Shown here piece after piece: positions 1-64,000 of a stretch of 64,000 nucleotides of DNA. The notes beneath the pieces are model-generated. The model did not search any database, was not told the DNA's origin, and saw only the letters and a list, made by a program, of their open reading frames with translations. The stretch lies in assembly GCA_035236585.1 (NCBI GenBank), contig CP141137.1:51172057-51236056 (forward strand), read 5' to 3'. The stretch is from Warburgia ugandensis. Its lineage: Eukaryota > Streptophyta > Magnoliopsida > Canellales > Canellaceae. Both the position numbers and the translations under genes were made by a program. The first letter of the stretch is position 1. Each line of letters starts with the position of its first letter.

Positions 1-45
1 ACTATCGTGTACTATCGTGTACAAGCATTACTATCGTGTACAAGC
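1..45. repeat. short tandem repeat at window edge
   Basis: The phrase actatcgtgt, extended by acaagcat in the later units, is repeated about three times. It ends exactly where homology to copy 2 of the 13.3 kb duplication starts. The core gcattactatcgtgtac recurs at 12644-12660, inside the spacer between the two copies, so this edge probably derives from spacer sequence. Confidence 0.6.
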
Positions 46-145
46 ATGTCGTCTCCTCCAACTATTTTCCTGTAAAATTAGACCAAAATACTTGGATTTA
101 TCTGCAATTCTTCTATTTAATCAACTAAAGATATAAGGCCATTAC

Positions 146-151
146 TTTATT
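146..151 (-). promoter_or_regulatory. poly(A) signal AATAAA of the cysteine-rich peptide gene, copy 1
   Basis: A canonical AATAAA lies on the minus strand about 100 nt downstream of the stop codon. The same hexamer is kept at the same distance in copy 2 (13481-13486). Confidence 0.55.
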
Positions 152-253
152 GATAATTGACTCATTTTAAAGGAAATATAGAAGGATTTAGATCTTCTAA
201 AACAATTCCCTTCCTTCAAGAGGAAGTCATGTGTCCTGATCAGACCACATGGT

Positions 254-1361
254 TTAGGTTTCACAACCACAAACACACAGTCCATCGCTGCAGTTAGCTG
301 GGCATCCTCCACACTTTGGTTTACAGTAGGCATCAGAGTCGCATCGTTCATATAATCCTGTTGCTTCAACTGGGTCCCTTGCAGCGGCTGACATTACCAC
401 ACCTGCTCAAAATGATAGAAATTAGGGACTTGTGACAGATGTTTTGGAGAAACAGCAAAAATATGTGTATATAGATCATTCAAGTGGCAGGGCGTCTAGA
501 ATTAGAGTTAGACCAGGGAGCGCTAATTGCTCCAAAAACTAGATATTTCCTTTGATCATGTATTACCAGAAGCAAAAGTTACCAAGATTCTATGTTCATA
601 GGCAAACTACAACAATCGAATGATTCGGAAGCATGTCTTCCTGATGGCAGTAATATGGTCGGTCAAACAGGCAGCTATACATCTGACTATTGTCAAGACC
701 AGAAGTAATGCCACGCCAGTATATCAGTGCACAAATTTATGTCCCAATTAAAAGAACATAGGTCATGTGACTTTGAGGTCACGAGTTCAAGACATTGAAA
801 TAGCCTCTTGCAAAATGCAAGGTAAGGTTGCGTACTATTGACCTACGTAATCCGCCCTTTCTCCAGACCCTATATACGCGGGAGCTTTGTGCACCAGGGC
901 TGCCCTTTTACGCCCCAGATTGTAGCATGATTCTAGTCGAACATCTTGCTGGCACCATCTTGGGCGATGTAAAAAATAAAGTCCCAAGGCCAGTCGATGA
1001 TACTTAGTAACCGTTACTTCATGAGGCAAACAAGGATTTCTGAGAAGTTCAGGATGGAAGGCGTGGAAACCTGAAGTTCTAAACCAATCAGAAGGATGAT
1101 TTTGGTCTATATCTAATACATAGCCTACATGATGATGAAGGGTAGGGATTACCCACTATCTGGACTCCACAGTGATCTATGAGGCTTGCATAAAAACCTC
1201 AAGCAAGCATTGCGAATGTTTCCTTCTTGATTACTCAGAGCTGAGAAAAGCATTATAGGAGCACAATTAATGGACTTGTGGAACAGAGAAGAAGCAAACT
1301 AACCAGAAGCCAGTACCAGAAGGACGACCAAGAAAGCCAACTTCATGGAGGTCTTCTCCAT
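254..1361 (-). CDS. secreted eight-cysteine peptide, copy 1 (two exons)
   Basis: The exons on the minus strand are 1361-1304 and 402-254. They are joined across a 901-bp intron with donor gttagt and acceptor ttgagcag, in phase 1. The product is 68 residues. Residues 1-27 are a signal peptide: basic start, then LAFLVVLLVLASG, ending SAAA before RDP. The mature part carries eight cysteines (40, 46, 50, 53, 57, 62, 64, 66) spaced C-x5-C-x3-C-x2-C-x3-C-x4-C-x-C-x-C, and ends two residues later. This is the layout of a secreted, disulfide-rich plant peptide. I do not recognise the family, since the spacing fits neither classical defensins nor lipid-transfer proteins, and I assign no function. A TATA box lies 72 bp upstream of the ATG and AATAAA lies 100 nt past the stop. 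The ATG at 1361 is chosen because it sits just before the hydrophobic core; an in-frame upstream extension would start before the TATA box. An antisense Au SINE lies in the intron. A 75-residue frame overlapping exon 2 is a shadow. Confidence 0.82.
760..911 (+). mobile_element. Au SINE in intron of peptide gene, copy 1
   Basis: The sequence carries the Au SINE landmarks in order: the tRNA-like B-box region gaggtcacgagttc, then agcctcttgcaaaatgcaag, gtaaggttgcgtac, cgggagctttgtgcacc, and the end gggctgccctttt. The 5' tRNA head is truncated. It is antisense to the host gene and conserved in copy 2, so it predates the duplication. Confidence 0.85.
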
Positions 1362-1432
1362 GTGTCTTCTAATAAAATGGTAGTCTTCTCTGGAGTTCTG
1401 TTGTTCTGTCTGCATTGTATGGTTACATGGTG

Positions 1433-1439
1433 TTTTATA
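1433..1439 (-). promoter_or_regulatory. TATA box of the cysteine-rich peptide gene, copy 1
   Basis: TATAAAA on the minus strand lies 72 bp upstream of the ATG at 1361. This implies a start site near 1405 and a 5' leader of about 40 nt. It is identical in copy 2. Confidence 0.65.
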
Positions 1440-2703
1440 GGCAAAATTAGGCTGCCAACAATTATCACATGGATCATTGCCATATCGCCCTTGGATTTTC
1501 CAATGCACGCTTATTCATTTAGTTCCCAAATTGAGCAAAGTAAAATCTATTAGAAAATCTTTTTAATTAGTACTGTTTGGCACGAGCAGATCACAACGTA
1601 GGTTGCCCCTTTGGCAATCACATGCTTAATATGTCCGTTGCCTCTTTTACATTGTGGACCCACCTGAAGCTGATCCAGACCGTTTATCTGATAATTTCTG
1701 TTACTGTGATATCTAGTACCCAAAAATCATGTCAATTAGATAAATCTAGCTTGAAGAATAATTTGCTGTTGGTTGGTGAATGTGGACCTGGTTTTGCCTG
1801 TTGCAGTGCACTGACCGAAGGCATCCATGGGTGCTAGCATTCTCCAACTGGTTTATTTTTGGCCTTCAAGTATCCAGTATGCAAAAAAGTCAGGTGAACA
1901 GTCCTGATCAATCACAGCTACGCCTGTGGTATCAGCGTGGCCGTCTGCTTTTGAGTGGATGAAGGTTTACTGTTCTAGAAACCTTGACATATTCTGGCAG
2001 GTCTGCTGCTGGCAGGTGATGGCATTCCCATTAGAACCCAAGGAACACAGACACGCAAATAGCAGATTACGTAAGTCTGCATGGAATTCAACCACATGTT
2101 TGTAGATGATTTTTAGAGCCCAAGGTGTGTATATGAGCTAAGACCTTATAGTAGAAGAGATAATAGTATGAAGAAATGGACATGAGTTTCAGGAGATAAA
2201 TGAAGGAAAGGGAAACAAAAAAGGCATATAAAATTAGGTTGAAGAAGAAACGGTTCTGTAATACCGACTGCCCATCACATACCTATTGAAACGGCATCAA
2301 CGTCATTTGCTCATTAAAACCTGCAGTTACCGAGATTCCCTCTAAAACTTAATGGTAAGAGGGTGACTCTCGGAAGAAAGAGCCAAAATTTAAGGGCGTC
2401 TTTGAAATCATAGAAAAGGTAAGTGGGCATTTGATATTCTTTGAAAAGCTAGGTATGTCTTTGCAAAATTTTCTAATCTAAAACCTCAATATGCTTAAAA
2501 AATCATAGAGACTTCCGATTATTGTACAACTCCAATTTAAACAATCAGATCTCCTTGATTCTCCTTTTAACTTAATGAATTGCCATAACAAAAAGAAAAA
2601 ATGTGAGAAATTTTTTTCATTGTGGTGCATATACCTAAATGTAGCTCAAAAGATGAACATTTTGGATCACCAAGTAAACCTATACCCTTATGCAATATTT
2701 AGC
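1440..2703. other. 5' flank of peptide gene; no further gene seen
   Basis: This sequence is upstream of the minus-strand peptide gene and would hold its distal promoter. It has only short frames without recognisable domains. It is well conserved in copy 2, including a segment near 1577-1837 whose frame differs between copies, which argues against coding. Confidence 0.5.
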
Positions 2704-3339
2704 TGTGACGACCTCACTTTTTTGAAATTTTTTAAAACCATTTTTAAAATTAGTTGGGATCTCCTGTTATGAAAATTTCTTTTTTGAAAAATAAATAACA
2801 TCATTTTTTTTTTAAGAAAACACTTTTAAAAAAACCCCAAGTGTCATAACTTTCACATAATTTGGATTTAACGATGAGATAGACATTCCATTTCTCCCAA
2901 AAATTGAGCAGAGTTTTCTCTGTTTTTTGAACATTTGCATTTAACGCATGCAATGAGGCAAAACCTAATAATTTCAAAATTATTATCAATACATTTGGAG
3001 GCTATCTCCACACCCATATAATCATACTTTTAAAAAGTTTAAAAGAAGCAACAATGTTTAACAAACAGATATTAAATATTACCATTTACTCAAAATCTCC
3101 TCCAATCACAGTCCATAGTCCATTATACTTATTCCATATAGTATTTAAGTCTAAGTCATAAGGAAAGTTGAAATTTTATCAGTTATACAGTTCAAACATA
3201 ACCCATAGTTCAAATTTTGTTTAGAAATATGCATCAGTAAAGCTAGCTCGTACTACCTTAGTCGTCGTCAAACAATCTCCTCTGTAAGCCTTGTCTACTT
3301 CGTTAAAACTGAATGCTGCTCTTAATTACTTCTTTGGAT

Positions 3340-3370
3340 CTGAGGTATTGTACATACTACAATATCTCAG
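3340..3370. other. family hairpin in outermost element, copy 1
   Basis: Arms ctgaggtattgta and tacaatatctcag form a 13-bp stem with one G.U pair around a 5-nt loop. It is about 640 bp from the element's TGTGACG end. In copy 2 (16679-16709) the right arm has one mismatch. Confidence 0.7.
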
Positions 3371-4491
3371 TAAGCTATTGTAATATTCTCAATTTTTACT
3401 TCTAAAAAAAATAAGTAATAAGATAATTTAATAAAATTTAAAAATTTATAACATAGATTTTTTGACTTGAAACTATCAAATTTAGAAACTACGCATCGAT
3501 AGGATTTGAACGATATAAAGAAAACCAAAAACAGAGCTCAGATGAGGGAGATATGAACATTTTAAGTTTTGAGGGCATTTTGGTAATTAGAAAAGGGACC
3601 CAAATGAGAGGGGTCGTTTTGATAACGACACCCCCTTTTCATTCCGATCCAATCGCCAGCAGTTCTATGAGGAAAGCGGATCTCCAACTACAAATGCACT
3701 CTTTTCCCCTTTCCCTAACGCAAAACAACCCAAGAATCATTGCCTTCTTTGCCTCGCTCTCCGGTAAACACAATCAACATCTACACTCACCAGAAACTCT
3801 AATCTCCCCTCTCTGGCTCAAATCAAGTAGGCCCATCCTTCTCTTTTTCCTTTTTTCTGACTTCTGCCTCATAGATCCGGGCCGGATCTGGTCTCAACGA
3901 CTGATGAAACACGGCTGAAACCAAAACCGTAGATCATGGCTAGCTCTCACATTAAGTACAACTAGTATGACAGATCTGAGCCGTCCAATATAATCTTTGG
4001 ACCCAAAAACCGTAAGAACAATGAAAATAGATCAAAGATCTGATCATCTAGGACTTTGATAGAGTCAAAACAAGTTGGATTGTTCAAGTTCATCGTCCCC
4101 AATGGATGATGTAACTAGTTGTGACACCCCGGGTTTTTCATGAACATTTTTCGCTGTTATTTCAAAAGATGGCGTGCCTCTAAATTTTAAAATACAAAAA
4201 AAGCGGAAGGTTTTTCTTTGAAATTCATTTTTCCAAAAACCCGGATGTCACCCTCATGCTCATACTATACATATATATAGTTTTTTACAAGATAGAACTT
4301 TATTTGTGAAAACAGGATCCATCCAATGGTTCACTTGTATAACCCCTATAACATTATATTAAATGTCCAATGTCATAATTCAAATGACTAACTACACAAT
4401 AAAAAAGCTTTAAATAAAATGTAAACCTGTGCGCAAAAGTATGGTTGCTGGATTCCTTTTGTTGTGTACATCTTCTCTTGTCTTTCTATAT

Positions 4492-4530
4492 CTGAGATAT
4501 TGTAAACATAAAGCATTTACAATATCTCAG
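4492..4530. other. family hairpin, inner element, copy 1
   Basis: There is a perfect 15-bp stem: CTGAGATATTGTAAA pairs with TTTACAATATCTCAG around a 9-nt loop, followed by caagctatgcttgg. It lies about 370 bp from the element's TGTGAC end. Confidence 0.8.
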
Positions 4531-7074
4531 CAAGCTATGCTTGGTAGGGGAGTTTAAGAAGCATGCTAAATCTTAAGATACATTAATTATTCAATAGTAA
4601 TGTGAATATTCATTTCTATAGCAATTAGGTTAAATTGAATTTACAATATGTTTCATATCTCAATGACCCATTTGTAAGCCAAATATGTACTTGCTTTCAT
4701 CATTATTAATAATTTCATTAATAAATCAGATATCTTTACTTATTATTTATCATCAAATAAATACTTCAATTCCATGAACCATACTCTACATACAATTATA
4801 CCCATTTACTAACCCATATGAAAACATATATGAAAATACTCCCTCAATCATATTAATATAACAATAATACACATATATGAAAATTGTTAAAGGACATACA
4901 AGATTATGAATATAATCAACGTCACCTAATTTGCATTCCCAAATTATGCTGGGTTTCATAATCATACCTCTCATCATGCAAGGTTCAAAATTATCCAGCC
5001 ACTACTGGTATATTAATATAATCCTCATGCCCTCACTATACGAGGTCCACAATCCTCCAGCCATTGCTGGGAAAACAATATAAGGCATATCATCATGCCA
5101 TATCATATAAGGCGTCTCATAATTTCATCATATACACATGTCCCGTGGGCAAAATGCACAACGTATATAATGTTGTCCTCTTTGCGTCCCTCACAACTGC
5201 CTGGACCTCACAACTGCCTAACCAGCATCTCTTGGGCACTCCAGTGTCTTTTGACAACCCTCAAGGATAGGCACTATAGTGCATCAAATATAAGGACTAC
5301 TATGCATGCAATCAAAATCCGTACAACGCACCCAGATAACTGCTCAATAATCCACCTATACCATCCTTGATGGAAATCACAATATCCATGTTTGCATGGG
5401 GAGGACCATGGATTTCACAGTGGCAGCCTTCCCATGATTGCTCCACCTGACTTTTTGCAACACATAGTGCATGGTATCCATAACATAATAAATTTCAGAG
5501 AGCGAGTGGCCAAACCCTCATAACTCTCCTAGCATAGCATCCCCAGGTCTATGCCTGTCTAAAACAAAACTCTCAGGCCTCCCTGCCCAAATGTAAAATA
5601 ATCATAATAGTAGACAATTCGCCTGTTCATATATTTCATAACAAGAATAACATCCTCACTTATTTGGTGATAACCTACCGAGGATGTATCTTATAACTTA
5701 GACTCATACATCTTCAATACTGACATGGTACCCATGTACCATAAACATCATTTCACAATTCACATACATGATGTACAAGGCATAAGCATCAATTATAACA
5801 TGTAATTCTTTTAATTAACATTATTTCAATTTAAAGCATGTCGAATAGCAATCATATAATCAAAAATAAGACCATGCTAGAACATGCATCTTATTATTTA
5901 GACATGCTGTCTTATATTTTCACCTACCTTATGTGATGCGTTCACCGAATTCCACTAGCTTTAATTGCACTCTTCTTCACGATCGACCCCATACGCTTCA
6001 ACTCATTGTATGCCTTCCTAACAAGTATTGATGTGAGGACCTCATTTAGGTAAGCTGAAAGCCTAGCAACACTAAGATGTGACTTACTAGATATCATTCA
6101 AAGTTCTTCACCCAGATACACAATGACAATAGACATGCACGAAATGACCAAGGCTGAAATAAGTAAAAGGATAGAATTGATCATTCACACATGAGTTGCC
6201 ATTTTAGCTAACTCGAGGGTATTTGGCATAATACTATTCAAAAGAGCATAAAGAGTATCCACGATGTCAAAAGCCTCTGCGGTAATTATATGCGCAATGT
6301 CTCCAGCCAAAACCCCTCCACTCCCTTCAAAGAAGCCTAACTCTCTCTGCAACACTCTTCCACCAGACCCTTCTTCATGCTGTTCACACATCCATCAACT
6401 CCCAGTCGTTTCTTTGCAACAATCCAGTGGCCACAACAAGGCCGAGTACTGTCAGTAATCCACCTCCCATCCATCTCAAAAAAAACCTAGAGATCGAATT
6501 GTAAAAATAGGGTATTACATCTTCGAAAGAGGAAGATTCGATAGAAACGATTGATCCCTTGCTTATGTGTAAGAGACAAAGAGTGAAAAAAATTAAGTAT
6601 AAACATTGCAGAGAACCTACCTGCAAAATGATCAACATCCTCCATCGCCACCTAAGAAGACATTTTTCATCGAAATTTTTAGGTGATAACTCCATTTTTC
6701 TGGCATGTTTGGCTTCCACTCCTACTCCCTCTTTCTTCTCTATCGTTTCTCATTGTCATCGGGTTTTGGGAACAGACCTGAGTCTGTTCCACGTTTTCAC
6801 TCAAGCAAGGTACCAATAGGTATCCTAAAAGAGGGAAATGGACGAGTAGGGAGAGGATTTACCCGGCAGGAGAGGGAATGATCAGAGGTGGAAGGGCAAT
6901 CCGATCGAAGGGGTTTTTGCATCTCGTTTGGAGTTGCTGGGTAGGGTTTTCATGGCTGGAAAAATAGATCGTGAGATCTATTCTTTCTCTGCTGGTGGGA
7001 GATCCGAGCAAGGGGAAACTTGCTGTGCCGATGGAAGATCGAAGCAGGGCAAAAGCCCTAGGTTTTGCACTGGT

Positions 7075-7175
<101 letters not shown>

Positions 7176-9153
7176 AAACCCGACAATGTGAGGGGGGGGA
7201 TGCCAATATCAATTTGGACCCCTCCCGTTAAGTTGTATTCTTTGTTTTTCTTCTTCTTTTAATTACCATATTGCCCTTGACTTCAAACGCCCATAACTTC
7301 TTCATATGTGCTCTGTTTTCAACATTCTTTGGCTTGTTGGATTTCATTTCCTGAGCACTATCTAATGATTTTATTAGTTTTAAATTTATACTTCTATAAA
7401 AGGATATTAAATTTTGGAGTTGTTACACTAGTACATCGATCAAAATGCACTGTTTCACAAATGTTTCGTCATGTGCACGTGCGCGCAAGGGACGCCACAG
7501 CACGCGGTCATGTTTGGGCGGTATGCCCAGCGTCCTAAAAACTAGGACACACATTGCGCATCCTGGGGGCGATGCGTCCCGGGGATGCCAGATTACGCCA
7601 GTTTAAATCGATGTAAACGGCTCCACCAGTGCAACCCAATGTAAAAAGGGATTAGGCCTAAGATTTTGATACGAAATCATTTTTCTGAGATTCGAGAGGC
7701 TACACAAGTCCTATTTTCGATCCATAAGGTTCGTTGAAATTGCTTCAATGACACGGACCTAATTTTAGTATTATAATCTTGATTTTATCACATTTAGACA
7801 GGTCAATTTCAAGAAATCGCATAAAATGACCTAGATCAGGTCGATCAAGGGGTGATCAGGCCTTAGAACTTGAACAATTAGGTAATCTAAGATAAGAAAT
7901 GAGGGTTCTAAAGATCAGATTAAGCAGACTTAACATAGAAATTGATCTGGACCATTGATATAACCAAGATTTAGGAAATTTGTTGATCTGAGGGTGATCT
8001 AACTATCGGATCAAGGTGTAAACTTTAGATAGAGACTAAAATAAGTAGATGAATATAAATTAGAATTAATTAATAATAATTAAAGTTATAATTGATGATC
8101 AAATCACAAATAAAGTCTTAAAGAACGATCCAATAGTTGGATCGCCATAGATTACACTAGGATAAAATAAATAACACGAAATAGTACAGTGATACTGAAA
8201 GGTACATTAGATCGCACGAGCTAAGAGGATTACACGCTTGATTAGATTATCTCTCATTAAGGTAGGTGAACACATTTAATGTTGCATTTTTATTTTTATT
8301 TTTATAAAATCCCGCATCATGATTGATTGCTATTGGTTGTCATATGTTTATTTATTTTGAATACCTGTAAATTGCAAAGTTTTATGCCATGATTTGATAT
8401 GAGATTTCGATAGCCCATTGAATGGGTTCCCTCATGATCAATTGTTTTATGTTATTGATACGGCGTATCTTATGTATGATTAGTAATTATCTTACTTTAT
8501 TGCATCACTGAGATTGGTGATTTTTTTTTTTTCCATACAATCGGTGTGGAAGCTTGGTGGCTAGTCCTTGAGAGGCTAACCCCGAGATGAGGGGTGTGCT
8601 TTGGGGATTGTGAGCCACGAGTGTTCCTGGTTTTTATGAGATACGTGACTTCTTTGTTTTGTGATTTATAATACGATGTTGTCACCCCATGAATGTCATG
8701 CTAGGAGGGAGTAGAGCTGGCCACCCAAGCTCTGAATTTATGATGTGATAGACACCTACCGACAGATGGCTTTCGTTAGGAGTTTGGTAATATGTATAGT
8801 CCACACTAACAATTTGGGCCTTCTCATAGGACAGACATTAGCTCTCCCATTATGGTGTCAACAGGGAGCGTCGGTGGTTAAGACCTTAGATTGGTTGTCA
8901 CTGCTGCATGACGATCTGTACTCTTGTTCTGTATGCTTGCATGATAAACATTGAGATGTTATTGTATGTCTGGAAGTGACGACACTCAGAGGATTGATAT
9001 AAGTATTCATGATTTGTTGTACCAGTATATGAAATACTCGTGGGACCCACGTACCTTGGGTGCCCTGCTTGTTTATTATATGCTCATTGAGATTTGATCA
9101 TATCATGTTATACACCCATGAGATTCATGTTTTATTGCACAAGCAATAGCTTG

Positions 9154-9185
9154 CTGAGGCATTGCTTTGTTTTGCAATGCCTCAG
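9154..9185. other. family hairpin, middle element, copy 1
   Basis: There is a perfect 12-bp stem: CTGAGGCATTGC pairs with GCAATGCCTCAG around tttgtttt. Relative to the inner element, AT has changed to GC on both arms. It lies about 505 bp from the element's end. Confidence 0.8.
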
Positions 9186-11490
9186 ATATCGAGCACGACA
9201 GTAGGAAAGGTAAGGGAGTGGAGGGACAATGATAGTAGTGCTCACAAATTTGATTTGGCTGATAGATATCTGGACGTGAGTGATTAAATGTACTACATTT
9301 TGAACTTATTTTATGGGCAATATACCTTCATTAGATGAGTTTAATTATGACATATATATATTATGGACCTTTTTTTTAAGTATGGTAGAATGTGATGATG
9401 GATAGACCTTGGGCCACATTATTATACTTTTAAATATTTATTATTTAAAAAATAAAGGTGCCGTTGATTTTGACATTGGATTTGATATAAGTATTGTTTT
9501 AAATTTATTGCTCTTTACTTATATTTATCTCATAATCGTGGTTGCAATGTTTTCGAAAAAGTAAATAACACCTGGGGGTTTTTAGGTGAATGTTTTATAT
9601 AATATAGTAAATAAAACCTTTTGACTCTGGAATCCAGGCTAAATTTATTATTATTATTATTATTTATACAAAAAAATTAGGGTGTTACAGCTATGCTTGT
9701 ATAGGTGTCTAACATTACATTTAACAATTAACAATTACAAATAGGCATTGTAATCATTGTAAACATTTAACATTTAACAAGAATATGATGACAAAGTCTA
9801 GTAATTTAAGTAATCATTGTAATGCATGCAAAATGATAGATTCAAATTATGTAAAGGTGCAAATTATTCATTTGTAAATCAAGCTTAAGATTTTGATAAC
9901 ATCATACAACTGAATTTACATTCTTTACAAAATCATTCTAGAAAGTAATGATGCACTCAAGAAATCATAAATGCATACAATACCTACAGAAGTATAAAGT
10001 TCCATCAATAATAAAATTATTTAATACCTCAAATTTTCAAGAGCATTTTAATAATCACACCTTAGCCTTAAGTGCTCACACCAACATCTAGGCATCCTCA
10101 TGCCATATCAATATAGGGAATCATCACCCTATTGCTCTCATTGTGCCAAGTCACATCCACAAACATGAAAGAAACTCATCGACTACTCTGCATCTTCAAC
10201 TCGGATCTACTCTATCTACATGCTCAACTGTTGATACCATAGTGAGGAGACTACGATTCACACCACATGGGGATGTGAACCAACGCCAAGTGGGCCTTCT
10301 CATGATACCCACATTGGAAAAAGCCAATGATGGCTGTAAAAGGTATTTGAACTTCAAAGAGCTAGTGCCTGACCCTACTATTCCCCTAGCACAGTGTCCA
10401 TAGGGCATCACCGCCCATCTGAAACAAATCATCAAAAAACTTTGTGATAAATTGGTAGTGCCCACCCATTCTGTCTGGCCCTCCTACTGGACAATGATTT
10501 CTTCAAGGCAGGAAGGCAAGCAGGGCGGACGGGAACCATCGAAGAAGTGCCTAGACATGCCGCAGGCACTACTTTGACTACTTTTATGTAACTATGAGCC
10601 CCACAGAACCTTATCGACTCCAATGCAACTTCTCCTTTTTGAGCTGGAGATAAGTTAACCCGAACCACTGACATCTGCCACAGGGTAAACCACCGCCTAT
10701 TAGGTCTTCCCGAGTGATTCTACCATAGAGGCCAACAATAGACAACAACTCCCCCACAAACCTCATTTGAATTATAGAGCTACAATACAATCAAACCCGA
10801 ACAAACAAAACATTGAATAGAATTATATTAGTCTCTACTGGAGGTTATTACTCAGTTTTATACGAAACATTCTGGAGCTACAAAGATAGTTATTGAATTG
10901 TTAGCACCAAATAAAAACATTTCTCCTAGAGTAGTTGTTAATAAGAATAATAGAAACTCTTTTATAGCCATTTATGTACACTCAATGTACTCTACCGATA
11001 GAGGAATACATAGAGTTGAACATGGTAAAATAAGAAATTAAAAGATTTTGTTAAACAAAGGTGTACAATCTCTGTAAAGTTAGCGGCAAAACCTTTGGTT
11101 CGTCAAAGTTCATTCACTGTATTCGGGCTTCTTCTCATTCTTCTTTCGCACATGCAATAGAGATCGGAGGTATTTGGCCCTCAAAAGGGATTGGGGTTTT
11201 AGATTCTCGAGAAATCCCTATTCTTAATACCCTTATTCCCCCCTTCATCCGGACTACCGTAACTTGGGGTCATCATGCTATGCTTGCAGGAAAGGAAAAA
11301 TGAGCAGTTTACACTTTAGTAGCTAAGATGCAGGCATCATTCGTAAAAGAGTTGGATGCTGTTAAAATATTCCGTTGGAGTCTCCCTTAGTCATTTGCTC
11401 GAATATTGTATTAATAATGAGGGAGTCTCGCATCTCATTCGTAGACTCATGATCAAGCTAGCTCATTCATTCATTTGCCAACTTCTAATT

Positions 11491-11955
11491 GATCTCCAAT
11501 GATTGACATTTCAACCATCTGATCTAAATCCATCTCCTCCCACTCATCTCAACCCAGTTTAAGTGATATTTTCAGTCATTTCATTTTATCTAGTGCCAAA
11601 TTTAGGTCTTCTTAACCTAGTTGAAATCATCTCAGGCCAAATCTCATCTCAAGTAAGTTTATTTCATCTCAAGCACCACTAAGATAGTACCATGTAACAA
11701 CTATTGCTGGGTAGCAATATATGTGACCCCTTTTCTTCTCATGAACCCCTAACTAAATGACACAAACAGCCATAACTCCAAGCTGAGCTTAGATTATGGA
11801 AGATCCGAACTGTTTGCCATGTTGCTCTTAACTTGGATGGCCAAGATTCTCATCGATTGGATTGCCCTTGCCTCTACATTCTTCGGTTACAAAATTAATG
11901 ACAAAAGCCTTCACTGCCCATCATATCAATTGTCCATGTGAATTTCTTCCGATAT
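11491..11955. other. spacer between duplication copies, no feature seen
   Basis: This is AT-rich sequence with no frame, repeat or motif that I can support. Homology to copy 2 ends at its left edge. Confidence 0.5.
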
Positions 11956-12138
11956 AAAAAAGGGCATGCCCGGTGCACGAAGCTCCCGCCTATGTGGGGT
12001 CCGAGGAAGGGGCAGGCCACTATGGCCTAAAGTAGGCAGCCCTACCTTGCATTTTTGCAAGAGGCTGATTCCACGCCTTGACCCCGTGACCTCAAGGTCA
12101 CATGACGACAACTTTTATTGTTGCGCCAAGGCTCCTCC
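11956..12138 (-). mobile_element. Au SINE, near full length, with target duplication
   Basis: Reading the minus strand, it runs ggagccttggcgcaac, gaggtcacggggtc, cctcttgcaaaaatgcaag, cgggagcttcgtgcacc and gggcatgccctttttt. It is flanked by the 8-bp direct repeat tccgatat (11948-11955 and 12139-12146). It is the only copy here that keeps most of the tRNA-derived head. Confidence 0.9.
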
Positions 12139-12146
12139 TCCGATAT

Positions 12147-12649
12147 CATAAACTTTATTTATGCAATCTCCTACGCGAGCAAGGGCATTAGCTTCATTAT
12201 TAGCTGATCACTTAACATGGGAAAACATCACCTCCATGTTAGCAATCAAATCCCTCATTTCATCTAAACTCAATCCAAAACATTCAATGAATTGCGCTCT
12301 CTACATTAGGACCGATGGAAGAGTTTTAAACTATGCCTCTACAATAGGACTAATGGGGCTACCCTCCCAAATTTAACACTCAATGAATCATACTCTACAT
12401 TAGGAGTAATGGGATTATCCTCCCAAAGCATCAAATCCTGTATGTAAAGCCCATTCTTCAACGCCGTCTGAAGCAAGGTCATTTAGTCAAGAAAGCATGA
12501 ATTTGGCAACACCACTATGATCACGGAGATGACTTCTTATGCCAACATTTCCCGGATAGCCAAGAGTACCACCACCAAAATTTAATTTGAAAGAGCCTAC
12601 TAGGGCATGATTTCATTAAGGAATTACATTTTATTTGTGAGCATTACTA
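12147..12649. other. spacer, no gene seen
   Basis: There is a short internal near-repeat (acaataggactaatggggctaccctcccaa versus acattaggagtaatgggattatcctcccaa, described here by its parts) near 12341-12427. No coding or RNA feature is supported. Confidence 0.4.
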
Positions 12650-12725
12650 TCGTGTACTATCAACCCATTGTGGTCCTTCCCTTCCCCGGACTCTACATAC
12701 GTGAGATCTTCGTGCAGCAGGTTAC
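12650..12725 (+). mobile_element. Au SINE fragment (3' half)
   Basis: The segment gtgtactatcaaccc, then tggtccttcccttcccc, then tacgtgagatcttcgtgc matches the distal half of the Au SINE in order. The end is degraded (gcaggttaccc). Confidence 0.55.
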
Positions 12726-12810
12726 CCACTATTGCTTATGACTACCTATTTTCTTCTAATATCTGAAGGTGAATCCAAGCTGCTGCCCAATCACATGCAC
12801 ATTCTTTCCT

Positions 12811-12880
12811 GGGCGGTGAGTGGATTCGAACCCCAACCTTTGATTGTGAGACAAGGCGCTTAAACCAACTTGATCAAACA
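12811..12880 (-). repeat. tRNA-derived relic (SINE head or tRNA pseudogene)
   Basis: The minus strand carries a perfect B-box-like GGTTCGAATCC and, about 45 nt upstream, an A-box-like tgatcaagttgg. The ends do not form a seven-pair acceptor stem, so a working tRNA gene is unlikely. Confidence 0.45.
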
Positions 12881-13026
12881 CTGACTTCCATGATACGCGA
12901 GGACTTAATATCATTTCTCTACACCGTTCTATGTTGTTCACATTTCTTCGTTCTTACAATTCTGTCTGGCAATCCTGCAAGAGCTGGAAGGAGTCTTCTG
13001 TACAGAAATCAATGGTGTGCTTTTTA

Positions 13027-13075
13027 ACATTATCATCTTCTAGATTTTATCCCAATTAGGGGTCGGCTAGCGTGC
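13027..13075 (-). mobile_element. RTE LINE 3'-end fragment
   Basis: ttatcccaattaggggtcgg is identical to the 3' end of the LINE at 30978-33420, and is preceded by a degraded ATC-rich tail. Only the terminus is present. Confidence 0.5.
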
Positions 13076-13480
13076 TCTTTTACATCATCCCATAAATTTT
13101 ATGAGGTGAATTTTCCAGCCGCTATTCTAGCAAATAGGGCCGCTGACCTCAAGAGAAGCCAAGTGTGGATCTCTATCCTAAAACTATCTATAATGCCATA
13201 AAGCTGGCCCTTTGGGGTACTACAGTACCTAGACGAATGTATACCCTTTGTTAAAGCTATAGCATTTAAGTTTCTGTGCAAAAAAAATCAGAAAAAGTTG
13301 TTTTGTTTGCCTGTGAATGTTGTGAAAGGGGAGGCATAACTTTAGATTTGACATTGGCAAAGGACAACCAGTGCTACAACATGTCGTCTCCTCCAACTAT
13401 TTTCCTGTAAAATTAGACCAAAATACTTGGATTTATCTGCAAATCTTCTATTTAATTAACTAAAGATATAAGACCATTAC

Positions 13481-13486
13481 TTTATT
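13481..13486 (-). promoter_or_regulatory. poly(A) signal AATAAA, peptide gene copy 2
   Basis: This is the same position relative to the stop codon as in copy 1. Confidence 0.55.
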
Positions 13487-13588
13487 GATAATTGTCTCAT
13501 TTTTAAGGAAATATAGAAGGATTTAGATCTTCTAAGACAATTCCCTTCCTTCAAGAGGAAGTCATATGTCCTGACCAGACCACATGGT

Positions 13589-14667
13589 TTAGGTTTCACA
13601 ACCACAAACACACAGTCCATCGCTGCAGTTAGCTGGGCATCCTCCACACTTTGGTTTACAGTAGGCATCAGAGTCGCATCGTTCATATAATCCTGTTGCT
13701 TCAACTGGGTCCCTTGCAGCGGCTGACATTACCACACCTGCTCAAATTGATAGAAATTAGGGACTTGTGACAGATGTATTGGAGAAACAGCAAAAATATG
13801 TGTATATAGATCATTCAAGTGGCAGGGCGTCTAGAATTAGAGTTAGACCAGGGAGTGCTAATTGCTCCAAAAACTAGATATTTCCTTTGATCATGTATTA
13901 CCAGAAGCAAAAGTTACCAAGATTCTATGTTCATAGGCAAACTACAACAATCGAATGATTCGGAAGTATGTCTTCCTGATGGCAGTAATATGGTCGGTCA
14001 AACAGGCAGCTATACATCTGACTATTGTCAAGACCAGAAGTAATGCCATGCCAGTATATCCGTGCACAAATTTATGTCCTAATTAAAAGAACATAGGTCA
14101 TGGGACTTTGAGGTCACGAGTTCGAGGTATCGAAATAGCCTCTTGCAAAATGCAAGGTAAGGCTGCGTAGTATTGACCCACGTAATCCGCTCTTTCTCCA
14201 GACCCTATATACGCGGGAGCTTTGTGCACCAGGGCTGCCCTTTTACGCCCCAGATTGTAGGATGATTCTAGTCGAACATCTTGCTGGCACCATCTTGGGC
14301 GATGTAAAAAATAAAGTCCCAAGGCCAGTCGGCAAACAAGGATTTCTGAGAAGTTGAGGATGGAAGGCGTGGAAACCTGAAGTTCTAAACCAATCAGAAG
14401 GATGATTTTGGTCTATATCTAATACATAGCCTACATGATGATGAAGGGTAGGGATTACCCACTATCTGGACTCCACAGTGATCTATGAGGCTTGCATAAA
14501 AACCTCAAGCAAGCATTGTGAATGTTTCCTTCTTGATTACTCAGAGCTGAGAAAAGCATTATAGGAGCACAATTAATAGACTTGTGGAACAGAGAAGAAG
14601 AAAACTAACCAGAAGCCAGTACCAGAAGGACGACCAAGAAAGCCAACTTAATGGAGGTCTTCTCCAT
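13589..14667 (-). CDS. secreted eight-cysteine peptide, copy 2 (two exons)
   Basis: The exons are 14667-14610 and 13737-13589, with an 872-bp intron and the same gttagt donor and ttgagcag acceptor as copy 1. The 68-residue product differs from copy 1 only at residue 6 (Met to Ile, in the signal peptide). All eight cysteines, the stop, the TATA box (14739-14745) and the poly(A) signal are kept, while flanking non-coding DNA has many more changes. This suggests the frame is still under constraint, though one substitution is too little to prove it. The intron again contains the antisense Au SINE. The product is presumably secreted; its function is unknown. Confidence 0.82.
14094..14246 (+). mobile_element. 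Au SINE in intron of peptide gene, copy 2
   Basis: It is the same insertion as 760-911, carrying gaggtcacgagttcgag, cctcttgcaaaatgcaagg, gtaaggctgcgta and gggctgccctttt. It is shared by descent, not a second insertion. Confidence 0.85.
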
Positions 14668-14738
14668 GTGTCTTCTAATAAAATGGTAGTCTACTCTGGA
14701 GTTCTGTTGCTGTGTCTGCATTGTATGGTTACATGGTG

Positions 14739-14745
14739 TTTTATA
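14739..14745 (-). promoter_or_regulatory. TATA box of the cysteine-rich peptide gene, copy 2
   Basis: TATAAAA lies 72 bp upstream of the ATG, identical to copy 1. Confidence 0.65.
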
Positions 14746-16039
14746 GGCAAAATTAGGCTGCCAACAATTATCACATGGATCATTGCCATATCGCCCTTGG
14801 ATTTTCCAATGCACGCTTATTCATTTAGTTCCCAAATTGAGCAAAGTAAAATCAATTAGAAAATCTTTTTAATTAGTACTGTTTGGCACGAGCAGATCAC
14901 AACGTAGGTTGCCCCTTTGGCAATCACATGCTTAATATGTCCGTTGCCTCTTTTACATTGTGGACCCACCTGAAGCTGATCCAGACCGTTTATCTGATAA
15001 TTTCTGTTACTGTGATATCTAGTACCCAAAAATCGTGTCAATTAGATAAATCTAGCTTGAAGAATAATTTGCTGTTGGTTGGTGAATGTGGACCTATAAG
15101 CAAGGTTTTGACTGTTGCAGTGCACTGACCGAAGGCATCCATGGGTGCTAGCATTCTCCAACTGGTTTATTTTTGGCCTTCAAGTATCCAGTATGCAAAA
15201 AAGTCAGGTGAACAGTCCTGATCAATCACAGCTACGCCTGTGGTATCAGCGTGGCTGTCTGCGCACTAGTAATCTCATGTCTGCTTTTGAGTGGATGAAG
15301 GTTTACTGTTCTAGAAACCTTGACATATTCTGGCAGGTCTGCTGCTGGCAGGTGATGGCATTCCCATTAGAACCCAAGGAACACAGACACGCAAATAGCA
15401 GATTACGTAAGTCTGCATGGAATTCAACCACATGTTTGTAGATGATTTTTAGAGCCCAAGGTGTGTATATGAGCTAAGACCTTATAGTAGAAGAGATAAT
15501 AGTATGAAGAAATGGACATGAGTTTCAGGAGATAAATGAAGGAAAGGGAAACAAAAAAGGCATATAAAATTAGGTTGAAGAAGAAACGGTTCTGTAATAC
15601 CGACTGCCCATCACATACCTATTGAAACGGCATCAACGTCATTTGCTCATTAAAACCTGCAGTTGCCGAGATTCCCTCTAAAACTTAATGGTAAGAGGGT
15701 GACTCTCGGAAGAAAGAGCCAAAATTTAGTGGCGTCTTTGAAATCATAGAAAAGGTAAGTGGGCATTTGATATTCTTTGAAAAGCTAGGTATGTCTTTGC
15801 AAAATTTTCTAATCTAAAACCTCAATATGCTTAAAAAATCATAGAGACTTCCGATTATTGTACAACTCCAATTTAAACAATTAGATCTCCTTGATTCTCC
15901 TTTTAACTTAATGAATTGCCATAACAAAAAGAAAAAATGTGAGAAATTTTTTTCATTGTGGTGCATATACCTAGATGTAGCTCAAAAGATGAACATTTTG
16001 GATCACCAACTAAACCTATACCCTTATGCAATATTTAGC
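14746..16039. other. 5' flank of peptide gene copy 2; no further gene
   Basis: This is the counterpart of 1440-2703. Differences from copy 1 include an insertion (actagtaatctcatgtctgc) near 15265. No supported coding feature. Confidence 0.5.
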
Positions 16040-16678
16040 TGTGACGACCTCACTTTTTTGAAATTTTTTAAAACCATTTTTTAAATTAGTTGGGATCCCC
16101 TGTTATGAAAATTTCTTTTTTGAAAACAAATAACATCATTTTTTTATTTTTTAAGAAAACACTTTTCAAAAAACCCCAAGTGTCATAACTTTCACATAAT
16201 TTGGATTTAACGATGAAATAGACATTCCATTTCTCCCAAAAATTCAGCAGAGTTTTCTCTGTTTTTTGAACATTTGCATTTAACGCATGCAATGAGGCAA
16301 AACCTAATAATTTCACAATTATTATCAATACATTTGGAGACTATCTCCACACCCATATAATCATACTTTTAAAAAGTTTAAAAGAAGCAACAATTTTTAA
16401 CAAACAGATATTAAATATTACCATTTACTAAAAATCTCCTCCAATCACAGTCCATAGTCCATTATACTTATTCCATACAGTATATAAGTCTAAGTCATAA
16501 GGAAAGTTCAAATTTTATCAGTTATACAGTTCAAACATAACCCATAGCTCAAAATTTGTATAGAAATATGCATCAGTAAAGTAAGCTCGTACTACCTTAG
16601 TCGTCGTCAAACAATCTCCTCTGTAAGCCTTGTCTACTTCTTTAAAATTGAATGCTGCTCTTAATTACTTCTTCGGAT

Positions 16679-16709
16679 CTGAGGTATTGTAAATACTACA
16701 ATATCTAAG
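16679..16709. other. family hairpin in outermost element, copy 2
   Basis: Arms ctgaggtattgta and tacaatatctaag form a stem with one mismatch and one G.U pair. It is the counterpart of 3340-3370. Confidence 0.65.
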
Positions 16710-17854
16710 CAAGCTATTGTAATATTCTCAATGTTTACTTCTAAAAAAAATAAGTACTAAGATAATTTAATAAAATTAAAAAATTTTATAAAATAGAATT
16801 TTTGACTTGAAACTATCAAATTTAGAAACTACGCATCGATAGGATTTGAACGATATAAAGAACACCGAAAACAAAGCTCGAATGAGGGAGATATGAACAT
16901 TTTAAGTTGTGAGGGCATTTTGGTAATTAGAAAAGGAACCCAAATGAGAGGGATCATTTTGATAACGACACCCCCTTTTCATTCCGATCCAATCGCTAGC
17001 AATTCTGTGAGGAAAAGCGGATCTCCAACTACAAAAGCACTCTTTTCCCCTTTCGCTAACGCAAAACAACCCAGGAATCATTGCTTTCTTTGCCTCGCTC
17101 TTCGGTAAACACAACCAATGTCTACACTCACCAGAAACTCTAATCTCCCCTCTCCGGCTCAAATCAGGTAGGCCACACCCTCCATCCTTCTCTTTTTCCT
17201 TTTTTCTGACTTTTGCCTCTTAGATCTGGGCCGAATCTGGTCTCAACGACTGATGAAACGCGGCTGAGACCAAAACCGTAGATCATGGCTAGCTCTCACA
17301 TTAAGGACAACTAGTATGACAGATCTGAGTCGTCCAATATAATCTTTGGACCAAAAAACCTTAGGAATAGTGAAAATAGATCAAAGATCTGATCATCTGG
17401 GACTTTGATAGAGTCAAAACAAGTTGGACAGTTCGAGTTCATCGTCCCCAATGGATGATGTAACTAGTTGTGACACCCCGAGTTTTTCATGAACATTTTT
17501 TATTGTTATTTCAAAAGATGGTGTGCCTCTAAATTTTAAAATACAAAAAAAGCGGAAGGTTTTTCTTTGAAATTCATTTTTCCAAAAACCTGGATGTCAC
17601 CTTCATGCTCACACTATACATATATATATATATATATATATAGTTTTCTAGAAGATAGAAATTTATTTATGAAAACAGGACCCATCCAATGGTTCACTTG
17701 TGTAACCCCTATAACATTATATTAAATTCCCAATGTCATAATTCAAATGACTAACTACACAATACAAAAGCTTTAAATAAAATGTATACCTATGCGCAAA
17801 AGTATGGTTGTTGGATTCCTTTTGTTGTGTACATCTTCTCTTGTCTTTATGTAT

Positions 17855-17893
17855 CTGAGATATTGTAAACATAGAACATTTACAATATCTCAG
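17855..17893. other. family hairpin, inner element, copy 2
   Basis: The 15-bp stem is identical to that at 4492-4530. Only the loop differs (catagaaca versus cataaagca). Confidence 0.8.
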
Positions 17894-20441
17894 CAAGCTA
17901 TGCTTGGTAGGGGAGTTTAAGAAGCATGCTAAATCTTAAGATACATTAATTATTCAATAGTAATGTGAATATTCATTTCTACAGCAATTAGGTTAAATTG
18001 AATTTACAATATGTTTCATATCTCAATGACCCATTTGTAAGCCAAATATCTACATGTTTTCATCATTATTAATAATTTCATTGATAAATCAGATATCTTT
18101 ATTTATTATTTATCATCAAATAAATACTTCAATTCCATGAACCATACTCTGCATACAATTATACCCATTTACTAACTCATATGAAAAATATATGAAACTA
18201 CTCCCTCAATCATATTAATATAACAATGATACACATATATGAAAATTGTTAAAGGACATACAAGATTATGAATATAATCTATGTCACCTAATTTGCATTC
18301 CCAAATTATGTTGGGTTTCATAATCATACCCCTCATCATGCGAGCTTCAAAATTATCCAGCCACTACTGGTATATCAATATAATCCTCATGCCCTCACTA
18401 TACGAGGTCCACAATCCTCCAGCCATTGCTAGGAAAACAATATAAGGCATATCATCATGCCATATCATATAAGACGTCTCATAATTTCATCATATACACA
18501 TGTCCCATGGGCAAAATGCACAACGTATATAATGTTGTCCTCTTTGGGTCCCTCACAACTGCTTGGACCTCACAACTGCCTAACCAGCGTCTCTTGGGCA
18601 CTCTAGTGTCTTTTGGCAACCCTCAAGGATAGGCACCATAGTGCATCAAATATAAGGACTACTATGCATGCAATCAGAATCCGTACAACGCGCCCAGATA
18701 ACTGCTCAATAATCCACCTATACCATCTTCGATGGAAATCTCAATATCCATGTCTGCATGGGGAGGACCATGGATGTCACAGTGGCGGCTTTCCCATAAT
18801 TGCCCCACCTGACTTTTTGCAACACATAGTGCATGGTATCCATAACATAATAAATTTCGGAGAGCGGGTGGCCAAACCCTCATAACTCTCCTAGCATAGC
18901 ATCCCCAGGCCTATGCCTGTCTAAAACAAAACTCTCAGGCCTCCATGCCCAAATGTAAAATAATCATAATAATAGACAATTCACCTGTTCATATATTTCA
19001 TAACAAGAATAACATCCTCACTTATTTGGTGATAACCCACCAAGGATGTATCTTATAACTTTGACTCATACATCATCAATACTGACATGGTACCCATGTA
19101 CCATAAACATCATTTCAAAATTCACATACATGATGTACAAGGCATAAGCATCAATTATAAGATGCAATTCTTTTAATTAACATTATTTCATTATTTCAAT
19201 TTAAAGCATGTCGAATATCAATCATATAATCAGAAATAAGACCATGCTAGAACATGCATCTTATTATTTAGACATGCTGTCTTATATTTTCACCTACCTT
19301 GTGTGATGCGTTCATCGAATTCCACTAGCTTTAATTGCACTCTTCTTCACGATCGACCCTCTACGCTTCAACTCATTGTGTGCCTTCCCAACAAGTATTG
19401 ATGTGAGGACCTCATTTAAGTAAGCTAAAAGCCTAGCAACACTAAGATGTGACCTACTAGATATCATTCAAAGTTTTTCACCCAGTTACACAATGACAAT
19501 AGACATGCACGAAATGACCAAGGCTGAAATAAGTAAAAAGATAGAATTGATCATTCACACCTGAGTTGCTATTTTAGCTAACTGGAGGGTATTTGGCATA
19601 ATACTATTCAAAAGAGCATAAAGAGTATCCACGATGTCAAAAGCCTCTACGGTAATTCTATGCGCAATGTCTCTAGCCAAAACCCCTCCACTCCCTTCAA
19701 AGAAGCCTAACTCTCTCTGCAACACTCTTCCACCAGACCCTTCTTCATGCTGTTCATAGATCCATCAACTCCTAGTCTTTTCTTTGCAACAATCTGGTGG
19801 CCACAACAAGGCCGAGTACTGTCAGTAATCCACTCCCATCCATCTAGAAAAAAACCTACAGATCCAACTGTAAAAACAGGGTATTACATCTTCGAAAGAG
19901 GAAGATTAGATAGAAATGATTGATCCCTTGCTTATGTGTAAGAGACAGAGTGAAAAGAATTAAGTAAAAACATTGCAGAGAACCTACCTGCAAAATGATC
20001 AACATCCTCCATCGCCACCTGAGAAGACATTTTTCATCGAAATTTTCAGGTGATTACGCCATTTTTCTGGCATGTTTGGCTTCCACTCCTACTCCCTCTT
20101 TCTTCTCTATCGTTTCTCATTGTCATTGGGTTTTGGGAACAGACCTAAGTCTGTTCCATGTTTTCATTCAAGCAGGGTGCCAATAGGTATCCTAAAAGAG
20201 GGAAATGGACGAGTAGGGAGAGGATTTACCCGGCAGGAGAGGGGATGATTAGAGGTGGAAGGGTAATCATATCGAAGGGGTTTTTGCATCTCGTTTGGAG
20301 TTGCTGGGTAGGGTTTTCAAGGCTAGAAGAACAGATCGTGAGATCTATTCTTTCTCTACCGGTGGGAGATCCGAGCAAGGGGAAACTTGCCGTGCCGATG
20401 GCAGATCAAGGCAGGGCAAAAGCCCTAGGTTTTGCACTGGT

Positions 20442-20557
<116 letters not shown>

Positions 20558-22458
20558 GTTTGCAACGTGAGGGGGGGTGCCAATATCAATTTGGCCCCCT
20601 CCCGTTAAGTTGTATTCTTTGTTTTTCTTCTTCTTTTAATTACCATATTGCCCTTGACTTCGAACGCCATAACTTCTTCATACGTGCTCTGTTTTCAGCA
20701 TTCTTTGGCTTGTTGGATTCCATTTTCTGAGCACTATCTAATGGTTTTATTAGTTTTAAATTTATACTTCTATAAAAGGATATAAAGTTTTGGAGTTGTT
20801 ACACTAGTACATCGATCAAAATGCACTGGTGTAGAAGGCTTGTTCGGGCGATATGCCCAGCGTCCTAAAAACTAGGACACATTGCGCGTCCTGGAGGCGT
20901 TGCGTCCCGGGGATGCCAGATTACTCCAGTTCAAATCGATGTAAACGGCTCCACCAGTGCAACCCAATGTAAAAATTGATTAGGCCTAAGATTTTGAGCT
21001 GAAATGATTCTTCTGAGATTCGAGAGGCTACAGAAGTCCTATTTTAAATCCATAAGGTTCGTTGAAATTGCTTCAATGACACGGACCTAATTTTAGTATT
21101 ATAATCTTGATTTTATCACATTTAGACAAGTCTATTTCATGAAATTGGACAAAATCACTTAGATCAGGCCAATCAAGGGGTGATCAGGCCTTAGAACTTG
21201 AACAATTAGGTAATCTAAGATAAGAAATGAGGGTTCTAAAGATTAGATTAAGCAGACTTAACATAGAAATTGATCTAACCAAGATCTAGAAAATTTGTTA
21301 ATCTGAGGGTGATCTAACTATCGGATCAAGGTGTAAACTTTAGATAGAGACTAAAATAAGTAGATGAATATAAATTAGAATTAATTAATAATAATTAAAG
21401 TTATAATTGATGATCAAATCACAAATAAAGTCTTAAAGAATGATCCAATGGTTGGATCGCCATAGATTCCACTAGGATGAAATAAATAACACGAAATAGT
21501 ACCGTGATACTGAAAGGTACATCAGACCGTACGAGCTAAGAGGATTACACGCTTGATTAGATTATCTCTCATTAAGGTAGGTGAACACATTTAATGTTGC
21601 ATTTTTATTTTTATAAAATCTTTCATCATGATTGATTGCTATTGGTTGTCATATGTTTATTTATTTTGAATACCTGTAAATTGCAAAGTTTTATGCCATG
21701 ATTTGATATGAGATTTCAACAGCGCATTGAATGGGTTTTCTCATGATCAATTGTTTTATGTTATTGATACGGCGTATCTTATGTATGATTCGTAATTATC
21801 TTACTTTATTGCATCACTGAGATTGGTGATTTTTTTTCCATACAATCGGTGTGGAAGCTTGGTGGCTAGTCCTTGCGAGGCTAACCCCGAGATGAGAGGT
21901 GTGCTTTGGGGATTGTGAGCTGCGAGTGCTCCTGGTTTTTATGAGATACGTGACTTCCGTGTTTTGTGATTTATAACATGGTGCTCTCACCCCATGATTG
22001 TCATGCTAGGAGGGAGTAGGGCTGGCCACCCACCCTCTGAATTTATGATGTGATAGACACCTACCGACAGATGGCTTTCGTTAGGAGTTTGGTAATATGG
22101 ATAGTCCACACTAACAGTTTGGGCCTTCTCGTAGGACAGACATTAACTCTCCCGTTATAGTGTCGACAGGGAGCGTTGGTAGTTAAGACCTTGGATTGGT
22201 TGTCACTGCAGCATGACGATCTGTACTCTTATTTTGTATGCTTACATGATAAGCATTGAGATGTTATTGTATGTCTGGAAGTGACGACACTCAGAGGATT
22301 GATATAAGTATTCATGATTTGTTGTACCAGTATATGAAATACTCGTGGGACCCACGTACCTTGGGTGCCCTGCTTGTTTATTACATGCTCATTGAGATTT
22401 GATCATATCATGTTATACACCCATTAGATTCATGTTTTATCTCACAAGCAATAGCTTG

Positions 22459-22490
22459 CTGAGGCATTGCTTTGTTTTGAATTGCCTCAG
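22459..22490. other. family hairpin, middle element, copy 2
   Basis: Arms CTGAGGCATTGC and GAATTGCCTCAG form a stem with one mismatch introduced in the right arm relative to 9154-9185. Confidence 0.65.
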
Positions 22491-25450
22491 ATACTGAACG
22501 CAACAGTAGGAAAGGTAAGTGAGTGGAGAGACAATGATAGCAGTGCTCACAAATTTGATTTGGCTGATAGATATTTGGACGTGAGTGATTAAATGTACTA
22601 CATTTTGAACTTATTTTATGGGCAATATACCTTCATTAGATGAGTTTAATTATGACACACACACACACACACATATATATATTATGGACCTTTTTTTAAG
22701 TATGGTGGAATGTGATGATAGATAGACCTTAGGCCACATTATTATACTTTTAAATATTTTATTATTTAAAAAATAAAGGTGCTATTGATTTTGACATTGG
22801 ATTTGATATAAGTATTGTTTTAAATTTATTGCTCTTTACTTATATTTATCTCATAATCATGGTTGCGATGTTTTCGAAAAAGTAAATAACACCCGGGGGT
22901 TTTTAGGTGAATGTTTTATATAATATAGTAAATAAAACCTTTTGACTCTGGAATCCAGGCTAAATTTATTATTATTATTATTATTTATACAAAAAAATTA
23001 GGGTGTTGCAGCTATGCTTGTATAGGTGTCTAACATTACATTTAACATTTAACAATTACAAATAGGCATAATACTTCATACAAGAATATGATGACAAAGT
23101 CCAGTAATTTAAGTAATCATTGTAATGCATGCAAAATGATAGATTCAAATTATGTAAAGGTGCAAATTATTCATTTATAAATCAAGCTTAAGATTTTGAT
23201 AACATCATACAACTGAATTTACATTCTTTACAAAATCATTCTAGAAAGTAATGATGCACTCAAGAAATCATAAATGCATACAATACCTACAGAAGTATAA
23301 AGTTCCATCAATAATAAAATTATTTAATACCTCAAATTTTCAAGAGCATTTTAATAATCACACCTTAGCCTTAAGTGCTCACACCAACATCTAGGCATCC
23401 TCATGCCATATCAATATAGGGAATCATCACCCTATTGCTCTCATTGTGCCAAGTCACATCCACAAACATGAAAGAAACTGAGATCGAAGGTATTTGACCC
23501 CCAAAAGGGATTGGGGTTTTAGATTCTCGAGAAATCCCTTTTCTTAATACCCTTATTCCCTACTTCATCCAGGTTGTTGTAACTTGGGTTCATCGTGCTA
23601 TGCTTGCAAGGAAGGAAAAATGAGCAGTTTACTCTTTAGTAGCTAAGATGCTGGCCTGATTCGTAAACTAGTTGGGTGTTGTCAAAATATTTGGATGGAG
23701 TCTCCCTTAGTTATTCGCTCAAATGTTGTATTAATAATGAGGGAGTCTTGCACCTCATTTGTAGACTCATGAGCAAGCTATCTTATTCATTCATTTGCCA
23801 ACTTCTAAAGTCTTCACTTACTAATGGAGTGTGAGAGGGGATACTATACTAAGAAGGGCATGAGAGGAGCCATAAAGGCCCTTCTCCCTTATGATGTATA
23901 GGGGTAGGTTGGTACCTCTCTACTCTATTCTACTCATCAGTTGCATATTAATCATATTTGAAATCAGACCATGGAATACTTAAATCCATACTTATGAAAA
24001 AGTAATACTTGTATTTACTAAGTTCATATTTAGAACATACACATTGGATTAAACCAAAAGTATAAGCAACATAGAGTTAAATACTTTGATAAGGTTCTGA
24101 AGATCACAACTATAATTATAATAATTCTGAATGTGACAATTCTCATAAATAAAATTAGGATTTCATTCATTCGAACATGATTAGTCCAAATTTAGTTCAA
24201 GTAGAAAACATGAAAATGTCAAAACACTTACCTAAAACTACAATCCCAATTACTCCCAAAATCAATAGAATCAGCTAATCTCAACCTCTATCATACAAAT
24301 ATGGGAAACCAATGCATTCAACTCCATCAATTGACTCTCATCAATTCATTAGATTATAAATTTAACATGTGAATGGCCTTAGGTTCATTACCTGATTTAT
24401 AGATCATTCTAAATTATACACTATAGTTTCTAAGTACTTAGAATCCATGTTCTGGTCCTTGATTAGTGTAAAAAAACTTCGATCTCATGATACGATGATC
24501 AGATCCTACATTAGATGTTTGGATCTAGTAGATCAATATTCTGATATGAAATCTTTCTTAATTTCTACACAATTTAAAGGTTAATAAATGTATTGACAAT
24601 GTCTAGTCATCGATCCGATATGCCATGCCTAAGTTCTAATAGTGATTGATCAAATGGTCGAGATTGTCCTATCATTTTTAGGCTTGGACAAACCATCCCT
24701 GTCAGATTTGGATTATTCTAAGTATGTGTTCATGCATTTCTAAATGTGGAATAAGAAATTAATGTAGGATCATTCAAATTCTTTAATTTTCTCCTGTCCT
24801 TGATTGGAACCGTAAGCCTTCCAATTGATATGCAATGATCGCATTTCAATCAAATAATTTTTAGAGGGATTTGGCTATTGATGGTCAAAGAATTTAGCTG
24901 TGGCATTTGATCATCGATCAGGATATCACAAGTCACTATTCCATCAGTGCCTGATCGAATGACTGAGATTGTCCCATTGATTTTTAACTTAGATTTTCAA
25001 TTTTAGCTATAGCTAAGATATTTCAAGCATATTGTATACATGTCCAAGCATGGAATAAGAAATCAACAATCGGATGATCAATAAAACTTAGATCTAACAT
25101 GAACCATACGATCTAGCCAAAAGATCTAAATCATGAGTTGGATTTCATGGATCTTACCTCTTGAGTGTATTTTCATATTTTTCCACTCTTGGATGAGTCA
25201 GATTAGTCACTATTTTGTTATGACATCCTCTGATCACGTCTTGCTTTGTTCCCCTCTTTGATCTACAGTCAAGATCATCATGATCCCCAAATAACCTTGG
25301 GATCGTATCTTTGCATTGAGTGAAATGATTGGCTTGGATCGTCGGTCTGAGCTGTCGTTTTCTCCAGCGACGTCTATAAAATCTGACACATCCGCACACT
25401 TCGTTCTTCTTCCTTGCAAGCGTGTTGCATTTTCTAGTAGCTGTTAGCTT

Positions 25451-25453
<3 letters not shown>

Positions 25454-25523
<70 letters not shown>
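25454..25523. repeat. (CT)n microsatellite
   Basis: A CT tract inside the right end of the outermost element, 115-185 bp from its TGTAATAGCCC terminus. Confidence 0.97.
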
Positions 25524-25527
<4 letters not shown>

Positions 25528-25638
25528 GGGTAATAGTTGGGGAAACCAACTATTTCCTCTTATGAAAGGGGGGTGCCGATATCAATTTGGCCCCCTCCTC
25601 AAGTAATTAAATTATTATTATTATTTTTTGGGCTATTA

Positions 25639-25902
25639 CAGCACACGTCATCCTTCAATTTAACAGCAAGTATTAATGATGGCATAGGATCTCGAGCTAA
25701 TTAGAGGATCATCCCTGATTGACTATATAGGTTAGCCTCATAGGGAAAAATTTGTGGCCCTAATAAGGTTATCATAAAAAATAAAAAAATAAAAAGTGAC
25801 CCAAGTTTATTAAAAGGTCAGGATACGCCAATGAATAAAAACTAGGACCACTAAACAATTTTCTACACATTATGTATTGACTCATTGCATATATTTTTCT
25901 AA
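25639..25902. other. intergenic, no feature seen
   Basis: This is AT-rich DNA between the outermost element and the inverted-repeat element. No supported frame. Confidence 0.4.
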
Positions 25903-26731
25903 AAGAAAATAATACAATTTACTATTCTAAACTATTGTCTTGTTACATTTTAGTCTCTAAATTATAATTTTTGTATATTAGTCCATAACTTTTTTAAAAA
26001 TTATAATGTTTTAGGATAATTTTTTATATAATTTACCCAGTGATCAAAGTGAGAAAACAATAGTTTAGGGATTAAATTGTTGCTCACGTATAGTTATGTA
26101 TCTTGATGGAGAAGATGATTGGATGAATTCATCTAAACTCTTTCTCAAATTATTTTTCAAATATAAGGGTTTCAGAGACCAGATCAAGTCAAACTTAGAT
26201 CTAAATTTGTTTTAAAAAATCAAAGAAAAATCATAAAATCAAGGTTTTCAAGGGTTGTCAAGACCTCTAAACTTTAGATCTGAAATATATTTTCCAAAAT
26301 CCAACCAAAAGATTATCATGTGGAGATTTTAAATCTCATTAGCCAAAAAAGTCATTTTCTTTGGCAAGATTTGGTCTTCAAAATTTTAGGTCTTCAAAAT
26401 TTCAAATTTAAAACTCTAAGAAAAAAAAAGAAAGAGAACAGTATGGGGGTTTTCAAATCTTGCTAGCAGAAAGCTTTGATCATCTTCTCCACTGAGATAC
26501 AAACTTATTCATGAACATCACTTTAGTCCATAAACTATTCATTCTCACTTTGGTCCCTAGACAAATCGTATAAAAATTTATTTTAAAATATTACAATATA
26601 CATTGGACCTATATCAGATGTTTGTTGATAAACATAGGATTGAAGGACTTACGATGCAAATTTTTTTAATAGTTTAGGACTAAAGTGTAACAACATGATA
26701 GTTTAAGGCAGTAAATTATACTTTTTCTTGT
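25903..26731. mobile_element. long inverted-repeat (foldback/MITE-like) element
   Basis: The left arm (about 25903-26118) and right arm (about 26479-26731) are reverse complements with scattered differences. Matching blocks include aaactattgtcttgttaca with aaactatcatgttgttaca, ccataac with ccaatgt, and gatcaaagtgagaa with gaccaaagtgagaa, ending at ggagaagatgat on both arms. About 360 bp of non-coding DNA separates them. There is no transposase. A non-autonomous foldback or Mutator-like element fits. I could not fix a target duplication. Confidence 0.7.
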
Positions 26732-26923
26732 CTAAAACTAGAAGTGCTAGGACATTTTGGTTATTTAGTCAATAAGTTGTTATTACAACAATAGGAGAAA
26801 GGCTTTTATTTTTCCTTTTTGTTTTCGAAATCTTTCTTTTTCTTGCCATCAAAATTTCAAACAAAAACCTCAAATCCTAGATCTACACAGGCAAATTTGC
26901 TTGGCTGCAACAATAGAAAAACC

Positions 26924-26987
<64 letters not shown>

Positions 26988-27450
26988 TAAAGAGAATCTT
27001 GCTAAGCTATAATTGGTAGACTCTTTTACCTTGTATGTAATGCAATGAACTCAAACTATTATCTTTCACTTGCTTCTCACATGAGGTAGAGGCTGTTCAC
27101 AACCACTCTTGTAATTACTTGATAATTTATATCAATCAAATTTTCAAGTGTTAAAAAAACTCAAATGTTAAGGTCAATTGGGAAGCCCGATTCAAATTAA
27201 CCCATATGGGTTGGGGTCAGGGGCACAGGATAAAAGCACCAGGGCCTTAGGGCTGGCTAAAATTCCGAAGAACAGCCGTTACAAATTATCATGATTTGCA
27301 TATTCGTAGGGGTGTTTCTGTAATCTCACTGTACAAGTTAAAGGTTGAAAATTCCGATAATATGGAAGGATATTCTACCCTTCAATTTCTTCGAACTTCA
27401 CATTATCTTCAAGTCGAAAGGAAGAAAACGGCGAAACATATTCCTCTTCA
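26732..27450. other. 5' flank of the DUF3326-like gene
   Basis: This is presumed promoter and leader DNA. It holds a (GA)n tract at 26928-26983 about 470 bp upstream of the ATG. I do not see an unambiguous TATA box. An upstream ATG at 27345 is open into exon 2 if intron 1 is retained, but gives a less plausible N-terminus. Confidence 0.45.
26928..26983. repeat. (GA)n microsatellite upstream of gene
   Basis: An uninterrupted GA tract in the 5' flank of the gene that starts at 27451. GA/CT tracts are common in plant promoters, but a role here is only a possibility. Confidence 0.95.
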
Positions 27451-30400
27451 ATGGCGCTCAACCTCGGCCGTCCGCTTCCTGCCGGAGGAAGAAGTCTAGG
27501 CCGTCGACCGCTGCCTTCCATCAGAAGCATTTCATGTTCGCATTCTTTTCATCCCCAGGTGTAGTTTCAGCTCTCTCTCTCTCTCTCTCTCTCTCTCTGC
27601 TTTATTCTCGGATTCATGTGGATCTCTTACGGTGTCGATGGTGGGTCCAGTTTCGGAGGCCGTACACGACCGTGATGATAGTTCCGACCGGTGTAGGAGC
27701 GTCGATTGGAGGATTTGCAGGGGACGCTTTGCCGGTTGCTCGAACCCTCGCCTCCGTTGTGGATTGCTTCATTTCTCACCCCAACGTCTCTCTCTCTATC
27801 CCTAGCATTTTCTTCTACATCTCAACTGAATTGACCGAAACACCCATAACGGCAAGGTAATTGTTATAGGATTCATTAACATGTGGGGCCAGAAGTTAGT
27901 GATCCAAACCGCTAATCAGACGAGGACATCTTAGAAGGTTACCAAAATCTTAACCGATTACAGGACTAATTAACGTCATGCAAGACAGAATTTGTGGAGT
28001 ATCTCAATCAAAGATGTGGCCACGAAGATGAACGGTTCGGATCACCAACTAACTGTAGGCGTGCTTTTGGCCCGTCTCATGTATATCCTGCTAGTCTACC
28101 CGCTCAGTTTGAGGACTCATATGTATATGTGTGCGTGTGATGAACGTAGGAAAACGATCGGGAGAAGTGCACTTGTGGGCTCCATGGACACGTAAGCCGT
28201 CCATCCGCTGAACCCTCAAAATATTTCTCCATGGGATCATCTTAACTCTTCATAAACGACTATCCTGTTAATGCAATGACGGTAACCCGTGCGGGGAAGG
28301 CTACTTGAGTGTTTCGGTCAATTCACTAGATGACAAGTTTCTGTAACTTGTTCTTTCTGTCTATTGCAATTCTGATCTTTCTTCTAGTTTGTGATTGGCT
28401 TCGACATGCACTTGACAAGGGGTTTGTTGATCTGTTGGGCCACCACCAGATCTTAACATGCGTGCCCAATTGTAGAGTGGCACCTCAGTATGATCAGATC
28501 ACAAAAGGGACAATCTGGTGGTGGTTCACCGAATCATATTTCGATCACAACCCGTGGCCATGGTGCATATTGGCATTGGAGAAGCCTTATTACGAGTTGT
28601 TTGATTACTGAAGGCATAAAACCTTGATTTTTGTTCATATTTTGATAATTCTATAGGTGCTGAATGCAGCAATGCTGTATTGGCCAATGCCAAATGCGCT
28701 ATACGTGGAAGGTTATGCACTTGATAGGTTCGCAGAAGGATCATGGGCCCTTCAACCCGTTCACCAAAATAAGGTTTGCATTTTGGAGAACTAGCAGTGT
28801 GTTTGAAGCAGAAATGTGGAGCTAGTTTGTACCACTTTCTAATGCTTTCTTGTTGCAAGCTGCTAGATAACTTCACTGTTTATTTTTGCTTCTTCCCCAT
28901 TATGTGACTGTAGTAATTGTTGTGTGTACATGGGTTCCAAGAGACTTATAATTTCCAAAACAGGTTGGTTTGGTTCTTGATGCTGGAATAGAGGAAGAGC
29001 TTAGAGTTCGTCATTTACAGGCCGCTGATGCCACAAGGGCTTCCCTTGGTTTGCCTGTTGTGGAATATACTGTCACAGATACTCCTCTGGAGGTACTAAC
29101 ACTTTTGTTTCGTTTCAGTTTCTTACAAATTTACACAAGGGCTCTTGCCACTTTTACAACCATTCTTCTTCGATAATATGAATTCCATCAGCAAAAAGAA
29201 AGGCAGCCCCGGTGCATTTCCACAGCCTTGAACCCATGACCTCAAGGTCACATGATGACAATTCGACCAGTTTGCCAAGGCTCCCCCTTGATAATATGAA
29301 TTCCCTTAACATTTCTGTTTAAATTAACAGCCCCTGAATGGGACTGATCAATTGATCTTTCAGTGCATGACACTGGGGACGGTATAGAAGCCATATTCTT
29401 AGCCCACCTCATTTTGCCATTACGCTTCAAATTGCTGAAATTTTCTCTAAATGTCTTGCCTGGATTGACATGAGTACACTTGGAAGGTGTTTCTTAGTTT
29501 GATGTGGAGTCTGATGTCTCTCTGTTTGGAGTGGAATCTTGGAAGGAGCTATCTTATTTTCTTTGTAGAAACACGTGGTATTCCTAATTTTTAAATTAGT
29601 GATTCAATATGTATATTATGTTTTCTTGTTACTTTCATTAGTTCGGCTGATAATCTTAAACTTTTCATTGTAGTTATACACCTTGCTTTTGGTATGGTAG
29701 GAACGCCTAACTATATTGCATCCAAAGTTTAAGACAGGAACAGTGATGAATGCAGTACATATCAATACAAGTAGCTCAAAATTAACCAGTAAGTGAATGA
29801 GGATCTCTTGTTTGCAGTAGCAGGTAGGGAGTGATCTTTCTACCACAACTCAGTATATTCTTGGAAAATAATCTGAAAAAAGTAGAGTGCTTATTCTCAT
29901 AAATATGATCATCTTGTTTGTTGTGTATTCTGAATTCATACTGATAGAACTCTCTTATGATTTTTATTTATCTAGTTTATTTTTTGGTGAAAGTTAGAGA
30001 CACACACATACCCCATGTATAGCCTCGAACCTGGTCACTGAGGTGAAAGACTCCTTGTGCCACTACACTAGAAGGGTTTGAGAACCTTGGGAATTGCTAG
30101 CTTGTTATCACCAATAGAGAAGTTCAAAACAAAAAAGGAGGGAGTAACAAGGGAGCATGAAAATCAACTCATTTCAGAATATTGCTAGTCGTATAATGTT
30201 TATCTTCATATTTGAAATGAACTTTGTATGGAATTAACAAAGTCACAGTATGTTGATTCAACTTGTTCCATGCCTATTTGTAAGCTTCCGTACAAGATTT
30301 CCATCAATGCATATCTTTCACAGATGGATCTTGCAGCACTTCATGTGCTTTAATTTAATCTTAACATTGCTACTGGAACCCGCGTGGAATCAGCCTCTTG

Positions 30401-33400
30401 CAAAATGCAAGGCTGCCTCCTATAGGCCCTTGTAGGCCGCACATTCCCCAGCCCCCGCATAGGCGGGAGCTTCGTGCACTGAGGCTGCCCTTTATTGCTA
30501 CTGGGACCCAATGCTTACTATTTAAGCATAATATTATTTTGTTCAATAACATTTTCCATTTCTCCTTCATGATTAAATGGAAACACTGCATTTCAAACAT
30601 ATGTCTTGTGGATAAATTCTTTTACTATTTGGATGCAGCCACACAACACATCAGGATTGAAGAATAAGACCACTATTATAAGGCTGCAAAGCTCACAATT
30701 TGCTTTTTCAGGTTGAGAAATGGGTTGATCCAAAATGTGGGAACTCAATAGGGAGGATTAAGCACCCTGACTCATTATTAAGGGCTGTATATTCTCTAAT
30801 TAACAAGTCAGGGGTCAATGCCATTGCAGTTGTGGGGCGTTTTCCTGATGAGGAGATAGAAGATGTGGAAAATTATCGACAGGGGAAGGTAGTCTTTACC
30901 GATCTGTTTGCATTCCAATAACAATCTTGCGTTGTCTATTTTCAAGATAGGCTTCATAGGCACCTTAGTGAATTTGGATTCATCATCATCATCAAGACCT
31001 TATCCCAATTAGGGGTCGGCTACATGAATCTTATTCCTCCATTCCTCTCTATTAAGTACCATGGCTTCATTTAGTCCCAAAGTTTTTAAATCTTTCCTCA
31101 CCACTTCTATCCACATTCTTTTGGGCCTTCCCCTTACTTGCATTGCCTCACTCCTAACTGGTGCCGTTTTCGGTCTCCTTTAGACATGTCCAAACCATCT
31201 AAGTCTAGTCTCCCTCATCTTGTTACCTATTGGTGCTATCCCTAGATTTCCTTTAATATTTTAATTCATAATTCTATCCTTTCTTGTCTTACCACTCATC
31301 CATCTCAACATCCTCATTTTTGCGACACCCATCCTATGAGCATGATGTTCCTTAACTGTCCAACACTTTGATCCATGGAGCATAGCTGGCCTTTCGGCCA
31401 TCTTATAGAATTTTCCTTTTAGTTTGAGCGGCACTCGCAGATCATACAAAACTCTAGATGCACATTTCCATTTGTTCCAACCTGTTTGGATACTCTGAGT
31501 AACCTCCCTCTCAATCTGTCCACTCTCATGGATCATTGATCCTGTCCAAAAGTGGTCTTTTACGAGGACTTCTTGGTTATCAATCTTGATTGGTGTTCCA
31601 CTCTTACTCTCCTTGCTAAAATTGCATTCCATATATTCTGTCTTAGTTCTGCTGATTTTAAATCCTTGAGATTTTAATGCTTCTCTCCATAACTCTAGCT
31701 TTATGTTTACACCATCCCTTGTCTCATCAATTAAGACTACATCATCTGCAAATAGCATACACTAGGGAATCTCCTTGTGCAGATGTTTTGTTAAGTCATC
31801 CATAACCAACGTTAAAAGGTATGGAAAATCACCGGTTTCACCACTAGCAGTCTTAACATTTGTTACCACTTCCTCATATATATCTTTAATTATGTCTATA
31901 TACCCCCACGAAACCCCTTTCTCGCCCAACACCCTCCATATTAACTCTGTAGGGACTTTATCATAAGCTTTTTCTAAGTCGATAAAGAACATGTGGAGGT
32001 CTTTCCTCCTCTCCCTATATTTCTCTACCAATTGTCTTAGTAAGAAAATAGCTTCCATGGTAGACCTCCCAGACATGAAACCAAAATGATTTCTGATACA
32101 CTTGTCTCATGCCGTAGCCTCTTCTCAATCACTCTTTCAAAAAGTTTCAGTGTGGCTCATAAGTTTGATCCCTCGATAATTAGTGCAGCTTTGTATGTTT
32201 CCTTTATTCTTATGAATTGGTACAATAGAGCTTTTCCTTCACTCATTCGGCATTTTCTTTGATTTTATAATCTTGTTAAACAATTTGGTCAATCAAACTA
32301 CCCCAATATCTCTTATATGCTTCCAAATCTCTATTGGTACATAGTCGGACCCCATGGCCTTTCCTGATTTCATCTTTTTCAAGGCCTCTTTCACTTCAGG
32401 TATTCTAATCCTACATTCATATGTATAACATCCAATGTTATTTAGGTTTATAGTATTTTTATTTCCTATATTCTCGGAGCCATTGTCATTTAACAATTTT
32501 TGAAAGTATGTCTCCCGCCTTTGTTTAATCTCATTATCTTTGACTAATAGCCTTTGATCATCACTCTAATGCACCTAACATGATCTAAGTCCTTACCCTT
32601 CTGTTTTCTTACTTTTGCAAGTTTAAACACATCTTTCTCATCATCTCTTGTTCCTTGTCTATTATATAGCTCATCATATGCCTTAAGTTTAGCCTCACTT
32701 ACTATTCTTTTAGCAACCTTTTTTAGCATTCTTATATTGTTCATAGTTTTCATTATTTTTAGTCTTATACTATGCTTTAAAACACATCCGTTTATCTTTT
32801 AATAACTTTTTGCACTATTTCAATCCACTACCATGTTTCCTTTACTAATTGTCTTTTACCTTTAGATACTCCTAAGACATCTTTTGCCACTTTTTTAATG
32901 GACTCAGCAATTTTAATCCACATGATATTTACTTCTGTTTCATAGTTCTATTTTCTGTCTACCATCAACTTATTTTTGAATGAGGTTATTTTTTCTCCTT
33001 TTAAGTTCCACCACTTAGTTTTTGGTTACCTATTAAGTTCATTTCTTTTCCTCCATCTTTTGATATGGATATCCATAACCATTAACCTATATTGTGAGGT
33101 TAAAATCTCACCAAGTATCACCGTACAATCCTTACGCATTGATCGTTCAGCATTCCTAAATAGAAAGAAGTCTATTTGGCTTTTATGAAGTTCACTTTTA
33201 AAGGTTATTGAGTGTTCATCCCTCTTCTAAAAGAGTGTATTTGCAATGGCTAGGTTATATGACAAAGCAAAGTCGAGGATAGTTTCTCCCATCTCATTTC
33301 GTTCACCTATACCATACCCTTCGTGTATTCTATCATATCCTTCCCTTTCTTTCTTACAGGGCCATGTGAGTCTGCTCCTATAAATATTTGCTTTAATTTT

Positions 33401-35288
33401 ATAAGATATTTGACATGTACTGCATCAGAGTGTATGTTGTACTGCAGCACATAATGTGGTCCAGGCATGATTGACTTCAATCATGTTCAGCAACTTAATT
33501 TTCATGTATTACATACCTAGTAAGACAATTGAGATGGGAAGAAATGCATGCCTACACTGGTGTAAGGCAATGTCATGGGCAAATTGTTAGCACTATTTGC
33601 TGGTTCCCTCCTAATGCTATATATTTCTAAAATCTGATTTGCAGGGTATAGATTTGTTGGCTGGAGTTGAGGCAGTTATAAGCCATCTAGTGGTGAAGGA
33701 GTTCCAAATTCCTTGTGCTCATGCTCCTGCATTATCTCCTCTGCCTGTGAGCTCATCATTGTGTCCAAGATCTGCGGCCGAAGAGGTCAGCATTATCCTT
33801 ACTTCATGATATCATAGATGGTGAACTGAACTTTTGTATGGTTAGCAGCCAAACAAAGCATTTAGAGTTGTAAATCTTCCTTTTCATTGACCATTGATGA
33901 GGAACGGTTCCACCTTCTCCTAACCAATAATGATAAGTTGTAAAGTGGAGTTCAGGGTGTTCAATTTGCCTCTTTCCCTGAAAAGGAGATGTTGAAGAAG
34001 AATGTTTTTATTTAATTTCCTAAAATTGCACCTTGTAAAACAGCCAAGTACAGAGAGTATGGTGCCACTGATTTTGAAGGTATCTGATTCCGGGAGTAAA
34101 ATTGGGTGAGTAATCAGAATCTACCCATGATAAGCACAGAAGAGATGGCTTCAAAACTTGTTTCAGAGAAGTGGAAATATATAAAGAAGATATTTATGGG
34201 TTGTTTTCTTCCTAGTTACTTCAAGTGATATAATTCTAAAGATTGAGGAGATCTTGTTATTCAGATTAGTTTCCTTCTAAAAGTTTAAGGATTCCTTTAG
34301 CAAATTTTCATTTTAGCATGTTTTTGTTGTATGCGTAAGGCATGAATATGATATTTCAACTGCATGCTGATAATTCACTGCTTCATATATCTGTAGCAAC
34401 GTACTTATTGGAGAAACATAGGCTGGTCTCCTGCTTCCCCTTTTATCTTTTCCTGTTTCTCTTTTCATTTGTCTTACAGAAATTCTGTTTAACAGATTGG
34501 ATACACATTTTTGCCATGTGTCCTTGCGGGCTTAACTAGTGCACCTCAGTATGTAGTAATGTCTGGGTCCTCAGAGCAGGGTTACATATCAGCAAGTGAT
34601 GTTGACAGTGCACTTCTTCCTATTGATGCTTGTGGAGGGAAAGGTTCTCTTGCTTTTGCTAGAAGATCAAGAAACAAGGTAAAGATTCAGTGTCCATCTG
34701 CAATTTCTCCATTCTTCATTTCAGTGGATCAATCTATTTATGTAGAAGAAAAAAGTCTAGTTACTGCTTAGTCCCTTGGGTGTTTTCTTCTAACAAAACA
34801 AAACATGCATAAACACTATATTGACTGTGAGGACACGTCTTGACAAAGTTTTTCATAAATGAGTCGCTACTTTCTGGACCATGCTTCTTAAAAATAAAAC
34901 TGCATTTGTATTAGAAAATTTAACAGTGCTATTCTGTACAGTCTCTGATAATTGCTGTTGAGGAGAACGAAACAGTGCTTGATGACGTGCCTGAGGAGCT
35001 TGAAATTGAAGCAGTATGGATCACATAATATTCCTAGAATTTTCCTTCCGGTATCTTTTGTTTGACATATTGGATGACTTGAACATAATGGAATCTCATT
35101 TGCAGGTCAGGGTAAAAAACTATTGGGAAGCTATAGGTGTTATTGCCGCTCACAAGGCAGGGTTAAACCCAAGGTCACTTAGAAGAAATGGGATCAATAA
35201 TATCAGACACTCTACAGTTGTGCCGTCTTCTAATGGTTTTGCAGCTTCCCCTCTACGTCATCCTCTTGATCCGGTCTTTGCCATGTAA
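27451..35288 (+). CDS. DUF3326-like protein, nine exons, probably plastid-targeted
   Basis: Exons: 27451-27558, 27651-27785, 28657-28773, 28964-29092, 30712-30888, 33645-33785, 34496-34678, 34942-35013, 35106-35288. All introns are GT-AG and all fall in phase 0. The product is 414 residues. Residues 1-36 are rich in Arg and Ser and poor in acidic residues, as in chloroplast transit peptides. The conserved body starts at RRPYTTVMIVPTGVGASIGG (38-57), continues through a Gly-rich GFAGDALP, YWPMPNALYVEGY in exon 3, GLVLDAGIEEELRVRHLQ in exon 4 and NPRSLRR in exon 9. I recognise this from cyanobacterial and plant proteins of unknown function, DUF3326 (Pfam PF11805 from memory). No catalytic residues can be assigned. 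The start at 27451 is chosen for the transit-like N-terminus. Intron 1 (92 bp) contains a CT tract; if retained, the frame stays open from 27345, so the first exon is the least certain part. Introns 4 and 5 are swollen by transposons. An AATAAA lies about 40 bp after the stop. Confidence 0.88.
27571..27598. repeat. (CT)14 tract in intron 1
   Basis: A pure CT run lies 12 bp after the intron 1 donor. Length changes here would not alter the protein if intron 1 is spliced, but would if it is retained. Confidence 0.9.
29187..29289 (-). mobile_element. Au SINE with internal deletion, intron 4
   Basis: The minus strand reads gggagccttggcaaac, gaggtcatgggttcaagg, then jumps to gcaccggggctgcc. The middle block (cctcttgcaaaatgcaag through cgggagc) is missing. 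It is flanked by a perfect 15-bp target duplication, gataatatgaattcc (29172-29186 and 29290-29304). As the ends are intact, the deletion may have been present in the mobilised copy. Confidence 0.88.
30008..30076 (-). repeat. tRNA-derived relic in intron 4
   Basis: The minus strand carries an A-box-like tagtgtagtggcac and a B-box-like GGTTCGAGGCT with tRNA-like spacing. No full cloverleaf acceptor stem is apparent. It is probably the head of a SINE other than Au. Confidence 0.45.
30381..30493 (+). mobile_element. Au SINE, 5'-truncated, intron 4
   Basis: It carries cagcctcttgcaaaatgcaag, ggcgggagcttcgtgcac and gaggctgcccttt in order, lacking the tRNA head. The flanks are attgctactggaacc (30366-30380) and attgctactgggacc (30494-30508), a 15-bp target duplication with one mismatch. 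Confidence 0.88.
30978..33420 (-). mobile_element. RTE-type LINE, 5'-truncated, antisense in intron 5
   Basis: On the minus strand it ends ...gccgacccctaattgggataagg followed by a (TGA)n-type tail, typical of plant RTE LINEs. It covers most of the reverse transcriptase and part of the linker after the endonuclease. The 5' end is cut near 33420. It accounts for about 2.4 kb of the 2.76 kb intron 5 and lies in opposite orientation to the host gene. Confidence 0.85.
31261..32496 (-). pseudogene. broken reverse transcriptase of the intron 5 LINE
   Basis: The pieces from 5' to 3' are: 32496-32293, including the conserved KMKSGKAMGSDYVPIEIWK block; 32076-31762 with the RT block FFIDLEKAYDKVP; and 31758-31261 with the catalytic block MLFADDVVLIDE. 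The last two are in one frame, separated by a TAG that replaces the expected Trp codon just before CMLFADD. A stretch between GDFP and YLLTL is deleted relative to the usual RTE protein. No active enzyme can be made. Confidence 0.85.
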
Positions 35289-36621
35289 ATTGTAACTGTT
35301 GCCCCATCCAATTTAATGAAAGAGGATAAAAATAAAAGTAACTGAAATTAAAAAATGCCCGTATGTTGCAAGAAAAATTATGATCAATGGCTCAAAGTAA
35401 GACCTTTTTATCTTAATATATGTAGAAGATAATTTCCCAATATGAAGAGGCAGATGTGGTAATGTCGACTTCCTTAGCTATTCCTTTTAAGAAAATCAAA
35501 CACGGGTCTTGACCTTTGATCGTTGTGGTTATTTTTACTTTGTTTGAAGTTTTACTTCAACCATGTTTGGAGAATTATGTGTGCAATTTGATTACTTATA
35601 TTCGTCTTGTAGATAAATACGTTAACTGACAGTACCGAACTAATTAAGTTGAGATCACCATTGGGAAAACTGTATTTGTTGAATCTTATCTGTATTCCCC
35701 TAGTTCTTTACTTTTTCTTTCTTCTGGTTCGTTTTGGAGCAGGGAGGGTAGGGGTGTGTATGGAGAGGTTCGCTAGAAGGGTTGACCTAGGTATTCTAAG
35801 AGTAATTCAGTTCATTAGAAAGGTTGGCCTAGTTCATTAGGGTAGAGGTTCTTTGTTTTTTTCTCTTATTTTTTTAGATGCCTTTCCTCCCTCCTCCCAT
35901 TGCAATTCAGTTTGAAATTGTAATCATGTACAAGTTTGTTAGTTCTAAATTGAATACTTTTCTAAATTTCATATTCTAATCTTCTCTCCAACTATCCAAT
36001 TACATCTTACTTCTCTCTCTGCCCAAACTATTTTCTCATCTCTCTTCCCACTCCCTTTTCTCGTCGACTCATCTCCACATACCTTTCTTGTTCGTAACTA
36101 AAAAGAAAAACTATCTGTTTTACGGGGAAGTAGAATGAAATGAACATAGCATGAGTAGCATGGGACAGTCAAGCTTGGTCGCGTCAATTTATTCATTTCT
36201 ACTTCATCAGCAAGAATTTTTTAGCCTTTTACCTATTCAATATGAGGAAGTGCTGGGACTCTGGAAAAGCTGGCCAGGATAGCTACCAATCATGTGCACA
36301 GGAAAACAAATGCTACTGCTGATTCAAGCATCTATAGCTAAAGTGGAGAGGTGTTGTTGAAGGTTCCGCCCTCCTTTCTGTTTTAATGGCCTAATGTTTG
36401 ATGCTATGGACGCTGAGAGGTTGGGCAACTATGCATGTTGTCCTCATGGAATATTCTGTTGAAAAATTCATTATGCTAAAAGACAGAGGTTGATTGCGTG
36501 CCTAGACTGATATTTCATACTGTAACAAGCACAAAAGATATTACATTAAACAATGTAACAGATTTTTATTTTTATTTTTCCTTTTGTTTTCATCAAACAA
36601 TGTATGTTAGAGTTGTCATAG
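35289..36621. other. 3' flank of DUF3326-like gene; no further gene
   Basis: It holds the probable 3' UTR with AATAAA near 35329, then AT-rich intergenic DNA. Small frames (for example near 35649-35840) show no recognisable domain. Confidence 0.45.
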
Positions 36622-36768
36622 TATGACCTTAGATCACGAGTTCAAGGAGTGAAAATAGCCTCATTGCAATGCAAGGTAAGGCTGCGTACTATTGAGACCC
36701 TTTGTGATCTGCTCCTTCCCTGGACCCCAAATATGTGGGAGCTTTGTGCACTAGACTGCCCTCTTTTC
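36622..36768 (+). mobile_element. Au SINE, downstream of gene
   Basis: It carries atcacgagttcaagg, aatagcctcattgcaatg, caaggtaaggctgcgtac, tgtgggagctttgtgcac and actgccctcttttc in order, followed by a T-rich run to about 36811. Confidence 0.82.
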
Positions 36769-36891
36769 TTTTCTTTTTTCTTTTTTTTTTTTTTCTTTTT
36801 TTTTTTTTTTTCATCAAGCATGCATTGCAGATCTGGTCATGCATTACCTTTGATGCAAGGTACTAAATCTAATTGTTGGTTTATAATTAGG

Positions 36892-37881
36892 ACAATCATC
36901 ATTATCATTATCAAGACCTTATCCTGATTAGGGGTCAGTCACATAAATATTGTTCCTTCATTCCCCTCTATTAAGTGTCATAGCTTCATTCTATCCCAAA
37001 GTTTTTAAAATATTTTCTCACCGCTTTTATCCACATTCTTTTGGGCCTTCCCCCTACCCTTTTAGAACCTTGGACTTGGATCGCCTTATTCCTAACTGGT
37101 GCCCTTTTTTATCTACGTTTGACATATCCAAACCATCTAAACTCTAATTTCCCCATCTTGTTACCTATTGGTGCTACTCTTTAAGTTTCTTCGAATGTTT
37201 TTATTTCTAATTCTATCATTTCTCATCTTGCCAGTCAACTATCTCAACATTCGCATTTAAGTGACACTAATCTATGTATATGTTGTTCCTTAACTGCCCA
37301 ACACTCTGATCCATAGAGCATGGTTGGACTTACAGCCATTATATAGAATTTTTCTTTTAGTTTGAGTGGCCCCAACTTGCTTGAATTCTCTAGGTACCTC
37401 CTTCTTAGTCTCTCCAATCTCATGAATTATAGATCCCAAATATCAGAAGTGTTCTTTTAGGGAAACTTCTTGGTTATGAATCTTTACTAATGTTCCACTC
37501 CCGCTCCTTTCCTTGCTAAAATTGCATTGCATATACTCTATTTTAATCCAACTAATTTTAAATCCTTTAGATTCTAATGCATCTCTACATAACTCTAGCT
37601 TTGTATTTACACCCTCTCTTCTCTTATCAATTAAAACTATATTATCTGCAAATAACATGTACCATGAAATCTCCTCATGCAAATGTTTTGTTAACTCATT
37701 TATAACCAATGTGAAAAGCTATGGGCTTAATACTGATCCTTGGTACAATCCTATAGTAATAGGAAAATCTTCTGTCTCTTCAATAGCAGTCCTAACATTT
37801 GTTACTGCTCCCTCGTACATATATTTAATATGTCTATATGCTCTCATGAAATCCCTTTCTTGCCCAACACTCACCATATTG
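36892..37881 (-). mobile_element. RTE LINE 2, segment 1 (3' end)
   Basis: It is collinear with the 3' half of the intron 5 LINE, from the ATC-rich tail and ccttatcctgattaggggtc to the RT region. A frame at 37709-37443 keeps MLFADNIVLIDKRREG. It stops at a target duplication, tattg (37877-37881), where the next element is inserted. Confidence 0.85.
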
Positions 37882-38742
37882 TGTCACGACCCTAGTCCCT
37901 GAGGCCGCGATTTGATGTAATCAAGCATAGTGATTGGGTTGAGCAAGGCCTATGTGGCCTTGCTTCTCTCTTCTTTTTTTCTTTTTTTTCATAATATATA
38001 TCACAGCAGAAGTAGTGAGAAAGCTAAGTGCTCTTATCCTATGCACTTATGCATTTAACTAATAAAATTTTCTTCTCTTTTAACTATTGAGTTCTACCGA
38101 AATTTTGACAAAGTCTTCCCTATTTTTCGGACTTATGCAATTAACGCATGCAATGCGGTTTACCTGATAAACAATATGACAGTCATAAAACCTTAAAGGA
38201 GACTCAGTCTCCATACTATTCATCACAATACATCATTAATACTTGCTTGATAACTAGGAGTTCAAGTGAGTCTCATACAGGCACTATCAAAATAAAACAT
38301 ATAGGATGCATAAGGCTAATTGTCAAAAATAAGATACAACTCATACTCGGTGTCAGCACACACACACACACACACACACATATACAATACAAAATTTTGC
38401 ATCTACAGTCAGGCTTTCTTCATTTCATTCAACCACCTTCCTCTTTTCAGCTTGACTGGTACTTGCAAAATATTAAGGTGAGCTGCGAAGCCCAGTAAGG
38501 GAAAAGAACTAAACCCATGCATATCATACCATTCTTATAGAGCTACAATCAAAAGCACATTCAAACCCAACCCTAGAGCATTCATTTCTATTTTAACTGA
38601 TCATCTACAAAGTAGTTAGCATGTACTATCAAATAAGGCATATGAGTATTAGAACAGAATTGCAGTTTATTCCCAATTCAGATATGACACAATCGCCATA
38701 GCATGCAAACAAGCACATCTTATAACAATTCCCCATTCATGT

Positions 38743-41518
38743 TGTGACGACCCGGGTTTTCTCATGCATTTTTAAATGCAATATCTAATTTCCTAAGGCG
38801 GGATGCATCCCTATTTGAAAACCATTTTATAAAAACCATGCAATGCAGCGAAAAACCTTTAGTTTTAAACTCGTTTTTGAAAACCCCGAGTGTCATTTGC
38901 TTTCACAACAACTAAGGTAATTTTTGAAAAACTTCAGAAATCATAAATGTTTTTTCCCAGGTCTTTCCAGTCACAATGCATAGCCCAACTGTAACTAAGT
39001 ACAAACACATGTCTTAGGGTTGAGAGTTTACTTACATGCGTATTTGTTTTCCTTTCGATTCTCATAGCACTAACACAGATGTCCTCTTTTTGTGAGTGAA
39101 GCTGTCCTGAACCATGATACATACGGACGTATCTTGTCCTTGAGTACTTACTGATGTCTGAAAAATGTTAAAGATTGGGTGAGTATATAATATACTCAGT
39201 AGGGCCTATCACTACTAGTTTTATAAATGCATGAGATGTTTCAAAATCATATGCTCATTCAAAACATGTGTATGTTTGAATACTCGAGTTCAATATCAGT
39301 ATAAGAATCCATAATCAACTGAAATTCAAAATATGCGTATGTTTGAATACTCGAGTTCAACATCAGTATAAGAATCCAAAATCAACTGAAATTCTTATAA
39401 CTTAAAAGATCACATAATCCAAAGGTGAAAGTATCATATATATACATATATATGATGTCATCGTGATATGCAATAGATGCCTCATGGAGTCCAACTCATG
39501 GACCTCTAGTATGGTATGGTCGACCAACCTTATATCATGCCATATGTAATGCACATAAATCCACGAAACCATAGGGTCCCATTATGCCCACGACCTCCTC
39601 GCCGTGTGGTCCCCGGGTACCTAGGGACACAGGATCATATACCTCCACGGGGCATATGACACTTCGACCCAGTGCCATGACACCAGTGGTAGCCCCCTGT
39701 ACCACATGCCGTCGAAGCAGGGACATGCCCTTTTTTGGGTGTGGTACCCATCCACCTAATAGTGGTAGAGGCTGGGTGGCCAACCCACACCCCTCGGCAT
39801 AGCACCCACGAGCTTACAAGCCCAAATCATGAACGATCAAATAAGCCAAAAACCTCTGTTCAAAACCAGTCCTCTTTGGGTCCCTCACAACTGCCTGGCC
39901 CTCGGCACTCCAGCGTCTTTTGGCAACCCTCAAGGACATACAATTTTTGCAAGTACTTAAATCATGCAATGTGTGCACTTATTTACAAAACATATGTGTG
40001 CATAATGTATATGCAATCTTTCACGAAACATGTCTATGTACAAAACATTTAACATGCATGCTGAATTAATTCATGCAAATCACATGCAAATCAAGTCATA
40101 TATCTAAAACATATGTTCTCAAATATCAATAGTTCTTTTAAAAGAATCTAATAGTGATAGAGCACACACAGTAGGTCGCGTTAACCCCTTTGTCCTCGTA
40201 CGCTCCTGAACATGGTTTGGGGACTCAAGGTTAGTTTAACCTATCTTTGATGGGTTTAAAGCATTTGGGTCTTATTACTTAGGCATTAGGGGTCCATTCT
40301 TATGCCTATGGGTGTCCTAAGGTCCTAATTAGGCCTTGGTATTCTCAGTTTTCCAGAGTCCTAGTGGTCACGCGCCACCACCCTATTCTAAGGGTCATGC
40401 TCTACTTTGATTGGGCCTTGATTAAGGATTTTATGGTTTGGATGTGTCCGCGTCGTCGATACGGACACAACACCTTTTGCGGCGCCTCAATCGGAGCTCT
40501 AGATCTCAAGTTATAAGCGCTTTAACATTGTATGTACATATAGTTTTAAAGACAAAAAGGGAGGAATCTTGGGGCGTCTGCGACGTGCGCCCAGCCTCCT
40601 GAAGTAACAAAAAGAACGACGCACGCTAGCTCACTTTGCGTCTGCGGCGCGCGCCTCAACGGGCGCGTCTGCAGACTCGCGCGACAACGCCGCTCGTCGT
40701 CCCTTTAGCGGGCGCATCCCTGGACGCGCCCGTTTGGTTTTTTTCAAACAGCGTCGACCTGCGTCAACGTGGGACGGTCCTATTGGATCGTCCCGCACAT
40801 TCAGTGACACAGGTGGGTCCTCGGGTCACCCTGGTTCGACCATCGAACCCGGTGCGGCTGAGGACGTCCCAGGGGTCTTTGTGGCTCTCCTGGAGGCCTA
40901 TTCTCCATGGTTTTTCATGGAAAAACCTAGGGAAACTGAGCCTAGGACTATGGGTGAGATGGGTTTGGGGAGTTTTGAAGCATACCTGCTTCGTGGGTGG
41001 TTTTCTCTCCACGTTTTCCCTCCTTGATCACTGCTTCACAACTGGTTTTCTCCAAGGCTTTTGGGCTGCCATTAGAGGCACCCAAGAGCTCTATTTATAG
41101 AGCTTTTACAGAGGGTTCTGGAGGGGTTCTAACCGCCTTTGAATGGCGGTGGGGAACCCTCTAGAATGGCAGTAGTTTCTCCTTGAAACACCACCGTTCC
41201 AGAAACCTCTAGGAGGTTGAAGACGACGGGGTGCCCGTATCAAAACGGGCACCTGTGTTTTTCAGGTTAAGTCGTTTTTTGTAAAATTTACAATTTTGCC
41301 CCTGAACTTCAAAGGGCCATATCTTGCTCATTTTAACTCCGTTTTGGGTGATTTTGGTCTCGTTGGATTCCTTTTTCCGAGACGCATCTAATGAAACTAC
41401 TTTTAGGACCAAATTCCTGGGTTTAGTCAAGGTGCCTAGTGAAATGACCAAAATGCCCTTATCTTTAAAACTAAACTTTTTATGGGCTTTTAATATTACA
41501 AAATTTGGGGTCATTACA
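38743..41518 (-). mobile_element. solo-LTR-like element nested in 37882-44275
   Basis: It runs from TGTGACGACCCGGG to GGGGTCATTACA, with exact 5-bp duplications catgt (38738-38742 and 41519-41523). Length is 2776 bp. On the minus strand it starts TGTAATGACCCC and has a TATA-like CTATAAATAG within a palindrome near 41088-41104, a donor-like GCAGGTATGC near 40982 and a hairpin at 39180-39198. A second, oppositely oriented copy of the same subfamily starts at 62152. Confidence 0.85.
39180..39198. other. family hairpin in nested element
   Basis: Arms tgagtata and tatactca form an 8-bp stem with a 3-nt loop, followed by gtaggg as in the other family members. It lies about 440 bp from the TGTGACG end. 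The stem sequence is unlike the ATATTGTAAA stems elsewhere. Confidence 0.65.
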
Positions 41519-41707
41519 CATGTCCAGCCACAGGACATTCAATTTTGTTTCAATAGATGAGTAACTAAGTTATGAACTTCATTCCAAATTTAAAATGCAA
41601 ATCATAAGCATAACATTCAACAAAGTTGCATATTCGTTTAATGGTTTCCTCAGCATCATTAAGCAGGCATGACATTACCACCATGATCTAGTAGTCATCT
41701 CCCTCAA

Positions 41708-42320
41708 GGTTTACCATCTTGGGCTGCCCACTATGAGTATCATCAACAAGGCATCCAGACCATCAGGGTTTACCATCTTGGGCAGTGCCAAAGTTAGGTT
41801 CCCTCAGGATTTATCATCTTGGGCGGCTTTACCTTAGTCGAAATCAACCAGGCAACCCTTTCCCTTAGGGTTTACCATCTTGGGTAACTCAAAGTTGCCA
41901 ACTCATCTCTCACGGTTTACCATCTTGGGCGACTCCACCATGATTCCAAGGAACCAGGCAGTCCCTTCCCTTAGGGTTTACCATCTTAGGCGGCTCCACC
42001 ATGATTCCAAGGAACCAGGTAGTCCTTTCCCTCAGGGTTTACCATCTTGGGAGGCTCAATACCTGACAGCTCATCCCTCAGGGTTTACCATCTTGGGTGG
42101 CTCCACCATGATTCCAAGGAACCAGGCAGCCCTTTCCCTCAGGGTTTACTATCTTAGAAGGCTCAATACCTAACAGTTTGTTCCTCAGGATTCACCATCT
42201 TGGGTAGCTTCACCCTCGTTGCAATCAACTAGGTGGCCCTTTTCCTCAAGTTTTACCGTCTTGGAAGGCATCATCATAGCTTATCGGGCGGCCCTTAGGG
42301 CTTTACTATCTTGGGATTGA
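41708..42320. repeat. minisatellite with core GGTTTACCATCTTGGG
   Basis: About twelve degenerate copies of the core ggtttaccatcttggg occur at intervals of roughly 45-62 bp (near 41711, 41767, 41812, 41868, 41915, 41977, 42038, 42085, 42141, 42189, 42250, 42301). Several units also share ccaccatgattccaagg. Array boundaries are approximate. A frame at 41880-42173 merely translates the repeat. Confidence 0.9.
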
Positions 42321-44280
42321 CCATTGTATAATAGTTTGTATCATCGTAATAGTTAAGCATAGTAAATCAAACTATTACATGACAATTTCAATAAGTAATT
42401 ACAATTTCTATCATCCATTCAACCAAGGTGATAACATATTCATTCTACACATTTATAATGTTAATTTCAAGAGAACAGATCAATAAGAATTTAAGGAATA
42501 TAAGGGTTTAGGGTCCTTACCTACTCTCAAGGTATAACTCAAAATTCACCTACCAACGTCGTTCATACTGCGCTCAAATCTCTGCAACGAATACAAGTTC
42601 TAAGTAAATTTCATAATTCCATGTAATTTTCTATAATCGCTTCTAGCTCTTTATTCACAATGTTCTTGATCTAACCTCATTATCTAGATCAAGGATTTGT
42701 ACACCAATTGGTCGCTATCCAATTAAATCAGCACCATTGGTCTTACATCGATGGTCTAGATTGAGCGCATACATTTAGAAGTTTCAATTTCCAACATTTT
42801 AGGTAAGCTATTCTACAATTCAATGCTTTTAGCCATAATTCATGGTCTGATCTCCTTTCCTGACCTTCGATATTCACGGATCAAGATTGGACGATCAGAT
42901 AGGATCTCCCATCAATTTTTCCATAATTGGTTAGTCATTTTTGTGATAATTCACTACTGATGGGTAATTGGAGTTACATTTTACTCAGATTTACCTTCCA
43001 ATCACATTTTTAACAGTCGGATGTTAAGATCTCAATTTTTTCCTACACACAAACAAGCTTTCAATCACAATTTCATGGACCAATCGATTCCTGATTGACG
43101 ATCTGTCTTCGTTGATGAAAAGATCATGTGTGATTTTTCCATATCAAAATTTTTTCCATTTTTCACATTTCTTAGGGGTTGTCGAAAAATGTCGCCCATT
43201 GCTGGAGAAGGTGACCAAATTCCAGTCGTCGCCGGCATAGGCGACCTTGTTTTTGAGCAATTTTTCTTGAGAATGTTTGGAATTTGTTGAATTCTTGTTT
43301 TCTAGTGTTTTTCCCTTTCGATTTCTACTAAAACTATTATTTTTTAGCAGGATTTTTCAACGGTTTTTAAACTTACCCTAGTTGCTGGTTTTTACAGATT
43401 TTGGTCTCGTTTCTTGATGGATCTTCATGAAACTAAAGGGGTTTCACTCAAAAATACCTAATGAACAATATGAAATGTTTGGATTTTCGATCCAATACCG
43501 TTCCCCTCATCATACTCCTGGAATCTGACGAATTTCTCACCATCCTAGTTCGTCGAAAAACGATTATGGATAGGGAAAAACGCAAGGGAAAATTGAAGAG
43601 AAGGACAAGAAAATGAGAGGAAGAGGAGAGTGGGAGAGAGAACCCACATGTTGTATGATTTTCCTTGCTAGCCCGACTTAGGGTTAGCCGCTTCGAGTTG
43701 AGGGAATGCCATTGCTGGCGATGTCCTCGCGTAAAGCAGAGGCATAGTGAAGAGAGGGAAGGGTTTTACGGGTGTGTGGGATGAAGGGATTGCCATGAGG
43801 AGGATGTCGTCGTCGAGCTTGCCAGAGAAGAGGGTAGGCAGCTCGATCTGGAAGTGGGGAAAAGTCCTTGCCATTGACTTTTCCCCTGTCTCTGGCCAAC
43901 TTTGAGGTATGGAAGCAAGGCTCCACGCAATGAGTTCAACTCCGGCGTGTAGAGTCATTTCCCCGTGACTCTTCGAGTCATGATCACTAGAGCAGGTGCC
44001 ATTATCAATTTGGACCCCCTCCACATTAGTGGTAAAACTCTTTGATATTTCGCTCCCAATCTCCATTTCATGCGTTCTTAGTGTCATTGGAAAGCTCTCT
44101 CTAAGCATAGTCTAATGAGCGACCTTTCATTATCAATTTTCAATGTTCTTGATTTTTACTTTTTAATTACTTGAAATTTCAAACAATTTTCATTGTTTAT
44201 CCTGTTTCATCATATTTGTGAAGATTACTCTGTCAATTCACATTTTAATCTACTCTTTAGGACATGGGTGTGACATATTG

Positions 44281-44563
44281 ACTCTCTATGGACCTTATCA
44301 TAAGCATTTTCTAAGTTAATAAAGACCATTTTGAGGTTCTTCCTCATTTCCCTATATTTATCTATCAATTGTCTAAACAAGAAAATGACTTCCATGGTAA
44401 ACCTTCTAAGCATTAGACCAAATTGGTTCTTTGATACACTTGTTTCATTCTATATCCTTTTCTCCATTACTCTTTTAAAAAATTTCATGGTATGCCCCAT
44501 AAGTTTGATCTTTCGATAATTAGTACAACTCTGTATGTTTCCTTTATACTTATAAAATACTAC
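44281..44563 (-). mobile_element. RTE LINE 2, segment 2 (RT core)
   Basis: It is collinear with 31940-32205 of LINE 1 and carries the block FINLENAYDKVH (minus strand), a degraded version of the RT motif. It lies between the solo-LTR-like element and the Athila element. The last bases, actac (44559-44563), are the left half of the Athila target duplication. Confidence 0.85.
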
Positions 44564-46783
<2,220 letters not shown>

Positions 46784-46789
46784 AGTTTT

Positions 46790-46808
46790 TGGCGCCGTTG
46801 CCGGGGAC
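46790..46808 (+). other. Athila primer binding site
   Basis: TGGCGCCGTTGCCGGGGAC lies 6 bp after the 5' LTR end. This sequence is characteristic of the Athila lineage, usually attributed to priming by tRNA-Asp. Confidence 0.85.
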
Positions 46809-48045
46809 TTGCAAAAGAGTTTTCATAAAATTTAATTAAAAAAATCCAAAAAATTCAAAAAATTCAAAAAATTTTAAAAAAATCAGAAAAATACATAAAA
46901 TTAGGAATTGCAATTTTTTAGCATTTTAGGAAATTTTAGGTGCATTTTTCAATTTTTTTTAGGGCATAATCACCTTGTTTCCTGAATTTGGTACTAATTT
47001 CTAATTTTATTTTTCAGGAAATAGGAAAGTGGAGGAATTTGGCAAGTGGATCTTCACCAAATTGGAAACTTCCCTGCTTTCCTAGAATAGGACTTTCTTT
47101 TTCCTTTTGAGTGAATCTTGTAGTGAGGATCCTTGTAAATTGCAATTTCCATTTTAAAATTTAAAGGGTTGTATAATACAGGGCAAGTGTGGGATAAGGT
47201 GGCCCACACTTGATCTTCATCAGAAACCCCACTATGAGTTTCCTCACTCATTTATTTCCTAGATTAGGGTTTGCATTTAGAATAATTTGCATTGTTTGGT
47301 AGTGTAACTCATATAGAAGCATCTTTTATAATTGTTGCATTTTAGGATTTTGCATTAGTTCTTGCTTTTAATTGCATTCTTAGGGCATGTTTAATGTTTT
47401 AAGGTGATTTATATGCTGATCGAATTGCCATGGTGTGTGAAATTAATTAGTAAGGGCACCCTACCCCCATAAGATCAAGGGTGGATTTCATCACCACCTC
47501 TTGGCCCACTTAGGATAATCACCTCAAGCGCGCAAACCTTCCTTTCACGTTAATTTAAAATCAATCATAAGAGACCTATAGGGCCATCACATGCTCGCAG
47601 GACCCTCTTAATAGGACGCGATTTACTGTCAGTCCAGTGGCTTTTGATCACTGTGGTTATTGGGGGTTACTTAATAGAGCCTCACTCTTCCCCCACCTCC
47701 GATTGACGTTTGTTATGGTCTAAACACCTCCTTACACGAGGGTTGTATTAACCACTTTGGACAGAACCCAACTAGTAAGCAGTAATCAACTTCTAAAGAG
47801 AGGAGGAGCGCTAGTCTAGGCTAATAAAAGCATCGTCCCCACAGATAATCAAGAAAATCAAATATATTGCTGCTTATTAGCCTTAGGATTAATTGAGTGT
47901 GCCCTTTTGTTTGGGCATCATTCTAGAAGTTAGGTTGCATCATTTAGGTTAGCTTTCTCAAAGAAAAAAACAAAAAAAACAAAAAAACAAAAACAAAAAA
48001 CAAAAAAAAACAAAAAAACAAAAAACGAAAAGAAGCTTCCCTTGT
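46809..48045 (+). other. Athila untranslated leader
   Basis: This is non-coding DNA between the primer site and gag, ending in an A-rich run (47961-48030). A block around 47440-47840 reappears in reverse orientation inside the element at 54427-58913. Confidence 0.75.
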
Positions 48046-50028
48046 ATGCACTTTTGGAGACGCGACAAAACTGGAAGGTTAGTCAAGTACGACCAAAAAG
48101 ACATACTGCAAGATCAGGCCACATCTATGGCTGATCAACGCTCAAGGGGTAATTCACCCTATGGAAGTCAAGGGGCTCCACTCATCATGAATGAGGACCC
48201 ACCACCCTTGATAGAAGATGAATATCAACCTCCACCAAGGAGGAATAATCATCAACCAAATAGAGATTGGAGAAGAAACAATAGGGAGTGGGACCAACAA
48301 AGTGAACATGGGGATGATAATATTGAGGGTCATCAAAACTTTCGTGGTAGAACTTTAAAAGACTACCTTCAGCCTACACGCACCAGCACACCACCCTATG
48401 TAATTCTTCCTCAAAATGCTTTGGTGCGTTAGAATTAAAAACGGGAGTAATCCAATTACTTCCCAAATTCCATGGTCTAGATAGTGAGAGTCCTTATTTG
48501 CACCTTAAAGAATTTGATGAGGTATGTAGTACCCAAAGAACACAAAATATAGGTGTAGATAGTGTGAGTGTTAAATTATTTCCTTTCTCTTTAAAGGAAA
48601 AAGCAAAAATGTGGTTTAATGCCTTTGCCATCGGGTTCCATAAGAACACGGAATGAAATGACTAGGGAATTCTTAAAGAAGTTTTTCCCTACCCATAAAA
48701 CCAATACGCTTCGCCGCAAAATAATGAACTTTACTCGAAGGATAAAGAATCATTCTATCAATGCTTTGGGAAAGGTTCAAAGAACTACAACTCACTTGCC
48801 CACATCATGGCTATGAACCATGGTGCATCATCGGCTTCTTTTATGAAGGACTAAATTCGACATGCGCCGGTTTGTAGAGATGATGTGTAATGGCAACTTT
48901 CTCAACAAACAACCGGATGAGGCGGAGGAGTATTTGGAATGGCTAGCTGAAAGTGCACAGACTGGTGACTCGGAAAAGAATAGAACATACGGATAGACCT
49001 AAGCCCAATAACACCCATGCTAGGGGAGGCATGTATGCTATGTACGAAAAAGATGATATCTAAGCCAAAGTAGCATCCCTAGCGAGAAAAGTAGAAGCCA
49101 TAGAAATGGGAAAGAAAAACTCAAATAAAGAAGAACAAGTGTGTAGTATTTGTGAAAGTACGTCACATCTTACTCAGGAATGTCCTACAATCCACCTTTT
49201 CAAGATGTACTTCATGATCAAGCTAATGCACTTAACACATATAAAAGACCTTTCTCCCCATATTCAAACACTTATAACCCCAACTGGAGAAACCATCCAA
49301 ATTTTAGTTGGAAAAATGGACCTACTGCTAATGTTCCACAATCTGGACAATATCAACCTCATCAACAAAACCAAGGACTTCTTACCTTACCTTATCAAAC
49401 TCATCAACCTCCTTCTGGACCTTACTTGCCCCCACCTAAAAGGCAAGTTGAGGATAATCAAAACGTTCAAAACCAGGAAAGGAAAATTTCTCAATTAGAG
49501 AGTCAAATAAAACAAACCAACCAGTCCATGAATGAATTAAAAAACATGATGAGTCAAATGATGCAAAGTATGGAAAAAGGAAAGTTCCCAGCTCAACCAC
49601 AAGCAAACCCTAAGGGAGTGCATGCGGTTAGCATTAATGCATCTGATGAAACATCTAGCTCTACCATGGAACAAACTAAGGCTGTGACCATTCTTAGGAG
49701 TGGTAGAAGAATTGAGAAAGATGAGCCTCAGAAGACTGAAAAGGTAGAAAAATCCACGAAAGTTAAAGAAAACTCTAAACAAAAGGACCCTGTTTTACCT
49801 GTTGATCAATGTCCTATTCCTGCTCCATTTCCTCAAAGGTTACGTCAAGCACCAAAGTCTGCTTCTAATGATGAGATTTTAGAAATTTTCAAACAAGTCA
49901 AGATCAACATACCGATCTTAGATGCTATAAAACAAATCCCATCGTATGCCAAATTCTTAAAAGACTTATGCACCATAAAGAGAAAATTGAATGTCCAGAA
50001 GAAGGCATTTTTGGTGAAACGAGGTTAG
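48046..50028 (+). pseudogene. Athila gag, frameshifted
   Basis: The N-terminal part (48046-48432) ends at a stop. Retrotransposon-gag sequence then continues in other frames, including a FPFSLKEKAKMWFNALP-like block near 48580-48630 and EFLKKFFPTHKT near 48670. A CCHC knuckle, C-x2-C-x4-H-x4-C (CSICESTSHLTQEC), lies near 49140-49185. The C-terminal part is open from 49180 to 50028 and ends with the conserved Athila linker ILDAIKQIPSYAKFLKDLC. At least three frameshifts or stops break the protein. Confidence 0.85.
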
Positions 50029-50039
50029 TTCTATTCTTC

Positions 50040-50539
50040 AACACCATACACCACCAAAGTACAAAGATCCTGGTTGCCCCACTCTTACTTGCATTATTGG
50101 CAGCTACAAGATTAACCAAGCTCTTCTTGATTTAGGATCTAGTGTAAATCTATTACCATACTCGGTATATGAACAGTTAGGTCTGGGTGAACTAAAACCT
50201 ACATCTACTACGCTCCAGCTAGCTGACCGTTCTGTAAAAATACCGAGAGGGGTAATAGAGGATGTGTTAATCCAGGTAGAACAATTTTGTTTCCCTGTCG
50301 ATTTTCTAGTTCTAGATACACAACCGGTGGTGAATGAGAAGAATGAAATACCAGTCATCTTGGGACGACCATTTTTGGCTACGTCCAATGCCTTAATCAA
50401 CTGTAGAAATGGTGTCATGAAACTATCCTTTGGCAATATGACATTAGAGCTAAACATCTTTAACATTTGTAACCAACCTAGTGAAACTACTGATGATTTG
50501 CACAGTATTAACATGATCAATTCAGTTGTGCAAGATTAG
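50040..50539 (+). pseudogene. Athila aspartic protease domain
   Basis: A frame is open up to 50539. The catalytic loop ALLDLGSSVNLLPYSVY (Asp codon 50129-50131) is the usual Athila variant of the retropepsin D-[ST]-G motif. Downstream, IPVILGRPFLATSNALI is the conserved flap and second domain. It is separated from gag by a stop at 50026-50028 and a frame change. The fold appears intact, but expression from the broken polyprotein is unlikely. Confidence 0.85.
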
Positions 50540-53081
50540 TTTCAGTCGTTTTCCTTGTCGGACCTTTGGAGGCCCTGTTTGGCCCATTTTAATGAGTTTA
50601 ATGAGGATGCATTAATAGAGGGAGTTAATGCCCTCCTTGATTCTGTACCTATCATGGATACAAGAAAATGGAAACCTCACTTTGAAGAGCTTCCATTAAG
50701 TGAGATCACTTCCCTCCCATCATCACGTAGAACCCCTTACAGAGCACCGAAACCCCAAATAAGCCTTTTAACATAGAATATGTACACGATAGGGACCTAC
50801 GGCCTTCATTTGAACAATCATTAGATAATAAATTAGGCCCACGATTTGTTGCCTATGCCAATAGAACAGGACAAGAAAGAGTCCATTGATCTATTGTCCA
50901 TACATCAACTGACTCCAAGGTACACACTAAAAGATAATCAGGATGTAAGCAAAACCATGCCCCCTCCTTTATTAATACAAGAACAATCTTATAAGGAAGG
51001 GCAGAGTCAGCTTATATCTCAATCTCGAGAAAATGTAAGGAAAGGGAGGACTCTTCACATCTATATGGTTCAAAAGAATTTAAATTCACGGTAGTTCACA
51101 TTGTTATAAAGATTCCACCACCTAAATTTTCAAGGTGGAGGAGTTATATTGATTACCGTGAAATTTTGAAGATAGGAGATCATCAAAGTGGTCTCACTCA
51201 ATTGACATTCATGGTAGTCTATTGTGTTATAATGCAACCATCACAAAAAATTTCCAAGGTGGATGAAATATATAGACTATCGTGAGATTTTGAAGTGGCG
51301 TGAGAAATCTTGCCATTTCATTATTGGAATCAGAAAACTCAAAAATAAATGAGGATATATGTCTCGGTGAAGACGTTAAACTTAGCGCTCACTGGGAGGC
51401 AACCCAGAGTTTTTCATTTTTGTTGTTTTCTACATCACTCATATTCATTTTAGGTCCTACTTTTTAAACATTGAGGACAATGTTTCCGTCAGGTTGGGGG
51501 GTGTAGAATTCTAGCAAATTCTAGTTTTTTTAGATTTTTAGGTGCTTTCCTTGTTTTTCAAAAAATAAAAAAATTGAAAAATTGAAAAATTTTAGGTCAT
51601 TTCCTACACTATGATGAGAATTGGATTTTCTGAAGTATAATCTAGATAACTTTAGCTTATTAATGGAATTGAATATGATTAATTCATCTTTTTACTCATT
51701 TTCTAAAGTATTCTATGAAAGCAAAGTCTCAAATCACATCTGTACACGCAGTTGCATATAGATAGTCTAGATTGATAAGTGGCTATAACTTAGAAATTCT
51801 GAAGAAATTCAGTGGAGATCTATAACCTAAGTGAGTTTTAGAGCCATTCATTTTTTTTGAGAGGTTATAAATATTCCTAATTTTCTTCAGCGAGCTTAAA
51901 GAAAATTGATCCCAAACTCGTAATTTTGGCTAATTACCTGAATAATTAGAATATTATCTTTAAAATTCTAGAAGTTCATTAAATTTGATGGATTATAGGA
52001 AACCTAGAAAATGATTTAGGCCATCCTTGTTGTTAACCTAGAGACATAAAGCCTACCCATAAAGTATTGTTACCACTAGTTAGCCAACTTGAACCTTTAA
52101 TATAAAGCCTTTTCTTTTGCCACCCAAATTATCCTTTACCCAGATTAACCCAATATAAATTATCCATTACCCATTTTCTTTGAAAAATAAGTTAGAGAAG
52201 AATGAAGAAATACCTTTTAGTTGCAATTGAAGTTGAAAAGTGGATATGAAGAAAAGAAATATTCTTCAAAGTGAGTCAAAAGTACTGAAAAAGAAAGAAA
52301 AGATTCTGAAAAAAAAAAAAAAAAGTTTGTTTGAAGAATACAAAGAAAAATGGAAACAAAAATATTCACTTTAGAAAAAAAAAAGCAAAGAAAAAGAAAG
52401 AAAGAGTTATCAACTTTAGTAGAAGACCTCTACTTATTTTTTTGAAAAAACTTTGAATACCCTTATACCCTTTCTTTAGTACCCTGTCCTAAGCCTACGT
52501 TTCGTCCCAGTTAAAGACCTATTGATTCTAGGAGAAATATAGTCTTGATGAGGAAATGAATGGACAAGATATAAAAGAGTGGTATTTCTAAATATTCAAA
52601 GGTAATGGCATCTATTCTAAAGGGATCAAAACAATGAAATTCCTTAGTAACTCCCAATTTTCATGAGTACATGTGAGAAAATTTTGCTTTTATTGACTCA
52701 ACTCACATAATTAAAAGAGAGATATGATTTGACCCCTTTATCTGAGAGATTTTGTTTCTGAGTGTATGTCATTAGTGAGGCTTGAGGTCAAAACATATTT
52801 CAGATGGAGTTCAAAAGTTAGAAGTTTATTTAGAGATCAAGATGATTCCATATGTAAACTGTACATGCACACACTCACTCTGAGATTTGAGCTTAATTGG
52901 AATTATTTTGGCATATGGGTAGGGTTTTGAATTTTTCAGTCATTTTTATTAGTATGATAAAGTTGATGTGATTTATTGAAGATAATTATCTGAGGAAAAA
53001 GAGGAGTTGACTTAAAAATAAAATTTGAAATCTTGAAATTTGGTTTTTCGCATGTTTTGCTCGGGACTAGCAAAATGCTGG
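50540..53081 (+). other. Athila remnant after protease and 3' non-coding region
   Basis: Short broken frames (50555-50776, 50846-51094) resemble the linker that normally precedes reverse transcriptase (KWKPHFEELPLSE). They are followed directly by the region typical of the element's 3' part: gaagacgttaaacttagcgc and gggaggcaaccc near 51367-51406, and gaggacaatgttt near 51473. A purine tract ttggggggtg occurs internally at 51494-51503. Reverse transcriptase, RNase H and integrase are absent. Confidence 0.75.
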
Positions 53082-53091
53082 TTGGGGGGTG
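53082..53091 (+). other. Athila polypurine tract
   Basis: ttggggggtg lies immediately before the 3' LTR start TGTTAAGTG. An identical decamer is at 51494-51503. Confidence 0.85.
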
Positions 53092-54053
53092 TGTTAAGTG
53101 TTTAATTTTGGTCAAAATTCCCCTAATTCAGCGTTCAATTAGATCATCTAACCGTTCAAATTTACAAAACTTAGCTTGATTTTGAATATAAATCCAATTG
53201 ACCATCCAAACCTTAATTTGTCAAAATCAACGGTCAGATGATCATTAGAGTTCATTAGATGACTAATGTGCGGTTCAGATGATTCTAATTTAGTCTTTTC
53301 TTTTGCAGATCAACCAAAGGACGCACGGATGGATACGAGTAAAAGATAACGGTGCAGATCATCTTAAAGGGCGATGGATGGACCAGATCACCCATGGAGA
53401 TAGATGGAAAAAATGGAAAGAACATGTAAAGGGCAAATCTTTCCCCCACTTCTCTTTCCTATTCTTCCTCTTTCCCTCCTTATTCTCTTTTTCTTTCCTT
53501 CATTCTCTCTTTCCTTTCCCACTCCTTTTCTTTTTCTTTCCTTTTCTTTTCTTTCTTTTTCCTTCCTTTTCTCTTTTCTTTCTTTTTTTCTTTTTCTTTT
53601 TCCTTTTCCTCTTCCTTTTTCCCTTCCTTTTCCTCTTTTCTTTCTTTCCTTTTCCTTTTCCTTCTCTTTCTTTTTCCTTCTTTCTTTTTCCCTTCCCCAT
53701 TCTCACGTACCCAACTCTCTCTTTCTCTCTCTATCGCCTTCCTAGGCTGGAAGAGAAAACCCATCACGCCTCTTTCCCTCTTTCATCTCTCTTCTTCTTA
53801 ATAATATCTCCTTGGCTAGAACATTGGGGACAACAAACCCGTCAATCCCTCCTCTCTTATTTCCTCTCCACCTTTCTCCCTCTCAACTCCATCTTTGGCT
53901 GGATCACGTTGGAGGCAAACCCGTCAACCCCACTTCTTTTATTCCCAACGTTCTTCTCGTCTTCTTCTCTCAATCCCCTCTACCCGCTTTCCCACGTCTC
54001 TTTCTCTATTGTCTCTTGTTCACCACACACCACCAAAATCCTCAGATCCACTC

Positions 54054-54198
<145 letters not shown>

Positions 54199-54839
54199 GT
54201 CTTTGCTTTCACCGTTACATATTTCTCTCCCGCATCACGCACCAAGTCCTCTTTCCCGCACCACATTGAATCTCCTATTTTTTTACCGTGCCGTGTCTTT
54301 TATCTGTTCACCCACTGACGAGCTTCTTCTCCTTTTCCTTTCTCTCTATCGCCTCATCCTTTTCTAAGGCCAGCAAGTTTTCATTGAAATAGCATTGCAA
54401 GTAGGACTGGCTAGCAACGCACAAAGTGTGACGACCCGGGTTTTTGAAACACATTTTATAATATATTTTTCAAAGGCAAGGGCGTCCCCTTAGTAATTTT
54501 TTTTTTTTTTTGGCAAAACAAAGCAGCGGAAATTCTTTTATTTTAAAACTTGTTTTGAAAACCCAAGTCACCACTTCATACATAACATAAGTACAATTTG
54601 AGTACAAAATAAAATTCCATTGAAGGAATATGATTTTATTAAACTTCCAGGATCCATCCAGTGGTTCACAGTACACAACCCCTTGTATCTTTACAATACT
54701 TGTCCAAATACACAATTCAAATTACAAAGTTCTAAAGACAATACATGCTCTCTATACAATGTTTCAAGGGATATACCCTTATTACTTATTCTTCACTAGT
54801 TCTTCAAGTCTTGAGCTCCTAAGTCTCCTTCTTCAGATT

Positions 54840-54877
54840 CGAGATATTGTAAACATTTGAACATTTACAATATCTCG
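54840..54877. other. family hairpin in element 54427-58913
   Basis: A perfect 14-bp stem: CGAGATATTGTAAA pairs with TTTACAATATCTCG around catttgaaca. It is followed by the shared gcttggtagggg. Lies about 415 bp from the TGTGACG end. The closing pair changes as a pair relative to CTGAG/CTCAG. Confidence 0.8.
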
Positions 54878-56219
54878 GCAAAGTGCTTGGTAGGGGATAA
54901 GAATGTAAGTTATTGACAAGAAAATCTCAATATTCAACTATCCCATAATTCATTCTATCATAAACACATTCACAGACCACTATTATTTATATAAACATCT
55001 CATTTCCTTATCATTTGTGTTCACCTTTATACATACATAGTATATAAGAACAAATCCGTTAAAATTGTAAAAATAATCAATAATCATTTCCATACAAAAC
55101 TGATCAACTCCTTTCATTATAGGAGATTTGTATTTCAGCCGATTACTATCTTGGGTTTTCCCTTCCTGGCAAAAATATTGGTAATATACAATTACACGGC
55201 ATTTCATCATGCCATCCTTTAAGGCATTTCACTATGCCAATTTCATATGCATCATAATGCAAAATAAACAAGGACTCCTATCCTTGCGGTCGATCCGGGC
55301 GCCTTTGTGCGCCTGATAACTGCTCAATAATCCACTTATACCATTCTCGTGGAAATTACAATATCCATGTCCATATGGGAGGACCATGGCTGTCACGATG
55401 GTGGCCTTCCCATAATTGCCCCACCCGACTTTTAGCCTTTCTTAGGCTTGGTATTCAATATCATCAAGTTTCGTAGAGTGGGTGGCCAAACCCTCTTAAC
55501 TCTCCTAGCATAGCATCCCCTGTGCTCATGCCTCGTTTAAAACAAAACCACAAGCCTCCAAGCTTGTATGTAAAATAATACTTATACATATCGAGACTAT
55601 CTCATCTGTTTATCTAGGACTGAATATTTTCTACTTTCCTATTCACTTAGGGTTGTTCTCAATTCTCAACTTGACCATTTAATACTTATTTTCCTCATCA
55701 TTTGGTTGGATCATATTTCAATTTGAGGTATTTACCTTAATATATTGGTATCATACATGTCAATACTTCAAAACATAAGATCATGTATTAGACATGTATC
55801 TTCATGTAAAGGCATTCTTAATAATCCACCTACCTCAATAAGGTATTCTTACTCCTTGAAATCTGTCATAGTCTCGATCAACATATATCTGACAAATCAT
55901 ATGTATAATGTCATTTTTCTAATCAAGGGTACATACTACATGGTCTTTTGATCATCCTTATGTAGGATAATCTGACTCTTTCTTCCTTGAATATCATATA
56001 TCCAAGGGTTTAATATCATCTATACAAATACTATCTATATCATACATAACAATCTAATTTACATTGATGTTTCTTTTTCCTTATTGTTTTTGATCATACA
56101 AGATCTCATCTTGTTTGATCATCCTTATCTCACTTACTATTTTTATTAGGGTTAGATAATTTGCTATCTTTTTATGTTCTTATTATTATTCAACCAGTTA
56201 GTGTCTTACTTGGTTGAAG

Positions 56220-56680
56220 ATAATTTATTTCTTCCTATCACTAGACAACTCCTCCTTATTTCGGGATGACCAAGTACTTACCGCTTAAAGTCTCCGCTCA
56301 AAAAGTGGTTAATACAACCCTCATGTAAGGAGGCGTTTAGACCTCTCTTACGTCAATGGGAGGTGAGGGAAAAGCACTTGGCTCTTGTATACCCCCTATA
56401 ACCACAATGTTCATAGTCCACTGGAGTGGTACTAGCTCAACCTTTGACAAGGTTCCTATGAGCTCTTTACCTTAAGTCCCTTCTCTAATTGATTTTAATT
56501 AATTTCCATGGATATGCACAATGTCATCCATGGATGTTCATTATTTTCCTATTTTGGGCCAAGGAAATGATAAATCATTCCTTATATTGTCCTACTAACT
56601 ATAGCCCTTACTAAGTCAAAATCATTCATTCATCTTAGTTGTCCATGAATTTCTATATTTCATTAGTTTACATTTTTGGT
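56220..56680 (-). repeat. Athila-leader-like block captured in solo-LTR-like element
   Basis: The reverse complement matches 47440-47840 of the Athila leader in order. Shared pieces include tagtaagggc, the phrase around taattaaaatcaatt, ccagtgg, tgtggttat, ggggtat, attgacgt, gtctaaacgcctccttaca, and gagggttgtattaaccac. Divergence is moderate, so the source is an older Athila relative, not the element around it. Confidence 0.7.
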
Positions 56681-58986
56681 GATTTATGCTCCTTATATCT
56701 TAACAATTACTTAACAATTGAATAAATTTTGACAATAAGTAATTCATCAACTTGAAAGCATAAATCAAATATAAGTTTAACAACTATATACTAACATTCT
56801 TCCTATGAATGTAACTTAAGATAGTGAAATAAAACTAACATGATCTTAAGTTATGAAACACATCTTCTATCATAATGAAATCATGTTTAAATCCTAATTT
56901 ACACTAACATGATCCTAAGATAATCAAATCTACTAACAAATTACTCATTTAGGGCATATCATACTAAAATTTAAAGATTACACTATCATGCTTTCTAACT
57001 TAGAACATAAATCATATTTACACTTCTATATCCAATAAAAGACAATTAAAACCTAAAACATAAATCACATTTACACTTCTATATCCAATAAAAGACAATT
57101 TAAACTAATTTTATTAAGATTATTATAAACCTTTAAATATGATCCAACCATTAGATCTTAGGTGTTTTCCTTTAGATTAAGGGTTTTAATTACCTTTAGG
57201 GCTTTTAATCCATTAAGATCCAAAAATCTTATCCACTTGATTTTGTCACATTTCATCCATGATCTAACTGGATTCCATCATAATATCATCCCTTTAATCC
57301 ATCCCAAGGATCTGATCATACTTGATCTCATTGATCAAGTGGGTCCCTTTGTATTTTTTTATTTTTTATTTTAGGGTTTTTCTACCATAAAGGGTAGATC
57401 CCCTATTTTATCCAAGATCTGTACAAATTAACCATAGATATTACTTTATTACATTATTATATCATCACTAAAATAAATTTCCAAGATCTGATCACCTCAG
57501 ATCTTGAAGATCTTAGAAATTGGACACTTATTAAAAAAATACAGAAAAATACAGATATAATTTTTAGAAATATTATGACTTCATTAGAAACTAGACATTA
57601 CAAGCTTTCCATAGCTTCTTTCTGATCTCAATTTGGAGTTCATATGACTCCACAATCTTAAATTGAAGTTTTCAGCCATTCTTAGGGTCCAGATTTGATC
57701 TGGGCCCACCAGAATTAATCTCTCTCAATTGAGGGTCCAAACCTTGTTAGATTTTCTTGAAAATTGTACCCTAGGGGTTTTTGACCCTTCTGGATTGATT
57801 GGAAAACTCAGAATTTCCATCTGAGCTCTCTATCACCATAAATTGAAGGGGCTGGTATTTACTTTATTTTTACCATTTTTCATTCAAATTAAATTACAGA
57901 AAAATAAAAATTATACTAAAACATAATAAATATGAATGGGAAGTAGTTCCACCTACCTGATTGGAGAAAAAACATATATTTGATGCTCAATTTGAGAGAA
58001 TTACCGGTTGATGATAATATAGCCCGATTGTCTACCTTTTTGTGGTTTTCTGTTGTTGGAACCGTTGGATCTTGAAATTGATTTGGGGCTTTTGTATATA
58101 CTGTGGTAGAGGAGGTTATGGACGGTGTAATTGATCAGATTTTTCTTGGAACAGAGTGCCTAATTGAATTTAGGTCTCTTGTTCCACTTAGAAAGAGGAG
58201 AGAGAAATAAGAAAAATAGAGATTGGGGAGGGATGAATGAGAATTTGGGGCTGAAACACCAAGGAAGATTTGGAAATTTCGTGGTTAAGGTTGTGAAAAT
58301 TTTTGGAAATTTTTGGGACATATTTATAGCCAAATTTGAATTTTTTATCATTTCTTTTAATAAGATATTTTATTACTTTAGAATTTTTTATTACAAGTGC
58401 ATTCTCCATTCTCCACTACAATCTCCACTACATTCTCCACTACCAGCAATAATGCACTGAGCAATTATTGTTGCTTCTAGAACGTTGCCCCACTTTGTGG
58501 GCCCCACTTTTATGTAAAAAGACGTTTTTGCCCTTATAACTCTAAAATTGGAGAAAAATAGGCATTATTTGTCCGAACTCGGAATCGAGCCTACTTAGTG
58601 GCGTTGGAATCGTATTTCTAAGTACTTCCTGAATATTGAGGTCTTATTTCTTGGATATGGAATATGGGTAAAATTACCATTTTGCCCCTAAACGGAGAAA
58701 AATAAGAAATTTTCATTTTAACTCAGAATTGAACGTACTTAATGTTGTTTCGATTAGTTTTCCAAGTACATTCTTAATTTATATATTTTAATTCATGATA
58801 TAATCTCAATAAAAAGAGAATTTTCAATAACCTAATATTCCAGCCCATAATTTCTAAAAAATCAAACTTTATGAATTTGCCTTAATAAGTTACAAAAATT
58901 CAGGGTCATTACACAAAGTCTGGGCACCAGTCCAGGCCCCCTTCATCCCATCACTGGTTTTTGTTTCACCTGCACCCATCTCTAGC

Positions 58987-59022
<36 letters not shown>

Positions 59023-59821
59023 CTACCGCTAGCCCTATCACTCCCGCTTCTCTATCACCAAGCCCAACTCAGTTCCCACGGCTAGTCTGCCCTTGTCTTC
59101 CACGCACAAGCAGCACGCCAGAGATCTCCACCGCACCGAACTGCCCAGAGATCCCAGCACCACTGCTCAACTCCCGGGAGAGAAAACCCAACTCGGGTTT
59201 TCTCCCATCTTCCTTCCTTCCCGCGTTCTGGATTTTCTCCCCACCTTCTTCCTCTTCCCTTCTCCTTCCTCCCTCTTCTCTTCTTCTCTCCTCTTCCTTA
59301 TCAAACCCCACGTTTTCTTGGTTTTTCGTTTAAAACCAGAACCTTGAAGAATTCCAAGTGCCCCTCGCATCTCGTAAATCCCATCCGAGTCCCCTGTTTT
59401 AATTCCACTTCGTCCTTTATCGAAATTCCATTTGGGTCCCCTGTTTAATTCCATTTGAGTCCCCGAGTTAATTCCAACTGGGTCCCTATTCTATTTACAT
59501 CTATGTCCCGGTTCTGTTTTATCATCATTTTGACTATCCAGGGACAGTGCAATCTAGGACAGGCTTATCCAGGACTGATCATTTTATTGCATTTTCTGTG
59601 TTTTTGGAATAAATAATTGTGTACATTGCAACAATTGAATAAATATAGATTTTATTTTATTGTTAGTTGAATTTTGCTATATTCTTTGTTTTGATTCTTT
59701 TATTAATTAGATTTTATTGAAACTCCATCATTTTAAATCAAGTCCTCGTGGGATCGACCCGTACTTGCATAAACTACCCTACAATATCCCGTGCACTTGC
59801 GGTAAAACATTCAACAAGTAC

Positions 59822-61456
59822 AATTAAGCGTTTTCTTTATTCATCAGACATTTTCTTTGATTTTACAATCTTGTTAAATAATTTTGTCAACCAAACTACT
59901 CCTATATCTCCCATATAATTCCAAGCCTCTATTGGTATACCCTCATCCCCTAGAGCCTTTCTTGATTTCATCTTATTTAGTACCTCTTTCACTTTAGGCA
60001 TTCTAATCCTACTATCATATCTATAATGCCCAATGTTATTTGGGTTTACGGTACTTTCAATCCTTATATTCTCAGGGTAAATTGTCATTTAATAATTTTT
60101 TAAAGTCATTTTCCCGTCTTTGTTTGATGTCATCATCTTTGACTAGTACTCTTTGGTCATCACTTCTAGTACACTTAATATGATATAAGTCCTTACTCTT
60201 CATTTCTCTCGCTTTTGCGAGTTTAAACACATCTTTCTCACATTCTCTTCTTCCTAATCTATTATAAAGATCAGAATATCCCTTAAGTTTAGCCTCACTT
60301 ATTACTCTCTTAGCAACCTTTTAGCATTCTTATATTGCTTAAAGTTTTCACTATTTTTAGTCCTTTGCCATGCTTTAAACCCCATATTTCTCTTTAATAA
60401 TTTTTTACACTTTTTCACTCCACCACCAGGTTTCCTTTGTTGGTTGCCTTTTACCTAAATATTTTTAGGACGTCTTTTGCCAATTTTTTAATGGACATAG
60501 CCATATTAGTCCACATGGTGTTTATTTCTATTTCATCATTCCATATTTCTTTTACTATTAACTTGCTTGTAAATGATGTTATCTTCTCTCCTTTTAAGTT
60601 CCACTACTTAGTTTTTGGACACTTAATAAGATTATTTTCTTTCTTCCATACTTTAATATAGATATCCATAACCATTAATCTATGTTGTGATGTTAGACTC
60701 TCACCAGGTATCACCTTACAATCCCTATACATTGATCTTTTAGCATTCCTAAGTAAGAAATAGTCTATTTGGCTTTTATATGGTCCACCTTTAAAGGTTA
60801 ATAAGCTTTCATCCCTTTCTTGAAGTATGTGTTTGCTATAGCTAAGTTATATGTTAAGGCAAAATAGAGTATAGCTTCCATCATCTCATTTCTTTTTCCA
60901 ATATCATATCCTTCATGTACCCTTCATATCCTTCTTTTTATTTTCCTACATAACCATTAAAATTGGCTCCTATAAATATTGCCTCTATGTTGGGAATGTC
61001 TTGCATGACTCCCTTCATATCTCCCTAAAACTTTCTCTTGATTCTATCTTATTACCTTATTTGCGGTGTGTATGCACTAATGACATTTATGATCTTTTCT
61101 CTTACCACAAGTTTTAGTAATATAATTCTATCATTGATTCTTTTAACGTTTATAACTTTATCCTTTAATTCTTTATCTACTATTATTCCTACATCATTTC
61201 TATTATTGTCCTTTCCTATGTACTAGATTTTATACCCATAGATTTCTCTATTTTTAGTCCATTTCTATTTGGTTTCTTGGATAAAAGCGACGTTGACTCT
61301 TCTACGGTTCATTATATCCACTAACTCTAAACTCTTACATGTCAATGTGCGTATATTTCATATAGCAATACAAATCTTGTTCTTTTGACCTAACCTATTA
61401 TACCACACACTTCTTGAGCAGTGCGGGAACCTATGTATACTTTCTACTGCACCTGG
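59822..61456 (-). mobile_element. RTE LINE 2, segment 3 (RT start, linker, endonuclease)
   Basis: It continues LINE 2 directly from segment 2. A frame at 60088-59837 carries KMKSRKALGDEGIPIEAWN, the start of the RT region. Near 61261-61310 the endonuclease block VNVAFIQETK is followed by a stop (TAG) where Trp is normal. The 5' end stops at 61456 against an Athila-like LTR start. Confidence 0.8.
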
Positions 61457-61635
61457 TGTTAAGTGTTCAATTTTAGCCAAAATACATAGTTTAGCATTTA
61501 ATTATATTATCTAACCGATCAATTTTGTAATTTTTAAATAAAATATAAATTTTAACTTCAATTGACCATTCAATCGTTGATTTGCTAAATTCAACGATAA
61601 GATGATCATCAGAACTAATCAGAGGTGTAATGTAT
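61457..61635 (+). mobile_element. diverged Athila-like LTR start
   Basis: TGTTAAGTGTTCAATTTTAGCC and the following 150 bp match the start of the Athila LTR at 44564 (for example tctaaccg, caattgaccat, gatgatcat) with many differences. It is cut at 61635 by the next element. Confidence 0.7.
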
Positions 61636-64000
61636 TGTAACATTCACTATTTTAAATTCTAGAATAATTAATTTTATGAATTAAAAAAAATTAAGAATTT
61701 GAGAAATTTAGAGATGGAATCACTAGTTAAAACCTTAATATTAGAGATGTGCTTGGAAAATGGAGTCCAACACCACAAAAAATGATAAAATCGGAGATCG
61801 GAGTAAAAATGTTAAATTATTTTAAATCTTGTATTTAAAAGAAATTATTTAGAAGGGCAAAATCGTCATTGCACATGTGGGGACCACAAAAAAATCATCA
61901 CAGCCGTCCAATTAGTAGGGTGATGACTACCAGCATTAAATGTTGGTCATAAAAATAAAAATAATAAATAATATATATATATATGCATTTAAGAGGTGGA
62001 GTGCCTTAAATGCACTTCCATCCCCCTTCTCTCATTTCCCGTGACCGAGCCACCGGCAACGACTTTCCGGCGACAGTCATCAACGGCAACTACACAGACG
62101 TGATGAGCTCTCCCCTCCCTCCGCCTAACCAAACCAAGGTAGGGCTGCCCCTGTAATGACTCCAATTTTGTAATATTAAAATCCCAAGTTAGCAATGAAA
62201 AGTTCAGTTTTTGAAGATAAGGGCATTTTAGTCATTTCACTATTCACCTTGACTGAACCCAGAAATTTGGTCCTAAAAATGATACCATTAGGTGTGTCTA
62301 AAGGAATCCAACAAGACCAAAATCACTCAAAACGGAGTTAAAATGAGCAAGTTATGGCCCTTTGAAGTTCAGGGGCAAAAATGTAATTTTTACAAAAACA
62401 GATTTAGCCTGCAAAACACAGGGTCCCGTTTTGATACGGGCACCCTTCATCTTTAACCCCCTAGAGGGTTCTAGAACGAAGGTGATTGGAGGAGAAATCA
62501 CAGCCATTCTGGAGGTTTCTCCACCGCCATTCAAAGGCGGTGAGAGCCCCCTCTAGAACCCTCTTATAGCTCTATAAATAGAGCTCTTGGGCGCCTCTAA
62601 TGGCAGCCTAAAAAGCTTGAAGAAAACTTGTTGTGGAGAAGCAACCTAGAGAGGAAACGAGGAGAAAAACCCAGCAACGAGCCAGGTATGCCCAAGATCC
62701 CTCAAAACCCATCTTCACAGTAGTTCTAAGATCAATTTTCCTAAGTTTTTGCATGAAAAACCATGCAAAATGGAGCCCTGGAGAGTCACCAAGGACCCAG
62801 GGACGTTCCCTAGGCCACACTGGTTCGACAGGGTCGAACCAGGGTGTCCTGAGGACGCCCCGGTCCCCCAAACGGGCGTGTCCGTGGACGTGCTCGCAAA
62901 AGAGAGAGACGAGCGGAAAAATCCGGCACGTCTGAGGAGCATGCCGCAGATGCGCAGTGTGCTAGCAGTTCGAAATTTTCCTCTCCTTAAGAAAAGGTAG
63001 GCACATGCCGCTGATGCGCAGCACGCTAGCATTCCGCATTTTCACTCTTAAGGCCCTTATGTATGTGTGACACTAAAACGCTTATAACTTGAGATCTAGA
63101 GCTCCGATTGAGGCGCTGCAAAAGGCGTTGTGTCCGTATCGACGATGCGGACACACCCAAATTATAAAATCCCTGATCAAGGCCCAATAAAAGGTGGGCA
63201 TGAACCTTAGAATAGGATGGTGGCGCGTGCCCGCTAGACCTTTGGAAAACTGAGGATACCAAGGCCCAATTAGGACCTTAAGACACCCATAGGCATAGGG
63301 ATGGACCCCTAATGCCTAAGTAATAAGACCAACCACTCTAAAACCCATAAAAGATAGGCCAAACTAATCTTGATTCCCCAAACCATGTTCAGGAGCGTAC
63401 GAGGACAAAGGGGTTAGCGCGACCTAGCTAGGTAGGTGCTCTATCGCTATTAGATTCTTTAAAAACTCTATGATTGTTTTGAGAATACATTATTTAAGTA
63501 TATGACTTGTTTAGCATGACTTAACTTAGCATGCATGTGATAAATGCTTTATGCATAGACATGTTTTGTAAATGATTGCATATACATTATGCATAGATAT
63601 GTTTTGCAAACAATTGCATACATTGCATGATTTAAGTTCTTGCAAAAATTGCATGTCCTTGAGGGTTACCAAAAGACGCTGGAGTGCCGAGGGCCAGGCA
63701 GTTGTGAGGGACCCAAAGAAGACAGGTTTTGAAAAAGAGGTTTTTCGCTTGTTTGATCTTATGTGATTTAGGCTAGTAAGCTTGCGGGTGCTATGCCGAG
63801 GGGTTTGGGTTAGCCACCCAGCCTCTACCACTACTAGGTGGAATGGGTACCACGCCCAAAAAGGGCATGTCCCTACATCGACTACATGTGGTACAGGGGG
63901 CTACCACTGGTGTCACAGCACTGGGTCGATGTGTCATATGCCCCGTGGAGGCTATAACGCCGTGTCCTCAGGTACCCGGGGACCACACGGTGGCGTGGTC
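61636..64000 (+). mobile_element. solo-LTR-like element start (runs off window)
   Basis: It begins TGTAACATTCAC, a sense-strand start for this family, after flank tgtat. It contains gaagggcaaaatcgtcatt and an AT-rich TATA-like run near 61968-61984. It is interrupted by another element at 62152. The far end is outside the window, so the target duplication cannot be tested. Confidence 0.55.
62152..64000 (+). mobile_element. solo-LTR-like element, subfamily of 38743-41518 (partial)
   Basis: It begins TGTAATGACTCC and is collinear with the reverse complement of 38743-41518 up to the window edge, including aagggcattttagtcatt, the palindromic gctctataaatagagc (TATA box, 62570-62585), a donor-like ccaggtatgcc near 62684, and the block around ctaccactggtgtcacag. 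The short frames in it follow those of the sister copy and show no domain. Confidence 0.8.

Follow-up and report, generated by a model that had tools for sequence, protein, structure and literature searches.

The question raised by this locus is whether two short frames on the minus strand, at positions 254-1361 of the 64-kb window (the whole stretch of DNA analysed, C12:51172057-51236056 in a genome of 1.12 Gb in 14 contigs), are the exons of a gene and, if so, to which class its product belongs. The sequence-only reading had proposed a spliced gene for a secreted eight-cysteine peptide, perhaps of an undescribed class. When the sequence was read and spliced, the exon pair was confirmed to the base, with its 901-nt intron, its donor (GTTAGT at the end of exon 1, in the context GTTAGTTT), its acceptor (CATTTTGAGCAG, also written TTTTGAGCAG) and its stop, and the TATA box and AATAAA were found in place (Table 1). 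The product is, as had been read, a precursor of 68 residues, MEKTSMKLAFLVVLLVLASGVVMSAAARDPVEATGLYERCDSDAYCKPKCGGCPANCSDGLCVCGCET, with eight cysteines in the order C-x5-C-x3-C-x2-C-x3-C-x4-C-x-C-x-C (gaps 5,3,2,3,4,1,1); its mature part, of about 41 residues, comes from exon 2. Because the N-terminus, examined by eye, is hydrophobic (MEKTSMKLAFLVVLLVLASGVVMSAAA) with a plausible A-x-A end, the peptide is probably secreted by means of a putative signal peptide, as judged from the N-terminus alone. The intron of this gene (copy A) also contains a dispersed repeat some 150 bp long (at about 762-909), without Rfam match, copies of which, 75-78% alike, lie at 11958-12106, 36624-36765 and 30392-30493 of the window, with further copies at loci L029 and L032.

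Table 1. Coordinates of the gene, its tandem copy and its intact paralogues (window positions unless a contig is given)
Feature	Position	Strand	Remarks
TATA box TATAAA, copy A	1434..1439	minus	78 nt upstream of ATG
Exon 1 coding part, copy A, 58 nt	1304..1361	minus	ATG at 1361; signal-peptide-like; ends in phase 1
Intron, copy A, 901 nt	403..1303	minus	GT-AG, phase 1; contains dispersed repeat at about 762-909
Exon 2 coding part, copy A, 149 nt	254..402	minus	includes stop (256-254); end of pre-region and eight-cysteine domain
AATAAA polyadenylation-type signal, copy A	146..151	minus	102 nt beyond stop
Exon 1, copy B	14610..14667	minus	1/58 bases changed relative to copy A; Met6 to Ile
Intron, copy B, 872 nt	13738..14609	minus	21 changes in 872 aligned bases relative to copy A
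Exon 2, copy B	13589..13737	minus	149/149 bases identical to copy A
C13 paralogue	C13:46326813-46327636		intact two-exon model
C14a paralogue	C14:50588978-50590342		intact two-exon model
C14b paralogue	C14, exon 1 at 50863677		same protein as C14c
C14c paralogue	C14, exon 1 at 50889337		same protein as C14b

When all six frames of the window were scanned for eight cysteines in fewer than 30 residues, three places were returned (exon 2 of copy A, its tandem copy, and a simple-repeat frame near 38407); 60 simulated 64-kb sequences (first-order Markov) returned none. Chance open frames flanked by splice-like sites, with no gene behind them, might be invoked, given such short exons and the frequency of GT-AG sites in 64 kb; in view of the simulations and of the paralogues on three contigs that share this anatomy, this explanation is extremely improbable.

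The tandem copy (copy B) belongs to a duplication covering the copy A locus, window positions 13375-23479 being 94% identical to 39-10176. The full extent of this tandem segmental duplication is 39-11488 / 13375-23808 (94% over 10 kb, with an extra 329-bp piece at 88%). For a third copy, T3, exon 2 starts from C12:51157119 onwards, outside the window, a position suggesting an array of three units whose genes lie about 15.2 and 13.3 kb apart. Changes in the coding sequence were fewer than in the introns among the C12 copies (one-sided p 0.056, 0.279 and 0.094 for the three copy pairs), a difference in rate that is suggestive and significant in no copy pair. A short TACACGATAGT-type repeat with which the window begins on its left side (1-41) is found again at 12640-12661, about 0.7 kb left of the second duplicated block, and perhaps lies near a duplication boundary. 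Other repeated segments are present in the window: two near-identical pairs (97-98%; 44564-45888 / 53092-54430 and 45878-46786 / 58912-59819) flank a region at about 49000-50500 that has an aspartyl-protease-like frame (PF13650, E 3.1e-6), and may perhaps be recent LTR-type elements, while a reverse-transcriptase-like fragment at 31261-31761 on the minus strand (RVT_1, E 0.0012, below cut-off) lies within a stretch 73% alike to 36899-37880.

The genome was searched for the family using the proteins of copy A, C13, C14a and C14b as queries. Seven intact gene models were obtained, three on C12 (A and B inside the window, T3 outside it), one on C13 and three on C14. All seven share two coding exons, a signal-type first exon with the mature domain in the second, a phase-1 intron (519-1158 nt) and eight cysteines, whose gaps are those of copy A in the C12 copies and 5,3,2,4,4,1,1 in the C13 and C14 copies. 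A TATAAA was present 63-78 nt before the ATG in six of the seven models (63-69 nt in C13, C14b and C14c), and an AATAAA at most 250 nt from the stop in six; C14a has neither TATAAA upstream of its ATG nor AATAAA within 250 nt of its stop. As A, B and T3 differ mutually by one or two residues, and C14b and C14c encode the same protein, four sequences were considered as divergent (A, C13, C14a and C14b).

Conservation was assessed by alignment against shuffled sequences (60 shuffles for exons, 20 for the A/C13 intron). Between A and C13, exon 1 was 86% identical (50/58 bases; shuffle mean 47%) and exon 2 59% identical (shuffle mean 42%), both exceeding all 60 shuffles, whereas the intron, at 45% against a shuffle mean of 42%, fell inside the range of its 20 shuffles; the introns of C14a and C14b likewise aligned to that of copy A within shuffle range. 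For exon 2, both C14a and C14b aligned to A above all 60 shuffles, C14b barely so (56.6% against a maximum of 56.4%). Exon 1 of C14b also exceeded all 60, and for that of C14a, at 72%, at least one of the 60 shuffles was higher (78%). On these comparisons the gene is real, as had been claimed, and belongs to a family that is not a product of chance, because seven intact models share intron phase and eight cysteines, and their exons align above shuffles while their introns do not.

A family that is real may nevertheless be in decay, its tandem copies being preserved only through recent duplication. The introns of the tandem copies differ by only about 2%, and at least four relatives in which cysteines or the frame have been lost were found: C4:39331084 has a stop and a shift of frame, C14:50988126 has two stops and lacks cysteines, and cysteines are missing too from C11:12947488 and C14:50922494. 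A piece resembling exon 1 but devoid of an ATG lies at C12:51150180. The dN/dS ratios of the coding sequences, computed on short sequences with the dS of the mature part near saturation for A, were, for A, 0.36 against C13, 0.39 against C14a and 0.44 against C14b; for C14b, they were 0.61 against C13 and 0.59 against C14a; C13 compared with C14a gave 1.20. The last value would also fit relics, but the ratio is below 1 in five of the six pairs, and the C12, C13, C14a and C14b genes, whose introns are too old to align, have yet retained open frames, splice sites and all eight cysteines; that the copies are non-functional relics is thus very unlikely. The family probably expands by tandem and inter-chromosomal duplication, shedding copies by decay.

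Within the mature peptide, no cysteine column varies among the four divergent sequences: the eight cysteines are among 10 invariant columns out of 39 ungapped ones, and only D and G are invariant among the 31 others (hypergeometric p ~7e-7 for cysteines among invariant columns, with the reservation that sequences found by similarity and picked as intact favour conserved columns). In the comparison of A with C13, conservation is higher in the signal exon than in the mature part. Cysteines conserved in an otherwise variable mature peptide, with clustered copies (the C12 tandem array and the C14 cluster), are features of the plant defensin-like (DEFL) superfamily.

Assignment to a published DEFL group was examined using three motifs with six or eight cysteines, none of which was fitted strictly by any of the four divergent sequences. 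The group 1 motif of classical eight-cysteine plant defensins, given as CX{4,25}CX{2,12}CX{3,4}CX{3,17}CX{4,32}CXCX{1,6}C (PMC6329339), is missed because the third gap is 2 instead of 3-4, and the six-cysteine group 3 motif, given there after Silverstein et al. 2007 as CX{2,14}CX{3,5}CX{3,16}CX{4,28}CXC with cysteine-free gaps (PMC6329339), because of two extra cysteines (53 and 66). If these two are allowed in or after the motif, the other six fit group 3 in 4/4 sequences, and with a cysteine allowed in the gap the core C-x5-C-x3-C-x6-C-x4-C-x-C is common to group 3 and to all four. A signal-like N-terminus and a two-exon layout are also shared with group 3, a close neighbour of the NCR peptides of legume nodules; the family differs from group 3 by the two added cysteines. 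The layout described for such genes is a signal exon, an intron of up to 1500 bp and a mature exon (PMC3924332). Arabidopsis PdfL genes (CRP0240), as described in PMC8460643, resemble the window family in that a small intron interrupts the coding sequence, and in their signal peptide (putative here), CS-alpha-beta motif (predicted here) and some acidic members (PdfL1.4, a six-cysteine peptide, has a pI of 4.62), and differ from it in having six cysteines in about 55 residues, as opposed to eight in about 41.

Searches against Pfam left the family below all cut-offs. The precursors of copies A and B gave a near full-length sub-threshold match to PF25052 AtDEF-like (E 0.0026, 18.5 bits; curated cut-off 25 bits), which was absent in 7/7 shuffled controls and not listed for the C13, C14a and C14b proteins. 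For Nodulin_late PF07127 (legume NCR peptides; curated cut-off 30.4 bits), C13 scored 17.7 bits and C14a 14.5, and C14b and the window copies were not listed. PF25052 is found at nine places in the same genome, eight of them over cut-off (C5:4451414-4535843, C9:70403391-70517056, C13:26717792). Five of the nine were read (three on C5, one on C9, one on C13), and all five carry a CCC motif, unlike the window family; one member run against the published motifs fits group 2. These CCC carriers make up a second DEFL set of this plant, distinct from the window family.

When a profile of the family was compared with solved structures, the best matches were short toxin- and nodule-type cysteine peptides, among them the K+ toxin-like peptide 1pvz (E 0.0058) and the legume nodule peptide NCR13 7th8 (E 0.014). 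AlphaFold2 predicted for the exon-2 peptide alone (42 residues), with modest confidence (mean pLDDT 76), a helix and two strands forming a hairpin; its structural neighbours among the matches listed were mostly scorpion toxins, with several plant defensins, and short K+ channel toxins of scorpions such as the four-disulfide Pi4 (PDB 1n8m) and alpha-KTx-6.21 (PDB 6mzt) are close. In the predicted fold, Cys40, 46, 50, 57, 62 and 64 would make up the C-x5-C-x3-C ... C-x4-C-x-C core of a short CS-alpha-beta peptide, the helix bearing C-x3-C being clamped to the beta hairpin bearing C-x-C, and the added Cys53 and Cys66 would most likely pair as a fourth disulfide.

These results bear on whether the peptides form a class of their own, that is a lineage-specific eight-cysteine secreted class that is not related to DEFLs, has a disulfide fold of its own and converged on the short C-x5-C-x3-C spacing. 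Such a class would account for the strict motifs being missed by all four divergent sequences, for the failure to reach any Pfam cut-off, and for the different CCC motif of the five PF25052 members read out of nine places; the two-exon layout separating signal and mature parts, the matches to short CS-alpha-beta profiles and the predicted helix-hairpin favour DEFL instead and make it unlikely. The suggestion of an undescribed class was therefore supported only in part, and not at the level of the class, given the six-cysteine DEFL core in 4/4 sequences and the cysteine-peptide profile matches. As the strict motifs and all Pfam cut-offs are missed, the gene was filed as DEFL-type with slightly unusual cysteine spacing, and probably represents a subgroup. 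It may be a lineage-specific subgroup, because its spacing departs from all three motifs when these are applied strictly.

It is thus highly probable that the locus is a plant DEFL gene for a secreted CS-alpha-beta peptide of about 41 residues, with an extra Cys53/Cys66 disulfide, that would serve as an extracellular ligand or effector, the fold being predicted and the secretion, pairing and function deduced. The four divergent mature peptides are acidic (net charge -1 to -3, pI 4.3 to 5.4). Classical antimicrobial defensins are mostly basic. Acidity would therefore favour binding to one particular protein, be it a receptor, a channel or a protein of a microbe, over charge-based membrane disruption, and weakens, on the sequences at hand, a simple membrane-killing role, although Arabidopsis too has an acidic PdfL peptide with six cysteines on record (PMC8460643).

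A narrower proposal, which we advance tentatively and consider rather doubtful, is that of a lineage-restricted DEFL subgroup in which a fourth disulfide (Cys53-Cys66) was gained on a short six-cysteine NCR/KTx-type core, as happened likewise in some four-disulfide scorpion K+ toxins, and which turned acidic; its product would be a specific extracellular ligand, for instance of a receptor kinase or ion channel in reproduction or immunity, and not membrane-lytic. For the DEFL reading in general, the peptide would be small and stable and would act extracellularly, either as a ligand or as an effector in defence. Among putative functions, defence is put first, a defence or microbe-directed role being given about an even chance, and reproductive signalling second, a reproductive or developmental signal being somewhat less probable; any other role has a small probability. 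DEFL functions named in PMC3601123 include defence, nodule control, self-incompatibility and pollen-tube guidance, and most Arabidopsis DEFLs are expressed in inflorescences according to the same source (PMC3601123).

A two-exon peptide gene invisible to single-frame ORF calling was thus found by reading alone, and annotation often overlooks such small genes (PMC3924332). With more than 100 DEFL subgroups already named (PMC3601123), the window family is at present one more DEFL-type subgroup and an ordinary kind of plant gene, by which the DEFL catalogue gains a compact family marked by a defined cysteine code, at least seven copies of which are intact. Should the acidity and the additional disulfide turn out to matter for function, the peptide would be a stable scaffold of small size, directed at a specific target.
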